Assembly (NCBI GenBank): GCA_023105745.1
Contig: JALGQZ010000007.1
Location: 3,393,592 to 3,457,591, forward strand
Source: Austropuccinia psidii
Lineage: Eukaryota > Basidiomycota > Pucciniomycetes > Pucciniales > Sphaerophragmiaceae
Reading direction: 5' to 3'
DNA length: 64,000 bases
In this document: positions 1 through 64,000 of the stretch, piece by piece
How positions within the stretch are numbered: the first letter of the stretch is position 1
Layout: every line of letters begins with the position of its first letter
Position numbers and translations under genes: made by a program
The notes under the pieces: model-generated
The model's input: the letters and a program-made list of their open reading frames with translations, nothing else
What the model was told of the DNA's origin: nothing
Database searches by the model: none

Positions 1-1738
1 AAGGTAATAATTGATTAAAGATAGTATGAAATAGGTTTTTTAAGAGAAAACACATCAATTTTATTGTTCTCAACTTTATAAGTATAAGAAAAATAATATT
101 ATAGAGATTTATTGTTTTACCAACAATAAACATTTATCAAGAAATGATTTACAAGAGATATTTAAGGCTACAAATGAAATTTCTTCAAGAGAAATTTCAA
201 TCAGAACTAATTGAGCAAAGAAATGCAGGAAATTAATATAAGAGAAGAGTCTTCAAAAATATTATTCAGGAGAAAACACACCCAAAATTGACCAGAGTGA
301 ATTTGCAAACAAAGTGACAAAGCTAATAGTGATGAAAGATGCTTTAATTCACTTATGGGGTGGCTCAAGAGTAAAAATGATTATAGGAATTACAAACAAT
401 GATTAGAATAATGATTTCATGTGTTTAAAATCTTTCAAATAATTTGAAGAGGGTTGTTGGAATCTTTTATTAATTTGTTTAACAGTGTTTAAACTAATTA
501 TAAAAGGAAAAGATTCTAACATGTAGAGAAAAGTGGAGCTAAGAAGACATTCTTTTATAGTCATCAATTATCTTAGTCCAAAGGTAGAATTTTCTCTTGT
601 CAGTCGTGGAAAACACTCTGAAAACATAAAAGCCAATTATGGAATCATTGAACACTGGTTTGGACCAAAAAAGGGTCGGTTTTAGCCATTTTTTGCTATT
701 TTCAGGCATTTTGGACCCTTAAATCAGCCAGTGCTATAGTAATACCTGGTTTTAAGCCTTCAAAACACGTCATAATGTGTGTAAGAGACTTAAAAGCCAG
801 TTCAAACTGTTTTTACAATGTTTTTTTATCATAAGGGTAGGTTTACCCTCTTGGAAACAGTTAAAACTGCCCTGGTTGGTATCCAAACCTTATGATCAAT
901 TGAGACACAGACCCTGTGACTCAATTGCAGGCCAAAAGTGATGAACCGTTGTGTGGAATTTGACATCTAAGGCCTGTCAGAAAGGAATTCGGGGGTCTGG
1001 CTCCCCCTTGGAGCCAAGATTCCTTTTTCCCCCAGAATCAATCTTTCCAGTTTATTTTTTTCTTTAATTCCTCATCATTTATTATAATTATAATTTACAT
1101 ATGTGATTCAATTGATTTTTTACAGTACACAACTTTAATAATTGACACCTCATATGTAAATTAAAGTTCACTTATGTAATAGGTGGGCACATTTTGAAAT
1201 TTCAATTGAAAATACTTCAATTCCTCATCACTTCTAAACTACACAAAAAACCTCAATTTCAACACAAATATTGATTTTTAACCCCACAATTGATGTGAAT
1301 TAAGTTAAGGTTTCTATAATTTTCAACTTTTGTACAGACAATACTAAAGACTCAATTTAAGCTTTTTTAGAGTTGAGTTACAGAAATTTTACCCAGAGGT
1401 GACCCCACCTTATTTTTTATGAGGAGTCTAATGGTGAAATAATTTTCATATGTTTATTTTTAGGATAAAAAGTCATAATAATTTTTACCCAACTTTTTTC
1501 CAAAAATATTTCAATTTTGGTATTTTTGTTGAAAATTTATTTTTAGTTCATTTTTTCAAATAAAAATGTGCTTTCACACTTTTGAATTTTAATTTAATTT
1601 TATTTTCAAGTTATAATTTAATTTTCATTTTTATGTATAAATTTATCTTTGTATTTTAATTTTTGTTTTGATAATATAAATAAATGTATTTTATTTTATA
1701 ATTTTATCTTCTTTTATTATTTGTGGTCTTTCGGGTAT
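1..1738 (-). repeat. Element A 3' LTR (left end outside window)
   Basis: Positions 1-680 align with 8153-8716. The stretch from about 660 to 1450 is the reverse complement of about 12560-13315 in the LTR of C. The end nearest the body lacks the TGTGAGCC start seen in K at 63754: recognisable LTR stops at the CATACCCGAAAGACCACAAAT equivalent near 1720-1738 and runs directly into pol codons. A deletion therefore removed the pol stop codon, the polypurine tract and about 25 bp of LTR. Confidence 0.85.
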
Positions 1739-4700
1739 GACTTGGTATTGTTGTTATTTTTAGTTTTTCTGAACCTTCTGAGAGGTTTAGTAGATTCAGG
1801 TATGTCCTTTTCTGCTAACCATTGATCTTCAAAAGCTGGGTCACTGTACCTAACAAGGTATTCCCTTACTTCCTTGGTTCTTCACTTCCTTTCTTTGAGA
1901 ACTTTGGTGATTTTCCTAGTACCAGAATATTCAATAGGAGATATATGCTGGGGAACTTTATTTCTCAAAGGAAATCTCTCAGCATCACTAGATTTATATG
2001 GTTTTACCAATCTTACTGGAAATGTAGGATGCTTATTGCTAGGTTCATTAGATAATTCTACTCAAATTGCATTTTCCCCATGGAAGGCCTTAGGATCAAA
2101 GGTCCTACAAAGGAGTCTTTTAGCTTCTTACATACCTTGAGTTAGTGGTGGATACAAGTACTAAATCTGCCACTTTGAAATCTTGAGTGACATGTGATTT
2201 GTCCCATTTGTCTTTGGCATATGCAAACAAGTCCTCCATGCACCTTATTGCATGCTTTCTAGCTTTTTCTAGAATTCCTTTGAAGCCACCAGCTTTGAGA
2301 TGTATTTCAACCAAATCCTCCCTCAATGAATCTTGGGGTAATTTGGGATTCAATCCTTTCTCTAGAATAGCAGGAGTTTGATTGGTACTGGCATGAATGG
2401 ATGTTTTATATGGCAATTCCAGTTCTGGTAAGATAGTGAACTAGTCATGGGTGAACCCATCACAATCTTTCAATTAAATGGAATATGCACATAATATTCT
2501 TACTATATCTTCCCAGATTTGGATGATTCTTTCATCCAGTCTATCAGTTTGTAGGTTTGGCTGTAGAGAAGGACCACTTTGCTCCAAATAATTGGTGAAG
2601 ATTTGTCCATAGTGCTGAGGTGAATTTGGGATCTCTTTCACTAATGATATTTGTGAATATTCCAGTCCATGATATTACTCTATTCCATGTTGGAAGAGCT
2701 GCATCCATGGCTGTATCATCCTTGTGACATGGTAGAAAGATTGGAGTCTTACTAAATCTGTCAACAATAACTAGGAATGCATCATAACTTCTATCACCCC
2801 CTGTTGGTAGCCCAGTTACCCAACCCATATGGACAATTTTGCAAGGTTTTCTGGGTTCTTGGATTTTGATCATATTTCCAAGTCTTTTTCCAGTGGATTT
2901 ATTTGCCTTTTGACATCTGTCACAGGTTTTGCAACACTCATAAACATATTTCTGCCACATTGGCCACCATATACAGGTCTTTATTTTTTCTCTTTTCCTG
3001 TCCTGAGAAGGGGCTGTCATGGCATTCTTTCAGTACAAGATTTATTAGGTACCTGTCCATGACTATTATTACACATCTATGCTTAGTTCTGTGATAAATT
3101 ATACCATACAGTAAGTTAAATCTTCCTTCATCAGATGATTTCTTCCTTATTTGATCTAAGGCATGTATCAAATTTCTGTCTTTATAGTATTTGGTAAGTA
3201 ATTGGCATATGATGCTAAAATTATTATCTTGAGTATAGCTGTTTCTTACTTTCTCAAAGAATGTTGTGCTCAGATCTGTAACACTAATTCCTTCTATTGG
3301 GATCTTTGGGGAAGTCTCTTCTTGTACATAAGAAGGATTATCAATATTATTTGGTAATGAACATCTCCTCAGTCCATCTGCATTTTTATGCATATTTCCA
3401 TCTTTGTGAAAAATAGTCATATTAACTCTATACTCCTGTATGGCTATTTGCCATCTGAGCATATTCCTTTTTGGTGTTGCCATGTTTAAAAGTGATTTAA
3501 CAGTGGTAAAATATGTTATCACTTCCAAAACACATCCTTCTAGGAATTAATTGAGTTTTTCAAAGGCCCAGACAAGGCATAAACACTCCATCTGACTTGC
3601 TCCACATCTAGCTTCCGTTGGTTTGATTTTCCTGGATATGAAACATATGGGTCTTTCCACAGGTTTTTCAGCTATAATCTGAACTTGATGAAGTGCAGCA
3701 CCTAGCCCATCGCCTGATGCATCAATATAAAGCTTGAAGGGCACCTTAAAGTCTGGCATCAGTAAGATTGGAGCAGTGGTGAAGGCTTTTCTTAATGATT
3801 CAAAGGTTTTGGTTCTGTCAACAGTCATTTCAAATAATTTTTCTTTGTCACATAATCCATGAAGAGGTCTTGCTATGGATGCAAAATCTTCAATATGCTG
3901 CCTGTAATATCCTGAAAACCCCAAAAATGACTGAATTTATTTTTTTTCTGAAGCATAGGTTTCAGTAGAACTGCTTCAACTTTGTTTTTTTCAATTCCAA
4001 GGGATATACCACATACTAAATGTCCCAGTGGTTTGAGTTCTTTAGATCAAAAATCAAATTTCTTTAAAGAAATTTTTATGTTTACAGATTGAATTTTTCC
4101 AAAACTCTGGATGATCTGTATATATGTTCTTCCCAAATCTTGGAACATACAATAATGTCATCAATGTAAATGATTAAACATCCTTCTGAACATTCTTCAG
4201 GTAAGATTTCATTCATCATTGTTTGGAAGTGTGAAGGTGCATTCTTGATACCAAAAGGCATCCTCAAATATTCATACACTCGACAATGAACAATAATCCT
4301 TAAGTATTTTCTTTCCTTCAGTCTCACCACATTTTGATTAAATCTGTTAAGGGCCTCCATGGTGCTTATATACACTGCTTGAGATATTTGGGTAAGCGCA
4401 ATTTGGATTTTTGGTATTGCGTACCAGTTTGGAACAGTAGCATTCTAGATTTTCAATTATGACATGGCACTATGACTGGTATAGTTATATCTATCTCCTC
4501 ATTGTGCCCAACCTTTCTTATTACACCAAGGTCTAGAAGCTCTTTAATATGGATTCCCATAGCTTCTCTTGATTTGGGACTTGCTGGATATGCAGGTCTT
4601 CTCAAGAGTGGTGGGTAAGGTCTTTCAATATTAAGAATAATGTCAACCTCATGACCAATAATTTCTCCAAGTGGTTCTTTATCTGATGCAAAGGCTTCTT

Positions 4701-5800
4701 TGTGGTCATATAGAAGGGCAGAAAGCTCACTCTCTTGTTTATCAGTGAGATGAATACTGCTTTCAGCTTCATTTAACTGTTCAGACTTGAACCGTTCTAA
4801 CTCTAAGTTGACTTGTAATAATGTTTTCACTGTACTTTGTCCTTTGAATGGTAAAAAGGCAACTTTTTGATGTTTATTGTCCCCAATAGTAAACTATCTT
4901 TCCTTGTTGCTATGTAAGTCTTTAACATACATGATTAAGTAGTCATTTCCCAATATAAAATGGGTACTAGAGAAATTTTCCATATCAAGAAATTCGACAG
5001 TTATTCTTAAATTTCCATTTATTTGTGGAGATATGAAAGTACTCTCAAATATGCCCAATACTTTCATTGGACTACTTTGACTTTTAAATTTTATGCCATC
5101 AATTGGCAACAATTGATCTTCAAAATTTGGTACACAAGTCTTAAGAAAAGATTTTCCAACGCAAGAGCAGAAGGCTTCTCGGCCAAGTAAAAGCTTAGTT
5201 GGTTTGTTGTTAATTACCAATTCTGTTATACAGGAGTTACCAGCTGTATTACCTTTTCCCCTTTTTGGTTTGGTTTTCATTAGTTGTGCATCTTGAATTT
5301 TTGATAAATCAATTTGACCATTTCTCAATTGTGGAAAATGGGAATGAGATTCCATCATGTCAAATGTGACATTTTTGTTTTCTATATCTTTTGAATATTC
5401 AGAGAATATTGATGATTTCTCATCTGAATCATCTTCAATTAAATCATCTTTTTCAACATCAGGTTCCTTCTCAATGTAAATTTCATTGATTTTCTCTTTC
5501 CTGGGACATGTATTAGCTAAATATGTGGTGCTTTGGAAAATATGGCACTTTCTCATTACATATGTGGAGTTATACTTAATATTATTAGAATTTCCTTTGG
5601 TATTTTTATCCAAATAATCTTTCAAAGGTGTATTAAACCTTGTTTTGATATTCACCCTTCTAGAACCAATTCTGGGTCTGGTCGTTACTTCTTCCAATAT
5701 ATTAATAATATCTTCTGCTGAAGATTGCTCAATAGTCCTGCTTTTGACAGAATGCTCTAAGTCACCTCTAAATTGTCTTATAGTGTTTCTGTGAATCATA
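1739..5800 (-). pseudogene. pol: Element A pol remnant (protease, RT, RNase H, integrase)
   Basis: Broken Ty3/Gypsy polyprotein. Recognisable pieces in minus-strand order are: protease (4894-5300, CSCVGKSFLKTCVPNFEDQL), the RT amino part (4453-4830, [20 protein letters not shown]), the RT catalytic block (4082-4375, [11 protein letters not shown]), the RT end and RNase H (3547-3924), RNase H with the start of integrase (2938-3528), the integrase core (2544-3020, [16 protein letters not shown]) and the integrase tail (2120-2416). The final codons near 1750-1800 read LRRFRK, as in E. The protease active site reads LGREAF where C has LDPGA and E has LDTGA, so the catalytic Asp is gone. Stops and frameshifts separate all the pieces. 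It cannot make a working enzyme. Confidence 0.9.
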
Positions 5801-7640
5801 AATTATGACATGTCAGGATATAATGCTTTCAATATATCTTGTTTTTGAAAAAATCATGGTAAATCTTTGTCTTTGTCAGAATTAAATTTAAAATATTACA
5901 AGGCTGTTTCAACCTGAAATCTGGAAGCATCATTGTGCCATTTGTTGATAATTTGGGTTTTCCACCAAGTCCAACTTTGGTGTCCATGTGCCTGTCTCAA
6001 TTTTTTATACCATCTGTGGGCTGATTTGGTAAACAAGGTGTTAAATGTTGCTGTTACCAATCTGTCTGGTAATTTAAAATCTTCTTTAATCATGTCAATA
6101 CCTCTGATGAATTCCATATTGTCATACTCTCCTTCACCAATGAAGTGAGGCCATTCCTTAAGTTTTGGTAGTTCTTTCAAAAGTGCTTGGCCCATTGATG
6201 GTTCCACGTTGTGAAAAGAAGTGGATAATTCATTTTTTAACTGTTAATTATCAGGATCCAATACTTGTGGATTGGGAATTCCTGCACCCTTCTTTTGATT
6301 TGAGGTGTAGACATCCTAGGTAAGGTGTGCAGTAATTGTTCAATATCATTCATTTTGATGTTGGTACACCTTTGAGAATTTCAGAGCTCATTTTGGAACC
6401 TTTGTATTAAATTGATTACTTCATTTTTATACATATCTTCCTTATGTATTAATTATTGAGATAATTATTTCTGTGTAGTATTATCAGAAGTGACTTGATT
6501 CAATTTCATTTTGAATTTTGATACTTCTTGTTGTGAGGTGTCGAATGACTTTTTCAAGGCAATTGTATATGCCTTTGCTTCAGTGAAATAATTTGCAATA
6601 TCATGAAGGACTTTCTTATTATCTTTGTTAATAATATTTATGGCTTGTTTTATTCTTGTTTCAATTATGTCATCAATATTTAATTTAGAATATCTGTCTG
6701 TTAGTTCTTTAATAATGGAAGATTGTTCATTTGATTTATTTCCAAATGAATTTTCATTATTAGAAGTTTCAATTGTTCTTAAAACTTTTTCAAAACACAT
6801 AAGTGTCTCAGTCATTTGGCTCAGACTTAAGTTATTTTTCTTAAGATTGTTACAAATTGATTAATTTTTATCAGAAATGTGACTTTTCGTGTCATTCATA
6901 GTTATATACAAGTTTGGAATGCCATCTATAATATCAGAATTCATTTCTGATATCTTATTCAGGCTGCCTCCTTTTCTGAAATTTGATCATTGTTCTGGCC
7001 ATCTGAAATACATTTTCCATGGCATCCTTCTGAATCTTTGGGATTCTGTAGCCCTGGCTGTACGTTTTTGTGGCTGGTGCTTTGCCTCTGCCCTTGTTCT
7101 GAGCTTGTGGCTGCTTATTTCACATTGGAATTTATGCTCTTGGCTACTGGGGCTGTTTTTGGCACTGGCTTGGGTGGTGGAAGGGTTCTTTTCCTCCATT
7201 CTGCTGTTAACAGCATCATGCTTTTCTTTTCCATCAATGGATACCATCCATTGAGTAATTTGCAAGTCTTGGGATGGCCCAGGAGTTTTCTCACAGTCAG
7301 GTAGGAATCCATGTAGCTTTTCCACAGATCAGAAAGGATCTGGTACTCTTTGTGCTGCAATAAATTATTGTAGGCCTTCTGGCTAGCTTTGTATATGTCC
7401 ACTGAGGCTTCTTGTGGTAGTGTCAGCTCTTTTTGAAGGTGAAACAGTATTATAAGCTTCAGATTGGCATAATTTGTCAGCTTGGGATCCATTTACTGAC
7501 CCTTGTCCTTCTGTAACTCATTGGCATCTGCCATAATCACATCTATAAACTTTGTGGGAGCTGCTTGAGGGGTTATAGCTGGCTCCTGATCTGGTTGAAG
7601 GAATTATTATGCTTAAAAAAGGTGCAAAATAGTAGTTTTA
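5801..7640 (-). pseudogene. gag: Element A gag remnant
   Basis: Decayed Gag region. 5896-6207 holds the capsid-like block (LKEWPHFIGEGEYDNMEFIR; later WTWWKTQIINKW) shared with C, D, E and F. 6465-6815 is a Lys/Glu/Ile-rich segment of coiled-coil character. 7115-7492 carries the upstream ORF-X frame (EASVDIYKASQKAYNNLL, then LLNGWYPL), and another frame, 6987-7325, carries the overlapping gag-pol frame of the same stretch. Stops at about 6208-6464 and 6816-6990 break it. A stop also separates IDVIMADANELQKDKGQ from MDPKLTNYANLKL near 7495, where C is open. Confidence 0.8.
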
Positions 7641-7655
7641 CATCAAAAAACTCAC

Positions 7656-7853
7656 TATTTGCCAAATTCTTAGCTTTTTGGAGAGTATTACTCATTTAAA
7701 AATTGATTAATTCTGAAGGAATTGGTTCTGGTTGATTATTCTGAGTTACAATAACAGTACTATTATTCTCAGAATTGACAGTACTTTCAGGAATAATGCT
7801 AGTAACTTTTGATGAAGTTTCAATATTCTCTTGTCTTACCACATTATCAGACA
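7656..7853 (-). other. Element A leader exon (decayed)
   Basis: Minus-strand counterpart of the 198-nt leader exon of C, with the same length and the same opening codons (SDNVVRQENIE). The donor is intact (ATA|GTGAGT at 7656/7655), but the acceptor dinucleotide just upstream is AC instead of AG and one in-frame stop has arisen. See the ORF-X finding. Confidence 0.55.
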
Positions 7854-8078
7854 GTAAAATAAATGAATTAAGCAATTAATTTAGTAGAAAAAAGAATTTT
7901 TAAAAAGAGACATGAAAATTAAAGCCTCAATTATAATATGAAAAAGTTTTATTTTTTATGAAATTTTTTAATTATAATAATTTTTGATGGATTTTTGAAT
8001 TTTTCAATGTAAGAAAAGGGATTTAAAAGAGAGTAAAAATATATGTCACAGGAAAAATATCACAGCTTGGCCCCCAAA

Positions 8079-8716
8079 TTTAAGTTGTGGATATGAAACT
8101 TTGATTAAAATCAAGTACTTTCCTGTTCTCAAAATTTGTATAAGGTAAAAATTTATTAAAAATATTATGAAATAATACTTTTCAGAGAAAACACGCCAAT
8201 TTTACTGTTTTTGACTTTATAAGTAGCAAAATAATAATTTTATAAATATTGATTCTTTTAACAACAATAAAAATTTATCCAAAAATACTCTACACATGAT
8301 ATTTAAGGCTACAAAAAATTTCTTCAAGAGCAATTTCAATTGGAATTAATTGAGCAAAGAACTGCAAACAAAGTAACAAAGTTACCAGCAATGAAAGATG
8401 CTTTAATTCACTTATGGGGTGGCTCAAGAGTAAAAATGAGTAAAAGGATTACAAACAGTGATTATATTGATTTTTTAAAGTGGTTAAAAGGTTTAAAATG
8501 ATAATAAAGGGGTTTTTGGAATCTTTTATTGATTGGTTTAACAGTGTTTAAACTAATGATAAAAGAAAAAATCCTAACATGAAGAGAAAAGTGGGGCAAA
8601 GAAGACATTTCTTTATAGCCATCAATTCCCTTTCTCCAAGAGTAAAATTTGCTCTTGCCAGTTGTGGAAAACACTATGACAACAGAAGAGCCAATTATGG
8701 CATCATTGAACCCTGG
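8079..8716 (-). repeat. Element A 5' LTR, truncated by B
   Basis: Direct repeat of 1-680, directly upstream of the gag leader. The border with the leader is the conserved TTTGGGGGCC primer-site-like sequence (minus strand, 8078 downward). The LTR stops at 8716, where element B begins with TGTCACAGCC; the remaining ~1.1 kb is not found in the window. Confidence 0.85.
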
Positions 8717-10223
8717 TGTCACAGCCATGGAAATTACCCTCCTGGAGTCCATATGGCATATCAGTGCCATATCAATATTATGGAAATTTGGCCATATCCA
8801 TAATCACTGGCCAAATTGGTCCTCACATCTTTTCTGTCCTTTTATGGTCATTTCACTCCTGGGGACAACCTGGCCCCTTCACTATCATGAGGCCTTTCCA
8901 GGCCATTCTCTCCTTTTGGGAACTTTCAGGTATTTTCCAGTAAACAGGGAAAATACATCCCAAAAGCCTTTATTTGGCTTTTTAAGCTGTAAATACATTT
9001 TTGTGCATTTTGCGCATTTTTTCTGTATTCAGCTGTATATGCCATTTTCCCATGTATTATGGGAAATATGTCCAAAAGGCCATATCAGACCTTTTGGGGC
9101 TTGATTTCCAGTTTTGTGCATTTTGCGCATTTTTGTTCACTTTTCTCAAATACAGTTTTAAAGCTGTATAAGCTGTATTTGGCCAATAAACCCAGAAACA
9201 CCTTCTCACCTATGAAGTGACCCAAAACCCAATTTTCACTCTCATCCTCCTGACTTCACCCACAAAGACCTTTGGCCACTTTCACCATTCAGCAACTCAA
9301 ATTTTCATAAATGGTGTTATACACCTTTCTGCACCTTTTTTCACCAGCAATCCATTGGTGTCAATATCAGAGGGGTAATTCAACATTCCATAAGTCACCA
9401 AAGTGTCATGTCATCCAGAGGACCCATCAAGGCTCAAGTGCAGGTGTAATTTCTCAAAGACCAATGACACCATCAGGAATTCATTGGTTATTCTCACTTC
9501 AAGTATTCCTCCCAAGGGAATACTGTCAATTCATTCCCAAGGTGTATTCAAGAGGCAGTTCCAAACAAGTTTTCAATTGTCAATTCTCCATCAATCCAAC
9601 TTGGGAAGCACATTCATTTAAATACAGTCTAGATTCATAAAGACCTGTATCTCAATCATACATCATGGGAAAATCATTCAACACAGTTCATTTCCCAATC
9701 TGGCAAGGTATACACTTCATAAAGCTGTCAATACAGCTTCAAGGATTCAATACAGACCAGCTGTCAGCTTGAAGGAGTCAAGCTCTCATTGTTTCACATA
9801 TGCCAGCCTCCTTTGACCCTGGGGGGTTTTTTCCCCCAGTTAGTTAATATATTTTTATTTTATTTTATCTTTATTTATCTTATCATTTTTTTAAGTGAAT
9901 ACTGATATCATCAAGTCAGTCATTTAGCACCTTTTTTCTTTTCTTTCTTCACCTGTCAATGCATATTTTTTGGGCATATCCTTACAAATTCCATTGTTAA
10001 TTTTGGCAGGCTGAAACAGTGATTAAGGACTTACTTGGTTGGCTCTTTGGCCATTTGGATTCTCATTTCTCTTATTGTATCTCATCTTTGTACTCGCATT
10101 CTTCTTAGAGAAATTCAATCCTTTATTTTTATTTTCTTTATTCTTTTGGAGTCTTCCAGGTGAGTTCCCTGATTGCTGTGTGCCAGGCCACTCTTGTTTT
10201 TCTGTCCAAGAGCCCCTGTGAAA
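8717..10223 (+). repeat. Element B 5' LTR
   Basis: Starts TGTCACAGCC and ends AAGAGCCCCTGTGAAA, the counterpart of AAGAGCCCCTGTGACA in H, so the terminal CA has mutated to AA. At about 1507 bp it is twice the length of the H LTR. Shared blocks with H include the CTGGGG hairpin, the TCTTTCTTCNCCTGT stretch and the GAAACAGTG stretch. Small ORFs here are chance. Confidence 0.8.
9819..9852 (+). promoter_or_regulatory. B LTR hairpin and predicted self-primer site
   Basis: CTGGGGG and CCCCCAG arms (9819-9839) around a T-rich loop, followed at once by AGTTAGTTAATATA (from 9838). This is the counterpart of the H hairpin and self-primer at 50486-50515. Pairing with the B primer site at 10224 has decayed to about 11 of 14 positions. 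Confidence 0.45.
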
Positions 10224-10238
10224 TTCTATTAATTGACT
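10224..10238 (+). other. Element B primer-binding site (decayed)
   Basis: TTCTATTAATTGACT lies directly after the LTR, at the same distance as TTAAATTAATTAACT in H. It contains no TGG, so a tRNA primer is unlikely; it partly complements the LTR segment at 9838. Confidence 0.45.
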
Positions 10239-11047
10239 CAAAATTTCTTTCCATTCTGTTCATCCTTTCTTTATAATTTTATTCACTCATTTCATCAAAA
10301 TTATGACTCTCCAATGCTTATGACCTTTATGATTTGTTTTCATCTCTAAATTTTCTCTCATTCATTCTTCATTATGAAAATTGAAAGCTTACCAGATTTT
10401 ATTCTTGTTTCTCTTTTTTAAAACTCATCTCAAATCATCAATTTTGATTCATTCATAATTCAGGCATAATCTTAATTTTCACCTAATTTTCAAATTTTTC
10501 ATCAATTTATTCAGACACATTCTTCACATCAAGATTCATAGTTGTGTCATTATTCAAGAATTTTGATTTTTGAAGAAGAACTCAATTTATTTTGATTTGA
10601 TTGATTGATTGATTTGAAATGAATTGATATTTACCTCAAGAAAATTGATTGACCTGAATATTTCATTGATTTTGCTAATTTTTCATATCAAGAATTTGGA
10701 CATAAATTGATTTTGCTTCAAGAATTCATTTTGATTGATTGATTTTCTGCAAGATTTTGTTTTTGACTTATTTGGGGTATTGATTCATTAACTTCAAGAT
10801 TTCATTTGACATTGATTGATTGATTTTCCTGAAGTTTTCATTTTGATGTATTTGATTCATTGACTTCAAGTTTTCATTTGATATTTAATTGATTGATTTA
10901 CATGAAGATCTGATTTTGATTTATTGATATTCTTCAATATTTTGATTTTGAATTTTGACTTCAAGCTTTATTTCAAATTGCCTCAGGTTTTCATCTTCAA
11001 ATCTTTATTGATATTCTCCATTTTATTTCATTTTTATCCTCAAATCA
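10239..11047 (+). other. Element B T-rich leader with ATTGA repeats
   Basis: About 800 bp without a credible gene. It is strongly strand-biased toward T, with repeated TTGATTGATT and TTCAAGATTTTGATT units, especially at 10560-10930. H has a leader of the same character at 50899-51572, so this is a lineage trait rather than random low complexity. Confidence 0.6.
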
Positions 11048-12325
11048 TGCCCATCCAATGCTCACCTCCTGCAAGGCAGGAAAGATCTCAGGCCAGAACT
11101 CAAGCTGTTCTTACTTCGAATCCAAGAGGTCCTCCTGATTGTACCCAAGAAGTTCCTCAACTGAGGGCGCATTTAGACAGAGGACCAAATGTGGGAGGAG
11201 CAGCACCATCCAGGAAGGAAGGAAGAGTGCCAAGAAGATCAAGCTTATTCTCAGGAGTAGTTGGTGGACTCCCAGGACTTTCAAGGACCACTCTCAAAGG
11301 TCCAGGTGAAGATGGTGAAGAGGAGGAGGAGAATTCTGTGGAAGAGGAAGAGTCTGATGGTACTGAAGGTGTCCCTGCTCCTGTGGGGCATCCCAAGGTA
11401 CTGGAGGGCCAACTCTAGCCCAGTGTAATCAGTCTGTCTCTCATCAGTCTGAACCATCTTTATTGGCCATTATTCAGCAAATGACTCAGATTATCACCAA
11501 TATTCAAGAAGCTTCATCCTCACAAGCATAAAGACTCCATCTATGAAGGCACCAGAATGCTTTGATGGGACTCAACCCTTGAAAGTTAGAAGTTTCATTC
11601 AGTCTTGTCAACTGATTTTTCATAATGATCTGGAAAATTTATTTGAAGACAGAAATAAAGTTCTCTATTTCACTTCATTTCTCATTGGCAGGTCTGCAAA
11701 ATGGATTGAGCCTTATCTTTCCAATCTTACCAATCAAGACTCAAATTACCTTCTCAATTCTTGGAATTTATTTGAATCTCAACTCTTTACTTTATTCAGG
11801 GACCCAAATGAAGTTAGAAAAGCTGAAGCAGAGTCGGATTCTCTAAGAATTAAAGAAGGTGGCCATGTTTCTTTATACATAGCCTATTTCAGAAGTTTGG
11901 TTTCAAAAATTGGAGATTGGGGTAAAAGGGCTCTTATTCATCATTTCAGGAAGGGATTGCCATACAGGATTTTGGATCAATTGGCCTCCCATCCTTCAAG
12001 AATTGACTCTCTTCAAGACTTAATGAACATTACCCTGGAGCTTTATACCAGGTATCATGAGAGGCAAAATTAAAGGAGTCATCATCAAGAGAAGAAGCCA
12101 GAAGCCTCAAAGTCAAATTCTTCTCATCCTCAAAATTCTTCACGCTCAAGTCAAAAGAAGAATAAGAATTTTCAGAAGAGGGACAATCCCCATTCTTCTT
12201 TATTGAATAAAGATTTCAAGTTGATGAATTCTGAAAAATAAAGAATAATCAAGGAGGGTTTATGTACCTATTGTGGTGGGAAGCATGGTCTTGAGTCCTG
12301 TTTCAAAAGGCCTCAAAATGAATTT
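11048..12325 (+). pseudogene. gag: Element B gag remnant
   Basis: The ATG at 11048 opens MPIQCSPPARQERSQARTQ, aligning with the H Gag start (MPVQHSPPAKNTRSQ) and sharing the LDRGPNVGGAAPSR and acidic EEEEENSVEEEE stretches. The first frame stops near 11418. The capsid-like part resumes at 11543-12073 (APECFDGTQPLKVRSFIQSC; KWIEPYLSNL) and stops at 12071. The knuckle CTYCGGKHGLESC follows near 12265 in a further open piece, before the sequence breaks off at about 12320. The knuckle has the same C-X2-C-X3-H-X4-C spacing as H. Confidence 0.85.
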
Positions 12326-15300
12326 CTTTATATTATCAAAACAAAAATCAAAATATAAATACAAATTTATATACAAAAAGAAAAACTTAATTATAGTTTA
12401 AAATAAAAATTACATTAAATTTTGAACTTGTGAAAATGCATTTTTACTTGAGAAAATTAATTAAAAATGAATTTTTAATAAAATTAATGAAATTAAAATA
12501 TTTTTGTTAGAATGTTACATAAAATATATTATAGATTTTTATCCAATAAATAAACCTAATAAAATGACTTCACCGTTGGATTACTCATACAAAATAAGGT
12601 GGGGTCACCTCTGGATAAAATTTCTGTAACTCAACTCTAAATAAGCTTAAATTAAGTTTTAGTATTTTCTGTAAAAAAGTTGAAAATCCTCAAAACCTTA
12701 ATTTAATTTGCCCCACATGTGGTGTTAACCATCAATTTTTGTGTTAAAATTGAGGTGTTGTGTGTAGCTTAGAAGTTATGAGGAATTGAAATATTTTCAA
12801 TTGAAATGTCAAAATGTGCGTGTGTATTACATAAGTGAACTGTAATTTACATATGAGGTATCAATTATTACAGGTGTGTACTGTAAGACTACTCAATTGA
12901 ATTTTATGTGTAAATTACAAGTGTATTACATGATGAAGAATCAAAGGAAAAATAAATTGGAAAGATTAATTCTGGGGGGAAAGGTACTCTAGCTCCAAGG
13001 GTGAGCTAGACACCCAAAATCCTTGCTGACAGGCGTGGGATGTCAAAATCCATGAAAACGCTCATCACTTTTGGATTGGAATTGAGTCACAGGGTCGGTG
13101 ACTCAATTGAGGATGAGGTTTTGATACCAACCAGGGCAGTTTCAACTGTTTCCAAGAGGGTAAAACTACCCTTAAGTGAAAACAATCTGAGTAAAAAAAG
13201 TTTTAACTGGTTTCTACATCTCCTACACACATTCTGACGTGTTATGAAGGCTCTAGACCAGGGATTACTATAGTAATGGCTTATTTAAGGGTCTAAAATG
13301 GCTAAAACCAGCCCCTTTGTGAGCCTGTGAGGTATGTTTAACATACCCATAAGGCCACAAATGATTTTATAAACAATTAAATTTGTCTTAAACAGACTTT
13401 TTAGTTGAATTTAAAATAAAAAATAATAAAAAATAAGTATAACTTTTTTTTGGATAAACAAAGTTATAATTATTATGTCATTTTTGGATTCTACACCAAA
13501 AATAACCTAGGGTACACCCATAGGGTGTTATACCCAAAAACACTTATTTCTTGTGTTATTAGAAGATTTAAGAATCTCACAGTACTAATGTAACTTTTTT
13601 AACATTTTTTTAAAATTGTTAAATTTAAGCTTAATTAAGCTTAAATTTAAAGTTACATAAGGTTTATGCAACTTTACCAAAATTTTAGTTAAAATTAAGG
13701 TGTGGTGTATATTTACTGAATTGGCTAAGGATTTGCCATACAGAATGTAAATCCTGCGTGAGCTCAATTTAAAAGGGTTTAAGGCCATAGTATGGCTTTA
13801 AATAAATAAAAGGGCAAAATCCACGCAAAAAGGTGGGACAAAGGAAAAAGACCAAATAGAGCTGGGGTACCCAACTTTTTGGATCTGCAAGGATTCAATT
13901 AAGGTTGTCCACCTGTATTGGAGGATTTTCAACCTTATTTAAACTTTAAGATTAGACTTTGATCCAACCTTAAGGTTTAAACTGGTTTTATCCTAAATTG
14001 GACAGGAATTTCAAGCTGCCAAGAGGGTAAATCCCAATAAGCAGGCTTGGAATCAAGGTTTTAAGAACTGTCAAAGCTTAATCAAGCTTAAAAAGCTTAA
14101 ATAAGCTTAAAACTTTAAGGTTTCAATCATCAAAACCTTATCAAAACTTAAGGTTTTGTGTGTATTGCTATTTTACGTGGAAAAATAGTAATAACTTCAA
14201 AAATTCATTAAAAATCCAAATCTTAATGGATTTGCTTGAAAATTTCACACAGCTTAGAATTTAATATTATCAATATATAAATTAAATTTTAAGTATCTTT
14301 TATTAATAAGTTTCCTGGGTAATTAGCCTGGAAAATTACTTTTTAATTAAGCTTAAAGAAAATTATGATTTCTTTAAAAATTAATTAAAAATTGAGTTTA
14401 AAAGATTTCTGCTTGAAACTCTAATTTTAAGTTGTTCATATGATGAACTTTAATATAAATAAACTTATTTTATATTAAAACTTAAAATAATTAAACTAAA
14501 TGAGGATTAAAGTTACTTGGAGTTAAGAATAACACTGGTAACTTTAAATTGGAAGTAAAAATAAGTTGCCTTAAGTTAAGAACTTAATTTTTAAGCATGG
14601 TTTTTCAGTTTTGATCTGAGCACGCCCTCTAAATCCATTATGAATCATGAGAGCTGCTCTGTAGACATAAAAAGAGTCTTTTCATCACTGTTTTTGTCCA
14701 TAATTCATAATCAATCCAATCATATTAGACATTTAAACAGGTAAAGTTTTATTAAAAATAAAATCTTATTATTAAAAGTAATTCTTAAGTTATTTTTATT
14801 CTTTATTTATTAAATTAAAGAATTGAAGTCATAGAATTCAGATTATTGTTGTAATCATCTATAATAACTTTTATTATATAAAATTTTCATCTTAAATATC
14901 TTTTAAAATCCACAAATTCCTCTCAAAAACTCTTTAATCATAAATTTTAGTATAAAAAGTTGTTTTATCTTTGATTTTATTGATTTTTGGCGTGTTTTTA
15001 ACTTATAATCATTTTTTAATATAATAACTGTTGTTTTATAACTTGTTGTATTAAATAAATATTATAAGTAAGTTTTCTTTAAAAGTTCTATATTTTTTTT
15101 ATCTATTATTAGTTTTTTTATATAGAATTTTATTCTATAAAGAATTATTTCTGCACAGTGTGTGATTAATTCTTTTTATAAATAATATTTATATTATTTA
15201 TAAGTGGTTAATATTCTTATTTTCCACGTGTAATTGTCTCATTAAGAGCTTTACACTTCTTATTGTTATAACTGTCAGTGACTATAACAATAATAGAATA

Positions 15301-16248
15301 ATTATAATTTATTATAATTATTATATATTTTTTTATTATTATATTATTATAATAATAATTAAATTTATTTTTTATATAATTATTTTTTAATAATTATATT
15401 TAAATTTGTGGTTATAATATTTCATTATATTATATTTTTCTACTGAGGACAGTCATAGTACTCTTGATATTGTTACTATTATCAAGAGTTTCATAGACAA
15501 ACCTTACACCCTTTTTGGTCTAAACCAGGGTTCAATGATGCCATAATTGGCTTTTCTGTTGTCAGAGTGTCTTACACGACTGAAAAGAGTAAATTTTACT
15601 TTTTTAGTAAGGAAATTTATGGCTATAAAAGAATGTCTTCTTTGCTCCACTTTTCTCTTCATGTTAAAATCTTTTCCCTTTATAATTAGTTTAAACACTG
15701 TTAAACCAATCAATAAAAGATTCCAACCACCCTTTTCAAGTCATATTAAACCTTTTAACCACGTGAAAAAATCATTATAATCATTTTTTGTAACTCTTAT
15801 AATCATTTTTACCATTTGAACCACCCCATAAGTGAATTAAAGCATATTTCATCACTGTTAACTTTGTCACTTTGTTTCCAAATTCACTCGGGTCACCTTT
15901 GGGTGTGTTTTCTCTTTAAATATCTTTTTAAAGAATTTGTTCTGTAATTAATTTCTTGCAGTTCTTTTCTCAATTAATTCCAATTGAAATTGCTCTTGAA
16001 GAAATTTCTTTTGTAGCCTTAAATATCTCTTGTAGAGTATTTTTGGATAAATTTGTATTGTTGGTAAAACAAAAAATTTTTATAATATTATTGTTTTATA
16101 CTTATAAATTTAAAAAAAACAAAATTTGTGTGTTTGCTCTTAAAAATACTATTTCATACTATCTTTTAATTATATTTTACCTTATACAAAGTTTGAGGAC
16201 AGGAAAAGTATTTGCTTTTTAATCAAGGTTTCATATCCACACCTTGAA
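12326..16248 (+). repeat. Element C 5' LTR, split by solo LTR I
   Basis: 12326-13317 is the reverse complement of about 660-1700 in the A LTR, and 15514-16248 matches the other half of it. Compared with K (63754 onward), the first ~80 bp, including the TGTGAGCC terminus, are missing at the B junction. The internal border is marked by TTTGGGGGCC at 16249. Confidence 0.85.
13318..15508 (+). mobile_element. Solo LTR I (2191 bp) inside the C LTR
   Basis: Begins TGTGAGCCTG and ends AACCTTACA, with the same termini as the D and E LTRs in their own sense. It is flanked by a perfect 5-bp duplication CCCTT (13313-13317 and 15509-15513). No internal coding region is present, so it is the product of LTR-LTR recombination. 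The LTR of C is continuous once it is removed. Short ORFs within it are not supported. Confidence 0.9.
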
Positions 16249-16268
16249 TTTGGGGGCCCAGCCGTGAT
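16249..16268 (+). other. Element C primer-site-like sequence
   Basis: TTTGGGGGCCCAGCCGTGAT follows the LTR directly. Equivalent sequences in A, D/E and F keep TTTGGGGGCC, vary at the next two bases, then read GC(C/T)GTG. A primer site starting TGGGGGCC two bases after the LTR is plausible; I cannot name the tRNA. Confidence 0.5.
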
Positions 16269-16472
16269 ATTTTACCTGTGAAATAATGTTTTACTCTTTT
16301 TAGATCTTTTTTTCTTATATTGAAAAATTGAAAAACATGTAAAAAATATTTATAATTCAAAAAATCCATATAAAATGACCTTTTTCATATTATAAGTGAG
16401 GTTTTATTTTTTTCATTTCCCTTTGGAAAAAATTAATTTTACTAAATCAATTGGCTTTTCCATTAATTTTAG

Positions 16473-16670
16473 TGTCTGACAATGTGGTAAGACAAGAAAA
16501 TATTGAAACAGCCTCAACAGTAACATGCATTATTCCTGCAAGTACTGTGAATTCTGACCATAATAGTACAATTATTATAATTCAAAATAATAAATCTGAA
16601 CCAATTTCTTCTGAATTAATTAACTTGGATAAAATTAATACCCTTCAGAAGGCAAAGAATTTGGCGGATA
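16473..16670 (+). other. Element C leader exon of ORF-X
   Basis: Bounded by AG at 16471-16472 and a consensus donor GTAAGT at 16671. The frame TCT GAC AAT GTG (SDNVVRQENIE...) is open across the whole exon. The exon ends in phase 1 (GCG GAT A). Splicing the 65-nt intron to the acceptor AATAG|AT at 16735/16736 continues without a stop into QEPVITHQAAPKKVIDVIM. If the first exon ends in A, the join A|TG would create the start codon. Confidence 0.55.
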
Positions 16671-16735
16671 GTAAGTTTTTTGACATAAAAATACTATTTT
16701 TAAGCCCTTTAATCATAAAATATGCCTTCAAATAG

Positions 16736-17066
16736 ATCAGGAGCCAGTTATAACCCATCAAGCAGCTCCCAAAAAGGTCATAGACGTGATTATGGTAGAA
16801 GCCATTCAGTTACAGAAGGACAAGGGTCAGTTGATGACCTCCAAATTAATAAATTATGTCATTCTGAAGCTGATAATACTATTTTACCTTCAAACAGAGC
16901 TGACACCACCACAAGAAGCCTCAGTGGACATATACAAAGCCAGCCAGAAGGCTTACAACAATGCATTTAAGAACAAAGACTAACAGATCCTTGCAGATCT
17001 GTGGAAAAACTGCATGAATTTTTACCTGACTGTGAGAAAATTCCTGGGCCATCCCAACACTTGAAC
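16736..17066 (+). pseudogene. Element C ORF-X / gag 5' part, interrupted by D
   Basis: ORF-X frame: QEPVITHQAAPKKVIDVIM, then ELTPPQEASVDIYKASQKAY, with a nonsense codon at 16981-16983 where the A and E relatives encode Tyr or another residue. The overlapping gag-pol frame (16722-16970) opens MPSNRSGASYNPSSSSQKGH. Element D cuts the gene at 17066; the same protein resumes at 27783 (MMLLTEEWMKNNPPPPKKVP in the ORF-X frame). It is a dead copy, but the best one here for seeing that the leader exon and ORF-X read through. Confidence 0.6.
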
Positions 17067-19094
17067 TGTAAGGTTTGACTATGAAACAATAAGTAAAATT
17101 TACTAATTTATTACTTATTGTACTCTGAATGTCCTTATAAATTGAATAAATAAGATTAAAAATATAATAATAATAAATAATTATTATTATTATGGTGTAA
17201 AATAATTATATTATTAAATAAATATAATAATATAATTTATATTATAAAAATATAATATAATAAATAAATATATTAATATAAGATAATTAATATATTTAAA
17301 AAGCTCTTTATTATTGTTACCAACAAATAATAAAGGCGTAAAAAATGGTTTTTTATTAATAAAAAACAATTAATAACAATAATATTACTAATATTAAAGT
17401 TATGAATTAATATAAATACTATTTATATTAATTAAAGAATTATTAAGAGAGTAATAATAGAGAAATTATTATAATAAGAGAAAATAACCTACTTTTAACA
17501 CTTAATATAATAATTTTGAAGTATTTTACGCCAAAAAAAATATAAATACAACCTTTTCAAATTGTATTTACAATAAAAATAAAGAAAATTACAAATTATT
17601 CTGGATTTTTACGTGGAAATGAGTTTTATAGAGATTTTTTAACAAAAACAATTAAATAAATGATTTAATCACGTCAAAATAGATGATTATAGCAAGGAGG
17701 TCTTTGGTCTTTAATAATATAATGCTTTTATATATAAAGAATAAAGAAATTACCTTTGATTTAATTGATTTAATGTTTTTGATGCATCTGAGGGGAAAAT
17801 AGAGTAAAAAGAGCTCTATTTATAGTAAATACCTCCCTCCTAGAGTCCAACAGGCTTCTAGTAGACGTGTACTGATCATATCCACTGGAATTGATCAATA
17901 TTTTAAGGTTTGAGGGTGATTACATCATGATCAAACCATATTACATCATTATTACACCATTATTTAGAGTTATCACTATAACTCTAAGTTTGATGACATC
18001 AGAGGCTTGGCAGAACCCCAAATTTCGTGGATTTTATTAGTTTTAATCATAAACTAATAGTATTCACCAATTTTATCACTCTTAAGACTGTTAAACTTAA
18101 ATTAAGGTTACAGTATGTGATCATAACTGCTCAAATTAAGCTCAAACTTTGATCCTCAATAACTTTCAAGATTTACACGCTACAGCAATTCAGAGAGTGA
18201 ATTCTGATAGCCTGACATAACCTTATTATGCTGCCAAGAGCTTTTCATTACATCATCAAAACTCTAATTTTGATGATTTTTCTTGTAACCCATCTTTTCT
18301 GTCGAAATTCAACATTTTAAACTTCAAACCTTGATTTCAGGGGGTTATACCCTGAATTTAATAATACCAATTACATCATTCTTCACAAATGAACTAGTAG
18401 AATCCAACTGTATACTTTTTTTTAAGTTTGGAGCACTTTCACAACAAAGTGGTCAACAGCTCTGTTGATTTTTATCAATATTTCATCATAGGTTTTAACC
18501 TTGTTTATAACTTGTAAAATAAAGTTCATATCTGTGTTCTTACAGTAATTACGTGGTAACTTTATTTTTGGTTCATCATTCTATCATGTATATTTTAGGA
18601 GATATTAGCTATGATCCTTGAATATATGCGTTGACCAAAAAAGTGCATATATTCAGGATAATTCTTTAAGTATTAACTTTGGGAATTAGCTTATTAATTG
18701 TTTTATGTGTGGACTTTCATGGGGAATCCACTGGTACAATTTATTTCACATGTTGTTTCATTAGTTCTTGAGATAAATAAGGTTTCATGGTTTTTATAAG
18801 GTATTTTACCTTATAATTCCTTAAATATTGACTTTACAGATATGCCATAAAAATGGTATATGTGTATTTTTCCATGGGGAATCCAATGGTATAATTTATT
18901 TTACATGTTGATTCATTGGTTTTTGAGTTAAACCAATTTCTGTACCAATTTATGGTATTTTTTGTATATTTAAGTAATTATTTTCAAGGTATAATTATTC
19001 TAAGTAATTTTAATATAATTATATTAGAGGTATAATTATTATTAATCTTTTTTGTGACCTTATTGGGTATGTGGTCATATCTCAAAGGCTCACA
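17067..19094 (-). repeat. Element D 3' LTR
   Basis: 2028 bp, ending at CTCACA in plus-strand view. It includes an 11-bp perfect inverted repeat (18619-18629 with 18645-18655) and a ~56-bp imperfect direct duplication (18717-18771 and 18871-18926). The first ~550 bp are extremely AT-rich. I see no gene in it. Confidence 0.93.
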
Positions 19095-19113
19095 TTCCCT
19101 ACCACCAAAAAAG
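19095..19113 (-). other. Element D polypurine tract
   Basis: Read on the minus strand, TTTTTTGGTGGTAGGGAA directly precedes the 3' LTR start TGTGAGCC. This purine-rich run is the expected plus-strand DNA primer. E and F have the same or a very similar tract. Confidence 0.7.
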
Positions 19114-19211
19114 ATTGTACCACAATCTGATATATGTGATTAGGGTATCATCCACTGTCCTACCTCTTCAATAGACTTTGTTAGTCTTGAAGCTCAATAA
19201 TGCTTAACTTT

Positions 19212-22200
19212 TTATTTTTCAGGTTTTCTTTCATGTCTGAACCTTCTTAGTAATTTATCAGCATTTGTTATATCTTTCTCAAGTAGCCATTCATCTTCTT
19301 GAGTTGAATTTCTATACCTTACAAGGTATTCCCTTTCTTTTTTGTTTCTTGTCCTTCTTTCTTTAAGGACTTTTACTATTTTCTTTTCCTCTCCTTCCTC
19401 CAAGGGGGGAATTTCAAGTAGGGGTTTATTTCTTAGTGGAAATAATTCCTTGTCACTTGAACTGTAAGGTTTTATCAGACTTACAGGGAAAGTTGGGTGT
19501 TTGTTCATTAGTTCACCTGTGAGTTCTAATTGCACAGCATTGGGTCCATGAAGTGCTTTTATCATAAATGGTCCTGCAAAGGAATCTTTCAATTTCTTTG
19601 GGCCTTTTATGTTATTGAAATTAAGGGTTGATACTAAAACCAAGTCCCCTATTTTGAAGTCAGGTGGCTTATGACTTTTATCCCATCTTTCTTTTGCATA
19701 TTTAAAAGAATCTTGCATGCATCTGTTTGCATGGTGTCTTGCTTTGTCAAGCATTATCTTGAAACTGCTTGCTGTTGGATGTATATCCACTAAGTCCTTT
19801 TTGAGGGTATCATAAGGAAGTCTTGGATTCCAACCTTTCTCTAGCATTGCTGGTGTTTTGCCAGTAGAAGAATGGATTGATGTCTTATATGCCAGTTCAA
19901 GTGCTGGTATTAGTGTACACCAATCATGGGTAAAACCATCAGAATCTTTGAATTCTAGCCCATAAGCACAGAATCTTCTGATCATATCCTCTAGGGTTTG
20001 TATTATTCTTTCTGCTAGACCATCAGTTTGAGGATGATAAGCTGTTGAGAATGATAACTTTGTCCCAAACAAGTTATGGAGGTTTGTCCATAATGCTGAA
20101 GTGAACTTTGGGTCTCTGTCACTTATAATATTTTGGAATAAGCCTGTGTGGCTAATGACTTTATTCCATATCATTATGGCTGTATCCATAGCTGTGTCAT
20201 CTTTATGACATGGTAAGAACATGGGAGTTTTACTGTACCTGTCAACTAACACTAGACATGCATTATAACTCCTGTCTCCTCCTGGAGGTAAGGCTGTTAC
20301 CCAATCCATATGAACTATTTCCCATGGGGATTTTGGTTCTTGGATTTGGATCATCATTCCAAATTTCTTTCCTGTGGCTCTGTTGGCTTTTTGACATCTG
20401 TCACAGGTTTGGCAGTACTCTGAAACATCTTTCTTCCAATTTGGCCACCAAGAGCAGGTTTTCACCCTCTCTAGTGTCCTATCTTCTGAGAGATGTCCTG
20501 ATGCAACACTATCATGACACTCATGTAAAATAGTGTTTATTAGTGTTCTGTCTGTTAAGGCCATAACACATGTGTGTTTTGTTCTATGGTACAGGATTCC
20601 ATCAAGGAGGTGAAATCTTCCTTCATCATATGCCTTTTTCCATATTTCATCTAGTTTTGATGAAAGTGATGGATCTTTGCAGTCTTTCATTAGAAGTTGG
20701 CTTAAGATATGGCAATTTTTGTCTGTCTTATAGCTTTCTTTAACTTGGTTAAAGAATTCTGTGCCAATGTCTGTAACACATATTCCTTCTATATGGTGCT
20801 CTTCTTGTGGTACCCATGCTGGATTGTCAGGGGTATTTGCTAGAGCCCATCTGCTAAGACCATCTGCATTTTTATGAATATTTCCAGATTTATGAACAAT
20901 AGTCATATTTCCTCTATATTCTTGGATAGCAATTTGCCATCTCAGCATATGTCTATTTGGAGTCTTCATATTTAATAGTGATTTCACAGCATTACAGTCT
21001 GTGATTACATCAAATACTGTGCCATCCAAATAATAATGCAGTTTTTCTAAAGCCCACACTAGGCATAAGCATTCCATTTGGCTTGCTCCATACCTTGCTT
21101 CTGTTGGCTTTATTTGCCTTGAAATGAAACAAATTGGTCCTTCCACTGGTTTATCATTGATAATTTGTGTTTGGTGAAGTGCAGCACCTAGTCCTTCTCC
21201 ACAAGCATCAATGTACAGTTTGAAAGGTAGTTTCCAATCCGGCATTAGAAGAAATGGGGCATTTGTTAAAGAATTTTTCAATTCTTCATATGCCTTGACT
21301 CTTTCTTCTGTCATCTCATAGACTGTTTGTTGGTCACATAGCTTGTACAAGGATTTAGCAATCTTTGCAAAGTCCTTTATATGCTGTCTATAGTAACCAG
21401 CAAATCCTAGAAATGATTGCATTTCTTTTTTAGTTTGAGGCATTGGTTTAAGTAGTACTGCTGCTACTTTATTTTTGTCTATGCCTAGACTAAGTCCAGA
21501 TACCACATGTCCTAGTGCTTTTAATTCACTATATGCAAAATGACACTTTTTCAAGGAAATTTTCATATTTACTTGGACTATTTTCTGTAGTACCCTTTCT
21601 AGTCTTGTCAGGTGATTTTCCCAAGTTTCTGAGCAAACTATGATATCATCAATGTAGATAATTAACCATCCTTCTGATAATTCTTCAGGAAATATGGTAT
21701 TCATCATTCTTTGATAATGGGAAGGTGCATTTTTTATCCCAAATGGCATTCTTAAGTATTCAAAAATTCCACAATGGACTATTATTCTTAGTAGTTTCTT
21801 GGCATTGTCTGTTAAGACATTTTGATGAAAACCCTTAAGAGCATCCATAGCTGTGATGAACTTAGCTTGTGACAATTGGGTCAATGTCTCATGGATTCTG
21901 GGTATTGGATATCTGTCTGGAATGGTATAGGTATTCAGGGCTCTGAAGTCTCCTACCATCCTTGATTTTCCATTATGCCAAGTTATAATGACAGGTGTAG
22001 TAACTTCTACTTGTTCATTATGTCCAACCTTTCTTAATACTCCAAGGTCCATTAATTCTTTAATGTGCACCTCTAGGGCTTCTCTAGCTCTTGGACTGGC
22101 TGGATAAGCAGGTCTTCTTAATAAAGGTGGGTAAGGTTTTTCTACATTAAGAATTATATCCACTTCATGTCCAATTATGGCACCTAGTGGCTCTTTGTCA

Positions 22201-23009
22201 GTTGCAAAGGCATTTTTATACTTAAATAAGAGGTCAATCAATTTTTCTTTCATTTTTTCTGTTAATTCTTGATTGAATTCTGCCTCTTTGAGTTGTTCAG
22301 ATATAAAAAGTTCTTTTTCTGGAATTTTTTCCTCATTCTTAATAACTGTGATTTGTTTTTTGTTATTTAAGAATCCAAAATTTTGTCTTTTATTATCTCC
22401 TATGGTAAAATATCTATCCTTTTGGTTGGAGATATCTATACCATAGATTGATAAGTAGTCATTCCCAAGTATGAAATGATTACTAGTACAGTTGTCCATT
22501 ACTACAAACTCTACTTTGATTCTGACACATTGTGAGGGATGAGGAAAAATTAGTGTTAAATCAATTATTCCAAGGGGCTTCATGCTCTCACTTGCACTAC
22601 TAAATTTGACACCTTGTATTGGCATAAGTTTTTCTTGCCAGTCTGGGACAATGGTTCTTAAATAACTTTTGCCAACACAAGTGCAATATGCTCCTGTATC
22701 CAAGTTAACCTTTCCTTCTTGGTTATCAACCATAACAATACTTATACTTGATTTTCCAGCTGTATATCCCATTCCTCTTGCAGGTTTGGTTCTATACATT
22801 TTGGCATCTTGTATGTTTGTCAGGTTTGTGTCAGATGTTCCAACTTGTGGCAAGTTTGAATTAACATCCAGTACTTCATAAATTATATCAATATTATTAA
22901 TTTGTGCATTAATTATATTAATTTCATCACTTTCAGAGCTTTCTGACTCTTCTGTCTCTTTTTCAGAGTCAGATTCCTCTTCTTTGTCATTGTGGTTTTC
23001 TGTTTCCAC
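19212..23009 (-). CDS. pol: Element D Pol: protease-RT-RNase H-integrase open frame
   Basis: 1265 codons from the first alternative start. The codon at 23009 is GTG, not ATG, and the frame is open upstream to a stop near 23127, so in life this was the C-terminal part of a Gag-Pol polyprotein. Domains in order are: retropepsin-like protease with [11 protein letters not shown] with [18 protein letters not shown] and [11 protein letters not shown], RNase H with [14 protein letters not shown], integrase zinc motif (HDSVASGH ... CDRC), DD35E core ([22 protein letters not shown]), GPF motif and a chromo-like tail. About 11 residues differ from E and none hits a catalytic position. The three stops upstream in gag should prevent expression from this copy. 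Confidence 0.85.
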
Positions 23010-25010
23010 AATTTCATTAATCTTTGTTTTTTTAAGGCAATTATTGGCTAAGTGTCCAATACCTCCACATTTATGGCATTTTCTTTTCTCATTATTGTTG
23101 GATGTATTGGGTTTAAAGGATTCTTTTTATTTATCTTTCTTGATAAATGGTTTGTTTGGGCTTTTAATGTCCAATCTTTTCCAAGTCCTGCCAATTTTTG
23201 TTCTTGTCACTATATCTTCTAGTGCATTTATATACTCTTCTGTGGAGCATGGTTCTATACACCTGCTTCTTTGGGCATGTTCTAGTTCCCCTCCACATTT
23301 TTTAAGTATTTTCATATGCACCATCTTCTGTGACATTTCTGGGTACAGTGCATTAAGCCTTTCAACTTGTTTTAGGAACCAAGTTCAAGGTTTATCTTTC
23401 TCTGGGTCAGAAAAAGAGTTTTCAAATGCATTTTCTATCTTATACCTCCAGGCATCATTTGCCCACTTGGTGATTATTTCTTGTTTCCACCAAGACCAGG
23501 TATTTTTACCATTTGTTTGTCTTATGCCATAATACCATCTTTTTGCAGATTTCTCAAACAATGAATGTAATCTTGCAGTGATTAATTCATCTGGTATGGC
23601 ATAGTCTTCTTGTAACATGTCAATTGTTTTAATAAATGACATGTGGTCATATTCACCTTCTCCTGTGAATGTTGGCCATTCTTTTAATTGAGGTGCCTCC
23701 TTCATTAAGACTTGGTTATTATCTTGGTGACTCAAGTCTGTTATGAAGGGATTTGACAATTCCTCTTTTGTTTTAACAGGGCTTCTTATATGAGAAAATG
23801 GTGTTGATAACTTTGGCATATTTAAATTAGCCTCATTAATTTTATCCATTTTTTCAGTAATAAGCCTTATTTCACTCTGAATATCATCTTTCAGATGCAT
23901 TCTTGCTTCATCACTTTTTTCCACATGGTCCAAAAGTAATTTTTGGTGTGATGAAGTCTTTTCTTCAAATTTTTCTACAGAAATACTTAATTTATTTAAT
24001 TTTTCTGTAAGATTATCAATACTCACATCATAATTGATTGTCAAAGTTTTATCTTTGATATCTTTTATGTATTTATACAATTCTTGTTGTCCTTGTATTA
24101 ATTTTTGAGTATTGTCAATTAGATTCTTTGGTTTATTATTTTCAACAATAAACTTAATGTTGTCAATTTCTTTCTTGTTTTGCACAACAATTTTTGTTAA
24201 AGAAGATAAATTGTTATTTATTTCTTTTAGTGATAATAAACTATCTTTAATTTCTTTTAGAGGTAATATACTATTTTTAATTTCTGTTAAAGTATTTACA
24301 ACATATTTGGACAAGGTTATTTCTTTGGGAAATGAGGTTGTCTCATTCTTTGCTCTTCCTTATCCTTGAATTCCATCAAGGTTCTGGCCATGTTGAAAAC
24401 ATTGTCCATGGCATCCTTTTGGATTCTTGGGATCCTGTAGCTTGGGGAATATGGTTTCCTCCAATGCTTTTTCTTGTTCTTCTTCCCTTCTTGGGGAAGT
24501 GGGTTGGCTTGAGGCTTGCTGGTAGAAGCTACTGGGGCTTCTTCCTTGGTTGCCTCCCTCTTTTTGGCATGATAATCCTTGATTTTTTTGATTTGAGGTT
24601 TGGATGACAGTGGATTCCATCCATTGGAGTATTTCACTATCTCCTCCTCTTTGAGGAACTTTTTCAGGATGTGCCAGAAGTTCATCACTCCTTGGTGTAT
24701 TTGAGGCAGCATTTCCCAGTCTTTGTCCTTGTACACTGTGCAATACTGCTTGTACTGGCTCATGTAGATGTCTATTTGAGCCCTCTGAATGTAATTTGTA
24801 CCTGTTTGAGTTACTCATACTTAGTTCCAATTCAGGCTCAGATATCATGGGCATTTCTGGGACTTGCCTTTGGGATAAGGCACTTCCTTGTGTGGATTCT
24901 GTTCCACTGGGGATATTGCCCTTTCTTTTCCCTTTTGAGGGATCAATTCTACTTCTGAGTCCAGCTCCATCTGATTGGATGGAGTATTGGGAACCTCTTC
25001 TGGTAGTCAT
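23010..25010 (-). pseudogene. gag: Element D gag with three nonsense codons
   Basis: Reads from ATG 25010 ([20 protein letters not shown]) and matches the E Gag almost residue for residue. Three single-base changes make stops: GGA CAA to GGA TAA near 24359, TTA to TGA near 23384, and TCA to TAA near 23126. The segments between are capsid (23385-24314, with [20 protein letters not shown]), then 23127-23336, and the knuckle [14 protein letters not shown] near 23050-23085. With no frameshifts, it appears recently inactivated. Confidence 0.9.
24317..24763 (-). CDS. Element D ORF-X, overlapping gag in another frame
   Basis: 149-codon frame, shifted one base from gag, ending ...MRQPHFPKK. It is almost identical to the E copy at 42089-42535 and clearly homologous to F at 62046-62597. 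Function unknown; see the E entry for the argument that this is the conserved frame. Confidence 0.5.
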   Translation of the reverse strand: MSQYKQYCTVYKDKDWEMLPQIHQGVMNFWHILKKFLKEEEIVKYSNGWNPLSSKPQIKKIKDYHAKKREATKEEAPVASTSKPQANPLPQEGKKNKKKHWRKPYSPSYRIPRIQKDAMDNVFNMARTLMEFKDKEEQRMRQPHFPKK

Positions 25011-25086
25011 AATTAAAGAATAAGAAAAAATAAAAGTATTTTAGAATAAAATTCTTTTATGGCAATTTAAAAAAAGAGGTGCTCAC

Positions 25087-25236
25087 CTTCAGAGTCTTGA
25101 ATGGTGGGCCCTGGAAAGTCTAATTTCTTAGCTTTCTTTCTTTTGGTGATAACTGGTGTTGGAGAACTTTGACAAGTTTCTTCCACCAATCTCTCAACAG
25201 TAGCTTGGTTGTTTTCTGTTGGGTTATCTTCAAACA
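25087..25236 (-). other. Element D leader exon of ORF-X
   Basis: 150 nt on the minus strand: acceptor TTTTTTAG before TG TTT GAA GAT (FEDNPTENNQATVERLVEE), donor GAAG|GTGAGC. It ends in phase 1, as in C, E and F. It lies in the 740-bp leader between the LTR and the gag ATG, which otherwise shows nothing recognisable. Confidence 0.5.
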
Positions 25237-25729
25237 CTAAAAAAGACAAATAAATATAAGTCTTTTTATAAGAAGTGTTATTTTTGGCAAGATATGGCAA
25301 TTTTCCACGTAGAAATTGCTTTTATATCTTTAAAAAAATGAAATAGATAAAGAAATGAATAAAAATGAATAAAAATAACTTTTTTTTATTGGTTTTTAAT
25401 ATTTTTTAATATTTTTTATATATATTTTTATTTTTATTTTTAAAGAATAAAATAAAAAATGAATATGATTCTTATAAAATTAAATTATAATAAAAATTAT
25501 TTTTAATTTATAAAATATCTCTTTTAATCACTAGAGTCACTCAAAGAAAGTTTTTGCAAGTCTAAGGATGTGAAAAACCACGTGTAAGACAGTACAATTG
25601 CTTTCCAAATGCCTCAATAGCTTATAAAATCAAGAAAATATAAAATTATTATATAATTTTATGATTATAAATATAATTTATTATTGGATAAACCCAATTA
25701 GAATCTTTTTAAAGGTCTTTTAAGTAAAT

Positions 25730-25749
25730 ATCACGGCCAGGCCCCCAAA
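25730..25749 (-). other. Element D primer-site-like sequence
   Basis: Minus strand TTTGGGGGCCTGGCCGTGAT directly after the 5' LTR; identical in E. Confidence 0.5.
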
Positions 25750-27777
25750 TGTAAGGTTTGACTATGAAACAATAAGTAAAATTTACTAATTTATTACTTA
25801 TTGTACTCTGAATGTCCTTATAAATTGAATAAATAAGATTAAAAATATAATAATAATAAATAATTATTATTATTATGGCGTAAAATAATCATATTATTAA
25901 ATAAATATAATAATATAATTTATATTATAAAAATATAATATAATAAATAAATATATTAATATAAGATAATTAATATATTTAAAAAGCTCTTTATTATTGT
26001 TACCAACAAATAATAAAGGCGTAAAAAATTGTTTTTTATTAATAAAAAACAATGAATAACAATAATATTACTAATACTAAAGTTATGAATTAATATAAAT
26101 ACTATTTATATTAATTAAAGAATTATTAAGAGAGTAATAATAGAGAAATTATTATAATAAGAGAAAATAACCTACTTTTAACACTTAATATAATAATTTT
26201 GAAGTATTTTACGCCAAAAAAAATATAAATACAACCTTTTCAAATTGTATTTACAATAAAAATAAAGAAAATTACAAATTATTCTGGATTTTTACGTGGA
26301 AATGAGTTTTATAGAGATTTTTTAACAAAAACAATTAAATAAATGATTTAATCACGTCAAAATAGATGATTATAGCAAGGAGGTCTTTGGTCTTTAATAA
26401 TATAATGCTTTTATATATAAAGAATAAAGAAATTACCTTTGATTTAATTGATTTAATGTTTTTGATGCATCTGAGGGGAAAATAGAGTAAAAAGAGCTCT
26501 ATTTATAGTAAATACCTCCCTCCTAGAGTCCAACAGGCTTCTAGTAGACGTGTACTGATCATATCCACTGGAATTGATCAATATTTTAAGGTTTGAGGGT
26601 GATTACATCATGATCAAACCATATTACATCATTATTACACCATTATTTAGAGTTATCACTATAACTCTAAGTTTGATGACATCAGAGGCTTGGCAGAACC
26701 CCAAATTTCGTGGATTTTATTAGTTTTAATCATAAACTAATAGTATTCACCAATTATATCACTCTTAAGACTGTTAAACTTAAATTAAGGTTACAGTATG
26801 TGATCATAACTGCTCAAATTAAGCTCAAACTTTGATCCTCAATAACGTTTAAGATTTACCCGCTAAAGCAATTCAGAGAGTGAATTCTGATAGCCTGACA
26901 TAACCTTATTATGCTGCCAAGAGCTTTTCATTACATCATCAAAACTCTAATTTTGATGATTTTTCTTGTAACCCATCTTTTCTGTCGAAATTCAACATTT
27001 TAAACTTCAAACCTTGATTTCAGGGGGTTATACCCTGAATTTAATAATAAACATTACATCATTCTTCACGAATGAACTAGTAGAATCCAACTGTATACTT
27101 TTTTTTAAGTTTGGAGCACTTTCACAACAAAGTGGTCAACAGCTCTGTTGATTTTTATCAATATTTCATCATAGGTTTTAACCTTGTTTATAACTTGTAG
27201 AATAAAGTTCATATCTGTGTTCTTACAGTAATTACGTGGTAACTTTATTTTTGGCTCATCATTCTATCATGTATATTTTAGGAGATATTAGCTATGATCC
27301 TTGAATATATGCGTTGACCAAAAAAGTGCATATATTCAGGATAATTCTTTAAGTATTAACTTTGGGAATTAGCTTATTAATTGTTTTATGTGTGGATTTT
27401 CATGGGGAATCCACTGGTACAATTTATTTCACATGTTGTTTCATTAGGTCTTGAGATAAATAAGGCTTTATGGTTTTTATGAGGTATTTTACCTTATAAT
27501 TCCTTAAATATTGACTTTACAGATATGCCATAAAAATGGTATATGTGTATTTTTCCATGGGGAATCCAATGGTATAATTTATTTTACATGTTGATTCATT
27601 GGTTTTTGAGTTAAACAAATTTTTGTACCAATTTATGGTATTTTTTGTATATTTAAGTAATTATTTTCAAGGTATAATTATTCTAAGTAATTTTAATATA
27701 ATTATATTAAAGGTATAATTATTATTAATCTTTTTTGTGACCTTATTGGGTATGTGGTCATATCTCAAAGGCTCACA
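25750..27777 (-). repeat. Element D 5' LTR
   Basis: 2028 bp, same length as its partner and about 98.6% identical by eye. It holds the same AT-rich block, inverted repeat and internal duplication. No gene seen. Confidence 0.93.
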
Positions 27778-27782
27778 TGAAC

Positions 27783-30700
27783 GTTACTCAATGGATGGCA
27801 TCCATTTATTAAAAAGAAGAACATGATGCTTTTAACAGAAGAATGGATGAAAAACAACCCTCCACCACCCAAGAAAGTGCCAAAAACAGCCCCAGTAGCC
27901 AGCAGCAGCAATTCCAATGTGAAAAAGCAGCCACAAGCTCAAACCAAGGGCAAAGGCAAGGCAACAGCCACAAAACCTTACACCCAGCGCTACAGAATCC
28001 CAAAGATTCAGCAGGATGCCATGAAAAATGTATTTCAGATGTCCTGAACAATGATGGAATCACAGAAAAAGGAGGAAGTCAGATTAAAATACCAGAAATG
28101 ATTTCTGACATTTTTGATTCTATCCCAGAGCTGTATGAAGCTATAAATGACATAAAAACTCATGTTTCTGATAAACATTCATCCATTTGTAACAATCCTA
28201 AAACAAAAAACTTAAGTCTGACCCAAATAAATGAAACACTTATGTGTTTTGAGAAATTTTAAAGAGCAATTAAAGCTTCTAATAATGAAAATTCTTTGGT
28301 CAATAAGATAAATGAGCAATCTGCCATTATTAAAGAATTAACAGAAAAATATTGCAAATTCAATATTGATGACATAATTGAAACAAGAATTAAACAAGCC
28401 ATAAATATTATCAAGACAGATAACAAGAAAGTCCCTGATAACATTTAAAATTCATTTAATGAAGTAAAGAAATATACAATTCCCTTGAAAAAGTGTTTTG
28501 ATTCTTCACAAGAAGAAGTATCAAAATTATCAATGAAATTGAATCAAGTCACTGCTGATAAGACAAGACAAACAGAGTTATGGCAAGAACTGACACATAA
28601 AGAATCCATGTATAAAATTGAAGTAATCAATTTAATACAACCCTTCCAACATGAATTCAGAAATTCCCAAAGGTGTAGCAATAGTAAAATTAATGATATT
28701 GAACAAATACTCAAAACCTTACCAAGGATGTCTACACCTCTGAATCAAAATGAGGGCACAAGAATTCCAAATCCACAAGTATTGGAGGTTCAAAACTCAC
28801 AGTTAAAAAATTAATTTTCCACTTCTTTTCATAACTTGGAACCATCAATGGGCCAAGCACTCCTGTAAGAAGTACCAAACCTTAAAGAATGCCCTAATTT
28901 CAGTGGTGAAGGAGAATATGACCATATGGAATTCATCAGAGGTATTTACATGATTAAAGAAGATTTTGAATTACCAGACAGATTGGTAACAGCAAGAATT
29001 AACACCTTGTTTACCAGATGAGCTCACAGATGGTATATCAAATTAAGACAAGCACATGGACACCAAAGTTGGGCTTGGTGGAAAACCCAACTTATCAAAA
29101 AATGAGCCAATGATGCTTGGAGATTTAAAGTAGAAACAGACTTTTACTCTGCCACATTTAATGCTGATAAATATAAAGCTTTACCATGGGTCTTCCCACA
29201 AAAATACAGATTAACAGCATTGTATCCTGACATGTCAAAATTTATGATCCACAGAAAGATTCTGAGACAATGTGGAGGTGATTTAGAGCATGCTGTCAAA
29301 AGAAGAACTACTGAACAATCTTCAGAAGAAGATACTATTAACATATTAGAAGAAGTCACCACCAAAACCAGGATTGGTTGTAGTAGGGCAAATCTCAAAA
29401 CAAGGTTAATACATCTTGGAAAGATTCTGTGGACAAAATTCCCAAACAAAATTCTAATAATGTTAAGTATAAATCTGCAGATATAATCAGAAAGTTCCAT
29501 ATTTGCCAAAGAACCACCCACTTAGCCAATACATGTTCAAAGAGGGGGAAAATCAATGAAATTGACAGTGAAAAAGAACCTGATGTTTAAAAAGATGATA
29601 ATATAATTGAAGAAATTTCAGATTATAAGTCATCAATATTTTCTGAATCTTCAAAAGATATAGAGAATATCAATGCCACTTTTTACATCATGGAATCTTA
29701 TTCCCACTTGCCACAATCAAGCAATGGTCACCTTGATTTGTCAAAAATTCAAGATGCACAACTTATGAAAACCAAACCAAACAGGGGCAAGGTTATACAG
29801 CTGGTAACTCTTGTATAACAGAAGTGGTAATTGACAACAAGCACACTAAAAATTTACTTGACCCAGGAGCCCTCTTCTCTTGTGTTGGAAAATCTTTTCT
29901 TAAGACTTGTGTACCAAATTTTGAAGACCAATTGTTACCAATGGATGGTATAAAATTCAATAGTGCAAGTAATCCAATGAAAGCATTGGGAATATTTGAG
30001 ACCAATGTCATATTTCCACATATTAATGGAAATTAAAGAATCACTGTTGAATTTTTTTTATGTAAAATTGCTCTAGTACCCATTTTATATTGAGAAATGA
30101 CTCTTTGATCATGTATGGAATAGACTTACATAACAACAAGGACAGATACTTTACTATTGGAGACAATAAGCGTCAAAAATTTGCCTTTTTACCATTTAAA
30201 AGACAAATTACAGTAAATGAAATAGCACCAGTCAGCCTAGAGTTGGAAAGATTAAAATCTGAACAGTTAAATGAAGCTGAAATAAGCCTTCATCTGACTG
30301 ATAGTCAGGAAAATGAACTTTCTGCCCTTTTATATGACCATAGAGAAGCATTTGCATCAGAAAAAGAACCTTTGGCAATAATTATTGGTCATGAAGTTGA
30401 CATCATCCTTAATATTGAGAGACCATATCCACCACTCTTAAAAAGACCTGCATATCCAGAAAGTCCCAAATCAAGAGAAGCTCTGTAAATTCATATTAAA
30501 AAACTTCTAGACCTTGGTGTAATAAGAAAGGTTGGCCATAATGAGGAAGTAGAAATAACTACACCAGTCATAGTGGCATGCCATAATGGAAAATCTAGAA
30601 TGGTTGGGGACTTTAGAGCTCTGAGCACCTACACTGTTCCAGACAGGTACCCAATACCAAAAATCCTCATTGCCCTTACCCAGATATCTCAAGTGGTGTA

Positions 30701-32566
30701 TATAAGCACTATGGATGCCCTTAAAGGATTTCATCAGAATGTAGTGACACCAAGGGCAAGAAAATACTTGAGGATCATTATTCATTGTGGAGTATAGGAA
30801 TATTTGAGGATGCCTTTTCGTATCAAGAATGCACCTTCACACTTCCAAAGAATGATGAATGAAATCTTCCCTGAAGAGCTTTCAGAATGATGGTTAATCA
30901 TTTACATTGATGACATTATTGTCTGTTCCAAAGCTTGGGAAGAACATATGTACAGATTATCAAGAGTTTTGATAAAAATCCAATGTGTCAACATGAAAAT
31001 TTCTTTAAAGAAATGCCATTTTGGATTTAAAGAACTTAAAGAACTGGGACATGTAGTATCTGGTTTATCCCCTGGAATTGACAAAAACAAGGTTGAAGCA
31101 GTATTGCTGAAGCCCATGCCTTAGAATAAGAAAGAAATTCAGTCATTTTTGGGGTTTGCAGGATATTACAGGCAACATATTAAGGATTTTGCATCCATAG
31201 CAAGACCTCTTTATAAATTATGTGACACAGTATTTGAAATGACTGGTGACAGAGTCAGAGCCTTTGAATCTTTGAGACAAGCCTTGACCACTGCTCCACT
31301 CTTACTCATGCCAGACTTTAAGCTGCCTTTTAAGATTTCTATTGATGCATCAGGAGATGGGCTTAGTGCTGCACTTCATGAAGTACAGATTATCAATGAT
31401 AAACCTTTGGAAGGACCCATATGCTTTATATCCAGGCAAATCAAACCAACTGAAGCCAGATATGGAGCTAGTCAAATGGAGTTTTTATGCGTTTCTGAGC
31501 CTTGGAGAAGCTTAATTACTTTTTGGAAAGATGTGTTTTTGAAGTAATAACAGATTGTACTGCTGTTAAGTCACTTTTAAACATGAAGACTCCTAACAGG
31601 CATATGCTCAGATGGCAAATATCCATACAAGAGTATTATGGCAATATGACCATTTTTCATAAAGATGGGAATATTCATAAAAATGAAGATGTACTGAGCA
31701 GATGGCCATTACCAAGTAATATTGAGAATCCTGCTTATGTTCCAGAGGAAGCTTCCGCACAAATCCCCATAGAAGGAATCAGTGTTACAGACCTGAACAC
31801 CACTTTCTTTGAGGAGGAAAGAAACAGTTATACTCAGGATAAAAGTTGTATCATTTTATGCCAATTACTTACTAAGGACTGTAAAGACAAGTTTTTGATA
31901 CATGCCTTAGATGAGATATGGAAAAAAAGTATATGATGAAGGAATATTCCACTTACTGGATGGTATAATTTATCACAGAACTAAGCATACATGTGTCATG
32001 ACAGTTGTGGACAGGTCCTTAATCACTATTTTACTTAATGAATTCCATGAAAGCCCTTTCTCAGGACATCTGTCTGAGGGCAGAAGAAGAGAAAAAATAA
32101 AAACCTGCATATGTTGGCCAATGTGGCAGAAAGATGTTGCAGAGTATTGCGAAACCTGTGACAGATGTCAAAAAGCAAATAAATCCACTGGCAAAAGACT
32201 TGAAATTATGATCAATATCCAAGAAACCAGCAGACCTTGGGAAATTGTCCATATGGATTGGGTAACTGGCCTGCCACCAGGGGGTGGCAGAAGTTATAAT
32301 GCTTGCCTAGTGATTGTTGACAGATTTAGTAAGACTCCAATCTTTCTACCATGTCACAAGGATGATACAGCCATGAATACAGCTCTTCTGATATGGAATA
32401 GAGTAATATCATGGACTGGCATATTCACAAACATCATTAGTAAGAGAGATCCCAAATTTACCTCAGCACTATGGACAAATATTCACCAACTATTTGGGAC
32501 AAAATTATCCTTCTCTACAGCCTACCACCCACAAATTGATGGTCTCGCTGAAAGGATGATCCAAAC
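27783..32566 (+). pseudogene. pol: Element C gag-pol remnant
   Basis: Continuation of C after the D insertion. Pieces in order are: gag (27843-28262 and 28485-28814), capsid block near 28880-29110, post-capsid (29220-29486), a lost zinc knuckle near 29490-29540, protease (29824-30036, LLDPGALFSCVGKSFL), RT amino part (30090-30488), RT (30573-30797, then MPFRIKNAPSHFQRMM and [11 protein letters not shown] near 30900 after stops), RNase H (31149-31547), connection (31502-31936) and integrase (31911-32566, HDSPFSGH equivalent as [29 protein letters not shown]). The integrase is cut by the F LTR just after AERMIQT. Several stops and frameshifts are present. The protease motif is DPG rather than DTG or DSG. 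Confidence 0.9.
27823..28047 (+). pseudogene. Element C ORF-X 3' part
   Basis: MMLLTEEWMKNNPPPPKKVP ... TKPYTQRYRIPKIQQDAMKN, ending early (VFQMS) where E and F continue [10 protein letters not shown]. It overlaps the gag-pol frame at 27843-28262. The YRIP motif and the following helix are shared with E and F. Confidence 0.5.
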
Positions 32567-34488
32567 TGTAAGATGTGTCTATAAAACTGTTGATAATATT
32601 ACTATTAATAAACAGTACTATGACTTTTCTTATGAAATATAATAATAAAAAAATTATGATATCGACAATTAAATAATTAAAGAATTATTTCTTTTATGTG
32701 TTATACACTACTAGTGAATATAACAGTAAGCAGTAATTGTCTACAAGAATCAATTACTAAAAGAATTTAAGAATAAAAACTTCTTTTATTAAAATAATAA
32801 AATTATTTTAATATATAATTATCTTTTACAAGAATACTTTTGAAGATAATTCTTGAAGAAAACTATTACTAGAGAAAAACTTTAAGAATTGAGATACATT
32901 ACTCACTATTAATCCAATGAACCTTTTAGCTGATATTAGTAGAGAAATTTGATGTGGAATTGTGAATTTAATGGATCAAAATCGATTTATAACAGTATTA
33001 CAACAAATTATAGTTGATTTCTATGATTTCACGTCTTTCTGATTGATTTCTGAAAGAATAAAACACTTAACAAATAGTTTTAACTAATACTTACTTCTTT
33101 GGTAATAAAGGTATAATATAATACTGTGATGATGTGGAAAAAACAGCAAGAGGAGGCCTCTTTTAAGTCTAAAACAGCTCACAGAGGCATTCCATGGAGA
33201 AACCTGAAGAGCCAGTGAGTGAGAAAACAATAAGCCCTTTTGAATTATTGATTCCATCATTTGTTGTCATGTAAGATTATCATAATTACTTAATTGAGGC
33301 TTTTACGTCATTACCAACCCATTTATGGTTAAGAATAAAAGGAGTAGCAACTATAAATCTTATTTTATTCCAAAATAATCATTCATTTCTCAAATTTATC
33401 AATTTTATTGGAAATTTAATCACAGAATATATTTTCTGTAAATTTTTAAGGATTCTGTGTTTCATGTGGAATCAACAAAAATGGACTGTAAGTAAAACTT
33501 TTAATTTTACATATAAAAGTATAATTCTTTTTGGTTTTTATATGAATTATACAGTTCTCAATTGTTCCTGAATGTTTCAGAATGATTAATTAAGAATTGT
33601 ATTTTGAATGAACTTTTGAAGTTTTTACCTCAATTCTATGTAGAATTGCAAATAGCAGTGTATGGCTGGTTGCTATGAGGTAAATCAATGGATACTAGTC
33701 CAAAAAGGGTTTTAATAACTCTTTTGGAGTTTATCAATGGTAATTCATTCAGAATTGACATGTTTACAGGAGTCTAAGTTGTTCTTTACCTCCTTGGCAT
33801 GTCATAATAGCAGCTTATTTGCTATTTTCTTATAATTTACTGTAGTTGTAACATGGTAACCAAGTTCCCAAAAGATTTTAGTTTACTAATTGGGCCAAGA
33901 TCAGCCATGGATCCAAGCTTTGGAGCTGTCCATGCCTCAGAGGCCTCAGAAGTTGGGTACCCTGGCTTGCTTTGATGTCTTTTATCCCCTTGCCTATTTT
34001 TTATGTCAAAATAGAATTTCAAGCTTCAAGTGAGATATCCACTATGGGTGTACCAAAGGTGCATGTAGGAATACCATAATATTAAGTTCTCAAAACATGC
34101 ATAACACTCTTCTTAGTGTGTATGTAACATTGTATTTCTCACATTTCCATTATTTTGGCTTGAAATAGAGAAAAACAAAGAATTTCACGGATCTTTTATG
34201 TGATATTGATGATGTGGTATTGAAGTATTTTCCATATTACCACCTCAAAGAGTTGATTTAAGCTTATTCACTCTATGGAGCTACCCTAGGTAACCTTTTA
34301 TGTAGAATCCAAATCTGGCCTTAAATCCATGGATTTACCTACTCAATAAGAAGGTATTCATCCTTTCTGAAATCAAAAATGATGGATTCTGAATATATGC
34401 ATGACTTATGGGTTATGCATAGTTCAGAAGTCATTCTTAAGATACTTGTGGCCTATTTGGGTATGTAAATTATACCTCAACGCTCACA
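32567..34488 (-). repeat. Element F 3' LTR
   Basis: 1922 bp from TGTAAGATG to GCTCACA. Its first ~520 bp match 63233-63753. A hairpin-forming pair (CTGAATATATGCAT with ATGCATAGTTCAG, near 34389-34430) resembles the D/E LTR hairpin. Short ORFs at 33837 and 34401 have no support. Confidence 0.9.
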
Positions 34489-34631
34489 TTCCCTCCCACC
34501 AAAAAATAAAATTTCACTACCATTTTATCAATGGTATAAAGAAGAAAAAGGCCCCAAAGGGGGTTAATTCCACTTTCCAAACTCCTTGCATTACTCAGAT
34601 CAAGTAATTAAAAGCAAATTTATAGACATAT
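34489..34631 (-). other. Element F polypurine tract and 3' spacer
   Basis: The minus strand has TTTTTTGGTGGGAGGGAA immediately before the LTR, then a short spacer after the pol stop. No gene. Confidence 0.65.
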
Positions 34632-34837
34632 TCAGGCTTGTGGCCTTTTTTCATGTCTAAATCTTCTTAAGGGTTTATCTGAGTCAGGTATTTCTGATTC
34701 TGCCAGCCATTCATCTTCATGTACTTGATTTCTATATCTGACTATATTTCTTTGATTTTTACCCCTAAGCCTCCTTTCTTTAATGACTTTCTTTATATTT
34801 TTGTCTTCATCCTCTTTCACTGGTGGGACAGTCAAAG
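34632..34837 (-). pseudogene. pol: Element F pol C-terminus (chromo-like tail), split by E
   Basis: VPPVKEDEDKNIKKVIKERR ... VRYRNQVHEDEWLAESEI ... LRRFRHEKRPQA. It aligns with the last 65 residues of E Pol, a chromodomain-like fold. It is separated from the rest of integrase by the E insertion; the break is marked by CAAAG on each side of E. Confidence 0.85.
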
Positions 34838-36866
34838 TGTAAGGTTTGACTATGAAACAATAAGTAAAAATTACTAATTTATTACTTATTGTACTCTGAA
34901 TGTCCTTATAATTGAAATAAATAAGATTAAAATAATAATAATAATAAAGAAATATTATTATTATGGCGTAAAAATATTATATTATTAAATAAATATAATA
35001 ATATAATTAATATTATATGAAATTATAATATTATAAATAATATATTAATATAAAATAATTAATATATTATAAAGCTCTTTATTATTGTTACCAACAAATA
35101 ATAAAGGCGTAAACAACTGTTTTTTATAAATAAAAAACAATTAATAACAATAATATTACTAATATTAAAGTTATATATTAATATAAATACTATTTATATT
35201 AAATAAGAATTATTAAGAGTAATAATAAGAGAGAAATTATTATAATAAGATGAAATAACCTACTTTTAACACTTAAAATAATAATTTTGAGATATTTTAC
35301 GCCAAAAGAATATAATACAACCTTTTCAAATTGTATTTACAATAAAAAAATAAAGAAAATTACTAAAATTCTTGATTTTTACGTGGAAATGAGTTTTATA
35401 GAGATTTTTTAACAAAAACAATTAAATAAATGATTTAATCACGTCAAAATAGATGATTATAGCAAGGAGGTCTTTGGTCTTTAATAATATAATGCTTTTA
35501 TATATAAAGAATAAAGAAATTACCTTTGATTTAATTGATTTAATGTTTTTTGATGCGTCTGAGGGGAAAATAGAGTAAAAAGAGCTCTATTTATAGTAAA
35601 TACCTCCCTCCTAGAGTCCAACAGGCTTCTAGTAGACGTGTACTGATCATATCCACTGGAATTGATCAATATTTTAAGGTTTGAGGGTGATTACATCATG
35701 ATCAAACCATATTACATCATTATTACACCATTATTTAGAGTTATCACTATAACTCTAAGTTTGATGACATCAGAGGCTTAGCAGAACCCCAAATTTCGTG
35801 GATTTTATTAGTTTTAATCATAAACTAATAGTATTCACCAATTTTATTACTCTTAAGACTGTTAAACTTAAATTAAGGTTACAGTATGTGATCATAACTG
35901 CTCAAATTAAGCTCAAACTTTGATCCTCAATAACTTTTAAGATTTACACGCTACAGCAATTCAGAGAGTGAGTTCTGATAGCCTGACATAACCTTATTAT
36001 GCTGCCAAGAGCCTTTCATTACATCATCAAAACTCTAATTTTGATGATTTTTCTTGTAACTCATCTTTTCTGTCGAAATTCAACATTTTAAACTTCAAAC
36101 CTTGATTTCAGGGGGTTATACCCTGAATTTAATAATAAACATTACATCATTCTTCACGAATAAACTAGTAGAATCCAACTGTATACTTTTTTTTTAAGTT
36201 TGGAGCACTTTCACAACAAAGTGGTCAACAGCTCTGTTGATTTTTATCAATATTTCATCATAGGTTTTAACCTTGTTTATAACTTGTAAAATAAAGTTCA
36301 TATCTGTGGTTTTACAGTAATTACGTGGTAACTTTATTTTTGGTTCATCATTCTATCATGTATAGTTTAGAAGATAATAGCTATGATCCTTGGATATATG
36401 CGTTGACCAAAAAAGTGCATATATTCAGGATAATTCCTTAAGTATTAACATTGGAAATTAGCTTATTAATTGTTTTATGTGTGGATTTTCATGGGGAATC
36501 CACTGGTACAATTTATTTTACATGTTGTTTCATTAGGTCTTGAGATAAATAGGTTTTTATGGTTTTTATAAGGTATTATACCTTATAATTCCTTAAATAT
36601 TGACTTTACAGATATGCCATAAAAATGGTATATGTGTATTTTTCCATGGGGAATCCAATGGTATAATTTATTTTACATGTTGATTCATTGGTTTTTAAGT
36701 TAAACCAATTTTAGTACCAATTTATGGTATTTTTTGTATATTTGAGTAATTATTTTTAATGTATAATTATTCTAATTAATTTTAATATAATTATATTAAA
36801 GGTATAATTATTATTAATCTTTTTTGTGACCTTATTGGGTATGTGGTCATATCTCAAAGGCTCACA
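34838..36866 (-). repeat. Element E 3' LTR
   Basis: Same layout as the D LTR, but the AT-rich first ~550 bp form a distinct subtype with several small insertions, deletions and substitutions. The hairpin at 36395-36431 has one mismatch in this copy. No gene seen. Confidence 0.93.
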
Positions 36867-36983
36867 TTCCCTACCACCAAAAAAGATTGTACCACAATCT
36901 GATATATGTGATTAGGGTATCATCCACTGTCCTACCTCTTCAATAGACTTTGTTAGTCTTGAAGCTCAATAATGCTTAACTTT
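36867..36983 (-). other. Element E polypurine tract and 3' spacer
   Basis: The minus strand carries TTTTTTGGTGGTAGGGAA against the LTR. The remaining ~100 bp to the pol stop shows nothing else. Confidence 0.65.
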
Positions 36984-39900
36984 TTATTTTTCAGGTTTTC
37001 TTTCATGTCTGAACCTTCTTAGTAATTTATCAGCATTTGTTATATCTTTCTCAAGTAGCCATTCATCTTCTTGAGTTGAATTTCTATACCTTACAAGGTA
37101 TTCCCTTTCTTTTTTGTTTCTTGTCCTTCTTTCTTTAAGGACTTTTACTATTTTCTTTTCCTCTCCTTCCTCCAAGGGGGGAATTTCAAGTGGGGGTTTA
37201 TTTCTTAGTGGAAATAATTCCTTGTCACTTGAACTGTAAGGTTTTATCAGACTTACAGGGAAAGTTGGGTGTTTGTTCATTAGTTCACCTGTGAGTTCTA
37301 ATTGCACAGCATTGGGTCCATGAAGTGCTTTTATCATAAATGGTCCTGCAAAGGAATCTTTCAATTTCTTTGGGCCTTTTATGTTATTGAAATTAAGGGT
37401 TGATACTAAAACCAAGTCCCCTATTTTGAAGTCAGGTGGCTTATGACCTTTATCCCATCTTTCTTTTGCATATTTAAAAGAATCTTGCATGCATCTGTTT
37501 GCATGGTGTCTTGCTTTGTCAAGCATTATCTTGAAACTGCTTGCTGTTGGATGTATATCCACTAAGTCCTTTTTGAGGGTATCATAAGGAAGTCTTGGAT
37601 TCCAACCTATCTCTAGCATTGCTGGTGTTTTGCCAGTAGAAGAATGGATTGATGTCTTATATGCCAGTTCAAGTGCTGGTATTAGTGTACACCAATCATG
37701 GGTAAAACCATCAGAATCTTTGAATTCTAGCCCATAAGCACAGAATCTTCTGATCATATCCTCTAGGGTCTGTATCATTCTTTCTGCTAGACCATCAGTT
37801 TGAGGATGATAAGCTGTTGAGAATGATAACTTTGTCCCAAACAAGTTATGGAGGTTTGTCCATAATGCTGAAGTGAACTTTGGGTCTCTGTCACTTATAA
37901 TATTTTGGAATAAGCCTGTGTGGCTAATGACTTTATTCCATATCATTATGGCTGTATCCATAGCTGTGTCATCTTTATGACATGGTAAGAACATGGGAGT
38001 TTTACTGTACCTGTCAACTAACACTAGACATGCATTATAACTCCTGTCTCCTCCTGGAGGTAAGGCTGTTACCCAATCCATATGAACTATTTCCCATGGG
38101 GATTTTGGTTCTTGGATTTGGATCATCATTCCAAATTTCTTTCCTGTGGCTCTGTTGGCTTTTTGACATCTGTCACAGGTTTGGCAGTACTCTGAAACAT
38201 CTTTCTTCCAATTTGGCCACCAAGAGCAGGTTTTCACCCTCTCTAGTGTCCTATCTTCTGAGAGATGTCCTGATGCAACACTATCATGACACTCATGTAA
38301 AATAGTGTTTATTAGTGTTCTGTCTGTTAAGGCCATAACACATGTGTGTTTTGTTCTATGGTACAGGATTCCATCAAGGAGGTGAAATCTTCCTTCATCA
38401 TATGCCTTTTTCCATATTTCATCTAGTTTTGATGAAAGTGATGGATCTTTGCAGTCTTTCATTAGAAGTTGGCTTAAGATATGGCAATTTTTGTCTGTCT
38501 TATAGCTTTCTTTAACTTGGTTAAAGAATTCTGTGCCAATGTCTGTAACACATATTCCTTCTATATGGTGCTCTTCTTGTGGTACCCATGCTGGATTGTC
38601 AGGGGTATTTGCTAGAGCCCATCTGCTAAGACCATCTGCATTTTTATGAATATTTCCAGATTTATGAACAATAGTCATATTTCCTCTATATTCTTGGATA
38701 GCAATTTGCCATCTCAGCATATGTCTATTTGGAGTCTTCATATTTAATAGTGATTTCACAGCATTACAGTCTGTGATTACATCAAATACTGTGCCATCCA
38801 AATAATAATGCAGTTTTTCTAAAGCCCACACTAGGCATAAGCATTCCATTTGGCTTGCTCCATACCTTGCTTCTGTTGGCTTTTTTTGCCTTGAAATGAA
38901 ACAAATTGGTCCTTCCACTGGTTTATCATTGATAATTTGTGTTTGGTGAAGTGCAGCACCTAGTCCTTCTCCACAAGCATCAATGTACAGTTTGAAAGGT
39001 AGTTTCCAATCTGGCATTAGAAGAAATGGGGCATTTGTTAAAGAATTTTTCAATTCTTCATATGCCTTGACTCTTTCTTCTGTCATCTCATAGACTGTTT
39101 GTTGGTCACATAGCTTGTACAAGGATTTAGCAATCTTTGCAAAGTCCTTTATATGCTGTCTATAGTAACCAGCAAATCCTAGAAATGATTGCATTTCTTT
39201 TTTAGTTTGAGGCATTGGTTTAAGTAGTACTGCTGCTACTTTATTTTTGTCTATGCCTAGACTAAGTCCAGATACCACATGTCCTAGTGCTTTTAATTCA
39301 CTATATGCAAAATGACACTTTTTCAAGGAAATTTTCATATTTACTTGGACTATTTTCTGTAGTACACTTTCTAGTCTTGTCAGGTGATTTTCCCAAGTTT
39401 CTGAGCAAACTATGATATCATCAATGTAGATAATTAACCATCCTTCTGATAATTCTTCAGGAAATATGGTATTCATCATTCTTTGATAATGGGAAGGTGC
39501 ATTTTTTATCCCAAATGGCATTCTTAAGTATTCAAAAATTCCACAATGGACTATTATTCTTAGTAGTTTCTTGGCATTGTCTGTTAAGACATTTTGATGA
39601 AAACCCTTAAGAGCATCCATAGCTGTGATGAACTTAGCTTGTGACAATTGGGTCAATGTCTCATGGATTCTGGGTATTGGATATCTGTCTGGAATGGTAT
39701 AGGTATTCAGGGCTCTGAAGTCTCCTACCATCCTTGATTTTCCATTATGCCAAGTTATAATGACAGGTGTAGTAACTTCTACTTGTTCATTATGTCCAAC
39801 CTTTCTTAATACTCCAAGGTCCATTAATTCTTTAATGTGCACCTCTAGGGCTTCTCTAGCTCTTGGACTGGCTGGATAAGCAGGTCTTCTTAATAAAGGT

Positions 39901-42782
39901 GGGTAAGGTTTTTCTACATTAAGAATTATATCCACTTCATGTCCAATTATGGCACCTAGTGGCTCTTTGTCAGTTGCAAAGGCATTTTTATACTTAAATA
40001 AGAGGTCAATCAATTTTTCTTTCATTTTTTCTGTTAATTCTTGATTGAATTCTGCCTCTTTGAGTTGTTCAGATATAAAAAGTTCTTTTTCTGGAATTTT
40101 TTCCTCATTCTTAATAGCTGTGATTTGTTTTTTGTTATTTAAGAATCCAAACTTTTGTCTTTTATTATCTCCTATGGTAAAATATCTATCCTTTTGGTTG
40201 GAGATATCTATACCATAGATTGATAAGTAGTCATTCCCAAGTATGAAATGATTACTAGTACAGTTGTCCATTACTAAGAACTCTACTTTGATTCTGACAC
40301 ATTGTGAGGGATGAGGAAAAATTAGTGTTAAATCAATTATTCCAAGGGGCTTCATGCTCTCACTTGCACTACTAAATTTGACACCTTGTATTGGCATAAG
40401 TTTTTCTTTCCAGTCTGGGACAATGGTTTTTAAATAACTTTTGCCAACACAAGTGCAATATGCTCCTGTATCCAAGTTAACCTTTCCTTCTTGGTTATCA
40501 ACCATAACAATACTTATACTTGATTTTCCAGCTGTATATCCCATTCCTCTTGCAGGTTTGGTTCTATACATTTTGGCATCTTGTATGTTTGTCAGGTTTG
40601 TGTCAGATGTTCCAACTTGTGGCAAGTTTGAATTAACATCCAGTACTTCATAAATTATATCAATATTATTAATTTGTGCATTAATTATATTAATTTCATC
40701 ACTTTCAGAGCTTTCTGACTCTTCTGTCTCTTTTTCAGAGTCAGATTCCTCTTCTTTGTCATTGTAGTTTTCTGTTTCCACAATTTCATTAATCTTTGCT
40801 TTTTTAAGGCAATTATTGGCTAAGTGTCCAATACCTCCACATTTATGGCATTTTCTTTGCTCATTATTGTTAGATGTATTGGGTTTAAAGGATTCTTTTG
40901 ATTTATCTTTCTTGATAAATGGTTTGTTTGGGCTTTTAATGTCCAATCTTTTCCAAGTCCTGCCAATTTTTGTTCTTGTCACTATATCTTCTAGTGCATT
41001 TATATACTCTTCTGTGGAGCATGGTTCTATACACCTGCTTCTTAGGGCATGTTCTAGTTCCCCTCCACATTTTTTAAGTATTTTCATGTGCACCATCTTC
41101 TGTGACATTTCTGGGTACAGTGCATTAAGCCTTTCAACTTGTTTTAGGAACCAAGTTAAAGGTTTATCTTTCTCTGGGTCAAAGAAAGAGTTTTCAAATG
41201 CATTTTCTATCTTATACCTCCAGGCATCATTTGCCCACTTGGTGATTATTTCTTGTTTCCACCAAGACCAGGTATTTTTACCATTTGTTTGTCTTATGCC
41301 ATAATACCATCTTTTTGCAGATTTCTCAAACAATGAATGTAATCTTGCAGTGATTAATTCATCTGGTATGGCATAGTCTTCTTGTAACATGTCAATTGTT
41401 TTAATAAATGACATGTGGTCATATTCACCTTCTCCTGTGAATGTTGGCCATTCTTTTAATTGAGGTGCTTCCTTCATTAAGACTTGGTTATTATCTTGGT
41501 GACTCAAGTCTGTTATGAAGGGATTTGACAATTCCTCTTTTGTTTTAACAGGGCTTCTTATATGAGAAAATGGTGTTGATAACTTTGGCATATTTAAATT
41601 AGCCTCATTAATTTTATCCATTTTTTCAGTAATAAGCCTTATTTCACTCTGAATATCATCTTTCAGATGCATTCTTGCTTCATCACTTTTTTCCACATGG
41701 TCCAAAAGTAATTTTTGGTGTGATGAAGTCTTTTCTTCAAATATTTCTACAGAAATACTTAATTTATTTAATTTTTCTGTAAGATTATCAATACTCACAT
41801 CATAATTGATTGTCAAAGTTTTATCTTTGATATCTTTTATGTATTTATACAATTCTTGTTGTCCTTGTATTAATTTTTGAGTATTGTCAATTAGATTCTT
41901 TGGTTTATTATTTTCAACAATAAACTTAATGTTGTCAATTTCTTTCTTGTTTTGCACAACAATTTTTGTTAAAGAAGATAAATTGTTATTTATTTCTTTT
42001 AGTGATAATAAACTATCTTTAATTTCTTTTAGAGGTAATATACTATTTTTAATTTCTGTTAAAGTATTTACAACATCTTTGGACAAGGTTATTTCTTTGG
42101 GAAATGAGGTTGTCTCATTCTTTGCTCTTCCTTGTCCTTGAATTCCATCAAGGTTCTGGCCATGTTGAAAACATTGTCCATGGCATCCTTTTGGATTCTT
42201 GGGATCCTGTAGCTTGGGGAATATGGTTTCCTCCAATGCTTTTTCTTGTTCTTCTTCCCTTCTTGGGGAAGTGGGTTGGCTTGAGGCTTGCTGGTAGAAG
42301 CTACTGGGGCTTCTTCCTTGGTTGCCTCCCTCTTTTTGGCATGATAATCCTTGATTTTTTTGATTTGAGGTTTGGATGACAGTGGATTCCATCCATTGGA
42401 GTATTTCACTATCTCCTCCTCTTTGAGGAACTTTTTCAGGATGTGCCAGGAGTTCATCACTCCTTGGTGTATTTGAGGCAGCATTTCCCAGTCTTTGTCC
42501 TTGTACACTGTGCAATACTGCTTGTACTGGCTCATGTAGATGTCTATTTGAGCCCTCTGAATGTGATTTGTACCTGTTTGAGTTACTCATACTTAGTTCC
42601 AATTCAGGCTCAGATATCATGGGCATTTCTGGGACTTGCCTTTGGGATAAGGCACTTCCTTGTGTGGATTCTGTTCCACTGGGGATATTGCCCTTTCTTT
42701 TCCCTTTTGAGGGATCAATTCTACTTCTGAGTCCAGCTCCATCTGATTGGATGGAGTATTGGGAACCTCTTCTGGTAGTCAT
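36984..42782 (-). CDS. gag-pol: Element E Gag-Pol polyprotein, intact (1932 aa)
   Basis: Single open frame from ATG 42782. The N-terminal ~220 residues overlap ORF-X. Then comes a Lys/Asn/Ile-rich coiled-coil-like part, the capsid block ([20 protein letters not shown]), the CCHC knuckle [14 protein letters not shown] (645-658), protease Asp 771 in LDTGA, RT YIDD 1119-1122, RNase H Asp 1268 in YIDACGEG, and integrase zinc residues His1499, His1506, Cys1536 and Cys1539. The DD35E triad is Asp1569, Asp1631 and Glu1667. A GPF motif and a chromo-like tail ([20 protein letters not shown]) follow. Every catalytic residue expected for Ty3/Gypsy is present. Single-frame Gag-Pol needs no recoding, but the first ~230 codons may not be the true Gag start. 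It may be, or recently was, autonomous. Confidence 0.93.
42089..42535 (-). CDS. Element E ORF-X, overlapping gag in the +1 frame
   Basis: 148 residues ([20 protein letters not shown] region, then SNGWNPL ... [20 protein letters not shown]). The listed start is not necessarily ATG and the frame is open some 60 nt further upstream. It aligns well with A (VDIYKASQKAYNNLL ... LLNGWYPL) and with F (GIYQFQYKNWFRAAKEEEWE ... YRIPKLEPSEVESVFNMART). The overlapping gag-pol frame is much less alike between E and F here. It ends HFPKK and a stop, in -1 relation to gag-pol. Function unknown; a small basic Gag-like or accessory protein is possible. Confidence 0.55.
42617..42771 (-). other. Element E second ORF-X exon after splicing
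   Basis: The acceptor CTACCAG|AA at 42772/42771 lies within the first codons of gag-pol. Joined in phase 1 to the leader exon it reads [20 protein letters not shown] and on to a stop at 42619. In C the equivalent exon is open right through to ORF-X; in E and F a stop intervenes, so a further intron may exist. This is inference from frame continuity only. Confidence 0.35.
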
Positions 42783-42858
42783 AATTAAAGAATAAGAAAA
42801 AATAAAAGTATTTTAGAGTAAAATTCTTTTATGGCAATTTAAAAAAAGAGGTGCTCAC

Positions 42859-43008
42859 CTTCAGAGTCTTGAATGGTGGGCCCTGGAAAGTCTAATTTCT
42901 TAGCTTTCTTTCTTTTGGTGATAACTGGTGTTGGAGAACTTTGACAAGTTTCTTCCACCAATCTCTCAACAGTAGCTTGGTTGTCTTCTGTTGGGTTATC
43001 TTCAAACA
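42859..43008 (-). other. Element E leader exon of ORF-X
   Basis: 150 nt; acceptor TTTTTTAG, first bases TG TTT GAA GAT, product FEDNPTEDNQATVERLVEET, donor GAAG|GTGAGC. Phase-1 end; 87-nt intron to 42771. A donor-like A|GTGAGG lies further upstream in the leader near 43385, which would give A|TG across the join. Confidence 0.5.
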
Positions 43009-43520
43009 CTAAAAAAGACAAATAAATATAAGTCTTTTTATAAGAAGTGTTATTTTTGGCAAGATATGGCAATTTTCCACGTAGAAATTGCTTTTATATC
43101 TTTAAAAAAGTGAAATAAATAAAGAAATGAATAAAAATGAATAAAAATAACTTTTTTTATTGGTTTTTAATATTTTTTAATATTTTTTATATATATTTTT
43201 ATTTTTATTTTTAAAGAATAAAATAAAAAATGAATATGATTCTTATAAAATTAAATTATAATAAAAATTATTTTTAATTTATAAAATATCTCTTTTAATC
43301 ACTAGAGTCACTCAAAGAAAGTTTTTGCAAGTCTAAGGATGTGAAAAACCACGTGTAAGACAGTACAATTGCTTTCCAAATGCCTCACTAGCTTTTAAAA
43401 TCAATAAAATATAAAATTATTATATAATTTTATGATTATAAATATAATTTATTATTGGATAAACCCAAATAGAATCTTTTTAAAGGTCTTTTAATTAAAT
43501 ATCACGGCCAGGCCCCCAAA
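43009..43520 (-). other. Element E leader with primer-site-like sequence
   Basis: AT-rich leader between the 5' LTR and the leader exon. The minus strand starts TTTGGGGGCCTGGCCGTGAT at 43520. Nothing else recognised apart from the donor-like A|GTGAGG. Confidence 0.5.
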
Positions 43521-45548
43521 TGTAAGGTTTGACTATGAAACAATAAGTAAAAATTACTAATTTATTACTTATTGTACTCTGAATGTCCTTATAATTGAAA
43601 TAAATAAGATCAAAATAATAATAATAATAAAGAAATATCATTATTATGGCGTAAAAATATTATATTATTAAATAAATATAATAATATAATTAATATTATA
43701 TGAAATTATAATATTATAAATAATATATTAATATAAAATAATTAATATATTATAAAGCTCTTTATTATTGTTACCAACAAATAATAAAGGCGTAAAAAAC
43801 TGTTTTTTATAAATAAAAAACAATTAATAACAATAATATTACTAATATTAAAGTTATATATTAATATAAATACTATTTATATTAAATAAGAATTATTAAG
43901 AGTAATAATAAGAGAGAAATTATTATAATAAGATGAAATAACCTACTTTTAACACTTAAAATAATAATTTTGAGATGGTTTACGCCAAAAGAATATAATA
44001 CAACCTTTTCAAATTGTATTTACAATAAAAAAATAAAGAAAATTACTAAAATTCTTGATTTTTACGTGGAAATGAGTTTTATAGAGATTTTTTAACAAAA
44101 ACAATTAAATAAATGATTTAATCACGTCAAAATAGATGATTATAGCAAGGAGGTCTTTGGTCTTTAATAATATAATGCTTTTATATATAAAGAATAAAGA
44201 AATTACCTTTGATTTAATTGATTTAATGTTTTTTGATGCGTCTGAGGGGAAAATAGAGTAAAAAGAGCTCTATTTATAGTAAATACCTCCCTCCTAGAGT
44301 CCAACAGGCTTCTAGTAGACGTGTACTGATCATATCCACTGGAATTGATCAATACTTTAAGGTTTGAGGGTGATTACATCATGATCAAACCATATTACAT
44401 CATTATTACACCATTATTTAGAGTTATCACTATAACTCTAAGTTTTATGACATCAGAGGCTTGGCAGAACCCCAAATTTCGTGGATTTTATTAGTTTTAA
44501 TCATAAACTAATAGTATTCACCAATTGTATTACTCTTAAGACTGTTAAACTTAAATTAAGGTTACAGTATGTGATCATAACTGCTCAAATTAAGCTCAAA
44601 CTTTGATCCTCAATAACTTTGAAGATTTACACGCTACAGCAATTCAGAGAGTGAATTCTGATAGCCTGACATAACCTTATTATTCTGCCAAGAGCCTTTC
44701 ATTACATCATCAAAACTCTAATTTTGATGATTTTTCTTGTAACTCATCTTTTCTGTCGAAATTCAACATTTTAAACTTCAAACCTTGATTTCAGGGGGTT
44801 ATACCCTGAATTTAATAATATAAATTACATCATTCTTCACTAATGAACTAGTAGAATCCAACTGTATACTTTTTTTTAAGTTTGGAGCACTTTGACAACA
44901 AAGTGGTCAACAGCTCTGTTGATTTTTATCAATATTTCATCATAGGTTTTAACCTTGTTTATAACTTGTGAAATAAAGTTCATATCTGTGTTGTTACAGT
45001 AATTACGTGGTAACTTTATTTTTGGTTCATCATTCTATCATGTATAGTTTAGAAGATAATAGCTATGATCCTTGAATATATGCGTTGACCAAAAAAGTGC
45101 ATATATTCAGGATAATTCCTTAAGTATTAACATTGGAAATTAGCTTATTAATTGTTTTATGTGTGGGTTTTCATGGGGAATCCACTGGTACAATTTATTT
45201 CACATGTTGTTTCATTAGTTCTTGAGATAAATAAGTTTTTATGGTTTTTATAAGGTATTATACCTTATAATTCCTTAAATATTGACTTTACAGATATGCC
45301 ATAAAAATGGTATATGTGTATTTTTCCATGGGGAATCCAATGGTATAATTTGTTTTACATGTTGATTCATTGGTTTTTAAGTTAGACCAATTTTAGTACC
45401 AATTTATGGTATTTTTTGTATATTTGAGTAATTATTTTTAATGTATAAGCATTCCAATTAATTTTAATATAATTATATTAAAGGTATAATTATTATTAAT
45501 CTTTTTTGTGACCTTATTGGGTATGTGGTCATATCTCAAAGGCTCACA
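43521..45548 (-). repeat. Element E 5' LTR
   Basis: 2028 bp, partner of 34838-36866, with the same subtype of AT-rich block. A minus-strand ORF starting at 45818 in F runs into this LTR and is a junction artefact. Confidence 0.93.
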
Positions 45549-47472
45549 CAAAGGAGTTGGGTTCCGTAAAGGAAACAATTCTTTGTCAGTTAGTTGATAA
45601 GATTTTCTCAGGCTGATTGGAGAGGTGGGGTGTTTATTTTCCAGTTCACCACTCAATTCCACTTGAACTGCATTGGTTCCATGTAAGGCAACAATAACAA
45701 AAGGTCCTACATAAGAATCTTTAAGTTTCTTTGGGCCTTTGATATTATTAAAATTCAAGGTTGAGACAGAACTAAGTCCCCTACTTTGCAGTCTGGTACT
45801 TTGTGACTCTTGTCCCACTTCTGTTTAGCATATTCAAAAGCATCATTCATACTTTGTTTTGCATGATTTTTTACTTTATCAATCATTACTTTGAAACTGG
45901 AAGATGTAGGATGAATGTCAATTGATTCTTTCCTCAGTGTATCTGCTGGCAGTCTTGGATTCCATCCTTTCTCTAATATATCAGGAGTTTGACCTGTGGA
46001 AGAATGGACTGATGTCTTATATGCTGATTCTAATGCAGGTATAAGAGTGCACCAGTAATGGGTAAAGCCATCTGACTCTTTGAATTCTAACCAATATGCA
46101 CAAAATCTCCTGATCATTTCTTCTAAACTTTGAATCATTCTTTCTGCTAGCCCATCTGTTTGAGGGTGATATGCTGTAGAGAATGATAACTTAGTCCCAA
46201 ACAATCTATGAAGATGGGCCCAAAGTGCAGGTGTGAACTTGGGATCTGTGTCACTTATCATATTCTTGAATAGTCCTGTATGAGATATAGCTCTACCCCA
46301 TAGAAGAAGAGCTGTATCCATAGCTGTCTCATCTTTGTGACATGGTAAGAATATGGGAGTCTTATGATATCTGTCCACAATGACTAAACATGCATTATAA
46401 CTTCTGTCACCACTTGGCGGAAGTGCTGTGACCCAATCCATGTGAACAACTTCCCAAGGCAATTTTGGTTCTTGAATATGGCTCATAAGTCCAAATTTCT
46501 TGCCTGTACTCCTGTTTGCCTTTTGACATCTGTCACAGGTATGGCAATATTCAATGGTCTATTTTCTCCAAGATGGCCATAATGCACAGTTCTTCACTTT
46601 TTCAAGTGTTCTGTTCTGTGACAGGTGTCCAGGGTAGATGCTATTATGGAATTCATGGAGAATGGTATTGATAAGCAATCTTCTACACAATGTCATTACA
46701 CAAGAATGTTTGTTTCCATGGTAAATAATACCATCAAACAAGTGAAATCTTCCTTCAGAATAGGAATTTTTCCAAACTTTATCCAGTGCATTGACTAAAG
46801 ATGTATCTTTTCAGTCTTTATCTAATAAGGAAAGCAAGATATGGAAATTCTTGTCTTGTTTATAATATTCTATGACTTCTTCAAAGAATTAAGTCCCAAT
46901 ATCAGTTATGTTAATTACTTCAATTGTAATCTATAGTTCTGCTTCCAAGGGTAAATAAGCTGGGTTATCAGGAGTATTGGCTAATGCCCACCTGCTAAGT
47001 CCATCAGCATTCTTATTGATGTTTCCTGCCTTATGAACTATAGTCATGTTTCTTCTATATTCTTGAATGGCTATTTGCCATCTCAACATATGTCTGTTGG
47101 GAGTTTTCATGTTAAGAAGTGATTTCATGGCATTACAGTCAGTTATCACTTCAAAAGCGCTGCCATCAAGATAATAGTTTAATTTCTCAAGTGCTCATAC
47201 CAAGCATAAGCACTCCATTTGGCTTGCACCATATCTGGCTTCTGTTGTTTTTATTTGTCTTGAGATGTAGCAAACTGGTCCTTCTGTAGGCTTGTCATCA
47301 ATAATTTGGACTTGATGTAGGGCTGCCCCTAATCCATCTCCACATGCATTAATGTACAGTTTAAAAGGGATATTCCAGTCAGGCATGAGGAGTAAGGGTG
47401 CTTCTGTAAGAGCTTTCCTTATCTTCTCATAAGCTTTAATTCTCCCTTGTGTCCTCTCAAATACTGTCTGTT
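45549..47472 (-). pseudogene. pol: Element F integrase and RNase H remnant
   Basis: In minus order: RNase H (47195-47386, [20 protein letters not shown] with the catalytic Asp replaced by Asn; 46931-47149, [20 protein letters not shown]), a broken connection with stops near 46820-46930, the integrase zinc region (46559-46741), the integrase core (45755-46486, [39 protein letters not shown]; all three acidic residues present) and the GPF region (near 45600-45750). E cuts it at 45548 and G at 47473. Dead through stops and a frameshift near 45770. Confidence 0.9.
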
Positions 47473-48909
47473 TGTCAGGATGAGTCTATGTTGAAGTGGT
47501 AATAAAGCTATTTACAGCTTAAACTATGACTGTGACACGTGGAAAATAGTTTAAAATGCTTTTATAAGGGTTAAAGATGGATTGCTTTAATAATAAAAGG
47601 GCTTTACTATAAGTAATATAGTGGTGGTGAGCGCTGTTGAAAGCCCTGGGTGCAGCTTTACCTGTTGGATTACAATAATAAAGACTACAATACTTTAAAT
47701 TAAGAGTATACCTGATTATTACCCAAGAGTAAAACTGTTTTTGACAGTTTACTACGTAGGGTATTCAAGAGCAGGATGAGGAGACAATTCTGGCTGTGAA
47801 AAGCCTCCTTTTTATCCTGAAATGGGGTGGAAAGGGTGCTAGACCTTTCCACATAGAGGAAGTGAAGTTTTTTCACCCTCCAGGACTGGCTTGTGGTTTG
47901 CAAACAGTCTTTATGCCCTGTATTGGGTTCAGATGTGGTTTTGAAACCACATCTGGGCAGTTTTCACCAATACAGGGTGAAAATCTTCATCTGGGGACCT
48001 CACAGCTTGATTCTGACGTGTATGACGCGTAGAATGCTGTACAGAAACTGTATGGGACCCCAGTATTGACTTACTTATGAGGTATTAAATTATTAAAATG
48101 CTTCTTTGTCTGTTTGACACCTCATAATCAGAGTACAACTGTATCCTGTCATAATACAGCTGTATTGGCCATATTGTGGGATTATAACCTTCAAATGGCT
48201 ATAACTCTGTCGGTTTTTGAGATATCATGCTCAAAGTTGGTTCATTGGATAGCCCTGTATGAGCTCTACACAATGATACCCCATTTGGTATGGTTATCAT
48301 TAAATACGACAAAGTCATCCCATGTACAAGGTTTCTGTACATAGGCATGGTTTGGGCAAAAAGCTGTATTGAGCTTGTTTGCCTCATAACTTCTGTTATA
48401 GTTGAGATATGAAGAAGTGGAAGGCACCATCAGATAGCCCTGATTGTTTTCTTTCCAAAAAGACCCCACTTCAAGTATCCCAAACTAAAACTGTAGAAGT
48501 TAGATGAGAGGTGAATGTTTTGTTCACCCTTATTTGGCCTGAATTTGACCATAACTCAAGTAATACTGGTGCTAGGTCAGTTTGGCTGGTACCATTGGAT
48601 AGCCCTGACTTAGAGCTCCATTTTGAATACCCATTTGATGGGGTTAAGCCTCTCCTTCTAGATTTTAGATGGGAGGTGAAAATTAAGGTTTATGCTCAGC
48701 AATAACTTTGAGCAGGAATAACTTTGTTATTTCTTGTCCTATGGCGATGGGACTTATGTTTTCAGAAAGAGGTGAGTTTCCTCTTTCTTTTGATACCTTT
48801 TGAGCTGATTTGTCTCAGCTCCATGTTTTGGTGGTATCCTGGCTATACCATTGGTTTATGGTATTTTGGCTGTCATGCTTGTGCTCTGGTTTTGAGTCAC
48901 AGGCTGACA
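47473..48909 (+). mobile_element. Solo LTR G (1437 bp) inside F
   Basis: Begins TGTCAGGATG and ends CAGGCTGACA, giving a 6-bp terminal inverted repeat TGTCAG/CTGACA. It is flanked by the perfect duplication CTGTT (47468-47472 and 48910-48914). It contains no transposase or pol. It shares tracts such as ACAGCTGTATTGGCC with the H LTR, so probably belongs to a chromovirus family related to B and H. Strand is assumed, as no internal region fixes it. Confidence 0.85.
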
Positions 48910-50115
48910 CTGTTGATCACAGATTCTGTAGAGTGACTTGGCTATAATTTCAAAGTCTTTCAAGTGTTTCTTATAATAACTGGCAAATCCTAGAAAAGAC
49001 ATCATTTCTTTCTTATTCTGTGGTATTGGCTTAAGTAACACTGCTGCAACTTTATTTTTGTCAATACCTAAGCTTAAACCAGAAACAATATGTCCTAATG
49101 CTTCGACCTCTTCAAAACCAAAATTGCATTTCTTGAGTGAAATCTTCATATTCACTTCTGAAACTTTGTGAATTACTCTTGCAAGTCTTTCAAGGTGCAA
49201 AGACCATGAATCAGAACATATGATAATATCATCAATATAAATGATAAGCCATCCTTCAGATAATTCTGTGGGGAAGATGGTATTTATCATTCTTTGATAA
49301 TGAGATGGTGCATTTTTAATACCAAATGGAATTCTAAGATACTCATAAATACCACAGTGAGTGATAATTATAAGTAATTTCTTAGCTTTAGGCGTCAGAA
49401 CATTTTGGTGAAAGCCTTTCAATGCATCCATTGATGTTATATACTTGGCTTTAGTTAATTGGGTCAAGGTTTCTTGAGTTATAGGAATTGGATCCCTATC
49501 TGGAACTGTGTAGGTATTCAATGCTCTAAAATCTCCAACCATTCTTGACTTATCATTATTCCAGGAAATAATAACAGGTGTTCCCACTTCAACTTATTCA
49601 TTATGGCCTACTTTCCTTAGTACACCAAGTTGTATCAACTCTTGGATATGTTTTTCCAAGGCTTCTCTAGCTCTGGGACTGGCTGGATAAGCTGATCTTC
49701 TAAGTACTGGAGGATATGGTCTGTCAATATTAAGAGTAATATCAACTTCATGTCCTTTTATACCACCTAATGGTTCATTATCAGAGGCAAATGCATTATT
49801 ATATGTGTATAACACATCAATGAGTTCATTTCTCATCTTTGGTGACAATGATGGATTAATTTGTGCTTAAACAAGTTGATTAGCCACAAATTCCTCCTTG
49901 TAAGTATCTTTCTTAGAAGTTACTATTGATATTTTTTTGGACATATTGGAAAAAGCAATTTTTTCTCTTTTGTTTTCTCCAATTGTAAAATATCCGTCTT
50001 TATGGTTATTGATGTCAATACCATAAATATTCAAATAATCATTTCCAAGAATTATATGTTGAGATGTACAATTGTCCATTACTACTATCTCTGTCTTCAC
50101 TCTTATACTTCCTTC
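48910..50115 (-). pseudogene. pol: Element F reverse transcriptase remnant
   Basis: In minus order: the end of protease (49867-50127, VMDNCTSQHIILGNDYLNIY), the RT amino part (49594-49848, GHEVDITLNIDRPYPPVLRR) and RT (48915-49587, [47 protein letters not shown]). A TAA splits the two RT parts at about 49591. H cuts the protease at 50116 and G cuts the RNase H linker at 48909. The YIDD box is intact. Confidence 0.9.
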
Positions 50116-50883
50116 TGTAACAACCATCCATCAGGGGTAAGGGTATTCATTCATACACCCACTCAAACACCCCAAATCAGCAAATCCAGTATCTGCATCA
50201 GCATGCAGTTTCAGCAATCTTCATTCTGAAACATGCATACAGCTTGGTACCTCAATACAGCCTGTCAATACCTGTACAGGCTGGATTCACCCAATACAGT
50301 TTCAATACACCAATATGGAACTGTATGATCACTCAAATACACCACACCTCTTGTACAGGTTCTGTACAGCTGTACAGGACCTGTATTGGCCAGACTCAAT
50401 TCAAATCATCAAGTATTCTCATGAAAACTCTTCCTCTGGATCAGGGCTGGTGATTCTCACATATACCAGCCCCTCTTCCTCCCCCCTGGGGACTTTTCCC
50501 CAGTTAATTAATTTAGTTGATTTATTATTATCTGAATATTCTTATCCTTATATTTTGGGTATTATATTTATTTAATCTTAAGTTAGTCTTTGCCTTTTTT
50601 CTTTCTTCGCCTGTACAGTATGAGTTGGGTGGCCATATCCTTATTAACCCTTCTCTTTCCATTCTGACAGGTTGAAACAGTGGACTTGGACTTGTTTGTG
50701 GTTGGCTCTTCTGTTTCTTATTCTTATTTCTTTTGTTGCTGCTTTTCTTATATTCATTCTTTTAGTAATTCATCTTTAACACTCTTAAGTGTATCTCATC
50801 TTATCTTATCTTTGAGCCCTCCATAAGTGAGTCCCAGTTTACTGAGTGCCAGGCCCTCTTCACTTCGAAGAGCCCCTGTGACA
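50116..50883 (+). repeat. Element H 5' LTR
   Basis: TGTAACAACC to CCTGTGACA. Contains the CTGGGGACTTTTCCCCAG hairpin at 50486-50503 and the AGTTAATTAATTTA segment matching the primer site. ORFs inside occur identically in both LTRs and have no support as genes. Confidence 0.95.
50486..50515 (+). promoter_or_regulatory. H LTR hairpin and predicted transcript start / self-primer
   Basis: 7-bp perfect arms CTGGGGA/TCCCCAG with loop CTTT (50486-50503), running into AGTTAATTAATTTA (50502-50515). The latter is the exact reverse complement of 50885-50898 just after the LTR. In Tf1-type elements the first bases of the RNA prime reverse transcription, so the RNA 5' end is predicted near 50502. The hairpin is also present in B. 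Confidence 0.55.
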
Positions 50884-50898
50884 TTAAATTAATTAACT
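50884..50898 (+). other. Element H primer-binding site (self-priming type)
   Basis: TTAAATTAATTAACT begins at the first base after the LTR. No TGG is present, so this is not a usual tRNA primer site. Fourteen consecutive bases pair with 50502-50515, and a G-U and a U-A pair can extend it. Confidence 0.65.
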
Positions 50899-51572
50899 CA
50901 TATTTGATTCTTTCTTTTCATTCATTATATTCATTTCTCTCATTCATCAATTATGATTCCTTTTATGATTTAATGATCTTAATGATTATGAATTTTTCTT
51001 TCTCATCAATTTTCATCTCATTCATTTCATTCTCATGAAAATTGATTCTTTTTCTTTTCTTAATCATTGCTGACCATTTCATCACTTCATTTTATTTTAT
51101 CAATCAAATTTTTTCTGTGTTCTTATTCAGGTTTTATCTAGGAATTATTGATTGGATTATTCATTGGGATTCATTTGGGTTATTGATTCAGGATTTATTG
51201 GATTTATTGACTTTGAAATCTCAAGATATTGATTGATCCTCAAGAATTTATTTTGATTTATTGATTGACTTGACTCATCAAGATATTGAATTGATTTCTG
51301 AAGATTTTGAATTGATTGATTGATTCCTCAAGACCTTGATTTCATATTGAAGACACTGAATTATTGATTTATTGATTATTGATTTACTCAAGATTATTGA
51401 TATTTGATTTGATTTGATTGTTGATTGATTGAATTTATTTGACTGTTGATTGAATTTGATTCCTCAAGGTTTGAATTGATTCCTCAAGATTCATCAAGAT
51501 TTTATTGTGATTGATTTGGCCAAATTTGATTATTCTTCTTAATACCATCAAGTTATTTTAATTCTTTTCATA
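50899..51572 (+). other. Element H T-rich leader with ATTGA repeats
   Basis: About 670 bp with no gene. T-rich and A-poor at many positions, dominated by TTGATT, TCAAGATT and ATTTATTGATT units from 51150 on. The same character appears in the leader of B. Confidence 0.65.
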
Positions 51573-52934
51573 ATGCCAGTCCAGCATAGCCCCCCAGCAA
51601 AGAATACTAGATCCCAGAAAATTCCAGCTGTTCTCACTCCTACACCAAGGGCTCCTCTTGACCGCACACCATCAGTTCATCAACTGAGTGCAAACTTGGA
51701 CAGAGGACCACCAATGGAAGGAGCAGCACCCTCAAGAAGAGGTGGAATGAAATCTAGAAGATCAAGATCCTTTTCTGGACTTTTGGGTGGCTACCCTGGC
51801 ATGTCTGAAGGTGCAAGAGCAAGATTAGGGGAAGTTGAAGATGAAGAGGGGGAAGAGTCTGTGGAAGAGGAAGATTCTGGGGAAACTGAAGTGGCAGATG
51901 CCTTGGCAAATGCTCCAGAGGTACCTCAGGGTTCTAATCTAGCCCTTTCTAGTCAACCTCTTGTCTCCCAAACTGATCCAAGTCTCCTCAAGATGATGGA
52001 GCAGATGACTCAATTCATGGGACAACTCACTCAAGCAGTTGCCCCCAGGGACAATTCCAAAGCCCCTGCTTTCAAGACTCCATCCATGAAGGCACCTGAT
52101 TCTTTTGATGGTACTCAAGCTCATAAGTTGAGAGGATTTATCCAATCCTGTCAACTAATTTTCCATAATGATCCAGCAAACTTCTTCTCAGACAGGAAGA
52201 AGGTTTTGTACTCAACTTCTTTTCTTACTGGTAGAGCTGGCAAATGGATTGAACCCTACCTCTCAAATATTTCCAATGAAGACCCTTCCTACCTCCTCAA
52301 TAATTGGCCATTGTTTGAATCTCAATTATTCACTCTGTTTGGTGACCCCAATGAAGTCAGGAAAGCTGAACAAGAGTTGGACAATTTGAGGATGAAGGAA
52401 AGTGGTCATGTTTCTTTGTACATAGCAGATTTCAGAAGCTTAATGTCAAGAATTGGAGATTGGGGGGAAAGAGCTTATATCCATGTTTACAGAAGAGGAT
52501 TGGCATCAAGATTATTGGATCAGTTGGCTTCTCACCCCGGAACTTTTGACACTCTTCAAGAACTTATGGATGTCACTTTAGAATTAGACACAAGATATCA
52601 TGAGAGGCAAAAGGAAAAGGGTGGCAATCAAGAAAAGAAGCCTCCAGTCATTGGATCCAATCAGTCTAGGCCTCCTCAAAACTCATCTTCAAAGAGGCCT
52701 CACCAGAAGAAGAATAAGAAGGGCAAGCAATTTCAATCTTCAAAGGACAAACCCCATGCTTCTCTCCTCAATAAGGACAATAAATTAATCGGTTCTGAAA
52801 AGGAGAGGAGGATTCAAGCAGGGTTGTGTACTTATTGTGGTGGAAAGCACCCAATTGAAAAATGCTTCAAGAGACCTCAGAACAAGCCTGGGTCATCATC
52901 AAGAGGCTTCCCTAGCAAGCAGGGAAAAGCCTGA
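51573..52934 (+). CDS. gag: Element H Gag (453 aa)
   Basis: ATG at 51573. A basic and acidic N-terminal region (EDEEGEESVEEEDSGETE) leads to a capsid-like part at about 165-350 (APDSFDGTQAHKLRGFIQSC; WIEPYLSNISNEDPSYLLNN; DPNEVRKAEQELDNLRM), a Lys/Ser/Gln-rich linker and a zinc knuckle at Cys419, Cys422, His426 and Cys431 with unusual C-X2-C-X3-H-X4-C spacing. It forms the particle and binds RNA. The gag stop TGA is at 52932, six bases after a GGGAAAA heptamer. Intact; related to the B gag. Confidence 0.92.
   Translation: MPVQHSPPAKNTRSQKIPAVLTPTPRAPLDRTPSVHQLSANLDRGPPMEGAAPSRRGGMKSRRSRSFSGLLGGYPGMSEGARARLGEVEDEEGEESVEEEDSGETEVADALANAPEVPQGSNLALSSQPLVSQTDPSLLKMMEQMTQFMGQLTQAVAPRDNSKAPAFKTPSMKAPDSFDGTQAHKLRGFIQSCQLIFHNDPANFFSDRKKVLYSTSFLTGRAGKWIEPYLSNISNEDPSYLLNNWPLFESQLFTLFGDPNEVRKAEQELDNLRMKESGHVSLYIADFRSLMSRIGDWGERAYIHVYRRGLASRLLDQLASHPGTFDTLQELMDVTLELDTRYHERQKEKGGNQEKKPPVIGSNQSRPPQNSSSKRPHQKKNKKGKQFQSSKDKPHASLLNKDNKLIGSEKERRIQAGLCTYCGGKHPIEKCFKRPQNKPGSSSRGFPSKQGKA
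52922..52928 (+). promoter_or_regulatory. Predicted -1 frameshift site between gag and pol of H
   Basis: GGGAAAA sits in phase G-GGA-AAA relative to gag codons (CAG GGA AAA GCC TGA). Stepping back one base gives AGC CTG AGT GGG AAT and continues open into pol. Both A- and P-site codons re-pair well in the new frame. I have not identified a downstream pseudoknot. Confidence 0.6.
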
Positions 52935-55900
52935 GTGGGAATCATGATGTGTTCAATGGTTCTCACTTATTTCCTTCAAGAGCACAATTGTGCACTCTGA
53001 ATACTAGTGTCAAGAAATCTTTAAAATTTCTTATTTTTTCTTCAATCTCTGATATTTTTTATAGTATTCTCATTGATTCTGGTGCTACAAACTCTTTTAT
53101 TGCAAAGAATTTTGTTCTCAAGTACTCATTGACTCTGTCAGAGCTCCCTGAAAAGATTCCTCTTTTCATTTTGGATTCTAATGAATCCCCTGCCTTGTTC
53201 ATCACCCATTATACCAAGTGGGTAGTTGACTTGCCTTCCTTCCCAAGCTTTGAATGGGATTTCTTTATCATAGATTCACCCAAAGGAGAAGACCTGATAT
53301 TGGGCTATGATTTCCTTTACCATTTCAATCCCATTATTGATTGGAAAAATGGATTGATCACCTATGATTCTAATCATAAGGATTCTAGTGGTATTACTCC
53401 TTCTACTAGTAATGACTTATCCACTGCTGTCAACAGTGTTGCTCTGGCTGGTGAACTTAAGACATCTTCCATCCCTTCTTCTGTCCATATCCCTTCCATA
53501 ATTACCTCTCAGTCATTACTTCCATCAAGAGATGAAGTCTTCAAAGAGATAAAGGATGTTGGAGAAGATGTTGCCATATCTTCACTTCATCTCTTCCAAG
53601 GGGATATGGACCTTCCTCCCTTATCCTTTCATGCATCCCTGGAGGAGCAGTGGGATGAGGAGGAAGAGCCAGAAGAAATTGAAACTGTGCTGAAGGTTGT
53701 TCCTCCTGCTTATCACCATTATTTGGATGTATTCTCCAAGGTGAAAGCAGAGAAACTTCCTCCACACCGCGCCTGTGATCACCATATCGAATTGGAGGGT
53801 CTTCTACCTCCAATTGGTGTTATCTACTCATTATCAAATCAAGAGTCAGAAACACTGCGGGCCTACATTTCAGAGAATGTAGAGAAAGGTTTCATTAGAC
53901 CAAGCTCCTCTTCAACAGGAGCACCTGTCCTTTTTGTCAAGAAATGGGATGGAGGTCTTCGTTTGTGTGTTGACTACCGCAAACTCAATGCTGTCACTAG
54001 GAAGAACAGATACCCTGTTCCTCCTATGAACCAGCTCCTTACCGTATTCAACGGGTCCACTATCTTCTCCAAGATAGATTTGCGTGGTGCATATAACCTT
54101 CTGAGAATCAAAGAGGGGGATGAGCACTTAACTGCCTTTAGAACCAAATATGGTAGTTATGAGTATTTGGTCATGCCATTTGGTTTGACCAATGCTCCTG
54201 CTTCTTTCCAGAATCTGGTAAATGATATATTTGCAGATTTCTTGGATGTGTTTGTTGTGGTTTATTTAGATGACATTATGGTCTTTTCCAGTTCTGAGGA
54301 GGAACATGTCAAGCATGTGGCCTCTGTCCTCCAAAGACTGAGGGACAATAATCTGTTTGCCAAAGCCTCCAAGTGTGTATTCCATGCCTCAAGTGTGGAA
54401 TACTTGGGCTATGTTGTTTCAAGTGATGGCCTCAAGATGGATTCTTCAAAGGTTCAGCAAATCCTCAATTGGCCTCAGCCCAGAAACATCAAGGCTCTTC
54501 AATCTTTTCTAGGCTTCGCCAATTTTTATCGACGTTTCATTAAAAATTATTCTAAAAAAATCACTTCTCTCACTTCCCTCCTTAAAAAAGATTCTCCCTT
54601 CATCTTCAATGAGGAAGCTCTTAGTCAGTTTCAAGCACTCAAAGAAGCTTTCACCTCTGCTCCTATCTTATCTCACTTTAATCCTTCTCTACCTACTATA
54701 GTAGAGACTGATGCTTCTGATTATGCATTGGGCGCCGTACTGAGTCAGGTGAATGACTCTGGAAAGCATCCCATTGCATTTGATAGTCGCAAGCTCTTAC
54801 CAGCTGAGCTCAACTATGAGATTCATGACAAGGAAGTCCTTGGCATAGTTTGGGCTCTCAAGCGCTGGAGGGCATTTCTTCTTTCTCTTTCCAATTCTTT
54901 TGAGGTCTTGACAGACCACTCTTCCTTGCAGTATTTCATGTCTTCCAAAGTTCTTACTCGTCGTCAGGCCCGCTGGGCTGAGTTTCTCTCTGAGTTTCAT
55001 TTCACTATCACTTACCGCCCAGGCAGGCTGGCCACTTTACCAGATGCCTTGTCACGTCGGGACGACGTGTACCCAGAGAGGGGGGTGGACTTCATCATCA
55101 AGAATCCTCAAAATCTTCATCAAGTTCTTAAGCAAGATGGAATTCAAGAGTCAAGATTCTTCTCAATCAAAGTGGAAATTTTCTCAGATTTAGTGGACAA
55201 GATTCAAAAAGAAGTATGGCAAGACAAAGACTATAAAGAAATACTCAAGCAACTAGCAAGAGGTGAATCAGTTCCAGATTATTCTCTTGAACCTCAAGCC
55301 AAGTTATTATTATTCAAAGATAGAGTGGTAATCCCAAGCAATGAAGAACTTCAACTCAATATTCTTCAAAAGCGTCATGACTCACCATTGGCTGGCCATC
55401 CTGGCCAGGAGAAGACCCTCAAGCTCATCAAGAGGGATTTTTATTGGGCTGGCATGAATCAATTTATCAAGGACTATGTGTCCTCATGTCAGCAATGTTC
55501 AAGAAACAAGAACATTCACCACAAGAAGTTTGGATTACTCAAGCCTCTTTCAATTCCGTCTGGTCCTTGGAATTCATTATCAATGGACTTTATCACTCAA
55601 TTGCCACTGTCCAACAACTTTGATTCAATTTTAGTAGTTGTGGACAGATTCTCAAAAATGGCAATCTTCATTCCAACTTATGGCACAATCACTGCTCTGG
55701 ATTTAGCTCAAATATTCATTAGCCATGTATTTTCCAAGCATGGACTCCCAGTCAGTATTGTCAGTGATAGAGGATCCTTATTTGTTTCATCATTCTGGAC
55801 TCAATTGTGTCAGCAGCTCAAGATATCAAGAGATCTTTCAACTGCCTTTCACCCTGAAACAGATGGACAGACAGAGAGGGTAAATCAGATACTAGAACAG

Positions 55901-56650
55901 TACCTTCGGATGTATGTCGGCTATCATCAAGATGACTGGCACACCTGGCTCCCTCTGGCTGAATTTGCCTATAATAATGCAGAACATTCATCAACCAAGC
56001 AATCACCTTTTTTCACCATTTATGGAAGAAATCCCAGCTTTGACTCAATCCATATTTCTCAAGACTCACCTGCTGGAAAGTTATCAACAAAACTCCAATC
56101 AGTACAGCAAGTTGTCAAAGAGGAATTAGAGTCAGCAATAAGGAGATTCAAGAAGTATGCAGATAGAAATAGGGCAATTCCACCTGATTTCCAACCTGGG
56201 GACAAAGTATGGCTAGCTTCCAAGAACATCAAGACAACAAGACCCACCAAGAAATTATCAGAAAGATGGTTGGGACCCTTTGAAGTTCTGAAGAAGATTG
56301 GCAGCCACGCATATCACCTCAAGTTGCCTCAGCAATGGAAGACAGTTCACCCTGTATTCCATGTGTCCTTATTAGAACCAGTCAAGCATTCAACTATCCC
56401 AAATCGTCATCAATTGCCGCCACCACCAGTTCTAGTGGAGGAGCAAGAAGAATGGGAAGTGGCTCAGGTTCTGGACTCAAAACTCAAGAGAGGTAAATTA
56501 TGGTATCTTGTAGAGTGGAAAGGATTCAGTGAAGACCCAGAAAGAACCACTTGGGAACCATCTTCCAACCTTACCAACTCACCAGACCTTGTCAGGGATT
56601 TTCACTCATTGTATCCAGACAAGCCTGGTCCAAATACCTCAAGAGTTTGA
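52928..56650 (+). CDS. pol: Element H Pol with chromodomain (1233 aa from first internal start)
   Basis: The open frame is in -1 phase to gag. Its first start-like codon is GTG at 52949, so expression by frameshift from 52928 is more likely. Numbered from 52949: protease Asp43 in IDSGATNSFI, RT YLDD 439-442 with LVMPFGLTNAPASFQNLV, RNase H Asp588 in ETDASDYALGAVL, integrase zinc His810, His817, Cys847 and Cys850, DD35E Asp880, Asp940 and Glu976, and a GPF motif (RWLGPFEVLKKIGSHAYHL). A chromodomain covers ~1168-1223 (EWEVAQVL, WYLVEWKGF, TTWEPSSNL). All catalytic residues are intact. The chromodomain and self-priming signal place it with the Tf1/sushi-type chromoviruses. It is the most complete autonomous element here. 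Confidence 0.93.
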   Translation, partial: SLSGNHDVFNGSHLFPSRAQLCTLNTSVKKSLKFLIFSSISDIFYSILIDSGATNSFIAKNFVLKYSLTLSELPEKIPLFILDSNESPALFITHYTKWVVDLPSFPSFEWDFFIIDSPKGEDLILGYDFLYHFNPIIDWKNGLITYDSNHKDSSGITPSTSNDLSTAVNSVALAGELKTSSIPSSVHIPSIITSQSLLPSRDEVFKEIKDVGEDVAISSLHLFQGDMDLPPLSFHASLEEQWDEEEEPEEIETVLKVVPPAYHHYLDVFSKVKAEKLPPHRACDHHIELEGLLPPIGVIYSLSNQESETLRAYISENVEKGFIRPSSSSTGAPVLFVKKWDGGLRLCVDYRKLNAVTRKNRYPVPPMNQLLTVFNGSTIFSKIDLRGAYNLLRIKEGDEHLTAFRTKYGSYEYLVMPFGLTNAPASFQNLVNDIFADFLDVFVVVYLDDIMVFSSSEEEHVKHVASVLQRLRDNNLFAKASKCVFHASSVEYLGYVVSSDGLKMDSSKVQQILNWPQPRNIKALQSFLGFANFYRRFIKNYSKKITSLTSLLKKDSPFIFNEEALSQFQALKEAFTSAPILSHFNPSLPTIVETDASDYALGAVLSQVNDSGKHPIAFDSRKLLPAELNYEIHDKEVLGIVWALKRWRAFLLSLSNSFEVLTDHSSLQYFMSSKVLTRRQARWAEFLSEFHFTITYRPGRLATLPDALSRRDDVYPERGVDFIIKNPQNLHQVLKQDGIQESRFFSIKVEIFSDLVDKIQKEVWQDKDYKEILKQLARGESVPDYSLEPQAKLLLFKDRVVIPSNEELQLNILQKRHDSPLAGHPGQEKTLKLIKRDFYWAGMNQFIKDYVSSCQQCSRNKNIHHKKFGLLKPLSIPSGPWNSLSMDFITQLPLSNNFDSILVVVDRFSKMAIFIPTYGTITALDLAQIFISHVFSKHGLPVSIVSDRGSLFVSSFWTQLCQQLKISRDLSTAFHPETDGQTERVNQILEQYLRMYVGYHQDDWHTWLPLAEFAYNNAEHSSTKQSPFFTIYGRNPSFDSIHISQDSPAGKLSTKLQSVQQVVKEELESAIRRFKKYADRNRAIPPDFQPGDKVWLASKNIKTTRPTKKLSERWLGPFEVLKKIGSHAYHLKLPQQWKTVHPVFHVSLLEPVKHSTIPNRHQLPPPPVLVEEQEEWEVAQVLDSKLKRGKLWYLVEWKGFSEDPERTTWEPSSNLTNSPDLVRDFHSLYPDKPGPNTSRV

Positions 56651-57420
56651 TTTATGGTGCTTGGTGGGGAGAAGAAGTTATGAAAGTAAGTTCCTCTCCT
56701 GGCATGCACCTTTAAGGGGGTATTCTACCCATATGTTGTTGTAAGCATCACCTTGGCCACCTTGTGAGCACTTGTCATTTCTTTGGACAGGTTCAGGAAG
56801 CATACAACATCAATACCCTCCATTTGGACCTTATCAAGATATGGCCCAATGTTTTCTTTATTTATTTTTCATTTCTTTCTTTATTATCATTTCATTTTAC
56901 GCCAATCATCATAATTCAAGACATTCATTTACTTCAAGTCATCACGGCAATTCTTTTCATAAGTCATTTATGGCAATTCAACTCAGAAGTCATTTATGGC
57001 AAGTTATTTCAAGTTTATGGTGCTTGGTGGGGAGTGGAAGTTATGAAAGTAAGTTCCATCTCCTGGTATGCATCCCTGAGGGTTCTACTTCTTGTAAAAC
57101 ATTACCTTGGCCACTCTGTGAGCATCAAAATGCTTGGTTTTCCTTTTTTCAGACTTATTGGCCAAAATCAAGCAACTCACCACAAGAAGGACCAACCATC
57201 AGGATTTTTCTTTATTTTCTTTCTTTACTCTCATTTTCTCTTATTCTTTTATTTTTCTTTCTTTCTTTACTTGTATAATTTTCTTTCTTTTATTTCTTTA
57301 AAGCAGCAGCATCCCCTCCCCAAATCATGTATTGGGAGGTTCCATTATTTTTTCATTTTTTTTTAGTATTTATAAGAGTGGGGATAGAAGGCAAGCCAAA
57401 CACAAACAAGGAAAAGGAAA
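56651..57420 (+). repeat. Element H spacer with an imperfect ~105-bp duplication
   Basis: 56653-56762 and 57017-57125 are imperfect direct copies (both begin TTATGGTGCTTGGTGGGGAG and share GAAGTTATGAAAGTAAGTTC and CCTTGGCCAC). The remainder is T/C-rich (TTTCTTTCTTT runs at 57210-57300). Long ORFs here, such as 56764-57366, are low-complexity and not credible. The segment lies between convergent pol and antisense gene ends. Confidence 0.6.
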
Positions 57421-58661
57421 CTAGTTATCTCTACCCAAGTCATCGAAAGTTCTCTGGAAATCATTTATCAACTCATCTTCATACCAGGCAAATTTTGCAG
57501 CCATTTCTTCAGAAGCAGTACCTGGAATCGTCCTGTCATTGGCATACATAATCACCTCTCTGCTATTTCTATCAACTCTCCTGAACAATCTGGCCACAGC
57601 ATCTTGATTTTCACTAGCCGCGTTGGGATCTTCTCTGGTAACCCGGATAGGCCAACGTTCTCTTCTTTGGAATACTTGAGCGGCAGGAAACGGCAAAGGG
57701 GACAATCCATCTCTTCTTCTGCTGGAGCTGGCCACAGGTTGGAGTTGACGGGAGGTGTTTATGGGTGAGTTTCTGGGCTGTTGAACTGGAGATGGTCTTA
57801 CTGCTGGATTCAAGGCAGGCCTGGTGGTGTGGGAAGTAGTTGGTGATGGAGGAGGAAGGGTTGTAGGAATTGAAGCAAGCATTGGTTGGAAGGTTCTTGG
57901 AGTGCTGGGAATCACTTGGCTTTGGAATCTGTGGTTGGCAAGAGGTTGAGAAGAGGAATTGCTGGATGGATGGCCACTTGAATGAGGGATAACTTGAACT
58001 TCTTCACCATCCAACTCATCACTTCCTTCAGCATCTGGATCTGATGGGGAATCAACAATTCTTCTTAGCTTCTTCACTACTTTCACCACTCCATCAGCAT
58101 TGGTCCTTGAAATGGGAATTTCTGAGCTGTAGTGGATGGGCCTACCACCAATTGGAATGGGCCCTCCAACATTAGTCCATCTGGCCACATCCCTCTGCCT
58201 AGAACCAGTCACTACATCAAAATATCAGCATCAATTCAACCAAGAAATGCAAATCACTCACATTGAGAAAAGCCAGAAGTGGCATAAGGGGTAGGTTCCT
58301 CAAGAATGGGGAATTCCTGCCCATAAGGCCCATCCTTCCTACTCCATAAGTGCCTCCTCACCTGGGACAAAGTTGATCCGGTACGGCGGCAAGGCTTCTT
58401 CCCAATAAAGCAGAAATGGCATTTTGACGATCGAGGATTGTAATGTTGAAAGCAATCCTTCCCCCTGGCCAAACACTCAGTACAGGCAGGATCAAGAACT
58501 TCAACTGCTCTGAACCCATCATATGTTTGGGAGGGGTCAAAATGGCCAGAAGACGCCATGGAGGGAGAAGACAATCGACTGAAGACGCCAGAACCATGAA
58601 GAACAGACGGTGGCGGTGCAGAAGGGGAAGATTCAGTGAGTTCAGTCAGTTTGGAACTCAT
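57421..58661 (-). CDS. H antisense cargo gene: Zn2Cys6-like protein, two exons (396 aa)
   Basis: Minus strand, join 58661-58262 and 58211-57421; 50-nt intron 58261-58212 with GTGAGT donor and GATGTAG acceptor, splitting a Leu codon. ATG at 58661 (MSSKLTELTESSPSAPP). Cys60, 63, 70, 81, 84 and 91 form C-X2-C-X6-C-X10-C-X2-C-X6-C, which fits the fungal Zn2Cys6 binuclear cluster, followed by RR and a basic segment (VRRHLWSRKDGPYG). The middle is Pro/Ser-rich with an acidic patch (DPDAEGSDELDGEEV). The C-terminus is charged and probably helical (REVIMYANDRTIPGTASEEM; DELINDFQRTFDDL). Role unknown: DNA binding is inferred from the cysteine pattern only. From memory, similar hypothetical proteins are common in rust genomes. 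It is convergent with pol and oriented away from the 3' LTR. Confidence 0.8.
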
Positions 58662-59007
58662 AACTGAAGAAAGTGCAAGCAGAAGATTCAAGACGTCAGA
58701 ATCAATCCACTCCACATCAAGAAAAAAAAGTTGACTCAAGGAACTGGGGCCATAACTCAATTATGCCCCACCTCAAAGCCTCTAAGGTGAAGGTTCACAC
58801 CCCTTTGGGGCTGAACTCATCACCCAGGGCCTCCCCTGCAACTTTGGGGGAGGCCAAGATCTTGATGGTCCTGGACCCCTTCAATGGATCCAGGCCATAT
58901 ATGGTGAAATTTGGAATGGGGCCATTTTTGGGCCCCTTGGTCACCCTGGGTCCCCAGTAAATTTGGGCCCAGGGGCTCCATTTTGGTCCTGAGGGCCTCC
59001 AATAGCC

Positions 59008-59080
59008 CCCACGGACCGCGGACCACGGCGTACGGCCCACGGACCGCGGCGTACAGTCCACGGCCCACGGACCGTAGGAC
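59008..59080 (+). repeat. 28-bp GC-rich tandem repeat
   Basis: CCCACGGACCG recurs at 59008, 59036 and 59064, a spacing of exactly 28 bp, with intervening variants of GCGGACCACGGCGTACGG. About 2.6 units; imperfect. Confidence 0.75.
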
Positions 59081-59646
59081 CCCAAGACTTCAAAAAGGCC
59101 TATTATGGCCAAAAAACCCAGAAAATCAAAAAATTGCCCCAATCACCAAAACACCCAGCAAGGCCAAAAAGGCCATAAAAAGCAAGATACATCAAGATCA
59201 CTCAAGATGGAGGCCACAGTCCAAAACCCACTGGAAGGGCTGCCTGAGGCCAATTCCTTGGATCATGGGGACAAGACCCCTTGGAGGTTCATTGAATGGA
59301 TTAAGTCTGGGCCAATGAGTACAAGTCATATACTCATTGGGCACCAATTTTTGAGCACAAGTACTCAATGGCCTTTATTCTGGGATATATCCCAAGGCCA
59401 CATCCCAAGACATGGCTGACTGAATCAAAAGAAAGAATTGCATACTCTGGAAGGAATACTCACTCAAATTTGAAAAGAAAGGGGGGAATCAATTGAATTT
59501 GGCAGGGAAGAAGTAATGAAGGATTTTCAGGATAATGGTCAAGAGGAAAGAAAATTAAAAAAGAAAATTTTTGAAAAAATGTGGGGATATTGAGATGCCA
59601 CTCAACAGTGGCAGGGTATTATGGTGTTCAGGAGCCCACCAGTTTC

Positions 59647-59659
59647 AAGAGGGGGATAC
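59647..59659 (+). other. Element H polypurine tract
   Basis: AAGAGGGGGATAC immediately before the 3' LTR TGTAACAACC; standard position for plus-strand priming. Confidence 0.8.
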
Positions 59660-60427
59660 TGTAACAACCATCCATCAGGGGTAAGGGTATTCATTCATAC
59701 ACCCACTCAAACACCCCAAATCAGCAAATCCAGTATCTGCATCAGCATGCAGTTTCAGCAATCTTCATTCTGAAACATGCATACAGCTTGGTACCTCAAT
59801 ACAGCCTGTCAATACCTGTACAGGCTGGATTCACCCAATACAGTTTCAATACACCAATATGGAACTGTATGATCACTCAAATACACCACACCTCTTGTAC
59901 AGGTTCTGTACAGCTGTACAGGACCTGTATTGGCCAGACTCAATTCAAATCATCAAGTATTCTCATGAAAACTCTTCCTCTGGATCAGGGCTGGTGATTC
60001 TCACATATACCAGCCCCTCTTCCTCCCCCCTGGGGACTTTTCCCCAGTTAATTAATTTAGTTGATTTATTATTATCTGAATATTCTTATCCTTATATTTT
60101 GGGTATTATATTTATTTAATCTTAAGTTAGTCTTTGCCTTTTTTCTTTCTTCGCCTGTACAGTATGAGTTGGGTGGCCATATCCTTATTAACCCTTCTCT
60201 TTCCATTCTGACAGGTTGAAACAGTGGACTTGGACTTGTTTGTGGTTGGCTCTTCTGTTTCTTATTCTTATTTCTTTTGTTGCTGCTTTTCTTATATTCA
60301 TTCTTTTAGTAATTCATCTTTAACACTCTTAAGTGTATCTCATCTTGGCTTATCTTTGAGCCCTCCATAAGTGAGTCCCAGTTTACTGAGTGCCAGGCCC
60401 TCTTCACTTCGAAGAGCCCCTGTGACA
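59660..60427 (+). repeat. Element H 3' LTR
   Basis: 768 bp, practically identical to 50116-50883. The only difference I see is GG at about 60347-60348 against TA in the 5' LTR. Confidence 0.95.
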
Positions 60428-62828
60428 CCTTCAGGGTGTGGAAATACAATATTAGTGTCCAATATCCCCAAAGGGTTCATATTATTACTGGCACTACTAA
60501 ATTGTACACCTTCTATTGATAATAGATGTTTTTTCCATTCAGGAAGTATAGCTTTAATATAATCCTTACCCACACAAGTGCAAAATGCCCCTGTATCCAA
60601 ATTTACCTTGGCTTCAATATCATTCATCAGAATTAATGTCATACAACATGCTCCAGCAGTGTATGTTTTACCCCTAGCAGTTTTAGTCTTACACATTCTG
60701 GAATCCTGGATATTGATCAGGTTATAGCAATCCTCACTATATTGTGGCAAGTGTGTATGGACTTCTGTGACCTCAAAGAAAGCTGTAATGCTTTCAATGG
60801 GATAATCCTCTACTGGTGTATCTTCAGAGACTTCAGATTCTAGATCAGATTCCTCTTTCTCTTCAGTACACTGAACTTCTTCAATGACTTGAACTTCATT
60901 GATTTTTGTTTTCTTGGTGCAAGTATTGGCTAAATGTGAAGTACTTCCACATTTATGACACTTCAAGACATTTCTTTCAGGTTTTCTGTCTTCCCTGGAA
61001 ATCTTTGGGATCATTTTGGACTCCATAGGAATTTTAGTCAAGGTTTTACCAATTCTTGTTCTAGTAATTATATCTTCCATTGCATTAATGTAGTCTTCTG
61101 TTGAACAGGGTTCTACACATCTACACTTGATAGCATGTTCTAGCTCTCCTCCACATTTTCTTAATAGTTTCATATTAATCATGGTGTCAGAAATATCTGG
61201 GTGTAAAGCAGATAATCTGTCTTTTTGCTTGAAGAACCAAGTAAGTGGTTTATCCTTTTCTGAGTTAAAAATGGCACTTTCAAAAGCATTTTCCATTTTA
61301 AACCTCCGAGAATTATTGGCCCATTTGGTAACCACTTCAGATTTCCACCAAGACCAATCATGTTTTCAATGATCTAGTCTCATCTTGTAATACCATTTTT
61401 TTGCTGTTCTGTTAAACAGACAGTGTAATTTTCCCACTATAATTTCATCAGGTATATGAAAGTCTTCTTGCAACATATTAATAGTTCTGATGAACTCAAT
61501 ATGGTTGTATTCACCCTCACCAAAGAATGTTGGCCATTCTTCCAATTTGGGAACATCTTTTGCAGATATAACATTATCTCCTAAGAATGGGGTCAAACTT
61601 TCTTTAACAGAGAGTTTTTCTTCAGTCAAAGGCGTAGAATGTCTTGGCATATGTGGTTCATAATTCTTATCAATTTGCTCTACATTTGCAATGATTTCAT
61701 TCTTTACCTTCTGCCTTTCACTGTCACATTTTGCCAAATATGTGGCAAACTGATTGGTATTTTTAGACATTTCCAAGACATGGTCTTTCAGAATTCTAAG
61801 TTGATAATTAATGTTTAAAATGGAAATATTTTCCATTTAATCATTTTGTACTTGGAATTTACTCTCAATTCTGTCACATCTATTGATAATTGAATCAAGT
61901 CTGACATTTGTCAATTGATACCATTCAGTATACTTCTTGTCATTTCTCTGCAATTCACGTATGTCTAATATGCTTTTGTTTAACTTTGCATCAAATTTGC
62001 CAAGTTTTACATCAATACTAGATTTAAAGAAGTGTATTTGATGTATTATTTGCGTGGAAAAGTTCTGTCCATCCTTTCCTGCTCTTTGGCTGTAAGTTCC
62101 ATGAGAGTTCTGGCCATATTGAAGACACTTTCCACTTCTGAAGGCTCCAATTTGGGAATCCTGTACCCTTGTGGGTAAGGTCTGTGCCAATTCTTTTTGC
62201 CTTTTCCCTTTCCTTGATGGTTCTTGGGACTTTTCTGCTTCTTCTGAGGTCCTCTGGGCTTGTCTTTGGACACTTCTGGAGCTGGTTTGGAGCTGGTAGA
62301 TGCCACTGGGCCTTCTGTCTCCAAAGCTGGAGTCATTTCCAGTTCCTTCTTCTGGTCTATGGATAAAAGACTTTGGTTCTTCAACCAATTCTTTATCTTT
62401 TTGACCTTGTCTTTGCAAGATGATGGGCTCCAACCTCCTAAGAGTTCTATGGTCTTCTCCTGACCCAGAAAGCTCTTGATTTGTAAGTAGGAGTTCATGG
62501 CCCCCTTCCAAAGGCTTGGGCATATTTCCCACTCCTCTTCTTTGGCTGCTCTGAACCAATTTTTGTATTGGAATTGATAAATTCCTACTACTACCACTTG
62601 AAAGTGGTTCAGCCCTTGAAGTATTATAATGAATCAGTCCAGATTCAGAATTCACATCAAAATTTGTGGGTACAGACTTTGGGGAATGGGGGCAACTGTG
62701 GCATCCTCCATATGTGTCTTTCTGGAGGAAGATTTGACACTTCTGGATTTGGTCTTGCCTCTTCCTTGTCCACATCCATCTGTCTGTACTGAATAGTTGC
62801 TTCCATTTCTGGTATGCACCATTTTCAT
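60428..62828 (-). pseudogene. gag: Element F gag and protease start
   Basis: From ATG 62828/62822 (MKMVHTRNGSNYSVQTDG). Pieces: 62652-62828, 61837-62775 (a different frame, showing an indel), 61366-61836 (capsid block LEEWPTFFGEGEYNHIEFIR), and 60433-61335 with the knuckle CHKCGSTSHLANTC near 60925-60965 and protease VNLDTGAFCTCVGKDYIKAI. A stop near 61836 and a frameshift near 61365 break it. H cuts the protease at the codons for PHPEG, which resume at 50115 as EGSIRVKTEIVVMDN. The DTG active site is intact. Confidence 0.88.
62046..62597 (-). CDS. Element F ORF-X, overlapping gag
   Basis: 183 residues from an alternative start (GTG at 62597): GIYQFQYKNWFRAAKEEEWE, then SYLQIKSFLGQEKTIELLGG, PVASTSSKPAP, a Lys-rich stretch and YRIPKLEPSEVESVFNMART. 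It aligns along its length with the E and A copies although the rest of F is badly decayed. It overlaps the gag piece 61837-62775 in another frame. Function unknown. Confidence 0.5.
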   Translation of the reverse strand: MVVVGIYQFQYKNWFRAAKEEEWEICPSLWKGAMNSYLQIKSFLGQEKTIELLGGWSPSSCKDKVKKIKNWLKNQSLLSIDQKKELEMTPALETEGPVASTSSKPAPEVSKDKPRGPQKKQKSPKNHQGKGKGKKNWHRPYPQGYRIPKLEPSEVESVFNMARTLMELTAKEQERMDRTFPRK

Positions 62829-62873
62829 GTCAATTTTAAGATAAAGAGTGAGATATAAAGATAAAACACACAC

Positions 62874-63032
62874 CTTTTGATGGTAATTTAGCTTTTTCAG
62901 TGTTGAATGAGGTGCCTCTTTTAGAAATTTGCACTTCAATACTCTCTACAAATTCTTCTTCTGAAGATTCTGAACTGGTAGTATATCCTTTACTGAGTCT
63001 ATTACCAGCTGCACAGTATTTCATTAAAGACA
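62874..63032 (-). other. Element F leader exon of ORF-X
   Basis: 159 nt; acceptor TTTCTAG, first bases TG TCT TTA ATG AAA TAC (SLMKYCAAGNRLSKGYTTSS), an acidic SSESSEEEFVESIE stretch, donor AAAAG|GTGTGT. It ends in phase 1, and joins the acceptor CATACCAG|AA near the gag start. Also contains its own in-frame ATG. Confidence 0.5.
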
Positions 63033-63232
63033 CTAGAAAGAAATTGATAAAAGAAATTATTTTTTATGCTTTTAAAATATTTTTGTAGATTTTTTATAAC
63101 CTTTTATATTTTTTAAATACTAAAAAAAATTCTTCTTTTTAAAGAAAAAAATTATTAAATTAATATATTTTAGAACTTAAGAATATATTAATTAAGGGTA
63201 CAAGGTTCAAAAAACACAGCGAGGCCCCCAAA
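63033..63232 (-). other. Element F leader and primer-site-like sequence
   Basis: AT-rich. Minus strand TTTGGGGGCCTCGCTGTGTT at 63232 downward. Nothing else recognised. Confidence 0.5.
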
Positions 63233-63753
63233 TGTAAGATTTGTCTATGAAACCATTCATAATATTACTATTAATCAACAGTACTATGACTGTTCTTATT
63301 AAATATAATAATAAAAAAATTCTTATAACCACAATTAAATAATTAAAGAATTTTTCTTTTATGTGTTGAACACTACTAGTGAATATAACAGTAAGCAGTA
63401 ATTGTCTACAACAATCAATTACTAGAAGAATTTAATAATAAAAACTTCTTTTATTAAAATAATAAAATTATTTTAATATATAATTATCTTTTACAAGAAT
63501 AATTCTAAAGATATTTCTTGAAGAAAACTATTACTAGAGAAAAACTTTGAGAATTGAGATAAATTACTCACTATTAATCCAATGAACCTTTTAGATGATA
63601 ATAGTAGAGAAATTTGACCTGGAATTGTGGATTTAATGGATCAAAATTGATATATAACAGTATTAAAACAAATTATAGTTGATTTCTATGATTTCACGTC
63701 TTTCTGATTGATTTCGTAAAGAATAAAACACTTAAGAAATAGTTCTAACTAAT
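63233..63753 (-). repeat. Element F 5' LTR, truncated by K
   Basis: Matches 32567-33090 (TGTAAGAT, then CACTACTAGTGAATATAACA). Breaks off at 63753 where TGTGAGCCTTAGAGG begins; the F 3' LTR continues ACTTACTTCTTTGG at that point. Confidence 0.9.
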
Positions 63754-64000
63754 TGTGAGCCTTAGAGGTAATTTCATATACCCAAAAGACCACAAATATA
63801 AAAAATAACATATTAATATAAATAAAATAAATTTATTTATATTATTAAAATAAAAATCAAAATATAAATATAAAATTATATTAAAAATAAAAAATTAATT
63901 ACAATTTAAAAATAAAAATACATTAAATTTTGTAAGTATAAAAGTACATTTATACTTGAAAAAATTAAGTAAAAATGAAATTTTAACAAAATTGTGAAAA
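63754..64000 (+). mobile_element. Element K: start of an A/C-family LTR, cut by window end
   Basis: Begins TGTGAGCCTTAGAGG; from about 63834 it matches 12326 onward in the C LTR in the same orientation. Inserted into the F 5' LTR; the left flank is CTAAT (63749-63753), the right flank is outside the window. Provides the intact LTR terminus that A and C have lost. Confidence 0.85.

What the first reader, a model, noticed from the sequence alone, without database searches (positions are those of the whole stretch)
57421..58661. Retrotransposon H carries an antisense, intron-containing Zn2Cys6-like gene
Between pol and the 3' LTR of a young, otherwise complete chromovirus lies a minus-strand gene with two exons and a 50-nt GT-AG intron. 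The joined 396-aa frame is open and has C-X2-C-X6-C-X10-C-X2-C-X6-C, the spacing of fungal Zn2Cys6 DNA-binding clusters, with basic residues after it. An intron in antisense sense survives reverse transcription of the sense RNA, since it is not spliced from that strand. A mobile element that moves its own possible transcription factor could influence host or element expression. The cysteine spacing and splice sites are seen; the DNA-binding role is inference.
Basis: partly seen in the sequence, partly recalled or inferred. Interest (0 to 1): 0.9.

Follow-up and report, generated by a model that had tools for sequence, protein, structure and literature searches.

The report
Retrotransposon's spliced antisense zinc-cluster-like gene
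A retrotransposon in what is likely the myrtle rust fungus carries, on its opposite strand, a gene with a predicted intron that is kept by selection about as strongly as the element's own replication genes; it likely makes a regulator that would bind a variable repeat array just in front of it.

Summary
A complete chromodomain Ty3/Gypsy element (50115-60427; LTRs 769 nt, two mismatches) has a minus-strand two-exon gene between pol and 3' LTR: 396 aa, 50-nt GT-AG intron, C-X2-C-X6-C-X10-C-X2-C-X6-C. It behaves as a real gene. In 48 full young copies from the same genome, six cysteines and splice sites are intact 48 of 48. In exon 2, which was not used to pick copies, variants shared by two or more copies are 48 synonymous to 14 nonsynonymous (omega about 0.10); on the same 20 elements omega is 0.135, against 0.134 for gag and 0.157 for pol. 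Singletons look near neutral (0.70). Ten diverged copies keep a GT-AG intron at the same place, 10 of 10.

Found beyond the finding: a CpG-rich array of CCGNNNN heptads about 350 nt upstream, in 49 of 50 young copies, of 2 to at least 21 CCG units, changing in steps of 7. Fungal Zn2Cys6 factors bind CGG triplets, so I infer a self-regulating pair of protein and operator. No Pfam or PDB match supports Zn2Cys6 membership; expression and binding are untested. Closest known: antisense ORFs of plant Retand elements, and HBZ of HTLV-1.

The parts
50115..50883 (+). 5' LTR, 769 nt
   Evidence: Matches 59659-60427 except two adjacent bases; CCTTC at 50110-50114 and 60428-60432
50502..50515 (+). LTR stretch AGTTAATTAATTTA, likely start of the RNA and self-primer
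   Evidence: LTR bases 388-401 are the reverse complement of 50885-50898, which begins one base after the 5' LTR; LTR window 376-400 is nearly invariant among 45 copies
51573..52934 (+). gag, 453 aa
   Evidence: Ty3_capsid 7e-12, Retrotrans_gag 2e-10
52949..56650 (+). pol, 1233 aa: protease, RT, RNase H, integrase, chromodomain
   Evidence: RVP_2, RVT_1, RT_RNaseH, Integrase_H2C2, rve, Chromo
58262..58661 (-). exon 1 of the antisense gene, with the six-cysteine cluster (residues 60-91)
   Evidence: cysteines in 48 of 48 full young copies
58212..58261 (-). predicted intron, 50 nt, GTGAGT...TAG
   Evidence: GT-AG in 48 of 48 young and 10 of 10 diverged copies
57421..58211 (-). exon 2 of the antisense gene
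   Evidence: variants shared by two or more of 48 copies: 48 syn, 14 nonsyn, p 1.2e-17
58662..59007 (-). stretch between array and start codon, possible leader or promoter
   Evidence: 1 CpG in 346 nt; mostly lower diversity than the stretch beyond the array
59008..59074 (-). array of CCGNNNN heptads (CGGNNNN on +), candidate operator
   Evidence: 8 of 9 units with CGG in strict 7-nt register; 11 of the window's 66 CGG/CCG; CpG o/e 1.3
59659..60427 (+). 3' LTR

Best explanation
The minus-strand gene is a protein gene of the retrotransposon, kept by selection about as strong as that on gag and pol, with a predicted intron; it likely makes a nuclear zinc-cluster protein that would bind the CGG heptad array just upstream of its own start and so control its own, and perhaps the element's, transcription. 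Shown: structure, intron signals at the same place in young and diverged copies, six cysteines in young copies, purifying selection, array at a nearly fixed distance. Inferred: that the gene is transcribed and spliced, that the cysteines hold two zinc ions, that the protein enters the nucleus, that it binds CGG, and that the outcome is regulation. The intron lies in the antisense direction, so the sense RNA that is reverse transcribed would not be spliced there and the intron is copied along.
For: Exon 2, not used to choose the copies: variants shared by two or more of 48 copies are 48 syn, 14 nonsyn (expected 25% syn; p 1.2e-17; omega 0.10); singletons 28 syn, 57 nonsyn, 1 stop (omega 0.70). 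On the same 20 elements, shared-variant omega is 0.135 for exon 2 (11 syn, 4 nonsyn), 0.134 for gag and 0.157 for pol; 20 of 20 have gag and pol over their full length. dN/dS from the window to ten diverged copies 0.10-0.29 although this includes decay after insertion. GT-AG 48 of 48 and 10 of 10. Third-position composition like pol's. Array: 8 of 9 heptads in register, densest CGG cluster of the window; 30 of 30 copies of the first set, 2-21 CCG units, length modulo 7 being 5 in 26 and 4 in 4; over all 50 copies present in 49; heptads in register in diverged copies: 5 of 10 by scan, 8 of 10 read by eye between the same boundaries; five-heptad pattern 2175 times in the genome against 3 for the control pattern; array boundary 302-338 nt upstream of the start in 25 of 27 genes on contig C1. 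Gal4, Leu3, Hap1, Put3 and Ppr1 typically bind pairs of CGG triplets (passages of PMC5559640).
Against: No Zn_clus match for the protein, for 71 relatives or for two isolated domains, with Gal4 as working control; in the PDB only one chance-level hit, E 1.3, and none for the domain. No RNA evidence. Among 120 predicted A. psidii MF-1 proteins only 28 keep all six cysteines at exact spacing; on their tree cysteine changes were not rarer on internal branches than other changes (30 internal, 72 terminal; Fisher p 0.57), and cluster majorities differed at 3 of 6 cysteines at one cut and 2 of 6 at another. These are in good part decayed or wrongly modelled copies on a poorly resolved tree, but they do not show cysteine-specific protection. 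Only 5 of 10 diverged copies keep all six. The array is down to two units in 3 of 50 young copies and replaced by LTR-like sequence in one, and 11 of 29 arrays on C1 do not abut the exact boundary 18-mer.
Confidence: 0.45

Rival explanations
1. The protein is a selected accessory protein that works on RNA or in the particle (a zinc-knuckle or chaperone role, or RNA export), not as a DNA-binding regulator; the array has another cause.
For: No Zn_clus match; retroviral accessory proteins that transport viral RNA are discussed for plant antisense ORFs (passages of PMC7264820); the antisense strand of the array folds better than 199 of 200 shuffles (z -2.9).
Against: The array of CGG sits at a nearly fixed distance upstream of the gene, which an RNA or particle role would not need.
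Confidence: 0.2
2. The protein counters host silencing or steers host chromatin, and does not regulate the element's own promoter.
For: Of the parts of the element measured, only the array is not CpG-depleted; A. psidii TEs were likely silenced and decayed through methylated cytosine (abstract of PMC8063080).
Against: No domain match to any such factor.
Confidence: 0.15
3. The array is only an unstable minisatellite that grows and shrinks at reverse transcription, without function, whatever the protein does (this can hold together with any of the other readings of the protein).
For: Length varies in steps of 7 between copies whose gene is 98-100% identical; three of 50 copies have two units and one has none.
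Against: It stays CpG-rich (o/e 1.3) while its flanks have 1 CpG in 346 and 0 in 579 nt; heptads at the same place in 5 of 10 (scan) or 8 of 10 (by eye) diverged copies.
Confidence: 0.35
4. A passenger: a host gene caught by chance and carried neutrally, or only an antisense RNA with an accidental frame.
For: Decayed copies abound.
Against: Purifying selection on shared variants, dN/dS 0.10-0.29 to diverged copies, GT-AG kept in 58 of 58.
Confidence: 0.03

Closest known systems
Antisense ORFs of plant Tat/Retand elements (Grande gene23, RIRE2, Retand, TRP28 proteins; PMC11963269 and PMC7264820, passages read)
   Same: Gene on the opposite strand between pol and 3' LTR, conserved in the family, suggested to be nuclear or DNA-binding and to regulate transposition
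   Different: Those are plant elements (Retand: non-chromovirus) with TRP28 or, in single cases, SMC-type domains; neither main text has the word 'intron' or 'zinc'. Here a fungal chromodomain element, a predicted 50-nt intron and a six-cysteine cluster
HBZ of HTLV-1 (PMC3185765, abstract and passages read)
   Same: Antisense retroviral gene (a cited title there names spliced and unspliced forms) whose protein controls viral transcription and may stimulate its own
   Different: bZIP protein, transcripts begin in the 3' LTR, a virus; here a six-cysteine cluster and a separate upstream array in a retrotransposon
Fungal Zn2Cys6 (Gal4-type) transcription factors
   Same: C-X2-C-X6-C-Xn-C-X2-C-X6-C spacing, N-terminal place, basic residues after the cluster; candidate CGG sites nearby
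   Different: No profile match to Zn_clus and no other Pfam domain; carried by a mobile element
Tf1/sushi chromoviruses (PMC6317226, passages read)
   Same: Chromodomain and a self-primer site
   Different: The antisense gene and heptad array; no RT tree was made here

Membership tests
Zn2Cys6 binuclear cluster proteins (PF00172) | Six cysteines at C-X2-C-X6-C-X5-12-C-X2-C-X6-8-C (spacing range recalled) | tested here: met
   48 of 48 full young copies; 28 of 120 MF-1 proteins; 5 of 10 diverged copies
Zn2Cys6 binuclear cluster proteins (PF00172) | Match to the family profile | tested here: not met
   No Zn_clus hit for the protein, 71 relatives or two isolated domains; Gal4 control 1.1e-12
Zn2Cys6 binuclear cluster proteins (PF00172) | Gal4-like fold with two zinc ions | not testable with these tools
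Zn2Cys6 binuclear cluster proteins (PF00172) | Binding of CGG triplets | not testable with these tools
   Only a candidate array of CGG heptads
Tf1/sushi chromoviruses | Chromodomain at the end of pol | tested here: met
   PF00385 2.8e-10
Tf1/sushi chromoviruses | Self-priming site | tested here: met
   14-nt complementarity of LTR 388-401 to 50885-50898
Tf1/sushi chromoviruses | Place in an RT tree | not tested
   No tree made
Retand antisense ORFs | Antisense ORF between pol and 3' LTR | tested here: met
Retand antisense ORFs | TRP28 domain (PF04195) | tested here: not met
   No Pfam hit at E up to 10
HBZ-like antisense genes | bZIP protein | tested here: not met
   No Pfam hit
HBZ-like antisense genes | Antisense, spliced transcript | not testable with these tools
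   Splice sites conserved but no RNA data

The most novel reading that the evidence does not exclude
A fungal retrotransposon carries its own complete gene switch: a spliced antisense gene for a zinc-cluster protein and, at a fixed place in front of it, a rapidly resizing array of that protein's binding sites, so that each new copy is born with a different number of operator units and hence a different setting of the switch.
Probability: 0.28. Interest if true: 0.92.

Novelty: new variant of a known kind. Interest (0 to 1): 0.78.

Why it matters
[quoted passage not shown] Here one is seen, by its substitution pattern, to be about as needed for propagation as gag and pol, and in a fungus that is likely A. 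psidii, whose genome is over 90% transposable elements, predominantly Gypsy (abstract of PMC8063080). With at least hundreds of copies that differ in array length but little else in the gene, the genome is a ready-made series for asking how operator number affects an element's success, and the protein is a candidate for how a retrotransposon governs its own output.

Tried and rejected
Pfam and PDB searches for the protein and its cysteine domain gave no relevant match. Homologue searches in 5.8 billion proteins: 697 hits and 822 hits, best 120 of each listed; the listed rows are all A. psidii MF-1, so relatives in other species could not be seen and are not excluded. A viral-contig scan found no relative. 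A parsimony test on MF-1 proteins gave no sign that the cysteines are specially protected, and cluster majorities were mixed. The related gag fragment at 11047-12322 has no related pol beside it to compare. A bacterial-type promoter scan of the upstream stretch is not relevant to a fungus and gave nothing of use. A passenger gene was considered and rejected on the substitution pattern. RNA folding of the array: sense strand ordinary (z -0.8), antisense strand better than shuffles (z -2.9); kept as part of a rival. Not in print as far as seen: the searches, judged by titles and starts of abstracts of the rows listed, show no paper on an antisense or zinc-cluster gene in a fungal Gypsy element; PMC8063080 and PMC12210899 have no occurrence of 'antisense' or 'zinc' in their main text. 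The library lacks most subscription papers.

Full report
What is there. The element spans 50115-60427. Its LTRs are 769 nt and differ at two adjacent bases; the flanking CCTTC is a target-site duplication. Gag (51573-52934) and pol (52949-56650) are open and carry capsid, protease, RT, RNase H, integrase and chromodomain matches. It sits between parts of another, minus-strand gag-pol element (ORFs at 48856-49587 and 60340-61335). One base after the 5' LTR begins a stretch complementary to LTR bases 388-401 over 14 nt, the self-priming arrangement of Tf1/sushi chromoviruses (passages of PMC6317226); LTR window 376-400 is nearly invariant among the 45 of 48 copies with an alignable LTR.

The antisense gene. 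On the minus strand, exon 1 is 58661-58262, the intron 58261-58212 (GTGAGT to TAG), exon 2 58211-57421, 396 aa. All six cysteines lie in residues 60-91. Codon-position composition is like that of pol. The three plus-strand frames across exon 2 have 8-10 stops each.

Host. The 120 listed of 697 homologues of the protein are from Austropuccinia psidii MF-1, GC is 33.5%, and A. psidii has a genome of just over 1 Gb with 33.8% GC (abstract of PMC8063080 among the passages). I take the host to be A. psidii or a very close relative; this is inference.

Selection. I took 50 copies from the genome (the 30 best, cut out, and 20 of the further places listed there); 48 have the full gene, two are truncated (L008, L027) and were dropped from the counts. 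Copies were ranked by exon 1 protein score, so exon 1 is biased and exon 2 is the fair test. In exon 2, variants present in one copy: 28 syn, 57 nonsyn, 1 stop (omega 0.70). Present in two or more: 48 syn, 14 nonsyn (expected 25.3% syn from the observed spectrum; p 1.2e-17; omega 0.10). Exon 1: one copy 22 syn, 7 nonsyn; shared 20 syn, 5 nonsyn. Six cysteines and GT-AG: 48 of 48; fully open: 43 of 48. An earlier count on 28 copies agrees; there the gene's own frame has the strongest excess of synonymous change of the six frames in exon 2 (0.49 observed, 0.25 expected; the plus frame that shares third positions is next at 0.46 against 0.28, but it is not open). For 20 of the same elements gag and pol were fetched: 20 of 20 have both over their full length, 15 gag and 14 pol without frameshift or stop; shared-variant omega is 0.134 for gag (51 syn, 15 nonsyn, 2 stop) and 0.157 for pol (153 syn, 59 nonsyn, 2 stop), singletons 0.80 and 0.70. 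On just these 20 copies exon 2 gives 0.135 (11 syn, 4 nonsyn) and singletons 0.67. So selection on the antisense gene is about as strong as on the replication genes. The pattern, near neutral in singletons and constrained in shared variants, is what is expected if an element must have a working gene to leave copies.

Diverged copies. A search with the divergent relative P0109 gave 9204 candidates and 159 matches, part of them listed. I fetched 10 of these places; they were chosen as little decayed: eight have no in-frame stop in the listed exon 2, L079 has none over its whole match, and L080 is the place 98% identical to P0109, so they are not a random sample. Nucleotide identity to the gene is 74-95%. 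The intron is at the same place with GT-AG in 10 of 10 while its sequence has changed (p 0.10-0.32). dN/dS to the window gene is 0.10 for the nearest (L077) and 0.18-0.29 for the others. Five of ten keep all six cysteines; the other five have lost two (four copies) or fewer or more, between one and three. L080 has no ATG at the window's start place.

The heptad array. Upstream of the start codon, 59008-59074 is a tandem array: CGGNNNN on the plus strand, CCGNNNN in the direction of the gene, 8 of 9 units in strict register; in stretches of 63 nt no other period from 3 to 21 has more than 4 CGG in register, that one being 14. Eleven of the 66 CGG/CCG in the 64-kb window lie there; simulations of the element reach at most 8 and of the local stretch at most 10 in 80 nt. 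CpG o/e is 1.3 in the array, 0.04 and 0.00 in its two flanks, 0.04 in gag, 0.20 in pol, 0.20 and 0.41 in the two exons, 0.07 in the LTR. In the first 30 copies the array is present in 30, with 2-21 CCG units, its length modulo 7 being 5 in 26 and 4 in 4, between copies whose gene is 98-100% identical. Over all 50 copies, 48 could be scored by the start-codon pattern: 44 have three or more CCG units, three have two, and L034 has none at the place; the two unscored copies (L025, L037) do have arrays, and L034 has LTR-like sequence there instead. So 49 of 50 have an array, three of them of two units. Among the 10 diverged copies a relaxed scan finds three or more heptads in register 313-354 nt upstream in 5 (L071, L073, L075, L076, L078); by eye, between the same boundary sequences, I see heptads, often with CCG turned into CTG or CCA, in 8, the flank of L074 and L080 not aligning. 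Genome-wide, five heptads in register occur 2175 times (overlapping matches) against 3 for the reversed control pattern, and the last unit with its boundary, an exact 18-mer, 1076 times against 0. On contig C1, of 29 distinct arrays among the places listed, 7 lie 336-392 nt upstream of a gene that one search listed, 18 abut the boundary 18-mer and 11 do not; what lies beside those 11 I could not read. Of 27 genes listed on C1 below 45.69 Mb, 25 have the boundary 302-338 nt upstream.

How it likely works. [quoted passage not shown] The array offers CGG in direct repeat every 7 nt, and CCGCGG as everted repeat. My reading is that the antisense protein is a zinc-cluster factor that binds these heptads in front of its own gene. 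By analogy with HBZ, which lowers sense transcription and may raise its own (abstract and passages of PMC3185765), it could set the balance of sense and antisense transcription. Every step after 'the gene is under selection' is inferred.

Against it. The cysteine domain has no Zn_clus match where Gal4, typed from recall as a control, scores 1.1e-12, and no PDB relative (one hit at E 1.3; none). I therefore do not file it as a Zn2Cys6 protein; it has the spacing only. Among 120 MF-1 proteins, 28 keep the exact spacing (35 of 157 with the second search). On the tree of those proteins cysteine changes fall on internal and terminal branches like others, and clusterings showed non-cysteine majorities at 3 of 6 or 2 of 6 positions. 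Of 121 rows only 92 align well over the cluster, so those models are in good part decayed or wrongly spliced; still, the result is not support.

Novelty. [quoted passage not shown] New here, as far as my searches show, are the fungal chromodomain host element, the predicted intron, the six-cysteine cluster, selection measured to be about equal to that on gag and pol, and the paired hypervariable array. I rate it a new variant of a known kind.

Noticed in passing
50502-50515 and 50885-50898: Self-priming arrangement: 14 nt of the LTR are complementary to a stretch one base after it, as in Tf1/sushi elements; the LTR stretch is nearly invariant among copies.
   Followed up: partly
50256-50389 and the same place in the 3' LTR: Cluster of CTGTACAG-type palindromes in the first half of the LTR, a possible factor-binding cluster of the sense promoter.
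   Followed up: no
56651-56770 and 57014-57124: A repeat of about 120 nt, 79.5% identical, between pol and the antisense gene.
   Followed up: no
48856-49587 and 60340-61335: The element lies between parts of another, minus-strand gag-pol element.
   Followed up: partly
11047-12322: Gag fragment of a related element, 59-65% identical in protein, without a related pol beside it.
   Followed up: partly
P0001-P0120 (A. psidii MF-1 proteins): Lost cysteines are mostly Phe and Asp to Tyr is common, as G to T on the coding strand would give; G to T and C to A are also frequent among young copies, so the decay is rich in transversions on both strands.
   Followed up: no
59005-59085: The antisense strand of the heptad array folds as RNA better than 199 of 200 shuffles (z -2.9); the sense strand does not.
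   Followed up: partly
G000:C1:167046 and C1:186773: Arrays with CCGTAAG units that do not abut the family's boundary 18-mer; perhaps another family or a host locus with such arrays.
   Followed up: no
59080-59658: The stretch between array and 3' LTR varies more among young copies (mean 3.1% to the window copy) than the 346 nt between array and start codon (1.8%) or the exons (0.6-0.8%).
   Followed up: no
L034: One young copy of the gene has LTR-like sequence where the array should be: a rearranged or nested copy.
   Followed up: no
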